From Protonemura montana (taxonomy: Eukaryota; Arthropoda; Insecta; Plecoptera; Nemouridae), in NCBI GenBank assembly GCA_947568835.1, contig CANOQG010000007.1, positions 930,001 to 994,000 on the forward strand: a stretch of 64,000 nt of DNA. The letters are read 5' to 3'. The translations under genes and the position numbers were made by a program. Positions within the stretch are counted from its first letter, which is position 1; the number at the start of each line of letters is the position of its first letter. Below, piece by piece: positions 1 through 64,000 of the stretch. The notes under the pieces are model-generated. The model was not told where the DNA came from. It ran no database searches and was given only the letters and a program-made list of their open reading frames with translations.

Positions 1-66
1 CCCCATGTCCTGCCCCATGTCCTGCCCCATGTCCTGCCCCATGTCCTGCCCCATGTCCTGCCCCAT

Positions 67-76
67 GTCCCTTGTC
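67..76 (+). repeat. Short unit variant with CTTGTCC
   Basis: A short-unit junction in which the second CATGTCC reads CTTGTCC. I did not see this combination elsewhere in the window. It lies just left of where the 3.73-kb repeat homology begins, so it may mark older or flanking array. Confidence 0.6.
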
Positions 77-142
77 CTGCCCCATGTCCTGCCCCATGTC
101 CTGCCCCATGTCCTGCCCCATGTCCTGCCCCATGTCTTGCCC

Positions 143-156
143 CATGTCCCATGTCC
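143..156 (+). repeat. 7-bp short unit (first clear example)
   Basis: Here CATGTCC is directly repeated (CATGTCCCATGTCC), so one 12-mer has lost 5 bp and is only 7 bp long. The same junction recurs throughout the window, about one per 50-300 bp, always with the identical breakpoint. Each copy moves the downstream array by 7 bp relative to the 12-bp phase, which shifts the + reading frame by one. This explains why translated frames cycle between Met-Ser-Cys-Pro, His-Val-Leu-Pro and Cys-Pro-Ala-Pro repeats. A likely origin is slippage or recombination between the two CATGTCC copies of adjacent units. Copies share positions within modules, so most spread by duplication of larger blocks rather than by independent deletion. 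Confidence 0.9.
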
Positions 157-241
157 TGCCCCATGTCCTGCCCCATGTCCTACCCCATGTCCTGCCCTAT
201 GTCCTGTCTTATGTCCTGCCCCATGTCCTGCCCCATGTCCT

Positions 242-280
242 GCTCCATGTCCTTCCCCTGTCCTGCCCTATGTCCCATGT
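242..280 (+). repeat. 1-bp-deleted unit paired with a short unit
   Basis: The unit CCTTCCCCTGTCC lacks the A of CCATG and is one base short. One unit later comes the CATGTCCCATGTCC short-unit junction. The -1 and -5 changes sum to -6, so the + frame is restored across the pair. The related pair with CTCCCCCTG appears first at 413-441. Both types recur in P2, R and L modules, and in those I followed the 1-bp deletion sits about one unit ahead of a short unit. This reads as one ancestral event copied with the larger blocks. Confidence 0.75.
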
Positions 281-911
281 CCTGCCCCATGTCTTGCCTC
301 ATGTCCTGCCCCATGTCCTGCCCTATGTCCTGTCCCATGTCCTGCCCCATTTCCTGCCCCATGTCCTGCTCCATGTCCTGCCCCATGTCCTGCCCCATGT
401 CCCGCTCCATGTCCTCCCCCTGTCCTGCCTCATGTCCCATGTCCTGCCCCATGTCCTGCCCCATGTCCTGCCCCATGTCCTGCCCCATGTCCTGTCCCAT
501 GTCCTGCCCCATGTTTTGCCCCATGTCCTGTCCAATGTCCTGCCTTATGTCCTGCCCCATGTCCTGCCCCATGTCCTGCCCCATGTCCTGCCCCATGTCC
601 TGCCCTATGTCCTGCCCCATGTCCTGCCCCATGTCCTGCCCTATGTCCTGTCCCATGTCCTGTCCCATGTCCTGCCCCATGTCCTGCCCCATGTCCTTCC
701 CTATGTCCTGTCCCATGTCCTGCCCCATGTCCTGCCCCATGTCCTGCTCCATGTCCTGTCCCATGTCCTGCCCCATGTCCTGCCCCATGTCCTGCCCCAT
801 GTCCTGCCCTATGTCCTGTCCCATGTCCTGCCCCATGTCCTGCCCCATGTCCTGCCCCATGTCTTTCCCCATGTCCCATGTCCTGCCTCATGTCCTGCCC
901 CATGTCCTGCC

Positions 912-921
912 CCATAGCCTG
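912..921 (+). other. TAG landmark CATAGCCTGG (position list)
   Basis: This rare variant block (CCCATAGCCTGG) is the best module marker. Its TAG ends at 917, 1454, 2680, 4647, 5184, 6417, 7590, 9377, 9648, 10722, 11955, 14762, 15033, 16083, 17316, 19079, 19350, 20424, 21657, 24464, 24735, 26095, 27316, 30464, 30735, 31809, 32862, 33783, 34054, 35128, 36181, 38367, 38818, 40992, 42323, 44497, 44948, 47146, 48734, 49185, 51383, 53787, 56124, 56395, 59586, 59857, 60634 and 61867. Three subtypes follow it: CCAATG (commonest), TTAATG (9377, 14762, 19079, 24464, 30464, 33783, 56124, 59586) and CCATTG (10722, 16083, 20424, 31809, 35128). The CCAATG and CCATTG subtypes form a TGGCCA (MscI) site. The TTAATG subtype does not. 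Confidence 0.95.
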
Positions 922-1454
922 GCCAATGTCCTGCCCCATGTCCTGTCCCATGTCCTGCCCCATGTTTTGCCCCATGTCCTGCCCCATGTCCTGCCCTATG
1001 TCCTGTCCCATGTCCTGCCCCATGTCCTGCCCCATGTCCTGTCCCATGTCCTGCCTCATGTCCTACCCTATGTCCTGCCCCATTTCCTGCCCCATGTCCT
1101 GGCCTATGTCCTGCCCCATGTCCTGCCCCATGTCCTGCCCCATGTCCTGCCCCATGTCTTGCCCCATGTCCCATGTCCTGCCCCATGTCCTGCCCCATGT
1201 CCTACCTTATGTCCTGCCCTATGTCCTGTCTTATGTCCTGCCCCATGTCCTGCCCCATGTCCTGCTCCATGTCCTGCCCCATGTCCTGCTCCATGTCCCA
1301 TGTCCTGCCCCATGTCCTGCCCCATGTCCTGTCCCATGTCCTGCCTCATGTCCTGCCCCATGTCCTGCCCCATGTCCTGCCCCATGTCCTGCCCCATGTC
1401 TTTCCCCATGTCCCATGTCCTGCCTCATGTCCTGCCCCATGTCCTGCCCCATAG
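918..1454 (+). repeat. 537-bp TAG-to-TAG module, copy a
   Basis: Bounded by TAG landmarks. It carries CCTACCCTATG, ATTTCCTG, CTGGCCTATG, CCTACCTTATG and TCTTTCCCC in that order. It resembles the start of L joined to the end of P1, so it may be a deletion product of them. Unique to domain 1. Confidence 0.8.
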
Positions 1455-2680
1455 CCTGGCCAATGTCCTGCCCCATGTCCTGTCCCATGTCCTGCCCCAT
1501 GTTTTGCCCCATGTCCTGCCCCATGTCCTGCCCTATGTCCTGTCCCATGTCCTGCCCCATGTCCTGCCCCATGTCCTGTCCCATGTCCTGCCTCATGTCC
1601 TACCCCATGTCCTGCCCTATGTCCTGCCCCATGTCCTGCCCCATGTCCTGCCCCATGTCCTGCGCCATGTCCTGCCCCATGTCCTGTCCCATGTCATGTC
1701 CCATGTCCTGCTCCATGTCCTGCCCCATGTCCTGCCCCATGGCCTGCCCTATGTCCTGCCCCATGTCCTGCCCCATGTCCTGCCCCATGTCCTGCCCCAT
1801 GTCCTGCCCCATGTCCTGCCCCATGTCCTGCCCCATGTCCTGCCCCATGTCCTGCCCCATGTCCTGCCCCATGTCCTGCCCCATGTCTTGCCCCATGTCC
1901 CATGTCCTGCCCCATGTCCTGCCCCATGTCCTACCCCATGTCCTGCCCTATGTCCTGTCTTATGTCCTGCCCCATGTCCTGCCCCATGTCCTGCTCCATG
2001 TCCTTCCCCTGTCCTGCCCTATGTCCCATGTCATGCCCCATGTCTTGCCTCATGTCCTGCCCCATGTCCTGCCCTATGTCCTGTCCCATGTCCTGCCCCA
2101 TTTCCTGCCCCATGTCCTGCTCCATGTCCTGCCCCATGTCCTGCCCCATGTCCCGCTCCATGTCCTCCCCCTGTCCTGCCTCATGTCCCATGTCCTGCCC
2201 CATGTCCTGCCCCATGTCCTGCCCCATGTCCTGCCCCATGTCCTGTCCCATGTCCTGCCCCATGTTTTGCCCCATGTCCTGTCCAATGTCCTGCCTTATG
2301 TCCTGCCCCATGTCCTGCCCCATGTCCTGCCCCATGTCCTGCCCCATGTCCTGCCCTATGTCCTGCCCCATGTCCTGCCCCATGTCCTGCCCTATGTCCT
2401 GTCCCATGTCCTGTCCCATGTCCTGCCCCATGTCCTGCCCCATGTCCTTCCCTATGTCCTGTCCCATGTCCTGCCCCATGTCCTGCCTCATGTCCTGCTC
2501 CATGTCCTGTCCCATGTCCTGCCCCATGTCCTGCCCCATGTCCTGCCCCATGTCCTGCCCTATGTCCTGTCCCATGTCCTGCCCCATGTCCTGCCCCATG
2601 TCCTGCCCCATGTCCTGCCCCATGTCTTTCCCCATGTCCCATGTCCTGCCTCATGTCCTGCCCCATGTCCTGCCCCATAG
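1455..2680 (+). repeat. P2 module (1,226 bp)
   Basis: A full P2 copy, 7 bp shorter than the usual 1,233 because it lacks one short unit and has more consensus units between about 1,750 and 1,890. TGCGCC is near 1,661. The CCCGCTCC unit and CTCCCCCTG pair lie near 2,150-2,190. Confidence 0.85.
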
Positions 2681-3815
2681 CCTGGCCAATGTCCTGCCCC
2701 ATGTCCTGTCCCATGTCCTGCCCCATGTTTTGCCCCATGTCCTGCCCCATGTCCTGCCCTATGTCCTGTCCCATGTCCTGCCCCATGTCCTGCCCCATGT
2801 CCTGTCCCATGTCCTGCCTCATGTCCTACCCTATGTCCTGCCCCATTTCCTGCCCCATGTCCTGCCCCATGTCCTGCCCCATGTCCTGCCCCATGTCCTG
2901 CCCCATGTCCTGCCCCATGTCTTGCCCCATGTCCCATGTCCTGCCCCATGTCCTGCCCCATGTCCTACCCCATGTCCTGCCCTATGTCCTGTCTTATGTC
3001 CTGCCCCATGTCCTGCCCCATGTCCTGCTCCATGTCCTGCCCCATGTCCTGCTCCATGTCCCATGTCCTGCCCCATGTCCTGCCCCATGTCCTGTCCCAT
3101 GTCCTGCCTCATGTCCTGCCCCATGTCCTGCCCCATGTCCTGCCCCATGTCCTGCCCCATGTAATGCCCCATGTCCTGCTCCATGTCCTCCCCCTGTCCT
3201 GCCCTATGTCTTATGTCCTGCCCCATGTCCTGCCTCATGTCCTGCCCCATGTCCTGCCCTTTGTCCTGTCCCATTTCCTGCCCCATGTCCTGCCCCATGT
3301 CCTGCCCCATGTCCTGCCCCATGTCCTGCCCCATGTCCTGCTCCATGTCCTCCCCCTGTCCTGCCTCATGTCCCATGTCCTGCCCCATGTCCTGCCCCAT
3401 GTCCTGCCCCATGTCCTGCCCCATGTCCAGTCCCATGTCCTGCCCCATGTTTTGCCCCATGTCCTGTCCAATGTCCTGCCTCATGTCCTGCCCCATGTCC
3501 TGCCCCATGTCCTGCTCCATGTCCTGCCCCATGTCCTGCCCTATGTCCTGCCCCATGTCCTGCCCCATGTCCTGCCCTATGTCCTGTGCAATGTCCTGTC
3601 CCATGTCCTGCCCCATGTCCTGCCCCATGTCCTTCCCTATGTCCTGTCCCATGTCCTGCCCCATGTCCTGCCCCATGTCCTGCTCCATGTCCTGTCCCAT
3701 GTCCTGCCCCATGTCCTGCCCCATGTCCTGCCCCATGTCCTGTCCCATGTCCTGCCCCATGTCCTGCCCCATGTCCTGCCCCATGTCCTGCCCCATGTCT
3801 TTCCCCATGTCCCAT
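2681..3815 (+). repeat. Domain 1 tail with single TAA landmark
   Basis: Begins like L (TTTTGCC, CCTACCCTATG, ATTTCCTG, CCTACC). It switches near 3,164 to R-type sequence after the TAA landmark, with CCCTTTGTCC near 3,258, a CCAGTCCC unit near 3,427 and TGTGCAATG near 3,590. CCAGTCCC is otherwise a mark of R and Q modules. The TGTGCAATG variant occurs only here and in copy b. Confidence 0.75.
3159..3168 (+). other. TAA landmark CATGTAATGC (position list)
   Basis: Second module marker: one unit reads CATGTAATGCCCC. Its TAA ends at 3164, 6901, 8074, 8676, 13459, 14061, 17776, 18378, 23161, 23763, 29161, 29763, 37805, 40430, 43935, 46584, 48172, 50821, 53225, 55423, 57150, 58945 and 63503. It comes as pairs exactly 602 bp apart in domain 2 and as singles in domains 1, 3 and 4. 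It is always followed by GCTCCATG and CTCCCCCTG variants, so each copy descends from one event. Confidence 0.95.
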
Positions 3816-4647
3816 GTCCTGCCCCATGTCCTGCCCCATGTCCTGCCCCATGTCCTGCCCCATGTCTTGCCCCATGTCCCATGTCCTGCCCCATGTCCTG
3901 CCCCATGTCCTACCCCATGTCCTGCCCTATGTCCTGTCTTATGTCCTGCCCCATGTCCTGCCCCATGTCCTGCTCCATGTCCTTCCCCTGTCCTGCCCTA
4001 TGTCCCATGTCCTGCCCCATGTCTTGCCTCATGTCCTGCCCCATGTCCTGCCCTATGTCCTGTCCCATGTCCTGCCCCATTTCCTGCCCCATGTCCTGCT
4101 CCATGTCCTGCCCCATGTCCTGCCCCATGTCCCGCTCCATGTCCTCCCCCTGTCCTGCCTCATGTCCCATGTCCTGCCCCATGTCCTGCCCCATGTCCTG
4201 CCCCATGTCCTGCCCCATGTCCTGTCCCATGTCCTGCCCCATGTTTTGCCCCATGTCCTGTCCAATGTCCTGCCTTATGTCCTGCCCCATGTCCTGCCCC
4301 ATGTCCTGCCCCATGTCCTGCCCCATGTCCTGCCCTATGTCCTGCCCCACGTCCTGCCCCATGTCCTGCCCTATGTCCTGTCCCATGTCCTGTCCCATGT
4401 CCTGCCCCATGTCCTGCCCCATGTCCTTCCCTATGTCCTGTCCCATGTCCTGCCCCATGTCCTGCCCCATGTCCTGCTCCATGTCCTGTCCCATGTCCTG
4501 CCCCATGTCCTGCCCCATGTCCTGCCTCATGTCCTGCCCTATGTCCTGTCCCATGTCCTGCCCCATGTCCTGCCCCATGTCCTGCCCCATGTCTTTCCCC
4601 ATGTCCCATGTCCTGCCTCATGTCCTGCCCCATGTCCTGCCCCATAG

Positions 4648-5184
4648 CCTGGCCAATGTCCTGCCCCATGTCCTGTCCCATGTCCTGCCCCATGTTTTGC
4701 CCCATGTCCTGCCCCATGTCCTGCCCTATGTCCTGTCCCATGTCCTGCCCCATGTCCTGCCCCATGTCCTGTCCCATGTCCTGCCTCATGTCCTACCCTA
4801 TGTCCTGCCCCATTTCCTGCCCCATGTCCTGGCCTATGTCCTGCCCCATGTCCTGCCCCATGTCCTGCCCCATGTCCTGCCCCATGTCTTGCCCCATGTC
4901 CCATGTCCTGCCCCATGTCCTGCCCCATGTCCTACCTTATGTCCTGCCCTATGTCCTGTCTTATGTCCTGCCCCATGTCCTGCCCCATGTCCTGCTCCAT
5001 GTCCTGCCCCATGTCCTGCTCCATGTCCCATGTCCTGCCCCATGTCCTGCCCCATGTCCTGTCCCATGTCCTGCCTCATGTCCTGCCCCATGTCCTGCCC
5101 CATGTCCTGCCCCATGTCCTGCCCCATGTCTTTCCCCATGTCCCATGTCCTGCCTCATGTCCTGCCCCATGTCCTGCCCCATAG
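4648..5184 (+). repeat. 537-bp TAG-to-TAG module, copy b
   Basis: Same landmarks and exactly the same length as the copy at 918-1454, offset 3,730. Confidence 0.8.
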
Positions 5185-6417
5185 CCTGGCCAATGTCCTG
5201 CCCCATGTCCTGTCCCATGTCCTGCCCCATGTTTTGCCCCATGTCCTGCCCCATGTCCTGCCCTATGTCCTGTCCCATGTCCTGCCCCATGTCCTGCCCC
5301 ATGTCCTGTCCCATGTCCTGCCTCATGTCCTACCCCATGTCCTGCCCTATGTCCTGCCCCATGTCCTGCCCCATGTCCTGCCCCATGTCCTGCGCCATGT
5401 CCTGCCCCATGTCCTGTCCCATGTCATGTCCCATGTCCTGCTCCATGTCCTGCCCCATGTCCTGCCCCATGGCCTGCCCTATGTCCTGCCCCATGTCCTG
5501 CCCCATGTCCTGCCCCATGTCCTGCCCCATGTCCTGCCCCATGTCCTGCCCCATGTCCCATGTCCTGCCCCATGTCCTGCCCCATGTCCTGCCCCATGTC
5601 CTGCCCCATGTCCTGCCCCATGTCTTGCCCCATGTCCCATGTCCTGCCCCATGTCCTGCCCCATGTCCTACCCCATGTCCTGCCCTATGTCCTGTCTTAT
5701 GTCCTGCCCCATGTCCTGCCCCATGTCCTGCTCCATGTCCTTCCCCTGTCCTGCCCTATGTCCCATGTCATGCCCCATGTCTTGCCTCATGTACTGCCCC
5801 ATGTCCTGCCCTCTGTCCTGTCCCATGTCCTGCCCCATTTCCTGCCCCATGTCCTGCTCCATGTCCTGCCCCATGTCCTGCCCCATGTCCCGCTCCATGT
5901 CCTCCCCCTGTCCTGCCTCATGTCCCATGTCCTGCCCCATGTCCTGCCCCATGTCCTGCCCCATGTCCTGCCCCATGTCCTGTCCCATGTCCTGCCCCAT
6001 GTTTTGCCCCATGTCCTGTCCAATGTCCTGCCTTATGTCCTGCCCCATGTCCTGCCCCATGTCCTGCCCCATGTCCTGCCCCATGTCCTGCCCTATGTCC
6101 TGCCCCATGTCCTGCCCCATGTCCTGCCCTATGTCCTGTCCCATGTCCTGTCCCATGTCCTGCCCCATGTCCTGCCCCATGTCCTTCCCTATGTCCTGTC
6201 CCATGTCCTGCCCCATGTCCTGCCTCATGTCCTGCTCCATGTCCTGTCCCATGTCCTGCCCCATGTCCTGCCCCATGTCCTGCCCCATGTCCTGCCCTAT
6301 GTCCTGTCCCATGTCCTGCCCCATGTCCTGCCCCATGTCCTGCCCCATGTCCTGCCCCATGTCTTTCCCCATGTCCCATGTCCTGCCTCATGTCCTGCCC
6401 CATGTCCTGCCCCATAG
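5185..6417 (+). repeat. P2 module (1,233 bp)
   Basis: Full-length P2 in the second domain 1 HOR, with the standard length also seen in domains 2 and 4. It carries private C to A at 5793 and CCCTCTG near 5815. Confidence 0.85.
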
Positions 6418-7550
6418 CCTGGCCAATGTCCTGCCCCATGTCCTGTCCCATGTCCTGCCCCATGTTTTGCCCCATGTCCTGCCCCATGTCCTGCCCTATG
6501 TCCTGTCCCATGTCCTGCCCCATGTCCTGCCCCATGTCCTGTCCCATGTCCTGCCTCATGTCCTACCCTATGTCCTGCCCCATTTCCTGCCCCATGTCCT
6601 GCCCCATGTCCTGCCCCATGTCCTGCCCCATGTCCTGCCCCATGTCCTGCCCCATGTCTTGCCCCATGTCCCATGTCCTGCCCCATGTCCTGCCCCATGT
6701 CCTACCCCATGTCCTGCCCTATGTCCTGTCTTATGTCCTGCCCCATGTCCTGCCCCATGTCCTGCTCCATGTCCTGCCCCATGTCCTGCTCCATGTCCCA
6801 TGTCCTGCCCCATGTCCTGCCCCATGTCCTGTCCCATGTCCTGCCTCATGTCCTGCCCCATGTCCTGCCCCATGTCCTGCCCCATGTCCTGCCCCATGTA
6901 ATGCCCCATGTCCTGCTCCATGTCCTCCCCCTGTCCTGCCCTATGTCTTATGTCCTGCCCCATGTCCTGCCTCATGTCCTGCCCCATGTCCTGCCCTTTG
7001 TCCTGTCCCATTTCCTGCCCCATGTCCTGCCCCATGTCCTGCCCCATGTCCTGCCCCATGTCCTGCCCCATGTCCTGCTCCATGTCCTCCCCCTGTCCTG
7101 CCTCATGTCCCATGTCCTGCCCCATGTCCTGCCCCATGTCCTGCCCCATGTCCTGCCCCATGTCCAGTCCCATGTCCTGCCCCATGTTTTGCCCCATGTC
7201 CTGTCCAATGTCCTGCCTCATGTCCTGCCCCATGTCCTGCCCCATGTCCTGCTCCATGTCCTGCCCCATGTCCTGCCCTATGTCCTGCCCCATGTCCTGC
7301 CCCATGTCCTGCCCTATGTCCTGTGCAATGTCCTGTCCCATGTCCTGCCCCATGTCCTGCCCCATGTCCTTCCCTATGTCCTGTCCCATGTCCTGCCCCA
7401 TGTCCTGCCCCATGTCCTGCTCCATGTCCTGTCCCATGTCCTGCCCCATGTCCTGCCCCATGTCCTGCCCCATGTCCTGTCCCATGTCCTGCCCCATGTC
7501 CTGCCCCATGTCCTGCCCCATGTCCTGCCCCATGTCTTTCCCCATGTCCC
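6418..7550 (+). repeat. Domain 1 tail, copy b
   Basis: Offset 3,737 copy of 2,681-3,815, including the TAA landmark, CCCTTTGTCC, CCAGTCCC and TGTGCAATG. After TCTTTCCCC at 7,537 it continues into TGCCTC and the TAG landmark at 7,590, where copy a instead re-enters P2. Confidence 0.8.
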
Positions 7551-7857
7551 ATGTCCTGCCTCATGTCCTGCCCCATGTCCTGCCCCATAGCCTGGCCAAT
7601 GTCCTGCCCCATGTCCTGTCCCATGTCCTGCCCCATGTTTTGCCCCATGTCCTGCCCCATGTCCTGCCCTATGTCCTGTCCCATGTCCTGCCCCATGTCC
7701 TGCCCCATGTCCTGTCCCATGTCCTGCCTCATGTCCTACCCCATGTCCTGCCCTATGTCCTGCCCCATGCCCTGCCCCATGTCCTGCCCCATGTCCTGCC
7801 CCATGTCCTGCCCCATGTCCTGCCCCATGTCCTGCCCCATGTCCTGCCCCATGTCCC
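7551..7857 (+). repeat. Junction between domains 1 and 2
   Basis: A TAG landmark (7,588-7,590), then L-type start (TTTTGCC, TGCCTC, CCTACCCC), then about eight near-consensus units ending in a short unit at 7,852. A private T to C (CATGCCCTG) sits at 7,770. Confidence 0.7.
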
Positions 7858-9648
7858 ATGTCCTGCCCCATGTCCTGCCCCTTGTCCTGTCCCATTTCCT
7901 GCCCCATGTCCTACCCCATGTCCTGCCCCATGTCCTGCCCCATGTCCTGCCCCATGTCCTGCCTCATGTCCTGCCCCATGTCTTGCCCCATGTCCCATGT
8001 CCTGCCCCATGTCCTGCCCCATGTCCTGCCCCATGTCCTGCCCTATGTCCTGTCTTATGTCCTGCCCCATGTAATGCCCCATGTCCTGCTCCATGTCCTC
8101 CCCCTGTCCTGCCCTATGTCTTATGTCCTGCCCTATGTCCTGCCTCATGTCCTGCCCCATGTCCTGCCCTATGTCCTGTCCCATGTCCTGCCCCATTTCC
8201 TGCCCCATGTCCTGCTCCATGTCCTGCCCCATGTCCTGCCCCATGTCCCGCTCCATGTCCTCCCCCTGTCCTGCCTCATGTCCCATGTCCTGCCCCATGT
8301 CCTGCCCCATGTCCTGCCCCATGTCCTGCCCCATGTCCAGTCCCATGTCCTGCCCCATGTCCTGCCCTATGTGTTGCCCCATGTCCTGCCCCATGTCCTG
8401 CCCCATGTCCTGCCCCATGTCCTGCCCCATGTCCTGCCCCATGTCCTGCCCCATGTCCCATGTCCTGCCCCATGTCCTGCCCCTTGTCCTGTCCCATTTC
8501 CTGCCCCATGTCCTACCCCATGTCCTGCCCCATGTCCTGCCCCATGTCCTGCCCCATGTCCTGCCTCATGTCCTGCCCCATGTCTTGCCCCATGTCCCAT
8601 GTCCTGCCCCATGTCCTGCCCCATGTCCTGCCCCATGTCCTGCCCTATGTCCTGTCTTATGTCCTGCCCCATGTAATGCCCCATGTCCTGCTCCATGTCC
8701 TCCCCCTGTCCTGCCCTATGTCTTATGTCCTGCCCTATGTCCTGCCTCATGTCCTGCCCCATGTCCTGCCCTATGTCCTGTCCCATGTCCTGCCCCATTT
8801 CCTGCCCCATGTCCTGCTCCATGTCCTGCCCCATGTCCTGCCCCATGTCCCGCTCCATGTCCTCCCCCTGTCCTGCCTCATGTCCCATGTCCTGCCCCAT
8901 GTCCTGCCCCATGTCCTGCCCCATGTCCTGCCCCATGTCCAGTCCCATGTCCTGCCCCATGTTTTGCCCCATGTCCTGTCCAATGTCCTGCCTCATGTCC
9001 TGCCCCATGTCCTGCCCCATGTCCTGCCCCATGTCCTGCCCCATGTCCTGCCCTATGTCCTGCCCCATGTCCTGCCCCATGTCCTGCCCTATGTCCTGTC
9101 CCATGTCCTGTCCCATGTCCTGCCCCATGTCCTGCCCCATGTCCTTCCCTATGTCCTGTCCCATGTCCTGCCCCATGTCCTGCCCCATGTCCTGCTCCAT
9201 GTCCTGTCCCATGTCCTGCCCCATGTCCTGCCCCATGTCCTGCCCCATGTCCTGCCCTATGTCCTGTCCCATGTCCTGCCCCATGTCCTGCCCCATGTCC
9301 TGCCCCATGTCCTGCCCCATGTCTTTCCCCATGTCCCATGTCCTGCCTCATGTCCTGCCCCATGTCCTGCCCCATAGCCTGGTTAATGTCCTGCCCCATG
9401 TCCTGTCCCATGTCCTGCCCCATGTTTTGCCCCATGTCCTGCCCCATGTCCTTCCCTGTGTCCTGTCCCATGTCCTGCCCCATGTCCTGACCCATGTCCT
9501 GCTCCATGTCCTGTCCCATGTCCTGCCCCATGTCCTGCCCCATGTCCTGCCCCATGTCCTGCCCCATGTCCTGCCCCATGTCCTGCCCCATGTCTTTCCC
9601 CATGTCCCATGTCCTGCCTCATGTCCTGCCCCATGTCCTGCCCCATAG
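7858..9648 (+). repeat. R module 1 (1,790 bp)
   Basis: Defines R: CCCCTTGTCC and ATTTCC, CCTACC, then two TAA landmarks 602 bp apart (8074, 8676) bounding a direct 602-bp duplication. TGTGTTGCC follows in the first half (near 8,371) and TTTTGCC plus TCCAATG in the second. Next come a TTAATG-type TAG (9377), a TGACCC unit and a CCAATG-type TAG 271 bp later (9648). The five full R copies are exactly the same length. This one has a private A to G near 9,459 (CCCTGTG). It matches R3 at an offset of 9,702. Confidence 0.85.
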
Positions 9649-10722
9649 CCTGGCCAATGTCCTGCCCCATGTCCTGTCCCATGTCCTGCCCCATGTTTTG
9701 CCCCATGTCCTGCCCCATGTCCTGCCCTATGTCCTGTCCCATGTCCTGCTCCATGTCCTGCCCCATGTCTTACCTCATGTCCCATATCCTGCCTCATGTC
9801 CTGCCCCATGTCCTGCCCCATATCCTGCCCCATGTCCTGCCCCATGTCCTGCCCCATGTCCTGTCCCATGTCCTGCCCAATGTCCTGCCCCATGTCCTGC
9901 TCCATGTCCTGCCCCATGTCCTGCCCCATGTCCTGCCCTATGTCCTGCCCCATGTCCTGCCCCATGTCCTGCCCCATGTCCTGCCCTATGTCCTTCCCCA
10001 TGTCCTGCCCCATGTCCTGCCCCATGTCCTGTCCCATGTCATGTCCCATGTCCTGCTCCATGTCCTGCCCCATGTCCTGCCCCATGTCCTGCCCTATGTC
10101 CTGCCCCATGTCCTGCCCCATGTCCTGCCCCATGTCCTGCCCCATGTCCTGCCCCATGTCCTGCCCCATGTCCTGCCCCATGTCCCATGTCCTGCCCCAT
10201 GTCCTGCCCCTTGTCCTGTCCCATTTCCTGCCCCATGTCCTACCCCATGTCCTGCCCCATGTCCTGCCCCATGTCCTGCCCCATGTCCTGCCCCATGTCC
10301 TGCTCCATGTCCTGCCCCATGTCCTGCTCCATGTCCCATGTCCTGCCCCATGTCCTGCCCCATGTCCTGTCCCATGTCCTGCCTCATGTCCTGCCCCATG
10401 TCCTGCCCCATGTCCTGCCCCATGTCTTGCCCCATGTCCCATGTCCTGCCCCATGTCCTGCCCCATGTCCTACCTTATGTCCTGCCCTGTGTCCTGTCCT
10501 ATGTCCTGCCCCATGTCCTGCCCCATGTCCTGCTCCATGTCCTGCCCCATGTCCTGCTCCATGTCCCATGTCCTGCCCCATGTCCTGCCCCATGTCCTGT
10601 CCCATGTCCTGCCTCATGTCCTGCCCCATGTCCTGCCCCATGTCCTGCCCCATGTCCTGCCCCATGTCTTTCCCCATGTCCCATGTCCTGCCTCATGTCC
10701 TGCCCCATGTCCTGCCCCATAG
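9649..10722 (+). repeat. P1 module 1 (1,074 bp)
   Basis: Starts with CTTACCTC and two CATATCC variants, then CCCAATG, TTCCCCATG, GTCATGTCCC, CCCCTTGTCC, paired GCTCC units, CCTACCTTATG and CCCTGTGTCCTGTCCTATG. It ends in TCTTTCCCC and a CCATTG-type TAG landmark. It is present in each domain 2 unit. Confidence 0.8.
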
Positions 10723-11955
10723 CCTGGCCATTGTCCTGCCCCATGTCCTGTCCCATGTCCTGCCCCATGTTTTGCCCCATGTCCTGCCCCATGTCCTGCC
10801 CTATGTCCTGTCCCATGTCCTGCCCCATGTCCTGCCCCATGTCCTGTCCCATGTCCTGCCTCATGTCCTACCCCATGTCCTGCCCTATGTCCTGCCCCAT
10901 GTCCTGCCCCATGTCCTGCCCCATGTCCTGCGCCATGTCCTGCCCCATGTCCTGTCCCATGTCATGTCCCATGTCCTGCTCCATGTCCTGCCCCATGTCC
11001 TGCCCCATGGCCTGCCCTATGTCCTGCCCCATGTCCTGCCCCATGTCCTGCCCCATGTCCTGCCCCATGGCCTGCCCCATGTCCTGCCCCATGTCCCATG
11101 TCCTGCCCCATGTCCTGCCCCATGTCCTGCCCCATGTCCTGCCCCATGTCTTGCCCCATGTCTTGCCCCATGTCCCATGTCCTGCCCCATGTCCTGCCCC
11201 ATGTCCTACCCCATGTCCTGCCCTATGTCCTGTCTTATGTCCTGCCCCATGTCCTGCCCCATGTCCTGCTCCATGTCCTTCCCCTGTCCTGCCCTATGTC
11301 CCATGTCCTGCCCCATGTCTTGCCTCATGTCCTGCCCCATGTCCTGCCCTATGTCCTGTCCCATGTCCTGCCCCATTTCCTGCCCCATGTCCTGCTCCAT
11401 GTCCTGCCCCATGTCCTGCCCCATGTCCCGCTCCATGTCCTCCCCCTGTCCTGCCTCATGTCCCATGTCCTGCCCCATGTCCTGCCCCATGTCCTGCCCC
11501 ATGTCCTGCCCCATGTCCTGTCCCATGTCCTGCCCCATGTTTTGCCCCATGTCCTGTCCAATGTCCTGCCTTATGTCCTGCCCCATGTCCTGCCCCATGT
11601 CCTGCCCCATGTCCTGCCCCATGTCCTGCCCTATGTCCTGCCCCATGTCCTGCCCCATGTCCTGCCCTATGTCCTGTCCCATGTCCTGTCCCATGTCCTG
11701 CCCCATGTCCTGCCCCATGTCCTTCCCTATGTCCTGTCCCATGTCCTGCCCCATGTCCTGCCTCATGTCCTGCTCCATGTCCTGTCCCATGTCCTGCCCC
11801 ATGTCCTGCCCCATGTCCTGCCCCATGTCCTGCCCTATGTCCTGTCCCATGTCCTGCCCCATGTCCTGCCCCATGTCCTGCCCCATGTCCTGCCCCATGT
11901 CTTTCCCCATGTCCCATGTCCTGCCTCATGTCCTGCCCCATGTCCTGCCCCATAG
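10723..11955 (+). repeat. P2 module, unit 1 (1,233 bp)
   Basis: Full P2. TGCGCC lies 207 bp after the TAG, then GTCATGTCCC, two CATGGCC variants, paired TCTTGCC, CCTACC, TTCCCCTG, CCCGCTCC, CTCCCCCTG, TTTTGCC, TCCAATG, TTCCCTATG and TCTTTCCCC. P2 is the most widespread module in the window, occurring in domains 1, 2, 3 (altered) and 4. Confidence 0.85.
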
Positions 11956-13242
11956 CCTGGCCAATGTCCTGCCCCATGTCCTGTCCCATGTCCTGCCCCA
12001 TGTTTTGCCCCATGTCCTGCCCCATGTCCTGCCCTATGTCCTGTCCCATGTCCTGCCCCATGTCCTGCCCCATGTCCTGTCCCATGTCCTGCCTCATGTC
12101 CTACCCTATGTCCTGCCCCATTTCCTGCCCCATGTCCTGCCCCATGTCCTGCCCCATGTCCTGCCCCATGTCCTGCCCCATGTCCTGCCCCATGTCTTGC
12201 CCCATGTCCCATGTCCTGCCCCATGTCCTGCCCCATGTCCTACCCCATGTCCTGCCCTATGTCCTGTCTTATGTCCTGCCCCATGTCCTGCCCCATGTCC
12301 TGCTCCATGTCCTGCCCCATGTCCTGCTCCATGTCCCATGTCCTGCCCCATGTCCTGCCCCATGTCCTGTCCCATGTCCTGCCTCATGTCCTGCCCCATG
12401 TCCTGCCCCATGTCCTGCCCCATGTCCTGCCCCATGTCCTGTCCCATGTCCTGCCCCATGTCATGCCCCATGTCCTGCCCCATGTCCTGCCCCATGTCCC
12501 ATGTCCTGCCCCATGTCCTGCCCTTTGTCCTGTCCCATTTCCTGCCCCATGTCCTGCCCCATGTCCTGCCCCATGTCCTGCCCCATGTCCTGCCCCATGT
12601 CCTGCTCCATGTCCTCCCCCTGTCCTGCCCCATGTCCCATGTCCTGCCCCATGTCCTGCCCCATGTCCTTCCCCATGTCCTGCCCTATGTCCTGTCCCAT
12701 GTCCTGCCCCATGTCCTGCCCCATGTCCTGCCCTATGTCCTGCCCCATGTCTTGCCCCATGTCCCATGTCCTGCCCCATGTCCTGCCCCATGTCCTGCCC
12801 CATGTCCTGCCCTATGTCCTGCCCCATGTCGTGCCCCATTTTCTGCTCTATGTTCCACCCCATGTCCTGCCCCATGTCCCATGTCATGCCCCATGTCCTG
12901 CCCCATGTCCTGCCCCATGTCCTGTCCCATGTCCTGCTCCATGTCCTGCCCCATGTCTTACCTCATGTCCCATGTCCTGCCTCATGTCCTGCCCCATGTC
13001 CTGCCCCATATCCTGCCCCATGTCCTGCCCCATGTCCTGCCCCATGTCCTGTCCCATGTCCTGTCCCATGTCCTGCCCCATGTCCTGCCCCATGTCCTGT
13101 CCCATGTCCTGCCTCATGTCCTACCCCATGTCCTGCCCTATGTCCTGCCCCATGTCCTGCCCCATGTCCTGCCCCATGTCCTGCCCCATGTCCTGCCCCA
13201 TGTCCTGCCCCATGTCCTGCCCCATGTCCTGCCCCATGTCCC
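11956..13242 (+). repeat. L module 1 (1,288 bp)
   Basis: Links P2 to the next R. It holds CCTACCCTATG, ATTTCC, CCTACC, GTCATGCCCC, CCCTTTGTCC, CTCCCCCTG, TTCCCCATG, the CATTTTCTGCTC block at 12,837, CTTACCTC and CATATCC. The base after CTGCTC is T at 12,849. Confidence 0.8.
12837..12866 (+). other. CATTTTCTGCTC landmark (position list)
   Basis: The most diverged units in the window (CATTTTCTGCTC, then ATGTTCCACC, preceded by GTCGTGCC) lie exactly 882 bp after a TAG landmark in L and Q modules. Copies start at 12837, 22539, 28539, 37063, 39700, 43205, 45830, 50067, 52265, 52471, 54669 and 62749. The base after CTGCTC is T in the first four and C in the other eight, which separates domain 2 type from domain 3/4 type copies. 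Confidence 0.9.
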
Positions 13243-15033
13243 ATGTCCTGCCCCATGTCCTGCCCCTTGTCCTGTCCCATTTCCTGCCCCATGTCCTACC
13301 CCATGTCCTGCCCCATGTCCTGCCCCATGTCCTGCCCCATGTCCTGCCTCATGTCCTGCCCCATGTCTTGCCCCATGTCCCATGTCCTGCCCCATGTCCT
13401 GCCCCATGTCCTGCCCCATGTCCTGCCCTATGTCCTGTCTTATGTCCTGCCCCATGTAATGCCCCATGTCCTGCTCCATGTCCTCCCCCTGTCCTGCCCT
13501 ATGTCTTATGTCCTGCCCTATGTCCTGCCTCATGTCCTGCCCCATGTCCTGCCCTATGTCCTGTCCCATGTCCTGCCCCATTTCCTGCCCCATGTCCTGC
13601 TCCATGTCCTGCCCCATGTCCTGCCCCATGTCCCGCTCCATGTCCTCCCCCTGTCCTGCCTCATGTCCCATGTCCTGCCCCATGTCCTGCCCCATGTCCT
13701 GCCCCATGTCCTGCCCCATGTCCAGTCCCATGTCCTGCCCCATGTCCTGCCCTATGTGTTGCCCCATGTCCTGCCCCATGTCCTACCCCATGTCCTGCCC
13801 CATGTCCTGCCCCATGTCCTGCCCCATGTCCTGCCCCATGTCCCATGTCCTGCCCCATGTCCTGCCCCTTGTCCTGTCCCATTTCCTGCCCCATGTCCTA
13901 CCCCATGTCCTGCCCCATGTCCTGCCCCATGTCCTGCCCCATGTCCTGCCTCATGTCCTGCCCCATGTCTTGCCCCATGTCCCATGTCCTGCCCCATGTC
14001 CTGCCCCATGTCCTGCCCCATGTCCTGCCCTATGTCCTGTCTTATGTCCTGCCCCATGTAATGCCCCATGTCCTGCTCCATGTCCTCCCCCTGTCCTGCC
14101 CTATGTCTTATGTCCTGCCCTATGTCCTGCCTCATGTCCTGCCCCATGTCCTGCCCTATGTCCTGTCCCATGTCCTGCCCCATTTCCTGCCCCATGTCCT
14201 GCTCCATGTCCTGCCCCATGTCCTGCCCCATGTCCCGCTCCATGTCCTCCCCCTGTCCTGCCTCATGTCCCATGTCCTGCCCCATGTCCTGCCCCATGTC
14301 CTGCCCCATGTCCTGCCCCATGTCCAGTCCCATGTCCTGCCCCATGTTTTGCCCCATGTCCTGTCCAATGTCCTGCCTCATGTCCTGCCCCATGTCCTGC
14401 CCCATGTCCTGCCCCATGTCCTGCCCCATGTCCTGCCCTATGTCCTGCCCCATGTCCTGCCCCATGTCCTGCCCTATGTCCTGTCCCATGTCCTGTCCCA
14501 TGTCCTGCCCCATGTCCTGCCCCATGTCCTTCCCTATGTCCTGTCCCATGTCCTGCCCCATGTCCTGCCCCATGTCCTGCTCCATGTCCTGTCCCATGTC
14601 CTGCCCCATGTCCTGCCCCATGTCCTGCCCCATGTCCTGCCCTATGTCCTGTCCCATGTCCTGCCCCATGTCCTGCCCCATGTCCTGCCCCATGTCCTGC
14701 CCCATGTCTTTCCCCATGTCCCATGTCCTGCCTCATGTCCTGCCCCATGTCCTGCCCCATAGCCTGGTTAATGTCCTGCCCCATGTCCTGTCCCATGTCC
14801 TGCCCCATGTTTTGCCCCATGTCCTGCCCCATGTCCTTCCCTATGTCCTGTCCCATGTCCTGCCCCATGTCCTGACCCATGTCCTGATCCATGTCCTGTC
14901 CCATGTCCTGCCCCCTGTCCTGCCCCATGTCCTGCCCCATGTCCTGCCCCATGTCCTGCCCCATGTCCTGCCCCATGTCTTTCCCCATGTCCCATGTCCT
15001 GCCTCATGTCCTGCCCCATGTCCTGCCCCATAG
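13243..15033 (+). repeat. R module 2 (1,790 bp)
   Basis: Same length and landmarks as R1 (offset 5,385) but a different subtype: after TGACCC it reads TGATCC (near 14,888), with CCCCCTGTCC near 14,913. R4, R5 and the partial R at 33,331 share these two changes. R1 and R3 do not. A private CCTACCCC unit sits near 13,792. Confidence 0.85.
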
Positions 15034-16083
15034 CCTGGCCAATGTCCTGCCCCATGTCCTGTCCCATGTCCTGCCCCATGTTTTGCCCCATGTCCTGCCC
15101 CATGTCCTGCCCTATGTCCTGTCCCATGTCCTGCTCCATGTCCTGCCCCATGTCTTACCTCATGTCCCATATCCTGCCTCATGTCCTGCCCCATGTCCTG
15201 CCCCATATCCTGCCCCATGTCCTGCCCCATGTCCTGCCCCATGTCCTGTCCCATGTCCTGCCCAATGTCCTGCCCCATGTCCTGCTCCATGTCCTGCCCC
15301 ATGTCCTGCCCCATGTCCTGCCCTATGTCCTGCCCCATGTCCTGCCCCATGTCCTGCCCCATGTCCTGCCCTATGTCCTTCCCCATGTCCTGCCCCATGT
15401 CCTGCCCCATGTCCTGTCCCATGTCATGTCCCATGTCCTGCTCCATGTCCTGCCCCATGTCCTGCCCCATGTCCTGCCCCATGTCCTGCCCCATGTCCTG
15501 CCCCATGTCCTGCCCCATGTCCTGCCCCATGTCCTGCCCCATGTCCCATGTCCTGCCCCATGTCCTGCCCCTTGTCCTGTCCCATTTCCTGCCCCATGTC
15601 CTACCCCATGTCCTGCCCCATGTCCTGCCCCATGTCCTGCCCCATGTCCTGCCCCATGTCCTGCTCCATGTCCTGCCCCATGTCCTGCTCCATGTCCCAT
15701 GTCCTGCCCCATGTCCTGCCCCATGTCCTGTCCCATGTCCTGCCTCATGTCCTGCCCCATGTCCTGCCCCATGTCCTGCCCCATGTCTTGCCCCATGTCC
15801 CATGTCCTGCCCCATGTCCTGCCCCATGTCCTACCTTATGTCCTGCCCTGTGTCCTGTCTTATGTCCTGCCCCATGTCCTGCCCCATGTCCTGCTCCATG
15901 TCCTGCCCCATGTCCTGCTCCATGTCCCATGTCCTGCCCCATGTCCTGCCCCATGTCCTGTCCCATGTCCTGCCTCATGTCCTGCCCCATGTCCTGCCCC
16001 ATGTCCTGCCCCATGTCCTGCCCCATGTCTTTCCCCATGTCCCATGTCCTGCCTCATGTCCTGCCCCATGTCCTGCCCCATAG
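15034..16083 (+). repeat. P1 module 2 (1,050 bp)
   Basis: As P1 of unit 1 but 24 bp (two units) shorter, lost around 15,470. It has TGTCTTATG where P1 copies 1 and 3 have TGTCCTATG. Confidence 0.8.
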
Positions 16084-17316
16084 CCTGGCCATTGTCCTGC
16101 CCCATGTCCTGTCCCATGTCCTGCCCCATGTTTTGCCCCATGTCCTGCCCCATGTCCTGCCCTATGTCCTGTCCCATGTCCTGCCCCATGTCCTGCCCCA
16201 TGTCCTGTCCCATGTCCTGCCTCATGTCCTACCCCATGTCCTGCCCTATGTCCTGCCCCATGTCCTGCCCCATGTCCTGCCCCATGTCCTGCGCCATGTC
16301 CTGCCCCATGTCCTGTCCCATGTCATGTCCCATGTCCTGCTCCATGTCCTGCCCCATGTCCTGCCCCATGGCCTGCCCTATGTCCTGCCCCATGTCCTGC
16401 CCCATGTCCTGCCCCATGTCCTGCCCCATGGCCTGCCCCATGTCCTGCCCCATGTCCCATGTCCTGCCCCATGTCCTGCCCCATGTCCTGCCCCATGTCC
16501 TGCCCCATGTCTTGCCCCATGTCTTGCCCCATGTCCCATGTCCTGCCCCATGTCCTGCCCCATGTCCTACCCCATGTCCTGCCCTATGTCCTGTCTTATG
16601 TCCTGCCCCATGTCCTGCCCCATGTCCTGCTCCATGTCCTTCCCCTGTCCTGCCCTATGTCCCATGTCCTGCCCCATGTCTTGCCTCATGTCCTGCCCCA
16701 TGTCCTGCCCTATGTCCTGTCCCATGTCCTGCCCCATTTCCTGCCCCATGTCCTGCTCCATGTCCTGCCCCATGTCCTGCCCCATGTCCCGCTCCATGTC
16801 CTCCCCCTGTCCTGCCTCATGTCCCATGTCCTGCCCCATGTCCTGCCCCATGTCCTGCCCCATGTCCTGCCCCATGTCCTGTCCCATGTCCTGCCCCATG
16901 TTTTGCCCCATGTCCTGTCCAATGTCCTGCCTTATGTCCTGCCCCATGTCCTGCCCCATGTCCTGCCCCATGTCCTGCCCCATGTCCTGCCCTATGTCCT
17001 GCCCCATGTCCTGCCCCATGTCCTGCCCTATGTCCTGTCCCATGTCCTGTCCCATGTCCTGCCCCATGTCCTGCCCCATGTCCTTCCCTATGTCCTGTCC
17101 CATGTCCTGCCCCATGTCCTGCCTCATGTCCTGCTCCATGTCCTGTCCCATGTCCTGCCCCATGTCCTGCCCCATGTCCTGCCCCATGTCCTGCCCTATG
17201 TCCTGTCCCATGTCCTGCCCCATGTTCTGCCCCATGTCCTGCCCCATGTCCTGCCCCATGTCTTTCCCCATGTCCCATGTCCTGCCTCATGTCCTGCCCC
17301 ATGTCCTGCCCCATAG
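16084..17316 (+). repeat. P2 module, unit 2 (1,233 bp)
   Basis: Full P2, offset 5,361 from unit 1. Near 17,225 it reads CATGTTCTG. That change recurs in the 1,053-bp P2 copies of 31,810-36,181, which suggests this unit, rather than unit 1 or 3, is their closest relative. Confidence 0.8.
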
Positions 17317-17559
17317 CCTGGCCAATGTCCTGCCCCATGTCCTGTCCCATGTCCTGCCCCATGTTTTGCCCCATTTCCTGCCCCATGTCCTGCCCTATGT
17401 CCTGTCCCATGTCCTGCCCCATGTCCTGCCCCATGTCCTGTCCCATGTCCTGCCTCATGTCCTACCCTATGTCCTGCCCCATTTCCTGCCCCATGTCCTG
17501 CCCCATGTCCTGCCCCATGTCCTGCCCTATGTCCTGCCCCATGTCCTGCCCCATGTCCC
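17317..17559 (+). repeat. L module 2, deleted to 244 bp
   Basis: Only the first part of L remains (TTTTGCC, a private CATTTCC, CCTACCCTATG, ATTTCC) before sequence jumps to the R start at 17,560. About 1,044 bp is missing compared with L1, so this HOR unit is 4,317 rather than 5,385 bp. Confidence 0.8.
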
Positions 17560-19350
17560 ATGTCCTGCCCCATGTCCTGCCCCTTGTCCTGTCCCATTTC
17601 CTGCCCCATGTCCTACCCCATGTCCTGCCCCATGTCCTGCCCCATGTCCTGCCCCATGTCCTGCCTCATGTCCTGCCCCATGTCTTGCCCCATGTCCCAT
17701 GTCCTGCCCCATGTCCTGCCCCATGTCCTGCCCCATGTCCTGCCCTATGTCCTGTCTTATGTCCTGCCCCATGTAATGCCCCATGTCCTGCTCCATGTCC
17801 TCCCCCTGTCCTGCCCTATGTCTTATGTCCTGCCCTATGTCCTGCCTCATGTCCTGCCCCATGTCCTGCCCTATGTCCTGTCCCATGTCCTGCCCCATTT
17901 CCTGCCCCATGTCCTGCTCCATGTCCTGCCCCATGTCCTGCCCCATGTCCCGCTCCATGTCCTCCCCCTGTCCTGCCTCATGTCCCATGTCCTGCCCCAT
18001 GTCCTGCCCCATGTCCTGCCCCATGTCCTGCCCCATGTCCAGTCCCATGTCCTGCCCCATGTCCTGCCCTATGTGTTGCCCCATGTCCTGCCCCATGTCC
18101 TGCCCCATGTCCTGCCCCATGTCCTGCCCCATGTCCTGCCCCATGTCCTGCCCCATGTCCCATGTCCTGCCCCATGTCCTGCCCCTTGTCCTGTCCCATT
18201 TCCTGCCCCATGTCCTACCCCATGTCCTGCCCCATGTCCTGCCCCATGTCCTGCCCCATGTCCTGCCTCATGTCCTGCCCCATGTCTAGCCCCATGTCCC
18301 ATGTCCTGCCCCATGTCCTGCCCCATGTCCTGCCCCATGTCCTGCCCTATGTCCTGTCTTATGTCCTGCCCCATGTAATGCCCCATGTCCTGCTCCATGT
18401 CCTCCCCCTGTCCTGCCCTATGTCTTATGTCCTGCCCTATGTCCTGCCTCATGTCCTGCCCCATGTCCTGCCCTATGTCCTGTCCCATGTCCTGCCCCAT
18501 TTCCTGCCCCATGTCCTGCTCCATGTCCTGCCCCATGTCCTGCCCCATGTCCCGCTCCATGTCCTCCCCCTGTCCTGCCTCATGTCCCATGTCCTGCCCC
18601 ATGTCCTGCCCCATGTCCTGCCCCATGTCCTGCCCCATGTCCAGTCCCATGTCCTGCCCCATGTTTTGCCCCATGTCCTGTCCAATGTCCTGCCTCATGT
18701 CCTGCCCCATGTCCTGCCCCATGTCCTGCCCCATGTCCTGCCCCATGTCCTGCCCTATGTCCTGCCCCATGTCCTGCCCCATGTCCTGCCCTATGTCCTG
18801 TCCCATGTCCTGTCCCATGTCCTGCCCCATGTCCTGCCCCATGTCCTTCCCTATGTCCTGTCCCATGTCCTGCCCCATGTCCTGCCCCATGTCCTGCTCC
18901 ATGTCCTGTCCCATGTCCTGCCCCATGTCCTGCCCCATGTCCTGCCCCATGTCCTGCCCTATGTCCTGTCCCATGTCCTGCCCCATGTCCTGCCCCATGT
19001 CCTGCCCCATGTCCTGCCCCATGTCTTTCCCCATGTCCCATGTCCTGCCTCATGTCCTGCCCCATGTCCTGCCCCATAGCCTGGTTAATGTCCTGCCCCA
19101 TGTCCTGTCCCATGTCCTGCCCCATGTTTTGCCCCATGTCCTGCCCCATGTCCTTCCCTATGTCCTGTCCCATGTCCTGCCCCATGTCCTGACCCATGTC
19201 CTGCTCCATGTCCTGTCCCATGTCCTGCCCCATGTCCTGCCCCATGTCCTGCCCCATGTCCTGCCCCATGTCCTGCCCCATGTCCTGCCCCATGTCTTTC
19301 CCCATGTCCCATGTCCTGCCTCATGTCCTGCCCCATGTCCTGCCCCATAG
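17560..19350 (+). repeat. R module 3 (1,790 bp)
   Basis: Matches R1 at an offset of 9,702, including GCTCC rather than GATCC after TGACCC. It carries a private T to A at 18,288 making GTCTAGCC. That base is T in R1 at 8,586. Confidence 0.85.
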
Positions 19351-20424
19351 CCTGGCCAATGTCCTGCCCCATGTCCTGTCCCATGTCCTGCCCCATGTTT
19401 TGCCCCATGTCCTGCCCCATGTCCTGCCCTATGTCCTGTCCCATGTCCTGCTCCATGTCCTGCCCCATGTCTTACCTCATGTCCCATATCCTGCCTCATG
19501 TCCTGCCCCATGTCCTGCCCCATATCCTGCCCCATGTCCTGCCCCATGTCCTGCCCCATGTCCTGTCCCATGTCCTGCCCAATGTCCTGCCCCATGTCCT
19601 GCTCCATGTCCTGCCCCATGTCCTGCCCCATGTCCTGCCCTATGTCCTGCCCCATGTCCTGCCCCATGTCCTGCCCCATGTCCTGCCCTATGTCCTTCCC
19701 CATGTCCTGCCCCATGTCCTGCCCCATGTCCTGTCCCATGTCATGTCCCATGTCCTGCTCCATGTCCTGCCCCATGTCCTGCCCCATGTCCTGCCCTATG
19801 TCCTGCCCCATGTCCTGCCCCATGTCCTGCCCCATGTCCTGCCCCATGTCCTGCCCCATGTCCTGCCCCATGTCCTGCCCCATGTCCCATGTCCTGCCCC
19901 ATGTCCTGCCCCTTGTCCTGTCCCATTTCCTGCCCCATGTCCTACCCCATGTCCTGCCCCATGTCCTGCCCCATGTCCTGCCCCATGTCCTGCCCCATGT
20001 CCTGCTCCATGTCCTGCCCCATGTCCTGCTCCATGTCCCATGTCCTGCCCCATGTCCTGCCCCATGTCCTGTCCCATGTCCTGCCTCATGTCCTGCCCCA
20101 TGTCCTGCCCCATGTCCTGCCCCATGTCTTGCCCCATGTCCCATGTCCTGCCCCATGTCCTGCCCCATGTCCTACCTTATGTCCTGCCCTGTGTCCTGTC
20201 CTATGTCCTGCCCCATGTCCTGCCCCATGTCCTGCTCCATGTCCTGCCCCATGTCCTGCTCCATGTCCCATGTCCTGCCCCATGTCCTGCCCCATGTCCT
20301 GTCCCATGTCCTGCCTCATGTCCTGCCCCATGTCCTGCCCCATGTCCTGCCCCATGTCCTGCCCCATGTCTTTCCCCATGTCCCATGTCCTGCCTCATGT
20401 CCTGCCCCATGTCCTGCCCCATAG
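19351..20424 (+). repeat. P1 module 3 (1,074 bp)
   Basis: Offset 9,702 copy of P1 module 1, sharing its TGTCCTATG subtype and CCATTG-type TAG end. Confidence 0.8.
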
Positions 20425-21657
20425 CCTGGCCATTGTCCTGCCCCATGTCCTGTCCCATGTCCTGCCCCATGTTTTGCCCCATGTCCTGCCCCATGTCCTG
20501 CCCTATGTCCTGTCCCATGTCCTGCCCCATGTCCTGCCCCATGTCCTGTCCCATGTCCTGCCTCATGTCCTACCCCATGTCCTGCCCTATGTCCTGCCCC
20601 ATGTCCTGCCCCATGTCCTGCCCCATGTCCTGCGCCATGTCCTGCCCCATGTCCTGTCCCATGTCATGTCCCATGTCCTGCTCCATGTCCTGCCCCATGT
20701 CCTGCCCCATGGCCTGCCCTATGTCCTGCCCCATGTCCTGCCCCATGTCCTGCCCCATGTCCTGCCCCATGGCCTGCCCCATGTCCTGCCCCATGTCCCA
20801 TGTCCTGCCCCATGTCCTGCCCCATGTCCTGCCCCATGTCCTGCCCCATGTCTTGCCCCATGTCTTGCCCCATGTCCCATGTCCTGCCCCATGTCCTGCC
20901 CCATGTCCTACCCCATGTCCTGCCCTATGTCCTGTCTTATGTCCTGCCCCATGTCCTGCCCCATGTCCTGCTCCATGTCCTTCCCCTGTCCTGCCCTATG
21001 TCCCATGTCCTGCCCCATGTCTTGCCTCATGTCCTGCCCCATGTCCTGCCCTATGTCCTGTCCCATGTCCTGCCCCATTTCCTGCCCCATGTCCTGCTCC
21101 ATGTCCTGCCCCATGTCCTGCCCCATGTCCCGCTCCATGTCCTCCCCCTGTCCTGCCTCATGTCCCATGTCCTGCCCCATGTCCTGCCCCATGTCCTGCC
21201 CCATGTCCTGCCCCATGTCCTGTCCCATGTCCTGCCCCATGTTTTGCCCCATGTCCTGTCCAATGTCCTGCCTTATGTCCTGCCCCATGTCCTGCCCCAT
21301 GTCCTGCCCCATGTCCTGCCCCATGTCCTGCCCTATGTCCTGCCCCATGTCCTGCCCCATGTCCTGCCCTATGTCCTGTCCCATGTCCTGTCCCATGTCC
21401 TGCCCCATGTCCTGCCCCATGTCCTTCCCTATGTCCTGTCCCATGTCCTGCCCCATGTCCTGCCTCATGTCCTGCTCCATGTCCTGTCCCATGTCCTGCC
21501 CCATGTCCTGCCCCATGTCCTGCCCCATGTCCTGCCCTATGTCCTGTCCCATGTCCTGCCCCATGTCCTGCCCCATGTCCTGCCCCATGTCCTGCCCCAT
21601 GTCTTTCCCCATGTCCCATGTCCTGCCTCATGTCCTGCCCCATGTCCTGCCCCATAG
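20425..21657 (+). repeat. P2 module, unit 3 (1,233 bp)
   Basis: Offset 9,702 copy of the P2 at 10,723-11,955. TGCGCC starts at 20,631. Confidence 0.85.
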
Positions 21658-22944
21658 CCTGGCCAATGTCCTGCCCCATGTCCTGTCCCATGTCCTGCCC
21701 CATGTTTTGCCCCATGTCCTGCCCCATGTCCTGCCCTATGTCCTGTCCCATGTCCTGCCCCATGTCCTGCCCCATGTCCTGTCCCATGTCCTGCCTCATG
21801 TCCTACCCTATGTCCTGCCCCATTTCCTGCCCCATGTCCTGCCCCATGTCCTGCCCCATGTCCTGCCCCATGTCCTGCCCCATGTCCTGCCCCATGTCTT
21901 GCCCCATGTCCCATGTCCTGCCCCATGTCCTGCCCCATGTCCTACCCCATGTCCTGCCCTATGTCCTGTCTTATGTCCTGCCCCATGTCCTGCCCCATGT
22001 CCTGCTCCATGTCCTGCCCCATGTCCTGCTCCATGTCCCATGTCCTGCCCCATGTCCTGCCCCATGTCCTGTCCCATGTCCTGCCTCATGTCCTGCCCCA
22101 TGTCCTGCCCCATGTCCTGCCCCATGTCCTGCCCCATGTCCTGTCCCATGTCCTGCCCCATGTCATGCCCCATGTCCTGCCCCATGTCCTGCCCCATGTC
22201 CCATGTCCTGCCCCATGTCCTGCCCTTTGTCCTGTCCCATTTCCTGCCCCATGTCCTGCCCCATGTCCTGCCCCATGTCCTGCCCCATGTCCTGCCCCAT
22301 GTCCTGCTCCATGTCCTCCCCCTGTCCTGCCCCATGTCCCATGTCCTGCCCCATGTCCTGCCCCATGTCCTTCCCCATGTCCTGCCCTATGTCCTGTCCC
22401 ATGTCCTGCCCCATGTCCTGCCCCATGTCCTGCCCTATGTCCTGCCCCATGTCTTGCCCCATGTCCCATGTCCTGCCCCATGTCCTGCCCCATGTCCTGC
22501 CCCATGTCCTGCCCTATGTCCTGCCCCATGTCGTGCCCCATTTTCTGCTCTATGTTCCACCCCATGTCCTGCCCCATGTCCCATGTCATGCCCCATGTCC
22601 TGCCCCATGTCCTGCCCCATGTCCTGTCCCATGTCCTGCTCCATGTCCTGCCCCATGTCTTACCTCATGTCCCATGTCCTGCCTCATGTCCTGCCCCATG
22701 TCCTGCCCCATATCCTGCCCCATGTCCTGCCCCATGTCCTGCCCCATGTCCTGTCCCATGTCCTGTCCCATGTCCTGCCCCATGTCCTGCCCCATGTCCT
22801 GTCCCATGTCCTGCCTCATGTCCTACCCCATGTCCTGCCCTATGTCCTGCCCCATGTCCTGCCCCATGTCCTGCCCCATGTCCTGCCCCATGTCCTGCCC
22901 CATGTCCTGCCCCATGTCCTGCCCCATGTCCTGCCCCATGTCCC
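21658..22944 (+). repeat. L module 3 (1,288 bp)
   Basis: Offset 9,702 copy of L module 1, with the CATTTTCTGCTC block at 22,539 and T at 22,551. Confidence 0.8.
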
Positions 22945-24735
22945 ATGTCCTGCCCCATGTCCTGCCCCTTGTCCTGTCCCATTTCCTGCCCCATGTCCTA
23001 CCCCATGTCCTGCCCCATGTCCTGCCCCATGTCCTGCCCCATGTCCTGCCTCATGTCCTGCCCCATGTCTTGCCCCATGTCCCATGTCCTGCCCCATGTC
23101 CTGCCCCATGTCCTGCCCCATGTCCTGCCCTATGTCCTGTCTTATGTCCTGCCCCATGTAATGCCCCATGTCCTGCTCCATGTCCTCCCCCTGTCCTGCC
23201 CTATGTCTTATGTCCTGCCCTATGTCCTGCCTCATGTCCTGCCCCATGTCCTGCCCTATGTCCTGTCCCATGTCCTGCCCCATTTCCTGCCCCATGTCCT
23301 GCTCCATGTCCTGCCCCATGTCCTGCCCCATGTCCCGCTCCATGTCCTCCCCCTGTCCTGCCTCATGTCCCATGTCCTGCCCCATGTCCTGCCCCATGTC
23401 CTGCCCCATGTCCTGCCCCATGTCCAGTCCCATGTCCTGCCCCATGTCCTGCCCTATGTGTTGCCCCATGTCCTGCCCCATGTCCTGCCCCATGTCCTGC
23501 CCCATGTCCTGCCCCATGTCCTGCCCCATGTCCTGCCCCATGTCCCATGTCCTGCCCCATGTCCTGCCCCTTGTCCTGTCCCATTTCCTGCCCCATGTCC
23601 TACCCCATGTCCTGCCCCATGTCCTGCCCCATGTCCTGCCCCATGTCCTGCCTCATGTCCTGCCCCATGTCTTGCCCCATGTCCCATGTCCTGCCCCATG
23701 TCCTGCCCCATGTCCTGCCCCATGTCCTGCCCTATGTCCTGTCTTATGTCCTGCCCCATGTAATGCCCCATGTCCTGCTCCATGTCCTCCCCCTGTCCTG
23801 CCCTATGTCTTATGTCCTGCCCTATGTCCTGCCTCATGTCCTGCCCCATGTCCTGCCCTATGTCCTGTCCCATGTCCTGCCCCATTTCCTGCCCCATGTC
23901 CTGCTCCATGTCCTGCCCCATGTCCTGCCCCATGTCCCGCTCCATGTCCTCCCCCTGTCCTGCCTCATGTCCCATGTCCTGCCCCATGTCCTGCCCCATG
24001 TCCTGCCCCATGTCCTGCCCCATGTCCAGTCCCATGTCCTGCCCCATGTTTTGCCCCATGTCCTGTCCAATGTCCTGCCTCATGTCCTGCCCCATGTCCT
24101 GCCCCATGTCCTGCCCCATGTCCTGCCCCATGTCCTGCCCTATGTCCTGCCCCATGTCCTGCCCCATGTCCTGCCCTATGTCCTGTCCCATGTCCTGTCC
24201 CATGTCCTGCCCCATGTCCTGCCCCATGTCCTTCCCTATGTCCTGTCCCATGTCCTGCCCCATGTCCTGCCCCATGTCCTGCTCCATGTCCTGTCCCATG
24301 TCCTGCCCCATGTCCTGCCCCATGTCCTGCCCCATGTCCTGCCCTATGTCCTGTCCCATGTCCTGCCCCATGTCCTGCCCCATGTCCTGCCCCATGTCCT
24401 GCCCCATGTCTTTCCCCATGTCCCATGTCCTGCCTCATGTCCTGCCCCATGTCCTGCCCCATAGCCTGGTTAATGTCCTGCCCCATGTCCTGTCCCATGT
24501 CCTGCCCCATGTTTTGCCCCATGTCCTGCCCCATGTCCTTCCCTATGTCCTGTCCCATGTCCTGCCCCATGTCCTGACCCATGTCCTGATCCATGTCCTG
24601 TCCCATGTCCTGCCCCCTGTCCTGCCCCATGTCCTGCCCCATGTCCTGCCCCATGTCCTGCCCCATGTCCTGCCCCATGTCTTTCCCCATGTCCCATGTC
24701 CTGCCTCATGTCCTGCCCCATGTCCTGCCCCATAG
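22945..24735 (+). repeat. R module 4 (1,790 bp)
   Basis: Matches R2 at 9,702 and R5 at 6,000. It has the GATCC and CCCCCTG subtype. Its two TAA landmarks end at 23,161 and 23,763. Confidence 0.85.
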
Positions 24736-26095
24736 CCTGGCCAATGTCCTGCCCCATGTCCTGTCCCATGTCCTGCCCCATGTTTTGCCCCATGTCCTGC
24801 CCCATGTCCTGCCCTATGTCCTGTCCCATGTCCTGCTCCATGTCCTGCCCCATGTCTTACCTCATGTCCCATATCCTGCCTCATGTCCTGCCCCATGTCC
24901 TGCCCCATATCCTGCCCCATGTCCTGCCCCATGTCCTGCCCCATGTCCTGTCCCATGTCCTGCCCAATGTCCTGCCCCATGTCCTGCTCCATGTCCTGCC
25001 CCATGTCCTGCCCCATGTCCTGCCCTATGTCCTGCCCCATGTCCTGCCCCATGTCCTGCCCCATGTCCTGCGCCATGTCCTGCCCCATGTCCTGTCCCAT
25101 GTCATGTCCCATGTCCTGCTCCATGTCCTGCCCCATGTCCTGCCCCATGGCCTGCCCTATGTCCTGCCCCATGTCCTGCCCCATGTCCTGCCCCATGTCC
25201 TGCCCCATGGCCTGCCCCATGTCCTGCCCCATGTCCCATGTCCTGCCCCATGTCCTGCCCCATGTCCTGCCCCATGTCCTGCCCCATGTCTTGCCCCATG
25301 TCTTGCCCCATGTCCCATGTCCTGCCCCATGTCCTGCCCCATGTCCTACCCCATGTCCTGCCCTATGTCCTGTCTTATGTCCTGCCCCATGTCCTGCCCC
25401 ATGTCCTGCTCCATGTCCTTCCCCTGTCCTGCCCTATGTCCCATGTCCTGCCCCATGTCTTGCCTCATGTCCTGCCCCATGTCCTGCCCTATGTCCTGTC
25501 CCATGTCCTGCCCCATTTCCTGCCCCATGTCCTGCTCCATGTCCTGCCCCATGTCCTGCCCCATGTCCCGCTCCATGTCCTCCCCCTGTCCTGCCTCATG
25601 TCCCATGTCCTGCCCCATGTCCTGCCCCATGTCCTGCCCCATGTCCTGCCCCATGTCCTGTCCCATGTCCTGCCCCATGTTTTGCCCCATGTCCTGTCCA
25701 ATGTCCTGCCTTATGTCCTGCCCCATGTCCTGCCCCATGTCCTGCCCCATGTCCTGCCCCATGTCCTGCCCTATGTCCTGCCCCATGTCCTGCAACATGT
25801 CCTGCCCTATGTCCTGTCCCATGTCCTGTCCCATGTCCTGCCCCATGTCCTGCCCCATGTCCTTCCCTATGTCCTGTCCCATGTCCTGCCCCATGTCCTG
25901 CCTCATGTCCTGCTCCATGTCCTGTCCCATGTCCTGCCCCATGTCCTGCCCCATGTCCTGCCCCATGTCCTGCCCTATGTCCTGTCCCATGTCCTGCCCC
26001 ATGTCCTGCCCCATGTCCTGCCCCATGTCCTGCCCCATGTCTTTCCCCATGTCCCATGTCCTGCCTCATGTCCTGCCCCATGTCCTGCCCCATAG
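24736..26095 (+). repeat. P1-P2 fusion with 947-bp deletion
   Basis: The first about 334 bp are P1. Sequence then enters P2 at TGCGCC (25,069). In unit 3 TGCGCC lies 1,281 bp after the TAG, so 947 bp including the whole P1/P2 boundary is absent. The remaining P2 part runs the standard 1,026 bp to the TAG at 26,095. A private CCTGCAACATG unit lies near 25,793. Confidence 0.85.
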
Positions 26096-27316
26096 CCTGG
26101 CCAATGTCCTGCCCCATGTCCTGTCCCATGTCCTGCCCCATGTTTTGCCCCATGTCCTGCCCCATGTCCTGCCCTATGTCCTGTCCCATGTCCTGCCCCA
26201 TGTCCTGCCCCATGTCCTGTCCCATGTCCTGCCTCATGTCCTACCCTATGTCCTGCCCCATTTCCTGCCCCATGTCCTGCCCCATGTCCTGCGCCATGTC
26301 CTGCCCCATGTCCTGTCCCATGTCATGTCCCATGTCCTGCTCCATGTCCTGCCCCATGTCCTGCCCCATGGCCTGCCCTATGTCCTGCCCCATGTCCTGC
26401 CCCATGTCCTGCCCCATGTCCTGCCCCATGGCCTGCCCCATGTCCTGCCCCATGTCCCATGTCCTGCCCCATGTCCTGCCCCATGTCCTGCCCCATGTCC
26501 TGCCCCATGTCTTGCCCCATGTCTTGCCCCATGTCCCATGTCCTGCCCCATGTCCTGCCCCATGTCCTACCCCATGTCCTGCCCTATGTCCTGTCTTATG
26601 TCCTGCCCCATGTCCTGCCCCATGTCCTGCTCCATGTCCTTCCCCTGTCCTGCCCTATGTCCCATGTCCTGCCCCATGTCTTGCCTCATGTCCTGCCCCA
26701 TGTCCTGCCCTATGTCCTGTCCCATGTCCTGCCCCATTTCCTGCCCCATGTCCTGCTCCATGTCCTGCCCCATGTCCTGCCCCATGTCCCGCTCCATGTC
26801 CTCCCCCTGTCCTGCCTCATGTCCCATGTCCTGCCCCATGTCCTGCCCCATGTCCTGCCCCATGTCCTGCCCCATGTCCTGTCCCATGTCCTGCCCCATG
26901 TTTTGCCCCATGTCCTGTCCAATGTCCTGCCTTATGTCCTGCCCCATGTCCTGCCCCATGTCCTGCCCCATGTCCTGCCCCATGTCCTGCCCTATGTCCT
27001 GCCCCATGTCCTGCAACATGTCCTGCCCTATGTCCTGTCCCATGTCCTGTCCCATGTCCTGCCCCATGTCCTGCCCCATGTCCTTCCCTATGTCCTGTCC
27101 CATGTCCTGCCCCATGTCCTGCCTCATGTCCTGCTCCATGTCCTGTCCCATGTCCTGCCCCATGTCCTGCCCCATGTCCTGCCCCATGTCCTGCCCTATG
27201 TCCTGTCCCATGTCCTGCCCCATGTCCTGCCCCATGTCCTGCCCCATGTCCTGCCCCATGTCTTTCCCCATGTCCCATGTCCTGCCTCATGTCCTGCCCC
27301 ATGTCCTGCCCCATAG
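26096..27316 (+). repeat. 1,221-bp tandem duplicate of P2 part
   Basis: A copy of 24,875-26,095 at an offset of exactly 1,221. TGCGCC is at 25,069 and 26,290, and the TAG at 26,095 and 27,316. The otherwise unseen CCTGCAACATG variant is in both (near 25,793 and 27,014), so the duplication followed that mutation. I saw no difference between copies over the P2 part. Confidence 0.85.
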
Positions 27317-28944
27317 CCTGGCCAATGTCCTGCCCCATGTCCTGTCCCATGTCCTGCCCCATGTTTTGCCCCATGTCCTGCCCCATGTCCTGCCCTATGT
27401 CCTGTCCCATGTCCTGCCCCATGTCCTGCCCCATGTCCTGTCCCATGTCCTGCCTCATGTCCTACCCTATGTCCTGCCCCATTTCCTGCCCCATGTCCTG
27501 CCCCATGTCCTGCCCCATGTCCTGCCCCATGTCCTGCCCCATGTCCTGCCCCATGTCTTGCCCCATGTCCCATGTCCTGCCCCATGTCCTGCCCCATGTC
27601 CTACCCCATGTCCTGCCCTATGTCCTGTCTTATGTCCTGCCCCATGTCCTGCCCCATGTCCTGCTCCATGTCCTGCCCCATGTCCTGCTCCATGTCCCAT
27701 GTCCTGCCCCATGTCCTGCCCCATGTCCTGTCCCATGTCCTGCCTCATGTCCTGCCCCATGTCCTGCCCCATGTCCTGCCCCATGTCCTGCCCCATGTCC
27801 TGTCCCATGTCCTGCCCCATGTCATGCCCCATGTCCTGCCCCATGTCCTGCCCCATGTCCCATGTCCTGCCCCATGTCCTGCCCTTTGTCCTGTCCCATT
27901 TCCTGCCCCATGTCCTGCCCCATGTCCTGCCCCATGTCCTGCCCCATGTCCTGCCCCATGTCCTGCTCCATGTCCTCCCCCTGTCCTGCCCCATGTCCCA
28001 TGTCCTGCCCCATGTCCTGCCCCATGTCCTTCCCCATGTCCTGCCCTATGTCCTGTCCCATGTCCTGCCCCATGTCCTGCCCCATGTCCTGCCCTATGTC
28101 CTGCCCCATGTCTTGCCCCATGTCCTGCCCCATGTCCTTCCCCATGTCCTGCCCTATGTCCTGTCCCATGTCCTGCCCCATGTCCTGCCCCATGTCCTGC
28201 CCCATGTCCTGCCCTTTGTCCTGTCCCATTTCCTGCCCCATGTCCTGCCCCATGTCCTGCCCCATGTCCTGCCCCATGTCCTGCCCCATGTCCTGCTCCA
28301 TGTCCTCCCCCTGTCCTGCCCCATGTCCCATGTCCTGCCCCATGTCCTGCCCCATGTCCTTCCCCATGTCCTGCCCTATGTCCTGTCCCATGTCCTGCCC
28401 CATGTCCTGCCCCATGTCCTCCCCCTGTCCTGCCCCATGTCCCATGTCCTGCCCCATGTCCTGCCCCATGTCCTTCCCCATGTCCTGCCCCATGTCCTGC
28501 CCCATGTCCTGCCCTATGTCCTGCCCCATGTCGTGCCCCATTTTCTGCTCTATGTTCCACCCCATGTCCTGCCCCATGTCCCATGTCATGCCCCATGTCC
28601 TGCCCCATGTCCTGCCCCATGTCCTGTCCCATGTCCTGCTCCATGTCCTGCCCCATGTCTTACCTCATGTCCCATGTCCTGCCTCATGTCCTGCCCCATG
28701 TCCTGCCCCATATCCTGCCCCATGTCCTGCCCCATGTCCTGCCCCATGTCCTGTCCCATGTCCTGTCCCATGTCCTGCCCCATGTCCTGCCCCATGTCCT
28801 GTCCCATGTCCTGCCTCATGTCCTACCCCATGTCCTGCCCTATGTCCTGCCCCATGTCCTGCCCCATGTCCTGCCCCATGTCCTGCCCCATGTCCTGCCC
28901 CATGTCCTGCCCCATGTCCTGCCCCATGTCCTGCCCCATGTCCC
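27317..28944 (+). repeat. L module 4, expanded to 1,629 bp
   Basis: L with 341 extra bases between about 28,120 and 28,495. There the TTCCCCATG and CTCCCCCTG units occur several times in scrambled order. On either side it matches L3 at offsets of 5,659 and 6,000. The CATTTTCTGCTC block is at 28,539 with T at 28,551. Confidence 0.8.
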
Positions 28945-30735
28945 ATGTCCTGCCCCATGTCCTGCCCCTTGTCCTGTCCCATTTCCTGCCCCATGTCCTA
29001 CCCCATGTCCTGCCCCATGTCCTGCCCCATGTCCTGCCCCATGTCCTGCCTCATGTCCTGCCCCATGTCTTGCCCCATGTCCCATGTCCTGCCCCATGTC
29101 CTGCCCCATGTCCTGCCCCATGTCCTGCCCTATGTCCTGTCTTATGTCCTGCCCCATGTAATGCCCCATGTCCTGCTCCATGTCCTCCCCCTGTCCTGCC
29201 CTATGTCTTATGTCCTGCCCTATGTCCTGCCTCATGTCCTGCCCCATGTCCTGCCCTATGTCCTGTCCCATGTCCTGCCCCATTTCCTGCCCCATGTCCT
29301 GCTCCATGTCCTGCCCCATGTCCTGCCCCATGTCCCGCTCCATGTCCTCCCCCTGTCCTGCCTCATGTCCCATGTCCTGCCCCATGTCCTGCCCCATGTC
29401 CTGCCCCATGTCCTGCCCCATGTCCAGTCCCATGTCCTGCCCCATGTCCTGCCCTATGTGTTGCCCCATGTCCTGCCCCATGTCCTGCCCCATGTCCTGC
29501 CCCATGTCCTGCCCCATGTCCTGCCCCATGTCCTGCCCCATGTCCCATGTCCTGCCCCATGTCCTGCCCCTTGTCCTGTCCCATTTCCTGCCCCATGTCC
29601 TACCCCATGTCCTGCCCCATGTCCTGCCCCATGTCCTGCCCCATGTCCTGCCTCATGTCCTGCCCCATGTCTTGCCCCATGTCCCATGTCCTGCCCCATG
29701 TCCTGCCCCATGTCCTGCCCCATGTCCTGCCCTATGTCCTGTCTTATGTCCTGCCCCATGTAATGCCCCATGTCCTGCTCCATGTCCTCCCCCTGTCCTG
29801 CCCTATGTCTTATGTCCTGCCCTATGTCCTGCCTTATGTCCTGCCCCATGTCCTGCCCTATGTCCTGTCCCATGTCCTGCCCCATTTCCTGCCCCATGTC
29901 CTGCTCCATGTCCTGCCCCATGTCCTGCCCCATGTCCCGCTCCATGTCCTCCCCCTGTCCTGCCTCATGTCCCATGTCCTGCCCCATGTCCTGCCCCATG
30001 TCCTGCCCCATGTCCTGCCCCATGTCCAGTCCCATGTCCTGCCCCATGTTTTGCCCCATGTCCTGTCCAATGTCCTGCCTCATGTCCTGCCCCATGTCCT
30101 GCCCCATGTCCTGCCCCATGTCCTGCCCCATGTCCTGCCCTATGTCCTGCCCCATGTCCTGCCCCATGTCCTGCCCTATGTCCTGTCCCATGTCCTGTCC
30201 CATGTCCTGCCCCATGTCCTGCCCCATGTCCTTCCCTATGTCCTGTCCCATGTCCTGCCCCATGTCCTGCCCCATGTCCTGCTCCATGTCCTGTCCCATG
30301 TCCTGCCCCATGTCCTGCCCCATGTCCTGCCCCATGTCCTGCCCTATGTCCTGTCCCATGTCCTGCCCCATGTCCTGCCCCATGTCCTGCCCCATGTCCT
30401 GCCCCATGTCTTTCCCCATGTCCCATGTCCTGCCTCATGTCCTGCCCCATGTCCTGCCCCATAGCCTGGTTAATGTCCTGCCCCATGTCCTGTCCCATGT
30501 CCTGCCCCATGTTTTGCCCCATGTCCTGCCCCATGTCCTTCCCTATGTCCTGTCCCATGTCCTGCCCCATGTCCTGACCCATGTCCTGATCCATGTCCTG
30601 TCCCATGTCCTGCCCCCTGTCCTGCCCCATGTCCTGCCCCATGTCCTGCCCCATGTCCTGCCCCATGTCCTGCCCCATGTCTTTCCCCATGTCCCATGTC
30701 CTGCCTCATGTCCTGCCCCATGTCCTGCCCCATAG
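28945..30735 (+). repeat. R module 5 (1,790 bp)
   Basis: Offset 6,000 copy of R4, with the GATCC and CCCCCTG subtype. Small private changes include CCTTATG near 29,834. From about 30,012 it is also the left arm of the 3,319-bp duplication. Confidence 0.85.
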
Positions 30736-31809
30736 CCTGGCCAATGTCCTGCCCCATGTCCTGTCCCATGTCCTGCCCCATGTTTTGCCCCATGTCCTGC
30801 CCCATGTCCTGCCCTATGTCCTGTCCCATGTCCTGCTCCATGTCCTGCCCCATGTCTTACCTCATGTCCCATATCCTGCCTCATGTCCTGCCCCATGTCC
30901 TGCCCCATATCCTGCCCCATGTCCTGCCCCATGTCCTGCCCCATGTCCTGTCCCATGTCCTGCCCAATGTCCTGCCCCATGTCCTGCTCCATGTCCTGCC
31001 CCATGTCCTGCCCCATGTCCTGCCCTATGTCCTGCCCCATGTCCTGCCCCATGTCCTGCCCCATGTCCTGCCCTATGTCCTTCCCCATGTCCTGCCCCAT
31101 GTCCTGCCCCATGTCCTGTCCCATGTCATGTCCCATGTCCTGCTCCATGTCCTGCCCCATGTCCTGCCCCATGTCCTGCCCTATGTCCTGCCCCATGTCC
31201 TGCCCCATGTCCTGCCCCATGTCCTGCCCCATGTCCTGCCCCATGTCCTGCCCCATGTCCTGCCCCATGTCCCATGTCCTGCCCCATGTCCTGCCCCTTG
31301 TCCTGTCCCATTTCCTGCCCCATGTCCTACCCCATGTCCTGCCCCATGTCCTGCCCCATGTCCTGCCCCATGTCCTGCCCCATGTCCTGCTCCATGTCCT
31401 GCCCCATGTCCTGCTCCATGTCCCATGTCCTGCCCCATGTCCTGCCCCATGTCCTGTCCCATGTCCTGCCTCATGTCCTGCCCCATGTCCTGCCCCATGT
31501 CCTGCCCCATGTCTTGCCCCATGTCCCATGTCCTGCCCCATGTCCTGCCCCATGTCCTACCTTATGTCCTGCCCTGTGTCCTGTCTTATGTCCTGCCCCA
31601 TGTCCTGCCCCATGTCCTGCTCCATGTCCTGCCCCATGTCCTGCTCCATGTCCCATGTCCTGCCCCATGTCCTGCCCCATGTCCTGTCCCATGTCCTGCC
31701 TCATGTCCTGCCCCATGTCCTGCCCCATGTCCTGCCCCATGTCCTGCCCCATGTCTTTCCCCATGTCCCATGTCCTGCCTCATGTCCTGCCCCATGTCCT
31801 GCCCCATAG
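30736..31809 (+). repeat. P1 module 5 (1,074 bp)
   Basis: Full-length P1 with TGTCTTATG, as in P1 module 2, but without that copy's 24-bp loss. CCATTG-type TAG end. Confidence 0.8.
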
Positions 31810-32862
31810 CCTGGCCATTGTCCTGCCCCATGTCCTGTCCCATGTCCTGCCCCATGTTTTGCCCCATGTCCTGCCCCATGTCCTGCCCTATGTCCTGTCC
31901 CATGTCCTGCCCCATGTCCTGCCCCATGTCCTGTCCCATGTCCTGCCTCATGTCCTACCCCATGTCCTGCCCTATGTCCTGCCCCATGTCCTGCCCCATG
32001 TCCTGCCCCATGTCCTGCGCCATGTCCTGCCCCATGTCCTGTCCCATGTCATGTCCCATGTCCTGCTCCATGTCCTGCCCCATGTCCTGCCCCATGGCCT
32101 GCCCTATGTCCTGCCCCATGTCCTGCCCCATGTCCTGCCCCATGTCCTGCCCCATGGCCTGCCCCATGTCCTGCCCCATGTCCCATGTCCTGCCCCATGT
32201 CCTGCCCCATGTCCTGCCCCATGTCCTGCCCCATGTCTTGCCCCATGTCTTGCCCCATGTCCCATGTCCTGCCCCATGTCCTGCCCCATGTCCTACCCCA
32301 TGTCCTGCCCTATGTCCTGTCTTATGTCCTGCCCCATGTCCTGCCCCATGTCCTGCTCCATGTCCTTCCCCTGTCCTGCCCTATGTCCCATGTCCTGCCC
32401 CATGTCTTGCCTCATGTCCTGCCCCATGTCCTGCCCTATGTCCTGTCCCATGTCCTGCCCCATTTCCTGCCCCATGTCCTGCTCCATGTCCTGCCCCATG
32501 TCCTGCCCCATGTCCCGCTCCATGTCCTCCCCCTGTCCTGCCTCATGTCCCATGTCCTGCCCCATGTCCTGCCCCATGTCCTGCCCCATGTCCTGCCCCA
32601 TGTCCTGTCCCATGTCCTGCCCCATGTTTTGCCCCATGTCCTGTCCAATGTCCTGCCTTATGTCCTGCCCCATGTCCTGCCCCATGTCCTGCCCCATGTC
32701 CTGCCCCATGTCCTGCCCCATGTCCTGCCCCATGTCCTGCCCTATGTCCTGTCCCATGTCCTGCCCCATGTTCTGCCCCATGTCCTGCCCCATGTCCTGC
32801 CCCATGTCTTTCCCCATGTCCCATGTCCTGCCTCATGTCCTGCCCCATGTCCTGCCCCATAG
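31810..32862 (+). repeat. P2 module with 180-bp deletion (1,053 bp)
   Basis: P2 that has lost 180 bp around 32,710, including the TTCCCTATG unit. It carries CATGTTCTG near 32,768 as in the P2 at 16,084. Confidence 0.8.
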
Positions 32863-33330
32863 CCTGGCCAATGTCCTGCCCCATGTCCTGTCCCATGTCC
32901 TGCCCCATGTTTTGCCCCATGTCCTGCCCCATGTCCTGCCCTATGTCCTGTCCCATGTCCTGCCCCATGTCCTGCCCCATGTCCTGTCCCATGTCCTGCC
33001 TCATGTCCTACCCTATGTCCTGCCCCATTTCCTGCCCCATGTCCTGCCCCATGTCCTGCCCCATGTCCTGCCCCATGTCCTGCCCCATGTCCTGCCCCAT
33101 GTCTTGCCCCATGTCCCATGTCCTGCCCCATGTCCTGCCCCATGTCCTACCCCATGTCCTGCCCTATGTCCTGTCTTATGTCCTGCCCCATGTCCTGCCC
33201 CATGTCCTGCTCCATGTCCTGCCCCATGTCCTGCTCCATGTCCCATGTCCTGCCCCATGTCCTGCCCCATGTCCTGTCCCATGTCCTGCCTCATGTCCTG
33301 CCCCATGTCCTGCCCCATGTCCTGCCCCAT
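32863..33330 (+). repeat. L start, cut at duplication joint
   Basis: L-type sequence (TTTTGCC, CCTACCCTATG, ATTTCC, CCTACC, TCTTATG) that runs to about 33,330, then changes to R interior at the CCAGTCCC unit (33,346). This is the joint of the 3,319-bp duplication. Confidence 0.75.
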
Positions 33331-34054
33331 GTCCTGCCCCATGTCCAGTCCCATGTCCTGCCCCATGTTTTGCCCCATGTCCTGTCCAATGTCCTGCCTC
33401 ATGTCCTGCCCCATGTCCTGCCCCATGTCCTGCCCCATGTCCTGCCCCATGTCCTGCCCTATGTCCTGCCCCATGTCCTGCCCCATGTCCTGCCCTATGT
33501 CCTGTCCCATGTCCTGTCCCATGTCCTGCCCCATGTCCTGCCCCATGTCCTTCCCTATGTCCTGTCCCATGTCCTGCCCCATGTCCTGCCCCATGTCCTG
33601 CTCCATGTCCTGTCCCATGTCCTGCCCCATGTCCTGCCCCATGTCCTGCCCCATGTCCTGCCCTATGTCCTGTCCCATGTCCTGCCCCATGTCCTGCCCC
33701 ATGTCCTGCCCCATGTCCTGCCCCATGTCTTTCCCCATGTCCCATGTCCTGCCTCATGTCCTGCCCCATGTCCTGCCCCATAGCCTGGTTAATGTCCTGC
33801 CCCATGTCCTGTCCCATGTCCTGCCCCATGTTTTGCCCCATGTCCTGCCCCATGTCCTTCCCTATGTCCTGTCCCATGTCCTGCCCCATGTCCTGACCCA
33901 TGTCCTGATCCATGTCCTGTCCCATGTCCTGCCCCCTGTCCTGCCCCATGTCCTGCCCCATGTCCTGCCCCATGTCCTGCCCCATGTCCTGCCCCATGTC
34001 TTTCCCCATGTCCCATGTCCTGCCTCATGTCCTGCCCCATGTCCTGCCCCATAG
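33331..34054 (+). repeat. R module, 3' part only
   Basis: Starts inside R at CCAGTCCC and lacks about the first 1,075 bp with both TAA landmarks. It keeps the TTAATG-type TAG (33,783), TGACCC, GATCC, CCCCCTG and the second TAG. Confidence 0.8.
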
Positions 34055-35128
34055 CCTGGCCAATGTCCTGCCCCATGTCCTGTCCCATGTCCTGCCCCAT
34101 GTTTTGCCCCATGTCCTGCCCCATGTCCTGCCCTATGTCCTGTCCCATGTCCTGCTCCATGTCCTGCCCCATGTCTTACCTCATGTCCCATATCCTGCCT
34201 CATGTCCTGCCCCATGTCCTGCCCCATATCCTGCCCCATGTCCTGCCCCATGTCCTGCCCCATGTCCTGTCCCATGTCCTGCCCAATGTCCTGCCCCATG
34301 TCCTGCTCCATGTCCTGCCCCATGTCCTGCCCCATGTCCTGCCCTATGTCCTGCCCCATGTCCTGCCCCATGTCCTGCCCCATGTCCTGCCCTATGTCCT
34401 TCCCCATGTCCTGCCCCATGTCCTGCCCCATGTCCTGTCCCATGTCATGTCCCATGTCCTGCTCCATGTCCTGCCCCATGTCCTGCCCCATGTCCTGCCC
34501 TATGTCCTGCCCCATGTCCTGCCCCATGTCCTGCCCCATGTCCTGCCCCATGTCCTGCCCCATGTCCTGCCCCATGTCCTGCCCCATGTCCCATGTCCTG
34601 CCCCATGTCCTGCCCCTTGTCCTGTCCCATTTCCTGCCCCATGTCCTACCCCATGTCCTGCCCCATGTCCTGCCCCATGTCCTGCCCCATGTCCTGCCCC
34701 ATGTCCTGCTCCATGTCCTGCCCCATGTCCTGCTCCATGTCCCATGTCCTGCCCCATGTCCTGCCCCATGTCCTGTCCCATGTCCTGCCTCATGTCCTGC
34801 CCCATGTCCTGCCCCATGTCCTGCCCCATGTCTTGCCCCATGTCCCATGTCCTGCCCCATGTCCTGCCCCATGTCCTACCTTATGTCCTGCCCTGTGTCC
34901 TGTCTTATGTCCTGCCCCATGTCCTGCCCCATGTCCTGCTCCATGTCCTGCCCCATGTCCTGCTCCATGTCCCATGTCCTGCCCCATGTCCTGCCCCATG
35001 TCCTGTCCCATGTCCTGCCTCATGTCCTGCCCCATGTCCTGCCCCATGTCCTGCCCCATGTCCTGCCCCATGTCTTTCCCCATGTCCCATGTCCTGCCTC
35101 ATGTCCTGCCCCATGTCCTGCCCCATAG
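34055..35128 (+). repeat. P1 module 6 (1,074 bp)
   Basis: Offset 3,319 copy of the P1 at 30,736. CCATTG-type TAG end. Confidence 0.8.
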
Positions 35129-36181
35129 CCTGGCCATTGTCCTGCCCCATGTCCTGTCCCATGTCCTGCCCCATGTTTTGCCCCATGTCCTGCCCCATGT
35201 CCTGCCCTATGTCCTGTCCCATGTCCTGCCCCATGTCCTGCCCCATGTCCTGTCCCATGTCCTGCCTCATGTCCTACCCCATGTCCTGCCCTATGTCCTG
35301 CCCCATGTCCTGCCCCATGTCCTGCCCCATGTCCTGCGCCATGTCCTGCCCCATGTCCTGTCCCATGTCATGTCCCATGTCCTGCTCCATGTCCTGCCCC
35401 ATGTCCTGCCCCATGGCCTGCCCTATGTCCTGCCCCATGTCCTGCCCCATGTCCTGCCCCATGTCCTGCCCCATGGCCTGCCCCATGTCCTGCCCCATGT
35501 CCCATGTCCTGCCCCATGTCCTGCCCCATGTCCTGCCCCATGTCCTGCCCCATGTCTTGCCCCATGTCTTGCCCCATGTCCCATGTCCTGCCCCATGTCC
35601 TGCCCCATGTCCTACCCCATGTCCTGCCCTATGTCCTGTCTTATGTCCTGCCCCATGTCCTGCCCCATGTCCTGCTCCATGTCCTTCCCCTGTCCTGCCC
35701 TATGTCCCATGTCCTGCCCCATGTCTTGCCTCATGTCCTGCCCCATGTCCTGCCCTATGTCCTGTCCCATGTCCTGCCCCATTTCCTGCCCCATGTCCTG
35801 CTCCATGTCCTGCCCCATGTCCTGCCCCATGTCCCGCTCCATGTCCTCCCCCTGTCCTGCCTCATGTCCCATGTCCTGCCCCATGTCCTGCCCCATGTCC
35901 TGCCCCATGTCCTGCCCCATGTCCTGTCCCATGTCCTGCCCCATGTTTTGCCCCATGTCCTGTCCAATGTCCTGCCTTATGTCCTGCCCCATGTCCTGCC
36001 CCATGTCCTGCCCCATGTCCTGCCCCATGTCCTGCCCCATGTCCTGCCCCATGTCCTGCCCTATGTCCTGTCCCATGTCCTGCCCCATGTTCTGCCCCAT
36101 GTCCTGCCCCATGTCCTGCCCCATGTCTTTCCCCATGTCCCATGTCCTGCCTCATGTCCTGCCCCATGTCCTGCCCCATAG
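35129..36181 (+). repeat. P2 module with 180-bp deletion, copy 2
   Basis: Offset 3,319 copy of 31,810-32,862 with the same 180-bp loss and CATGTTCTG change. It is the last P2 before domain 3. Confidence 0.8.
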
Positions 36182-38367
36182 CCTGGCCAATGTCCTGCCC
36201 CATGTCCTGTCCCATGTCCTGCCCCATGATTTGCCCCATGTCCTGCCCCATGTCCTGCCCTATGTCCTGTCCCATGTCCTGCCCCATGTCCTGCCCCATG
36301 TCCTGTCCCATGTCCTGCCTCATGTCCTACCCTATGTCCTGCCCCATTTCCTGCCCCATGTCCTGCCCCATGTCCTGCCCCATGTCCTGCCCCATGTCCT
36401 GCCCCATGTCCTGCCCCATGTCTTGCCCCATGTCCCATGTCCTGCCCCATGTCCTGCCCCATGTCCTACCCCATGTCCTGCCCTATGTCCTGTCTTATGT
36501 CCTGCCCCATGTCCTGCCCCATGTCCTGCTCCATGTCCTGCCCCATGTCCTGCTCCATGTCCCATGTCCTGCCCCATGTCCTGCCCCATGTCCTGTCCCA
36601 TGTCCTGCCTCATGTCCTGCCCCATGTCCTGCCCCATGTCCTGCCCCATGTCCTGCCCCATGTCCTGTCCCATGTCCTGCCCCATGTCATGCCCCATGTC
36701 CTGCCCCATGTCCTGCCCCATGTCCCATGTCCTGCCCCATGTCCTGCCCTTTGTCCTGTCCCATTTCCTGCCCCATGTCCTGCCCCATGTCCTGCCCCAT
36801 GTCCTGCCCCATGTCCTGCCCCATGTCCTGCTCCATGTCCTCCCCCTGTCCTGCCCCATGTCCCATGTCCTGCCCCATGTCCTGCCCCATGTCCTTCCCC
36901 ATGTCCTGCCCTATGTCCTGTCCCATGTCCTGCCCCATGTCCTGCCCCATGTCCTGCCCTATGTCCTGCCCCATGTCTTGCCCCATGTCCCATGTCCTGC
37001 CCCATGTCCTGCCCCATGTCCTGCCCCATGTCCTGCCCTATGTCCTGCCCCATGTCGTGCCCCATTTTCTGCTCTATGTTCCACCCCATGTCCTGCCCCA
37101 TGTCCCATGTCATGCCCCATGTCCTGCCCCATGTCCTGCCCCATGTCCTGTCCCATGTCCTGCTCCATGTCCTGCCCCATGTCTTACCTCATGTCCCATG
37201 TCCTGCCTCATGTCCTGCCCCATGTCCTGCCCCATATCCTGCCCCATGTCCTGCCCCATGTCCTGCCCCATGTCCTGTCCCATGTCCTGCCCAATGTCCT
37301 GCCCCATGTCCTGCTCCATGTCCTGCCCCATGTCCTGCCCCATGTCCTGCCCTATGTCCTGCCCCATGTCCTACCCCATGTCCTGCCCCATGTCCTGCCC
37401 TATGTCCTTCCCCATGTCCTGCCCCATGTCCTGCCCTATGTCCTGTCCCATGTCATGTCCCATGTCCTGCTCCATGTCCTGCCCCATGTCCTGCCCCATG
37501 TCCTGCCCTATGTGTTGCCCCATGTCCTGCCCCATGTCCTGCCCCATGTCCTGCCCCATGTCCTGCCCCATGTCCTGCCCCATGTCCTGCCCCATGTCCC
37601 ATGTCCTGCCCCATGTCCTGCCCCTTGTCCTGTCCCATTTCCTGCCCCATGTCCTACCCCATGTCCTGCCCCATGTCCTGCCCCATGTCCTGCCCCATGT
37701 CCTGCCTCATGTCCTGCCCCATGTCTTGCCCCATGTCCCATGTCCTGCCCCATGTCCTGCCCCATGTCCTGCCCTATGTCCTGTCTTATGTCCTGCCCCA
37801 TGTAATGCCCCATGTCCTGCTCCATGTCCTCCCCCTGTCCTGCCCTATGTCTTATGTCCTGCCCTATGTCCTGCCTCATGTCCTGCCCCATGTCCTGCCC
37901 TATGTCCTGTCCCATGTCCTGCCCCATTTCCTGCCCCATGTCCTGCTCCATGTCCTGCCCCATGTCCTGCCCCATGTCCCGCTCCATGTCCTCCCCCTGT
38001 CCTGCCTCATGTCCCATGTCCTGCCCCATGTCCTGCCCCATGTCCTGCCCCATGTCCTGCCCCATGTCCAGTCCCATGTCCTGCCCCATGTTTTGCCCCA
38101 TGTCCTGTCCAATGTCCTGCCTCATGTCCTGCCCCATGTCCTGCCCCATGTCCTGCCCCATGTCCTGCCCCATGTCCTGCCCTATGTCCTGCCCCATGTC
38201 CTGCCCCATGTCCTGCCCTATGTCCTGTCCCATGTCCTGTCCCATGTCCTGCCCCATGTCCTGCCCCATGTCCTTCCCTATGTCCTGTCCCATGTCCTGC
38301 CCCATGTCCTGCCCCATGTCCTGCTCCATGTCCTGTCCCATGTCCTGCCCCATGTCCTGCCCCATAG
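36182..38367 (+). repeat. Q module 1 (2,186 bp)
   Basis: Q begins like L (CATTTTCTGCTC at +882). It then takes P1-like sequence (CATATCC, CCCAATG, TTCCCCATG, GTCATGTCCC, TGTGTTGCC), then an R start with a single TAA landmark (37,805), then R second-half sequence. This jumps near 38,345 straight into a CCAATG-type TAG, 562 bp after the TAA. Q1 is the only Q copy with T after CTGCTC (37,075), so it looks transitional between domains 2 and 3. Confidence 0.8.
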
Positions 38368-38818
38368 CCTGGCCAATGTCCTGCCCCATGTCCTGTCCCA
38401 TGTCCTGCCCCATGTTTTGCCCCATGTCCTGCCCCATGTCCTGCCCTATGTCCTGTCCCATGTCCTGCCCCATGTCCTGCCCCATGTCCTGTCCCATGTC
38501 CTGCCTCATGTCCTACCCTATGTCCTGCCCCATTTCCTGCCCCATGTCCTGCCCCATGTCCTGCCCCATGTCCTGCCCCATGTCCTGCCCCATGTCCTGC
38601 CCCATGTCTTGCCCCATGTCCTGCCTCATGTCCTGCTCCATGTCCTGTCCCATGTCCTGCCCCATGTCCTGCCCCATGTCCTGCCCCATGTCCTGCCCTA
38701 TGTCCTGTCCCATGTCCTGCCCCATGTCCTGCCCCATGTCCTGCCCCATGTCCTGCCCCATGTCTTTCCCCATGTCCCATGTCCTGCATCATGTCCTGCC
38801 CCATGTCCTGCCCCATAG
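38368..38818 (+). repeat. 451-bp TAG-to-TAG spacer, copy a
   Basis: L-type start (TTTTGCC, CCTACCCTATG, ATTTCC) fused near 38,620 to a P2 tail (GCCTC, GCTCC, TCTTTCCCC). A private C to A sits at 38,788 (TGCATC). Confidence 0.75.
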
Positions 38819-40992
38819 CCTGGCCAATGTCCTGCCCCATGTCCTGTCCCATGTCCTGCCCCATGTTTTGCCCCATGTCCTGCCCCATGTCCTGCCCTAT
38901 GTCCTGTCCCATGTCCTGCCCCATGTCCTGCCCCATGTCCTGTCCCATGTCCTGCCTCATGTCCTACCCTATGTCCTGCCCCATTTCCTGCCCCATGTCC
39001 TGCCCCATGTCCTGCCCCATGTCCTGCCCCATGTCCTGCCCCATGTCCTGCCCCATGTCTTGCCCCATGTCCCATGTCCTGCCCCATGTCCTGCCCCATG
39101 TCCTACCCCATGTCCTGCCCTATGTCCTGTCTTATGTCCTGCCCCATGTCCTGCCCCATGTCCTGCTCCATGTCCTGCCCCATGTCCTGCTCCATGTCCC
39201 ATGTCCTGCCCCATGTCCTGCCCCATGTCCTGTCCCATGTCCTGCCTCATGTCCTGCCCCATGTCCTGCCCCATGTCCTGCCCCATGTCCTGCCCCATGT
39301 CCTGTCCCATGTCCTGCCACATGTCATGCCCCATGTCCTGCCCCATGTCCTGCCCCATGTCCCATGTCCTGCCCCATGTCCTGCCCTTTGTCCTGTCCCA
39401 TTTCCTGCCCCATGTCCTGCCCCATGTCCTGCCCCATGTCCTGCCCCATGTCCTGCCCCATGTCCTGCTCCATGTCCTCCCCCTGTCCTGCCCCATGTCC
39501 CATGTCCTGCCCCATGTCCTGCCCCATGTCCTTCCCCATGTCCTGCCCTATGTCCTGTCCCATGTCCTGCCCCATGTCCTGCCCCATGTCCTGCCCTATG
39601 TCCTGCCCCATGTCTTGCCCCATGTCCCATGTCCTGCCCCATGTCCTGCCCCATGTCCTGCCCCATGTCCTGCCCTATGTCCTGCCCCATGTCGTGCCCC
39701 ATTTTCTGCTCCATGTTCCACCCCATGTCCTGCCCCATGTCCCATGTCATGCCCCATGTCCTGCCCCATGTCCTGCCCCATGTCCTGTCCCATGTCCTGC
39801 TCCATGTCCTGCCCCATGTCTTACCTCATGTCCCATGTCCTGCCTCATGTCCTGCCCCATGTCCTGCCCCATATCCTGCCCCATGTCCTGCCCCATGTCC
39901 TGCCCCATGTCCTGTCCCATGTCCTGCCCAATGTCCTGCCCCATGTCCTGCTCCATGTCCTGCCCCATGTCCTGCCCCATGTCCTGCCCTATGTCCTGCC
40001 CCATGTCCTGCCCCATGTCCTGCCCCATGTCCTGCCCTATGTCCTTCCCCATGTCCTGCCCCATGTCCTGCCCTATGTCCTGTCCCATGTCATGTCCCAT
40101 GTCCTGCTCCATGTCCTGCCCCATGTCCTGCCCCATGTCCTGCCCTATGTGTTGCCCCATGTCCTGCCCCATGTCCTGCCCCATGTCCTGCCCCATGTCC
40201 TGCCCCATGTCCCATGTCCTGCCCCATGTCCTGCCCCTTGTCCTGTCCCATTTCCTGCCCCATGTCCTACCCCATGTCCTGCCCCATGTCCTGCCCCATG
40301 TCCTGCCCCATGTCCTGCCTCATGTCCTGCCCCATGTCTTGCCCCATGTCCCATGTCCTGCCCCATGTCCTGCCCCATGTCCTGCCCCATGTCCTGCCCT
40401 ATGTCCTGTCTTATGTCCTGCCCCATGTAATGCCCCATGTCCTGCTCCATGTCCTCCCCCTGTCCTGCCCTATGTCTTATGTCCTGCCCTATGTCCTGCC
40501 TCATGTCCTGCCCCATGTCCTGCCCTATGTCCTGTCCCATGTCCTGCCCCATTTCCTGCCCCATGTCCTGCTCCATGTCCTGCCCCATGTCCTGCCCCAT
40601 GTCCCGCTCCATGTCCTCCCCCTGTCCTGCCTCATGTCCCATGTCCTGCCCCATGTCCTGCCCCATGTCCTGCCCCATGTCCTGCCCCATGTCCAGTCCC
40701 ATGTCCTGCCCCATGTTTTGCCCCATGTCCTGTCCAATGTCCTGCCTCATGTCCTGCCCCATGTCCTGCCCCATGTCCTGCCCCATGTCCTGCCCCATGT
40801 CCTGCCCTATGTCCTGCCCCATGTCCTGCCCCATGTCCTGCCCTATGTCCTGTCCCATGTCCTGTCCCATGTCCTGCCCCATGTCCTGCCCCATGTCCTT
40901 CCCTATGTCCTGTCCCATGTCCTGCCCCATGTCCTGCCCCATGTCCTGCTCCATGTCCTGTCCCATGTCCTGCCCCATGTCCTGCCCCATAG
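38819..40992 (+). repeat. Q module 2 (2,174 bp)
   Basis: CATTTTCTGCTC at 39,700 with C at 39,712, TAA at 40,430, fused TAG end. A private C to A lies at 39,319 (CCACATG). It has two fewer consensus units before the R part than the 2,198-bp copies. Confidence 0.8.
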
Positions 40993-42323
40993 CCTGGCCA
41001 ATGTCCTGCCCCATGTCCTGTCCCATGTCCTGCCCCATGTTTTGCCCCATGTCCTGCCCCATGTCCTGCCCTATGTCCTGTCCCATGTCCTGCCCCATGT
41101 CCTGCCCCATGTCCTGTCCCATGTCCTGCCTCATGTCCTACCCTATGTCCTGCCCCATTTCCTGCCCCATGTCCTGCCCCATGTCCTGCCCCATGTCCTG
41201 CCCCATGTCCTGCCCCATGTCCTGCCCCATGTCTTGCCCCATGTCCCATGTCCTGCCCCATGTCCTGCCCCATGTCCTACCCCATGTCCTGCCCTATGTC
41301 CTGTCTTATGTCCTGCCCCATGTCCTGCCCCATGTCCTGCTCCATGTCCTGCCCCATGTCCTGCTCCATGTCCCATGTCCTGCCCCATGTCCTGCCCCAT
41401 GTCCTGCCCCATGTCCTGCCCCATGTCCTGCCCCATGTCCTGCCCCATGTCCTGCCCCATGTCCCATGTCCTGCCCCATGTCCTGCCCCATGTCCTGCCC
41501 CATGTCCTGCCCCATGTCTTGCCCCATGTCTTGCCCCATGTCCCATGTCCTGCCCCATGTCCTGCCCCATGTCCTACCCCATGTCCTGCCCTATGTCCTG
41601 TCTTATGTCCTGCCCCATGTCCTGCCCCATGTCCTGCTCCATGTCCTTCCCCTGTCCTGCCCTATGTCCCATGTCCTGCCCCATGTCTTGCCTCATGTCC
41701 TGCCCCATGTCCTGCCCTATGTCCTGTCCCATGTCCTGCCCCATTTCCTGCCCCATGTCCTGCTCCATGTCCTGCCCCATGTCCTGCCCCATGTCCCGCT
41801 CCATGTCCTCCCCCTGTCCTGCCTCATGTCCCATGTCCTGCCCCATGTCCTGCCCCATGTCCTGCCCCATGTCCTGCCCCATGTCCTGTCCCATGTCCTG
41901 CCCCATGTTTTGCCCCATGTCCTGTCCAATGTCCTGCCTTATGTCCTGCCCCATGTCCTGCCCCATGTCCTGCCCCATGTCCTGCCCCATGTCCTGCCCT
42001 ATGTCCTGCCCCATGTCCTGCCCCATGTCCTGCCCTATGTCCTGTCCCATGTCCTGTCCCATGTCCTGCCCCATGTCCTGCCCCATGTCCTTCCCTATGT
42101 CCTGTCCCATGTCCTGCCCCATGTCCTTCCCTATGTCCTGTCCCATGTCCTGTCCCATGTCCTGCCCCATGTCCTGCCCCATGTCCTGCCCCATGTCCTG
42201 CCCTATGTCCTGTCCCATGTCCTGCCCCATGTCCTGCCCCATGTCCTGCCCCATGTCCTGCCCCATGTCTTTCCCCATGTCCCATGTCCTGCCTCATGTC
42301 CTGCCCCATGTCCTGCCCCATAG
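40993..42323 (+). repeat. L-P2 chimera (1,331 bp)
   Basis: Starts as L. It passes near 41,390-41,460 into the P2 portion with paired TCTTGCC, TTCCCCTG, CCCGCTCC, CTCCCCCTG and TTTTGCC, and ends as P2. A local repeat of the TTCCCTATG unit occurs near 42,090 and 42,125. This is the only P2-like block in domain 3. Confidence 0.75.
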
Positions 42324-44497
42324 CCTGGCCAATGTCCTGCCCCATGTCCTGTCCCATGTCCTGCCCCATGTTTTGCCCCATGTCCTGCCCCATGTCCTGC
42401 CCTATGTCCTGTCCCATGTCCTGCCCCATGTCCTGCCCCATGTCCTGTCCCATGTCCTGCCTCATGTCCTACCCTATGTCCTGCCCCATTTCCTGCCCCA
42501 TGTCCTGCCCCATGTCCTGCCCCATGTCCTGCCCCATGTCCTGCCCCATGTCCTGCCCCATGTCTTGCCCCATGTCCCATGTCCTGCCCCATGTCCTGCC
42601 CCATGTCCTACCCCATGTCCTGCCCTATGTCCTGTCTTATGTCCTGCCCCATGTCCTGCCCCATGTCCTGCTCCATGTCCTGCCCCATGTCCTGCTCCAT
42701 GTCCCATGTCCTGCCCCATGTCCTGCCCCATGTCCTGTCCCATGTCCTGCCTCATGTCCTGCCCCATGTCCTGCCCCATGTCCTGCCCCATGTCCTGCCC
42801 CATGTCCTGTCCCATGTCCTGCCCCATGTCATGCCCCATGTCCTGCCCCATGTCCTGCCCCATGTCCCATGTCCTGCCCCATGTCCTGCCCTTTGTCCTG
42901 TCCCATTTCCTGCCCCATGTCCTGCCCCATGTCCTGCCCCATGTCCTGCCCCATGTCCTGCCCCATGTCCTGCTCCATGTCCTCCCCCTGTCCTGCCCCA
43001 TGTCCCATGTCCTGCCCCATGTCCTGCCCCATGTCCTTCCCCATGTCCTGCCCTATGTCCTGTCCCATGTCCTGCCCCATGTCCTGCCCCATGTCCTGCC
43101 CTATGTCCTGCCCCATGTCTTGCCCCATGTCCCATGTCCTGCCCCATGTCCTGCCCCATGTCCTGCCCCATGTCCTGCCCTATGTCCTGCCCCATGTCGT
43201 GCCCCATTTTCTGCTCCATGTTCCACCCCATGTCCTGCCCCATGTCCCATGTCATGCCCCATGTCCTGCCCCATGTCCTGCCCCATGTCCTGTCCCATGT
43301 CCTGCTCCATGTCCTGCCCCATGTCTTACCTCATGTCCCATGTCCTGCCTCATGTCCTGCCCCATGTCCTGCCCCATATCCTGCCCCATGTCCTGCCCCA
43401 TGTCCTGCCCCATGTCCTGTCCCATGTCCTGCCCAATGTCCTGCCCCATGTCCTGCTCCATGTCCTGCCCCATGTCCTGCCCCATGTCCTGCCCTATGTC
43501 CTGCCCCATGTCCTGCCCCATGTCCTGCCCCATGTCCTGCCCTATGTCCTTCCCCATGTCCTGCCCCATGTCCTGCCCTATGTCCTGTCCCATGTCATGT
43601 CCCATGTCCTGCTCCATGTCCTGCCCCATGTCCTGCCCCATGTCCTGCCCTATGTGTTGCCCCATGTCCTGCCCCATGTCCTGCCCCATGTCCTGCCCCA
43701 TGTCCTGCCCCATGTCCTGCCCCATGTCCTGCCCCATGTCCCATGTCCTGCCCCATGTCCTGCCCCTTGTCCTGTCCCATTTCCTGCCCCATGTCCTACC
43801 CCATGTCCTGCCCCATGTCCTGCCCCATGTCCTGCCCCATGTCCTGCCTCATGTCCTGCCCCATGTCTTGCCCCATGTCCCATGTCCTGCCCCATGTCCT
43901 GCCCTATGTCCTGTCTTATGTCCTGCCCCATGTAATGCCCCATGTCCTGCTCCATGTCCTCCCCCTGTCCTGCCCTATGTCTTATGTCCTGCCCTATGTC
44001 CTGCCTCATGTCCTGCCCCATGTCCTGCCCTATGTCCTGTCCCATGTCCTGCCCCATTTCCTGCCCCATGTCCTGCTCCATGTCCTGCCCCATGTCCTGC
44101 CCCATGTCCCGCTCCATGTCCTCCCCCTGTCCTGCCTCATGTCCCATGTCCTGCCCCATGTCCTGCCCCATGTCCTGCCCCATGTCCTGCCCCATGTCCA
44201 GTCCCATGTCCTGCCCCATGTTTTGCCCCATGTCCTGTCCAATGTCCTGCCTCATGTCCTGCCCCATGTCCTGCCCCATGTCCTGCCCCATGTCCTGCCC
44301 CATGTCCTGCCCTATGTCCTGCCCCATGTCCTGCCCCATGTCCTGCCCTATGTCCTGTCCCATGTCCTGTCCCATGTCCTGCCCCATGTCCTGCCCCATG
44401 TCCTTCCCTATGTCCTGTCCCATGTCCTGCCCCATGTCCTGCCCCATGTCCTGCTCCATGTCCTGTCCCATGTCCTGCCCCATGTCCTGCCCCATAG
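42324..44497 (+). repeat. Q module 3 (2,174 bp)
   Basis: CATTTTCTGCTC at 43,205, TAA at 43,935. It matches Q1 and the following spacer at an offset near 6,130-6,142. Confidence 0.8.
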
Positions 44498-44948
44498 CCT
44501 GGCCAATGTCCTGCCCCATGTCCTGTCCCATGTCCTGCCCCATGTTTTGCCCCATGTCCTGCCCCATGTCCTGCCCTATGTCCTGTCCCATGTCCTGCCC
44601 CATGTCCTGCCCCATGTCCTGTCCCATGTCCTGCCTCATGTCCTACCCTATGTCCTGCCCCATTTCCTGCCCCATGTCCTGCCCCATGTCCTGCCCCATG
44701 TCCTGCCCCATGTCCTGCCCCATGTCCTGCCCCATGTCTTGCCCCATGTCCTGCCTCATGTCCTGCTCCATGTCCTGTCCCATGTCCTGCCCCATGTCCT
44801 GCCCCATGTCCTGCCCCATGTCCTGCCCTATGTCCTGTCCCATGTCCTGCCCCATGTCCTGCCCCATGTCCTGCCCCATGTCCTGCCCCATGTCTTTCCC
44901 CATGTCCCATGTCCTGCCTCATGTCCTGCCCCATGTCCTGCCCCATAG
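44498..44948 (+). repeat. 451-bp spacer, copy b
   Basis: Same fusion as at 38,368, same length, offset 6,130. It has TGCCTC where copy a has TGCATC. Confidence 0.75.
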
Positions 44949-47146
44949 CCTGGCCAATGTCCTGCCCCATGTCCTGTCCCATGTCCTGCCCCATGTTTTG
45001 CCCCATGTCCTGCCCCATGTCCTGCCCTATGTCCTGTCCCATGTCCTGCCCCATGTCCTGCCCCATGTCCTGTCCCATGTCCTGCCTCATGTCCTACCCT
45101 ATGTCCTGCCCCATTTCCTGCCCCATGTCCTGCCCCATGTCCTGCCCCATGTCCTGCCCCATGTCCTGCCCCATGTCCTGCCCCATGTCTTGCCCCATGT
45201 CCCATGTCCTGCCCCATGTCCTGCCCTATGTCCTACCCCATGTCCTGCCTTATGTCCTGTCTTATGTCCTGCCCCATGTCCTGCCCCATGTCCTGCTCCA
45301 TGTCCTGCCCCATGTCCTGCTCCATGTCCCATGTCCTGCCCCATGTCCTGCCCCATGTCCTGTCCCATGTCCTGCCTCATGTCCTGCCCCATGTCCTGCC
45401 CCATGTCCTGCCCCATGTCCTGCCCCATGTCCTGTCCCATGTCCTGCCCCATGTCATGCCCCATGTCCTGCCCCATGTCCTGCCCCATGTCCCATGTCCT
45501 GCCCCATGTCCTGCCCTTTGTCCTGTCCCATTTCCTGCCCCATGTCCTGCCCCATGTCCTGCCCCATGTCCTGCCCCATGTCCTGCCCCATGTCCTGCTC
45601 CATGTCCTCCCCCTGTCCTGCCCCATGTCCCATGTCCTGCCCCATGTCCTGCCCCATGTCCTTCCCCATGTCCTGCCCTATGTCCTGTCCCATGTCCTGC
45701 CCCATGTCCTGCCCCATGTCCTGCCCTATGTCCTGCCCCATGTCTTGCCCCATGTCCCATGTCCTGCCCCATGTCCTGCCCCATGTCCTGCCCCATGTCC
45801 TGCCCTATGTCCTGCCCCATGTCGTGCCCCATTTTCTGCTCCATGTTCCACCCCATGTCCTGCCCCATGTCCCATGTCATGCCCCATGTCCTGCCCCATG
45901 TCCTGCCCCATGTCCTGTCCCATGTCCTGCTCCATGTCCTGCCCCATGTCTTACCTCATGTCCCATGTCCTGCCTCATGTCCTGCCCCATGTCCTGCCCC
46001 ATATCCTGCCCCATGTCCTGCCCCATGTCCTGCCCCATGTCCTGTCCCATGTCCTGCCCAATGTCCTGCCCCATGTCCTGCTCCATGTCCTGCCCCATGT
46101 CCTGCCCCATGTCCTGCCCTATGTCCTGCCCCATGTCCTGCCCCATGTCCTGCCCCATGTCCTGCCCTATGTCCTTCCCCATGTCCTGCCCCATGTCCTG
46201 CCCTATGTCCTGTCCCATGTCATGTCCCATGTCCTGCTCCATGTCCTGCCCCATGTCCTGCCCCATGTCCTGCCCTATGTGTTGCCCCATGTCCTGCCCC
46301 ATGTCCTGCCCCATGTCCTGCCCCATGTCCTGCCCCATGTCCTGCCCCATGTCCTGCCCCATGTCCCATGTCCTGCCCCATGTCCTGCCCCTTGTCCTGT
46401 CCCATTTCCTGCCCCATGTCCTACCCCATGTCCTGCCCCATGTCCTGCCCCATGTCCTGCCCCATGTCCTGCCTCATGTCCTGCCCCATGTCTTGCCCCA
46501 TGTCCCATGTCCTGCCCCATGTCCTGCCCCATGTCCTGCCCCATGTCCTGCCCTATGTCCTGTCTTATGTCCTGCCCCATGTAATGCCCCATGTCCTGCT
46601 CCATGTCCTCCCCCTGTCCTGCCCTATGTCTTATGTCCTGCCCTATGTCCTGCCTCATGTCCTGCCCCATGTCCTGCCCTATGTCCTGTCCCATGTCCTG
46701 CCCCATTTCCTGCCCCATGTCCTGCTCCATGTCCTGCCCCATGTCCTGCCCCATGTCCCGCTCCATGTCCTCCCCCTGTCCTGCCTCATGTCCCATGTCC
46801 TGCCCCATGTCCTGCCCCATGTCCTGCCCCATGTCCTGCCCCATGTCCAGTCCCATGTCCTGCCCCATGTTTTGCCCCATGTCCTGTCCAATGTCCTGCC
46901 TCATGTCCTGCCCCATGTCCTGCCCCATGTCCTGCCCCATGTCCTGCCCCATGTCCTGCCCTATGTCCTGCCCCATGTCCTGCCCCATGTCCTGCCCTAT
47001 GTCCTGTCCCATGTCCTGTCCCATGTCCTGCCCCATGTCCTGCCCCATGTCCTTCCCTATGTCCTGTCCCATGTCCTGCCCCATGTCCTGCCCCATGTCC
47101 TGCTCCATGTCCTGTCCCATGTCCTGCCCCATGTCCTGCCCCATAG
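44949..47146 (+). repeat. Q module 4 (2,198 bp)
   Basis: Full-length Q: CATTTTCTGCTC at 45,830, TAA at 46,584. A CCCTATGTCCTACC variant near 45,225 is shared with Q6. Confidence 0.8.
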
Positions 47147-48734
47147 CCTGGCCAATGTCCTGCCCCATGTCCTGTCCCATGTCCTGCCCCATGTTTTGCC
47201 CCATGTCCTGCCCCATGTCCTGCCCTATGTCCTGTCCCATGTCCTGCCCCATGTCCTGCCCCATGTCCTGTCCCATGTCCTGCCTCATGTCCTACCCTAT
47301 GTCCTGCCCCATTTCCTGCCCCATGTCCTGCCCCATGTCCTGCCCCATGTCCTGCCCCATGTCCTGCCCCATGTCCTGCCCCATGTCTTGCCCCATGTCC
47401 CATGTCCTGCCCCATGTCCTGCCCCATGTCCTACCCCATGTCCTGCCCTATGTCCTGTCTTATGTCCTGCCCCATGTCCTGCCCCATGTCCTGCTCCATG
47501 TCCTGCCCCATGTCCTGCTCCATGTCCCATGTCCTGCCCCATGTCCTGCCCCATGTCCTGTCCCATGTCCTGCCTCATGTCCTGCCCCATATCCTGCCCC
47601 ATGTCCTGCCCCATGTCCTGCCCCATGTCCTGTCCCATGTCCTGCCCAATGTCCTGCCCCATGTCCTGCTCCATGTCCTGCCCCATGTCCTGCCCCATGT
47701 CCTGCCCTATGTCCTGCCCCATGTCCTGCCCCATGTCCTGCCCCATGTCCTGCCCTATGTCCTTCCCCATGTCCTGCCCCATGTCCTGCCCTATGTCCTG
47801 TCCCATGTCATGTCCCATGTCCTGCTCCATGTCCTGCCCCATGTCCTGCCCCATGTCCTGCCCTATGTGTTGCCCCATGTCCTGCCCCATGTCCTGCCCC
47901 ATGTCCTGCCCCATGTCCTGCCCCATGTCCTGCCCCATGTCCTGCCCCATGTCCCATGTCCTGCCCCATGTCCTGCCCCTTGTCCTGTCCCATTTCCTGC
48001 CCCATGTCCTACCCCATGTCCTGCCCCATGTCCTGCCCCATGTCCTGCCCCATGTCCTGCCTCATGTCCTGCCCCATGTCTTGCCCCATGTCCCATGTCC
48101 TGCCCCATGTCCTGCCCCATGTCCTGCCCCATGTCCTGCCCTATGTCCTGTCTTATGTCCTGCCCCATGTAATGCCCCATGTCCTGCTCCATGTCCTCCC
48201 CCTGTCCTGCCCTATGTCTTATGTCCTGCCCTATGTCCTGCCTCATGTCCTGCCCCATGTCCTGCCCTATGTCCTGTCCCATGTCCTGCCCCATTTCCTG
48301 CCCCATGTCCTGCTCCATGTCCTGCCCCATGTCCTGCCCCATGTCCCGCTCCATGTCCTCCCCCTGTCCTGCCTCATGTCCCATGTCCTGCCCCATGTCC
48401 TGCCCCATGTCCTGCCCCATGTCCTGCCCCATGTCCAGTCCCATGTCCTGCCCCATGTTTTGCCCCATGTCCTGTCCAATGTCCTGCCTCATGTCCTGCC
48501 CCATGTCCTGCCCCATGTCCTGCCCCATGTCCTGCCCCATGTCCTGCCCTATGTCCTGCCCCATGTCCTGCCCCATGTCCTGCCCTATGTCCTGTCCCAT
48601 GTCCTGTCCCATGTCCTGCCCCATGTCCTGCCCCATGTCCTTCCCTATGTCCTGTCCCATGTCCTGCCCCATGTCCTGCCCCATGTCCTGCTCCATGTCC
48701 TGTCCCATGTCCTGCCCCATGTCCTGCCCCATAG
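47147..48734 (+). repeat. Q module 5, 610-bp deletion (1,588 bp)
   Basis: Lacks the middle of Q, including the CATTTTCTGCTC block. The joint is near 47,590, where TGCCTC passes directly to CATATCC. TAA at 48,172. Confidence 0.8.
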
Positions 48735-49185
48735 CCTGGCCAATGTCCTGCCCCATGTCCTGTCCCATGTCCTGCCCCATGTTTTGCCCCATGTCCTGCC
48801 CCATGTCCTGCCCAATGTCCTGTCCCATGTCCTGCCCCATGTCCTGCCCCATGTCCTGTCCCATGTCCTGCCTCATGTCCTACCCTATGTCCTGCCCCAT
48901 TTCCTGCCCCATGTCCTGCCCCATGTCCTGCCCCATGTCCTGCCCCATGTCCTGCCCCATGTCCTGCCCCATGTCTTGCCCCATGTCCTGCCTCATGTCC
49001 TGCTCCATGTCCTGTCCCATGTCCTGCCCCATGTCCTGCCCCATGTCCTGCCCCATGTCCTGCCCTATGTCCTGTCCCATGTCCTGCCCCATGTCCTGCC
49101 CCATGTCCTGCCCCATGTCCTGCCCCATGTCTTTCCCCATGTCCCATGTCCTGCCTCATGTCCTGCCCCATGTCCTGCCCCATAG
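48735..49185 (+). repeat. 451-bp spacer, copy c
   Basis: Offset 4,237 copy of the spacer at 44,498. A CCCAATG change sits near 48,814 where the others have CCCTATG. Confidence 0.75.
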
Positions 49186-51383
49186 CCTGGCCAATGTCCT
49201 GCCCCATGTCCTGTCCCATGTCCTGCCCCATGTTTTGCCCCATGTCCTGCCCCATGTCCTGCCCTATGTCCTGTCCCATGTCCTGCCCCATGTCCTGCCC
49301 CATGTCCTGTCCCATGTCCTGCCTCATGTCCTACCCTATGTCCTGCCCCATTTCCTGCCCCATGTCCTGCCCCATGTCCTGCCCCATGTCCTGCCCCATG
49401 TCCTGCCCCATGTCCTGCCCCATGTCTTGCCCCATGTCCCATGTCCTGCCCCATGTCCTGCCCTATGTCCTACCCCATGTCCTGCCCTATGTCCTGTCTT
49501 ATGTCCTGCCCCATGTCCTGCCCCATGTCCTGCTCCATGTCCTGCCCCATGTCCTGCTCCATGTCCCATGTCCTGCCCCATGTCCTGCCCCATGTCCTGT
49601 CCCATGTCCTGCCTCATGTCCTGCCCCATGTCCTGCCCCATGTCCTGCCCCATGTCCTGCCCCATGTCCTGTCCCATGTCCTGCCCCATGTCATGCCCCA
49701 TGTCCTGCCCCATGTCCTGCCCCATGTCCCATGTCCTGCCCCATGTCCTGCCCTTTGTCCTGTCCCATTTCCTGCCCCATGTCCTGCCCCATGTCCTGCC
49801 CCATGTCCTGCCCCATGTCCTGCCCCATGTCCTGCTCCATGTCCTCCCCCTGTCCTGCCCCATGTCCCATGTCCTGCCCCATGTCCTGCCCCATGTCCTT
49901 CCCCATGTCCTGCCCTATGTCCTGTCCCATGTCCTGCCCCATGTCCTGCCCCATGTCCTGCCCTATGTCCTGCCCCATGTCTTGCCCCATGTCCCATGTC
50001 CTGCCCCATGTCCTGCCCCATGTCCTGCCCCATGTCCTGCCCTATGTCCTGCCCCATGTCGTGCCCCATTTTCTGCTCCATGTTCCACCCCATGTCCTGC
50101 CCCATGTCCCATGTCATGCCCCATGTCCTGCCCCATGTCCTGCCCCATGTCCTGTCCCATGTCCTGCTCCATGTCCTGCCCCATGTCTTACCTCATGTCC
50201 CATGTCCTGCCTCATGTCCTGCCCCATGTCCTGCCCCATATCCTGCCCCATGTCCTGCCCCATGTCCTGCCCCATGTCCTGTCCCATGTCCTGCCCAATG
50301 TCCTGCCCCATGTCCTGCTCCATGTCCTGCCCCATGTCCTGCCCCATGTCCTGCCCTATGTCCTGCCCCATGTCCTGCCCCATGTCCTGCCCCATGTCCT
50401 GCCCTATGTCCTTCCCCATGTCCTGCCCCATGTCCTGCCCTATGTCCTGTCCCATGTCATGTCCCATGTCCTGCTCCATGTCCTGCCCCATGTCCTGCCC
50501 CATGTCCTGCCCTATGTGTTGCCCCATGTCCTGCCCCATGTCCTGCCCCATGTCCTGCCCCATGTCCTGCCCCATGTCCTGCCCCATGTCCTGCCCCATG
50601 TCCCATGTCCTGCCCCATGTCCTGCCCCTTGTCCTGTCCCATTTCCTGCCCCATGTCCTACCCCATGTCCTGCCCCATGTCCTGCCCCATGTCCTGCCCC
50701 ATGTCCTGCCTCATGTCCTGCCCCATGTCTTGCCCCATGTCCCATGTCCTGCCCCATGTCCTGCCCCATGTCCTGCCCCATGTCCTGCCCTATGTCCTGT
50801 CTTATGTCCTGCCCCATGTAATGCCCCATGTCCTGCTCCATGTCCTCCCCCTGTCCTGCCCTATGTCTTATGTCCTGCCCTATGTCCTGCCTCATGTCCT
50901 GCCCCATGTCCTGCCCTATGTCCTGTCCCATGTCCTGCCCCATTTCCTGCCCCATGTCCTGCTCCATGTCCTGCCCCATGTCCTGCCCCATGTCCCGCTC
51001 CATGTCCTCCCCCTGTCCTGCCTCATGTCCCATGTCCTGCCCCATGTCCTGCCCCATGTCCTGCCCCATGTCCTGCCCCATGTCCAGTCCCATGTCCTGC
51101 CCCATGTTTTGCCCCATGTCCTGTCCAATGTCCTGCCTCATGTCCTGCCCCATGTCCTGCCCCATGTCCTGCCCCATGTCCTGCCCCATGTCCTGCCCTA
51201 TGTCCTGCCCCATGTCCTGCCCCATGTCCTGCCCTATGTCCTGTCCCATGTCCTGTCCCATGTCCTGCCCCATGTCCTGCCCCATGTCCTTCCCTATGTC
51301 CTGTCCCATGTCCTGCCCCATGTCCTGCCCCATGTCCTGCTCCATGTCCTGTCCCATGTCCTGCCCCATGTCCTGCCCCATAG
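49186..51383 (+). repeat. Q module 6 (2,198 bp)
   Basis: Offset 4,237 copy of Q4. CATTTTCTGCTC at 50,067, TAA at 50,821. Confidence 0.8.
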
Positions 51384-53787
51384 CCTGGCCAATGTCCTGC
51401 CCCATGTCCTGTCCCATGTCCTGCCCCATGTTTTGCCCCATGTCCTGCCCCATGTCCTGCCCTATGTCCTGTCCCATGTCCTGCCCCATGTCCTGCCCCA
51501 TGTCCTGTCCCATGTCCTGCCTCATGTCCTACCCTATGTCCTGCCCCATTTCCTGCCCCATGTCCTGCCCCATGTCCTGCCCCATGTCCTGCCCCATGTC
51601 CTGCCCCATGTCCTGCCCCATGTCTTGCCCCATGTCCCATGTCCTGCCCCATGTCCTGCCCCATGTCCTACCCCATGTCCTGCCCTATGTCCTGTCTTAT
51701 GTCCTGCCCCATGTCCTGCCCCATGTCCTGCTCCATGTCCTGCCCCATGTCCTGCTCCATGTCCCATGTCCTGCCCCATGTCCTGCCCCATGTCCTGTCC
51801 CATGTCCTGCCTCATGTCCTGCCCCATGTCCTGCCCCATGTCCTGCCCCATGTCCTGCCCCATGTCCTGTCCCATGTCCTGCCCCATGTCATGCCCCATG
51901 TCCTGCCCCATGTCCTGCCCCATGTCCCATGTCCTGCCCCATGTCCTGCCCTTTGTCCTGTCCCATTTCCTGCCCCATGTCCTGCCCCATGTCCTGCCCC
52001 ATGTCCTGCCCCATGTCCTGCCCCATGTCCTGCTCCATGTCCTCCCCCTGTCCTGCCCCATGTCCCATGTCCTGCCCCATGTCCTGCCCCATGTCCTTCC
52101 CCATGTCCTGCCCTATGTCCTGTCCCATGTCCTGCCCCATGTCCTGCCCCATGTCCTGCCCTATGTCCTGCCCCATGTCTTGCCCCATGTCCCATGTCCT
52201 GCCCCATGTCCTGCCCCATGTCCTGCCCCATGTCCTGCCCTATGTCCTGCCCCATGTCGTGCCCCATTTTCTGCTCCATGTTCCACCCCATGTCCTGCCC
52301 CATGTCCCATGTCATGCCCCATGTCCTGCCCCATGTCCTGCCCCATGTCCTGTCCCATGTCCTGCTCCATGTCCTGCCCCATGTCTTGCCCCATGTCCCA
52401 TGTCCTGCCCCATGTCCTGCCCCATGTCCTGCCCCATGTCCTGCCCTATGTCCTGCCCCATGTCGTGCCCCATTTTCTGCTCCATGTTCCACCCCATGTC
52501 CTGCCCCATGTCCCATGTCATGCCCCATGTCCTGCCCCATGTCCTGCCCCATGTCCTGTCCCATGTCCTGCTCCATGTCCTGCCCCATGTCTTACCTCAT
52601 GTCCCATGTCCTGCCTCATGTCCTGCCCCATGTCCTGCCCCATATCCTGCCCCATGTCCTGCCCCATGTCCTGCCCCATGTCCTGTCCCATGTCCTGCCC
52701 AATGTCCTGCCCCATGTCCTGCTCCATGTCCTGCCCCATGTCCTGCCCCATGTCCTGCCCTATGTCCTGCCCCATGTCCTGCCCCATGTCCTGCCCCATG
52801 TCCTGCCCTATGTCCTTCCCCATGTCCTGCCCCATGTCCTGCCCTATGTCCTGTCCCATGTCATGTCCCATGTCCTGCTCCATGTCCTGCCCCATGTCCT
52901 GCCCCATGTCCTGCCCTATGTGTTGCCCCATGTCCTGCCCCATGTCCTGCCCCATGTCCTGCCCCATGTCCTGCCCCATGTCCTGCCCCATGTCCTGCCC
53001 CATGTCCCATGTCCTGCCCCATGTCCTGCCCCTTGTCCTGTCCCATTTCCTGCCCCATGTCCTACCCCATGTCCTGCCCCATGTCCTGCCCCATGTCCTG
53101 CCCCATGTCCTGCCTCATGTCCTGCCCCATGTCTTGCCCCATGTCCCATGTCCTGCCCCATGTCCTGCCCCATGTCCTGCCCCATGTCCTGCCCTATGTC
53201 CTGTCTTATGTCCTGCCCCATGTAATGCCCCATGTCCTGCTCCATGTCCTCCCCCTGTCCTGCCCTATGTCTTATGTCCTGCCCTATGTCCTGTCTCATG
53301 TCCTGCCCCATGTCCTGCCCTATGTCCTGTCCCATGTCCTGCCCCATTTCCTGCCCCATGTCCTGCTCCATGTCCTGCCCCATGTCCTGCCCCATGTCCC
53401 GCTCCATGTCCTCCCCCTGTCCTGCCTCATGTCCCATGTCCTGCCCCATGTCCTGCCCCATGTCCTGCCCCATGTCCTGCCCCATGTCCAGTCCCATGTC
53501 CTGCCCCATGTTTTGCCCCATGTCCTGTCCAATGTCCTGCCTCATGTCCTGCCCCATGTCCTGCCCCATGTCCTGCCCCATGTCCTGCCCCATGTCCTGC
53601 CCTATGTCCTGCCCCATGTCCTGCCCCATGTCCTGCCCTATGTCCTGTCCCATGTCCTGTCCCATGTCCTGCCCCATGTCCTGCCCCATGTCCTTCCCTA
53701 TGTCCTGTCCCATGTCCTGCCCCATGTCCTGCCCCATGTCCTGCTCCATGTCCTGTCCCATGTCCTGCCCCATGTCCTGCCCCATAG
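51384..53787 (+). repeat. Q module 7 with 206-bp internal duplication (2,404 bp)
   Basis: The CATTTTCTGCTC block occurs twice, at 52,265 and 52,471, exactly 206 bp apart. The module is 206 bp longer than Q6. The duplicated stretch includes GTCGTGCC, ATGTTCCACC and GTCATGCC. TAA at 53,225. Confidence 0.85.
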
Positions 53788-55423
53788 CCTGGCCAATGTC
53801 CTGCCCCATGTCCTGTCCCATGTCCTGCCCCATGTTTTGCCCCATGTCCTGCCCCATGTCCTGCCCTATGTCCTGTCCCATGTCCTGCCCCATGTCCTGC
53901 CCCATGTCCTGTCCCATGTCCTGCCTCATGTCCTACCCTATGTCCTGCCCCATTTCCTGCCCCATGTCCTGCCCCATGTCCTGCCCCATGTCCTGCCCCA
54001 TGTCCTGCCCCATGTCCTGCCCCATGTCTTGCCCCATGTCCCATGTCCTGCCCCATGTCCTGCCCCATGTCCTACCCCATGTCCTGCCCTATGTCCTGTC
54101 TTATGTCCTGCCCCATGTCCTGCCCCATGTCCTGCTCCATGTCCTGCCCCATGTCCTGCTCCATGTCCCATGTCCTGCCCCATGTCCTGCCCCATGTCCT
54201 GTCCCATGTCCTGCCTCATGTCCTGCCCCATGTCCTGCCCCATGTCCTGCCCCATGTCCTGCCCCATGTCCTGTCCCATGTCCTGCCCCATGTCATGCCC
54301 CATGTCCTGCCCCATGTCCTGCCCCATGTCCCATGTCCTGCCCCATGTCCTGCCCTTTGTCCTGTCCCATTTCCTGCCCCATGTCCTGCCCCATGTCCTG
54401 CCCCATGTCCTGCCCCATGTCCTGCCCCATGTCCTGCTCCATGTCCTCCCCCTGTCCTGCCCCATGTCCCATGTCCTGCCCCATGTCCTGCCCCATGTCC
54501 TTCCCCATGTCCTGCCCTATGTCCTGTCCCATGTCCTGCCCCATGTCCTGCCCCATGTCCTGCCCTATGTTCTGCCCCATGTCTTGCCCCATGTCCCATG
54601 TCCTGCCCCATGTCCTGCCCCATGTCCTGCCCCATGTCCTGCCCTATGTCCTGCCCCATGTCGTGCCCCATTTTCTGCTCCATGTTCCACCCCATGTCCT
54701 GCCCCATGTCCCATGTCATGCCCCATGTCCTGCCCCATGTCCTGCCCCATGTCCTGTCCCATGTCCTGCTCCATGTCCTGCCCCATGTCTTACCTCATGT
54801 CCCATGTCCTGCCTCATGTCCTGCCCCATGTCCTGCCCCATATCCTGCCCCATGTCCTGCCCCATGTCCTGCCCCATGTCCTGTCCCATGTCCTGCCCAA
54901 TGTCCTGCCCCATGTCCTGCTCCATGTCCTGCCCCATGTCCTGCCCCATGTCCTGCCCTATGTCCTGCCCCATGTCCTGCCCCATGTCCTGCCCCATGTC
55001 CTGCCCTATGTCCTTCCCCATGTCCTGCCCCATGTCCTGCCCTATGTCCTGTCCCATGTCATGTCCCATGTCCTGCTCCATGTCCTGCCCCATGTCCTGC
55101 CCCATGTCCTGCCCTATGTGTTGCCCCATGTCCTGCCCCATGTCCTGCCCCATGTCCTGCCCCATGTCCTGCCCCATGTCCTGCCCCATGTCCTGCCCCA
55201 TGTCCCATGTCCTGCCCCATGTCCTGCCCCTTGTCCTGTCCCATTTCCTGCCCCATGTCCTACCCCATGTCCTGCCCCATGTCCTGCCCCATGTCCTGCC
55301 CCATGTCCTGCCTCATGTCCTGCCCCATGTCTTGCCCCATGTCCCATGTCCTGCCCCATGTCCTGCCCCATGTCCTGCCCCATGTCCTGCCCTATGTCCT
55401 GTCTTATGTCCTGCCCCATGTAA
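53788..55423 (+). repeat. Q module 8, 5' part
   Basis: Q sequence up to the TAA at 55,423 (CATTTTCTGCTC at 54,669; a private CATGTTCTG near 54,570). After the TAA it does not take the fused Q ending but continues as R, so this is where domain 3 passes into domain 4. Confidence 0.75.
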
Positions 55424-56395
55424 TGCCCCATGTCCTGCTCCATGTCCTCCCCCTGTCCTGCCCTATGTCTTATGTCCTGCCCTATGTCCTGCCTCATGTC
55501 CTGCCCCATGTCCTGCCCTATGTCCTGTCCCATGTCCTGCCCCATTTCCTGCCCCATGTCCTGCTCCATGTCCTGCCCCATGTCCTGCCCCATGTCCCGC
55601 TCCATGTCCTCCCCCTGTCCTGCCTCATGTCCCATGTCCTGCCCCATGTCCTGCCCCATGTCCTGCCCCATGTCCTGCCCCATGTCCAGTCCCATGTCCT
55701 GCCCCATGTTTTGCCCCATGTCCTGTCCAATGTCCTGCCTCATGTCCTGCCCCATGTCCTGCCCCATGTCCTGCCCCATGTCCTGCCCCATGTCCTGCCC
55801 TATGTCCTGCCCCATGTCCTGCCCCATGTCCTGCCCTATGTCCTGTCCCATGTCCTGTCCCATGTCCTGCCCCATGTCCTGCCCCATGTCCTTCCCTATG
55901 TCCTGTCCCATGTCCTGCCCCATGTCCTGCCCCATGTCCTGCTCCATGTCCTGTCCCATGTCCTGCCCCATGTCCTGCCCCATGTCCTGCCCCATGTCCT
56001 GCCCTATGTCCTGTCCCATGTCCTGCCCCATGTCCTGCCCCATGTCCTGCCCCATGTCCTGCCCCATGTCTTTCCCCATGTCCCATGTCCTGCCTCATGT
56101 CCTGCCCCATGTCCTGCCCCATAGCCTGGTTAATGTCCTGCCCCATGTCCTGTCCCATGTCCTGCCCCATGTTTTGCCCCATGTCCTGCCCCATGTCCTT
56201 CCCTATGTCCTGTCCCATGTCCTGCCCCATGTCCTGCCCCATGTCCTGCTCCATGTCCTGTCCCATGTCCTGCCCCATGTCCTGCCCCATGTCCTGCCCC
56301 ATGTCCTGCCCCATGTCCTGCCCCATGTCCTGCCCCATGTCTTTCCCCATGTCCCATGTCCTGCCTCATGTCCTGCCCCATGTCCTGCCCCATAG
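55424..56395 (+). repeat. R module 3' half
   Basis: From TAA to the TTAATG-type TAG is 701 bp and to the second TAG a further 271 bp, exactly as in R1-R5. Unlike R1-R5 the unit before GCTCC is TGCCCC, not TGACCC. Confidence 0.8.
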
Positions 56396-57150
56396 CCTGG
56401 CCAATGTCCTGCCCCATGTCCTGTCCCATGTCCTGCCCCATGTTTTGCCCCATGTCCTGCCCCATGTCCTGCCCTATGTCCTGTCCCATGTCCTGCTCCA
56501 TGTCCTGCCCCATGTCTTACCTCATGTCCCATATCCTGCCTCATGTCCTGCCCCATGTCCTGCCCCATATCCTGCCCCATGTCCTGCCCCATGTCCTGCC
56601 CCATGTCCTGTCCCATGTCCTGCCCAATGTCCTGCCCCATGTCCTGCTCCATGTCCTGCCCCATGTCCTGCCCCATGTCCTGCCCTATGTCCTGCCCCAT
56701 GTCCTGCCCCATGTCCTGCCCCATGTCCTGCCCTATGTCCTTCCCCATGTCCTGCCCCATGTCCTGCCCCATGTCCTGTCCCATGTCATGTCCCATGTCC
56801 TGCTCCATGTCCTGCCCCATGTCCTGCCCCATGTCCTGCCCTATGTCCTGCCCCATGTCCTGCCCCATGTCCTGCCCCATGTCCTGCCCCATGTCCTGCC
56901 CCATGTCCTGCCCCATGTCCTGCCCCATGTCCCATGTCCTGCCCCATGTCCTGCCCCTTGTCCTGTCCCATTTCCTGCCCCATGTCCTACCCCATGTCCT
57001 GCCCCATGTCCTGCCCCATGTCCTGCCCCATGTCCTGCCTCATGTCCTGCCCCATGTCTTGCCCCATGTCCCATGTCCTGCCCCATGTCCTGCCCCATGT
57101 CCTGCCCCATGTCCTGCCCTATGTCCTGTCTTATGTCCTGCCCCATGTAA
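56396..57150 (+). repeat. P1 start fused to R start
   Basis: P1 from CTTACCTC and CATATCC to about 56,930, then an R start (CCCCTTGTCC, CCTACC) to a single TAA at 57,150. P2 and L are absent between them. Confidence 0.7.
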
Positions 57151-58945
57151 TGCCCCATGTCCTGCTCCATGTCCTCCCCCTGTCCTGCCCTATGTCTTAT
57201 GTCCTGCCCTATGTCCTGCCTCATGTCCTGCCCCATGTCCTGCCCTATGTCCTGTCCCATGTCCTGCCCCATTTCCTGCCCCATGTCCTGCTCCATGTCC
57301 TGCCCCATGTCCTGCCCCATGTCCCGCTCCATGTCCTCCCCCTGTCCTGCCTCATGTCCCATGTCCTGCCCCATGTCCTGCCCCATGTCCTGCCCCATGT
57401 CCTGCCCCATGTCCAGTCCCATGTCCTGCCCCATGTTTTGCCCCATGTCCTGTCCAATGTCCTGCCTCATGTCCTGCCCCATGTCCTGCCCCATGTCCTG
57501 CCCCATGTCCTGCCCCATGTCCTGCCCTATGTCCTGCCCCATGTCCTGCCCCATGTCCTGCCCTATGTCCTGTCCCATGTCCTGTCCCATGTCCTGCCCC
57601 ATGTCCTGCCCCTTGTCCTGTCCCATGTCCTGCCTCATGTCCTACCCTATGTCCTGCCCCATTTCCTGCCCCATGTCCTGCCCCATGTCCTGCCCCATGT
57701 CCTGCCCCATGTCCTGCCCCATGTCCTGCCCCATGTCTTGCCCCATGTCCCATGTCCTGCCCCATGTCCTGCCCCATGTCCAACCCCATGTCCTGCCCTA
57801 TGTCCTGTCTTATGTCCTGCCCCATGTCCTGCCCCATGTCCTGCTCCATGTCCTGCCCCATGTCCTGCTCCATGTCCCATGTCCTGCCCCATGTCCTGCC
57901 CTTTGTCCTGTCCCATTTCCTGCCCCATGTCCTGCCCCATGTCCTGCCCCATGTCCTGCCCCATGTCCTGCCCCATGTCCTGCTCCATGTCCTCCCCCTG
58001 TCCTGCCCCATGTCCCATGTCCTGCCCCATGTCCTGCCCCATGTCCTTCCCCATGTCCTGCCCTATGTCCTGTCCCATGTCCTGCCCCATGTCCTGCCCC
58101 ATGTCCTGCCCTATGTCCTGCCCCATGTCTTGCCCCATGTCCCATGTCCTGTCCCATGTCCTGCCTCATGTCCTGCCCCATGTCCTGCCCCATGTCCTGC
58201 CCCATGTCATGCCCCATGTCCTGCCCCATGTCCTGCCCCATGTCCTGTCCCATGTCCTGCTCCATGTCCTGCCCCATGTCTTACCTCATGTCCCATGTCC
58301 TGCCTCATGTCCTGCCCCATGTCCTGCCCCATATCCTGCCCCATGTCCTGCCCCATGTCCTGCCCCATGTCCTGTCCCATGTCCTGCCCAATGTCCTGCC
58401 CCATGTCCTGCTCCATGTCCTGCCCCATGTCCTGCCCCATGTCCTGCCCTATGTCCTGCCCCATGTCCTGCCCCATGTCCTGCCCCATGTCCTGCCCTAT
58501 GTCCTTCCCCATGTCCTGCCCCATGTCCTGCCCTATGTCCTGTCCCATGTCATGTCCCATGTCCTGCTCCATGTCCTGCCCCATGTCCTGCCCCATGTCC
58601 TGCCCTATGTGTTGCCCCATGTCCTGCCCCATGTCCTGCCCCATGTCCTGCCCCATGTCCTGCCCCATGTCCTGCCCCATGTCCTGCCCCATGTCCCATG
58701 TCCTGCCCCATGTCCTGCCCCATGTCCCATGTCCTGCCCCATGTCCTGCCCCTTGTCCTGTCCCATTTCCTGCCCCATGTCCTACCCCATGTCCTGCCCC
58801 ATGTCCTGCCCCATGTCCTGCCCCATGTCCTGCCTCATGTCCTGCCCCATGTCTTGCCCCATGTCCCATGTCCTGCCCCATGTCCTGCCCCATGTCCTGC
58901 CCCATGTCCTGCCCTATGTCCTGTCTTATGTCCTGCCCCATGTAA
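57151..58945 (+). repeat. Mosaic R-L-Q block
   Basis: R second-half sequence to about 57,610, a joint at CCCCTTGTCCTGTCCCATG, then L pieces with deletions (CCTACCCTATG, private CCAACC near 57,782, CCCTTTGTCC, CTCCCCCTG, TTCCCCATG). From about 58,200 there is Q sequence (GTCATGCC, CTTACCTC, CATATCC, TGTGTTGCC) and an R start with TAA at 58,945. At 58,697-58,735 two short units lie close together. Confidence 0.65.
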
Positions 58946-59857
58946 TGCCCCATGTCCTGCTCCATGTCCTCCCCCTGTCCTGCCCTATGTCTTATGTCCT
59001 GCCCTATGTCCTGCCTCATGTCCTGCCCCATGTCCTGCCCTATGTCCTGTCCCATGTCCTGCCCCATTTCCTGCCCCATGTCCTGCTCCATGTCCTGCCC
59101 CATGTCCTGCCCCATGTCCCGCTCCATGTCCTCCCCCTGTCCTGCCTCATGTCCCATGTCCTGCCCCATGTCCTGCCCCATGTCCTGCCCCATGTCCTGC
59201 CCCATGTCCAGTCCCATGTCCTGCCCCATGTTTTGCCCCATGTCCTGTCCAATGTCCTGCCTCATGTCCTGCCCCATGTCCTGCCCCATGTCCTGCCCTA
59301 TGTCCTGTCCCATGTCCTGTCCCATGTCCTGCCCCATGTCCTGCCCCATGTCCTTCCCTATGTCCTGTCCCATGTCCTGCCCCATATCCTGCCCCATGTC
59401 CTGCTCCATGTCCTGTCCCATGTCCTGCCCCATGTCCTGCCCCATGTCCTGCCCCATGTCCTGCCCTATGTCCTGTCCCATGTCCTGCCCCATGTCCTGC
59501 CCCATGTCCTGCCCCATGTCCTGCCCCATGTCTTTCCCCATGTCCCATGTCCTGCCTCATGTCCTGCCCCATGTCCTGCCCCATAGCCTGGTTAATGTCC
59601 TGCCCCATGTCCTGTCCCATGTCCTGCCCCATGTTTTGCCCCATGTCCTGCCCCATGTCCTTCCCTATGTCCTGTCCCATGTCCTGCCCCATGTCCTGCC
59701 CCATGTCCTGCTCCATGTCCTGTCCCATGTCCTGCCCCATGTCCTGCCCCATGTCCTGCCCCATGTCCTGCCCCATGTCCTGCCCCATGTCCTGCCCCAT
59801 GTCTTTCCCCATGTCCCATGTCCTGCCTCATGTCCTGCCCCATGTCCTGCCCCATAG
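58946..59857 (+). repeat. R module 3' half with 60-bp deletion
   Basis: TAA to TTAATG-type TAG is 641 bp, 60 less than usual. The loss is near 59,300. A CATATCC variant near 59,390 is private here. The 271-bp TAG pair is intact. Confidence 0.75.
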
Positions 59858-60634
59858 CCTGGCCAATGTCCTGCCCCATGTCCTGTCCCATGTCCTGCCC
59901 CATGTTTTGCCCCATGTCCTGCCCCATGTCCTGCCCTATGTCCTGTCCCATGTCCTGCTCCATGTCCTGCCCCATGTCTTACCTCATGTCCCATATCCTG
60001 CCTCATGTCCTGCCCCATGTCCTGCCCCATATCCTGCCCCATGTCCTGCCCCATGTCCTGCCCCATGTCCTGTCCCATGTCCTGCCCAATGTCCTGCCCC
60101 ATGTCCTGCTCCATGTCCTGCCCCATGTCCTGCCCCATGTCCTGCCCTATGTCCTGCCCCATGTCCTGCCCCATGTCCTGCCCCATGTCCTGCCCTATGT
60201 CCTTCCCCATGTCCTGCCCCATGTCCTGCCCCATGTCCTGTCCCATGTCATGTCCCATGTCCTGCTCCATGTCCTGCCCCATGTCCTGCCCCATGTCCTG
60301 CCCTATGTCCTGCCCCATGTCCTGCCCCATGTCCTGCCCCATGTCCTGCCCCATGTCCCATGTCCTGCCCCATGTCCTGCCCCTTGTCCTGTCCCATTTC
60401 CTGCCCCATGTCCTACCCCATGTCCTGCCCCATGTCCTGCCCCATGTCCTGCCCCATGTCCTGCCCCATGTCCTGCTCCATGTCCTGCCCCATGTCCTGC
60501 TCCATGTCCCATGTCCTGCCCCATGTCCTGCCCCATGTCCTGTCCCATGTCCTGCCTCATGTCCTGCCCCATGTCCTGCCCCATGTCCTGCCCCATGTCC
60601 TGCCCCATGTCCTGCCCCATGTCCTGCCCCATAG
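59858..60634 (+). repeat. P1 module, shortened (777 bp)
   Basis: P1 that lacks CCTACCTTATG and the TCTTTCCCC block near its end. It closes with a CCAATG-type TAG rather than CCATTG. Confidence 0.7.
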
Positions 60635-61867
60635 CCTGGCCAATGTCCTGCCCCATGTCCTGTCCCATGTCCTGCCCCATGTTTTGCCCCATGTCCTGCC
60701 CCATGTCCTGCCCTATGTCCTGTCCCATGTCCTGCCCCATGTCCTGCCCCATGTCCTGTCCCATGTCCTGCCTCATGTCCTACCCCATGTCCTGCCCTAT
60801 GTCCTGCCCCATGTCCTGCCCCATGTCCTGCCCCATGTCCTGCGCCATGTCCTGCCCCATGTCCTGTCCCATGTCATGTCCCATGTCCTGCTCCATGTCC
60901 TGCCCCATGTCCTGCCCCATGGCCTGCCCTATGTCCTGCCCCATGTCCTGCCCCATGTCCTGCCCCATGTCCTGCCCCATGTCCTGCCCCATGTCCTGCC
61001 CCATGTCCCATGTCCTGCCCCATGTCCTGCCCCATGTCCTGCCCCATGTCCTGCCCCATGTCTTGCCCCATGTCTTGCCCCATGTCCCATGTCCTGCCCC
61101 ATGTCCTGCCCCATGTCCTACCCCATGTCCTGCCTTATGTCCTGTCTTATGTCCTGCCCCATGTCCTGCCCCATGTCCTGCTCCATGTCCTTCCCCTGTC
61201 CTGCTCTATGTCCCATGTCCTGCCCCATGTCTTGCCTCATGTCCTGCCCCATGTCCTGCCCTATGTCCTGTCCCATGTCCTGCCCCATTTCCTGCCCCAT
61301 GTCCTGCTCCATGTCCTGCCCCATGTCCTGCCCCATGTCCCGCTCCATGTCCTCCCCCTGTCCTGCCTCATGTCCCATGTCCTGCCCCATGTCCTGCCCC
61401 ATGTCCTGCCCCATGTCCTGCCCCATGTCCTGTCCCATGTCCTGCCCCATGTTTTGCCCCATGTCCTGTCCAATGTCCTGCCTTATGTCCTGCCCCATGT
61501 CCTGCCCCATGTCCTGCCCCATGTCCTGCCCCATGTCCTGCCCTATGTCCTGCCCCATGTCCTGCCCCATGTCCTGCCCTATGTCCTGTCCCATGTCCTG
61601 TCCCATGTCCTGCCCCATGTCCTGCCCCATGTCCTTCCCTATGTCCTGTCCCATGTCCTGCCCCATGTCCTGCCTCATGTCCTGCTCCATGTCCTGTCCC
61701 ATGTCCTGCCCCATGTCCTGCCCCATGTCCTGCCCCATGTCCTGCCCTATGTCCTGTCCCATGTCCTGCCCCATGTCCTGCCCCATGTCCTGCCCCATGT
61801 CCTGCCCCATGTCTTTCCCCATGTCCCATGTCCTGCCTCATGTCCTGCCCCATGTCCTGCCCCATAG
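60635..61867 (+). repeat. P2 module, domain 4 (1,233 bp)
   Basis: Standard-length P2, about 50 kb from the domain 1 and early domain 2 copies. TGCGCC lies near 60,841. Only one CATGGCC variant is present where domain 2 copies have two, as also in the domain 1 copy at 5,185. Private changes include CTGCTCTATG near 61,205. Confidence 0.8.
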
Positions 61868-63503
61868 CCTGGCCAATGTCCTGCCCCATGTCCTGTCCCA
61901 TGTCCTGCCCCATGTTTTGCCCCATGTCCTGCCCCATGTCCTGCCCTATGTCCTGTCCCATGTCCTGCCCCATGTCCTGCCCCATGTCCTGTCCCATGTC
62001 CTGCCTCATGTCCTACCCTATGTCCTGCCCCATTTCCTGCCCCATGTCCTGCCCCATGTCCTGCCCCATGTCCTGCCCCATGTCCTGCCCCATGTCCTGC
62101 CCCATGTCTTGCCCCATGTCCCATGTCCTGCCCCATGTCCTGCCCCATGTCCTACCCCATGTCCTGCCCTATGTCCTGTCTTATGTCCTGCCCCATGTCC
62201 TGCCCCATGTCCTGCTCCATGTCCTGCCCCATGTCCTGCTCCATGTCCCATGTCCTGCCCCATGTCCTGCCCCATGTCCTGTCCCATGTCCTGCCTCATG
62301 TCCTGCCCCATGTCCTGCCCCATGTCCTGCCCCATGTCCTGCCCCATGTCCTGTCCCATGTCCTGCCCCATGTCATGCCCCATGTCCTGCCCCATGTCCT
62401 GCCCCATGTCCCATGTCCTGCCCCATGTCCTGCCCTTTGTCCTGTCCCATTTCCTGCCCCATGTCCTGCCCCATGTCCTGCCCCATGTCCTGCCCCATGT
62501 CCTGCCCCATGTCCTGCTCCATGTCCTCCCCCTGTCCTGCCCCATGTCCCATGTCCTGCCCTATGTCCTGCCCCATGTCCTTCCCCATGTCCTGCCCTAT
62601 GTCCTGTCCCATGTCCTGCCCCATGTCCTGCCCCATGTCCTGCCCTATGTCCTGCCCCATGTCTTGCCCCATGTCCCATGTCCTGCCCCATTTCCTGCCC
62701 CATGTCCTGCCCCATGTCCTGCCCTATGTCCTGCCCCATGTCGTGCCCCATTTTCTGCTCCATGTTCCACCCCATGTCCTGCCCCATGTCCCATGTCATG
62801 CCCCATGTCCTGCCCCATGTCCTGCCCCATGTCCTGTCCCATGTCCTGCTCCATGTCCTGCCCCATGTCTTACCTCATGTCCCATGTCCTGCCTCATGTC
62901 CTGCCCCATGTCCTGCCCCATATCCTGCCCCATGTCCTGCCCCATGTCCTGCCCCATGTCCTGTCCCATGTCCTGCCCAATGTCCTGCCCCATGTCCTGC
63001 TCCATGTCCTGCCCCATGTCCTGCCCCATGTCCTGCCCTATGTCCTGCCCCATGTCCTGCCCCATGTCCTGCCCCATGTCCTGCCCTATGTCCTTCCCCA
63101 TGTCCTGCCCCATGTCCTGCCCTATGTCCTGTCCCATGTCATGTCCCATGTCCTGCTCCATGTCCTGCCCCATGTCCTGCCCCATGTCCTGCCCTATGTG
63201 TTGCCCCATGTCCTGCCCCATGTCCTGCCCCATGTCCTGCCCCATGTCCTGCCCCATGTCCTGCCCCATGTCCTGCCCCATGTCCCATGTCCTGCCCCAT
63301 GTCCTGCCCCTTGTCCTGTCCCATTTCCTGCCCCATGTCCTACCCCATGTCCTGCCCCATGTCCTGCCCCATGTCCTGCCCCATGTCCTGCCTCATGTCC
63401 TGCCCCATGTCTTGCCCCATGTCCCATGTCCTGCCCCATGTCCTGCCCCATGTCCTGCCCCATGTCCTGCCCTATGTCCTGTCTTATGTCCTGCCCCATG
63501 TAA
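61868..63503 (+). repeat. Q module 9, 5' part
   Basis: TAG to TAA is 1,636 bp as in Q4, Q6 and Q8. CATTTTCTGCTC at 62,749 with C at 62,761. A few private changes lie near 62,559 and 62,693. Confidence 0.8.
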
Positions 63504-64000
63504 TGCCCCATGTCCTGCTCCATGTCCTCCCCCTGTCCTGCCCTATGTCTTATGTCCTGCCCTATGTCCTGCCTCATGTCCTGCCCCATGTCCTGCCCCA
63601 TGTCCTGCCCCATGTCCTGCCCCATGTCTTGCCCCATGTCCCATGTCCTGCCCCATGTCCTGCCCCATGTCCTACCCCATGTCCTGCCCTATGTCCTGTC
63701 TTATGTCCTGCCCCATGTCCTGCCCCATGTCCTGCTCCATGTCCTGCCCCATGTCCTGCTCCATGTCCCATGTCCTGCCCCATGTCCTGCCCCATGTCCT
63801 GTCCCATGTCCTGCCTCATGTCCTGCCCCATGTCCTGCCCCATGTCCTGCCCCATGTCCTGCCCCATGTCCTGTCCCATGTCCTGCCCCATGTCATGCCC
63901 CATGTCCTGCCCCATGTCCTGCCCCATGTCCCATGTCCTGCCCCATGTCCTGCCCTTTGTCCTGTCCCATTTCCTGCCCCATGTCCTGCCCCATGTCCTG
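63504..64000 (+). repeat. R fragment fused to L, cut by window end
   Basis: About 90 bp of post-TAA R sequence, then a joint near 63,590 into L (TCTTGCC, CCTACC, TCTTATG, paired GCTCC, GTCATGCC, CCCTTTGTCC). The array continues past the window. Confidence 0.7.

Follow-up and report, generated by a model that had tools for sequence, protein, structure and literature searches.

A 12-bp satellite array in Protonemura montana with kilobase-scale higher-order units of variable length

Introduction

Kilobase-scale units built on short monomers are known from human satellite DNA. The available part of PMC4022460 describes a unit of 3.6 kb for DYZ1/HSat3 on the Y chromosome and a unit of 1.77 kb for HSat2 on chromosome 1. 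According to the available part of PMC10199239, the monomers of HSat1A, HSat2 and HSat3 range from 5 to 42 bp, and those of alpha satellite from 160 to 180 bp. In higher-order repeats (HORs) of alpha satellite, the blocks are 97–100% alike and the monomers within a unit are approximately 70% alike, as stated in the portion of PMC8122249 at hand. A short satellite from Drosophila, dodeca, has units of 11 and 12 bp and a C-rich strand that forms i-motifs (PMC4542561, available text).

The DNA analyzed here is a stretch of 64,000 nucleotides from Protonemura montana (the window), and all features are given on its forward (+) strand. It includes an interval, 7858–30735, that the original prediction described as a regular 5.4-kb HOR composed of modules R, P1, P2 and L. 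As far as the accessible descriptions go, the present array is like DYZ1 and HSat2 in carrying kilobase higher-order units on short monomers. The title of a report by Nakahori et al. reportedly places the DYZ1 unit on a pentamer, whereas TRF found here a GC-rich 12-mer, CCCCATGTCCTG, and not a pentamer. Unlike in HSat2 and DYZ1, the unit lengths in the present array vary and no single unit is dominant. The view that an HOR of this size is unusual for a 12-mer was weakened by these published human units, one of them on so short a monomer.

The likeness to dodeca is limited to unit length and C-richness, judged from the portion of the source available. The dodeca consensus probably differs from the present monomer. 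A further difference is that the available text of PMC4542561 mentions no multi-kilobase unit. Compared with alpha satellite, the array shows the same combination of near-identical blocks with divergent monomers inside, and it is an HOR in that sense (PMC8122249, in the part available); it differs from the alpha-satellite monomers of 160–180 bp in the available part of PMC10199239 by its 12-bp monomer and its variable unit lengths.

An exact 28-base monomer pattern had no match in viral contigs or in prokaryote genome contigs. A distant blastn search of positions 8001–9500 against phages and plasmids gave no match, a result to be read with the low-complexity filter in mind, which may hide such a query. 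When the monomer was looked up in the literature in 24 rotations covering both strands, there was no satellite-DNA title among the matches listed. One 12-mer occurs three times in the available text of PMC7265228, where it lies in sequence flanking the D segments of cattle antibodies.

The array and its monomer

TRF returned a single row for the full 64-kb window, an uninterrupted tandem array of the monomer from position 1 to 64000. TRF and monomer alignment together gave approximately 5,470 copies in a single orientation, and base counts over the whole window gave a GC content of 62%. The locus qualifies as satellite DNA: a single monomer is repeated head to tail over a long distance, always in the same orientation. 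The reverse-complement monomer was absent from the whole window and the worst 100-bp window held only 13 off-consensus bases; thus, no inserted element or inversion was seen, and inverted or foreign inserts were rejected.

Circular-profile alignment of the whole window resolved 5,468 monomers into as few as 74 types, 14 of which are singletons; some extra types arise from the splitting of monomers with a 5-bp loss into an 8-mer and an 11-mer by this method. The same alignment counted 3,266 mismatches to the consensus per 64,000 bases (monomers are approximately 5% off consensus); it placed no insertions and 396 deletions, which fall into three types: a 5-bp loss with two placements (288 and 23 events) and a 1-bp loss (85 events). 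The two placements of the 5-bp loss are equivalent, and the 19-bp double monomers that result represent 311 of the 396 length variants. C>T changes constitute 2,239 of the 3,266 mismatches when counted by copy and 50 of 111 when counted by distinct 12-mer type. A strong position bias was also observed: at consensus position 6, the T is altered in 1 of 5,470 copies, compared to 694 of 5,159 for the first C and 662 of 5,447 for the fourth C. CpG is nearly absent, with 56 observed and 4,723 expected from base composition, and the consensus contains none. Only 62 distinct 12-mers were observed compared to 223 ± 11 expected under independent site variation, which suggested that variants spread through block copying.

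Higher-order units between 7858 and 30735

The unit starts at 7858, 13243, 17560, 22945 and 28945 were confirmed. Their 24-base left flanks are identical, and they are spaced by 5,385, 4,317, 5,385 and 6,000 bp. The R module measures 1,790 bp in all five units and aligns without gaps, every one of the 10 pairs showing one to four mismatches. It consists of segments of 602, 602 and 586 bp, the two 602-bp elements lying in tandem and differing at 10 positions. The second of these (8460–9061) was found at 13 places with at most four mismatches, itself included, and eight of these places lie outside the interval. Each of the 50-mer offsets predicted for this structure was present when pairs were counted across the whole window: 9,702 bp was the most common (6,977 pairs), followed by 5,385 bp (3,945 pairs), with 2,355 pairs at 6,000 bp and 1,978 at 4,317 bp.

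Unit 1 (7858–13242, with R at 7858–9647) and unit 3 (17560–22944) are both 5,385 bp long and differ by two mismatches, an identity of 99.96%. Unit 2 (13243–17559; 4,317 bp) is shorter than unit 1 by losses of 24 bp and 1,044 bp, both of which were recovered by gapped alignment. In unit 4 (22945–28944; 6,000 bp), 947 bp are skipped, 1,221 bp are duplicated in tandem and 341 bp are extra. Tile matches and boundary homology recovered the 947-bp loss and the 1,221-bp gain, which a plain alignment of units 3 and 4 breaks into smaller gaps: unit 4 from 25042 corresponds to unit 3 from 20604, and the same stretch begins again at 26263. The tandem duplication therefore occupies 25042–27483, with copies at 25042–26262 and 26263–27483 and an exact match of 1,251 bp. 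Over 2,126 bp, units 2 and 4 differ by one mismatch. The R module of unit 5 lies at 28945–30734, and this unit runs beyond the end originally proposed, aligning with unit 3 over 3,748 bp without gaps and with five mismatches.

The extra 341 bp of unit 4 (28124–28464) were recovered as a separate segment by gapped alignment and also appear in tile matches and in the copying-model parse described below. Their best ungapped match has 61 mismatches out of 341, and the parse renders the stretch 28114–28475 as three short, mismatch-free copies of nearby unit sequence. The segment could be a gain in unit 4 or reflect a loss elsewhere.

The five R copies contain six variable sites, of which four are private and two separate units 1 and 3 from units 2, 4 and 5. 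Downstream of R, 1,510 bp can be aligned among units 1, 2, 3 and 5 (unit 4 is not alignable there), and the one variable site sets units 1 and 3 against units 2 and 5. These three sites indicate the order A B A B B for the five units, the pattern that duplication of a two-unit block would be expected to produce. An origin of unit 5 as a mixture of both types was rejected, as this unit groups with unit 2 downstream as well and is of type B throughout. From these few sites we infer, as the simplest order, that the pair A B may have been duplicated, that unit 2 would have lost its 1,044 and 24 bp, and that the tail of unit 4 was probably altered at some stage. The losses in unit 2 may predate or postdate this duplication, as the tail of unit 4 departs from that of unit 2. 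Since the second copy of the 9,702-bp two-unit block breaks off at 25041, further changes in unit 4 have to be assumed.

Duplications across the whole window

The longest exact repeat in the window is 4,326 bp, compared to 122–146 bp in five shuffles of monomer order, and long repeats of this kind are therefore not due to chance. With near-identity defined as at least 98.5% in 300-bp windows, duplications of at least 1 kb span 95.9% of the window and those of at least 2 kb span 80.3%. The sequence was also parsed under a copying model, in which every base is copied from elsewhere in the window and costs are charged for mismatches and for changes of source. The parse reduced the 64 kb to 39 segments and 60 mismatches, where one difference between two copies may count twice as copies from either side are allowed. 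In contrast, three controls with shuffled monomer order required 620, 591 and 594 segments with 2,098, 2,188 and 2,190 mismatches. When the costs were set in three other ways, the real sequence was parsed into 39, 39 and 41 segments.

The largest tandem block in the parse is the 9,702-bp pair of units at 7782–25041, with a first copy at 7782–17483 and a partial second copy at 17484–25041. The 1,221-bp block from 25042 onward also appears in the parse. Other blocks lie outside the proposed interval or across its end. A 3.73-kb block occupies the left stretch at 81–7482 (copies 81–3810 and 3811–7482; offsets 3730/3737), and parse and offsets together gave a 3,319-bp block at 29973–36091 (copies 29973–33291 and 33292–36091) and a 4,237-bp block at 43879–51354 (copies 43879–48115 and 48116–51354). 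In the right part, 55925–63574, the parse is more finely divided, into a mosaic of pieces whose other occurrences lie near 2.8, 8.4, 10–12.5 and 43–46 kb. Twelve of the 39 segment starts fall between 7,000 and 32,000 and 27 elsewhere. As a boundary, the interval 7858–30735 did not hold up, given the extent of the duplications and the recurrence of its modules outside; within the array it is a section of greater coherence, not a separate entity. Among several nested duplications, the R/P/L units stand out most clearly.

Of the proposed regular 5.4-kb HOR, the higher-order structure stood and the regularity did not. Multi-monomer blocks are far more alike than the monomers in them (units 1 and 3 against the monomer mismatch count above), but a unit of constant length does not run through the array. 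A true regular HOR of chromosome type, seen in this window at a disturbed edge, would account for the five units, for the equal length and near identity of units 1 and 3 and for the second rank of the 5,385-bp offset. However, only two of the four complete units have this length, periods of 3,730, 3,319 and 4,237 bp prevail in other stretches, and parts of the unit are found outside in other orders, which make this explanation unlikely.

We likewise give little credence to an assembly artefact, in which the order of the blocks, or the number of their copies, would have been created by the assembler in a repeat that exceeds the reads in length. Exact repeats as long as 4,326 bp are prone to graph errors. 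However, the copies carry private differences (the four private sites in R and the 60 parse mismatches), the blocks are unequal in length, and the monomer alignment of the 64 kb, with no inserted bases and deletions of just three kinds, is unlike raw read error.

Probable mode of growth of the array

The reading that we favor, with a probability of roughly 85%, is that of a non-coding 12-bp satellite that has expanded through recurrent duplications and deletions of blocks in register, as by unequal exchange. A limited set of monomer variants would have arisen first. Blocks of approximately 0.6 to 10 kb would then have been duplicated in tandem, deleted and rejoined repeatedly, always in the 12-bp register. 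We infer that unequal exchange between misaligned copies is the most likely route, although replication slippage or break-induced copying would be expected to leave the same outcome in the sequence.

All 39 segments of the parse share the 12-bp phase of their source, as expected from any repeat-guided joining. Simulations of random in-phase duplications and deletions, seeded with 15.4 kb from the window and run for 16–59 events, yielded 27–39 segments in all eight runs. Where segments of 200 bp or more adjoin, the overlap had a median of 30 bp (n = 33), compared to 24.5 bp for simulated random in-phase joins (n = 208, eight runs), and a preference of the junctions for long homology was not supported (one-sided p = 0.30). 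Against a weaker control of random same-phase pairs, whose median was 14, the junctions had appeared to favor long homology. The agreement in both segments and overlaps indicates that register alone suffices, and that crossover, slippage and break-induced copying are indistinguishable in these data.

A more specific proposal is that the window may belong to a hitherto undescribed block of heterochromatin or centromere, where i-motif or G-rich folding, as in dodeca, would maintain the C-rich 12-mer and turnover by block copying would be very fast. Best-matching copies across the 64 kb differ by approximately one base per kilobase, which under this proposal would follow from the speed of turnover. 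As pattern counts taken without a control, tracts of at least three C with loops of 1–12 bases cover 73.7% of the window and strict four-C tracts cover 23.9%. This proposal appears improbable. A repetitive protein-coding gene, conceivable as 12 is a multiple of 3 and as there are 46 open frames of at least 400 codons (the longest, 3,423 codons at 53232–63503, being an arithmetic effect of the stop-free 12-mer), is rejected as next to impossible, because a monomer without stops leaves several frames open as a matter of arithmetic, the 5-bp (311) and 1-bp (85) losses shift the frame throughout the array, and the listed frames overlap each other.

Implications

The sequence of this array is new but its kind is known; the array is an ordinary outcome of satellite evolution and gives no sign of a novel type of element. 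It shows cleanly how a simple 12-bp satellite gains kilobase-scale structure, as 64 kb can be written as so few copied segments and mismatches, and models of satellite turnover can conveniently be tested on it.
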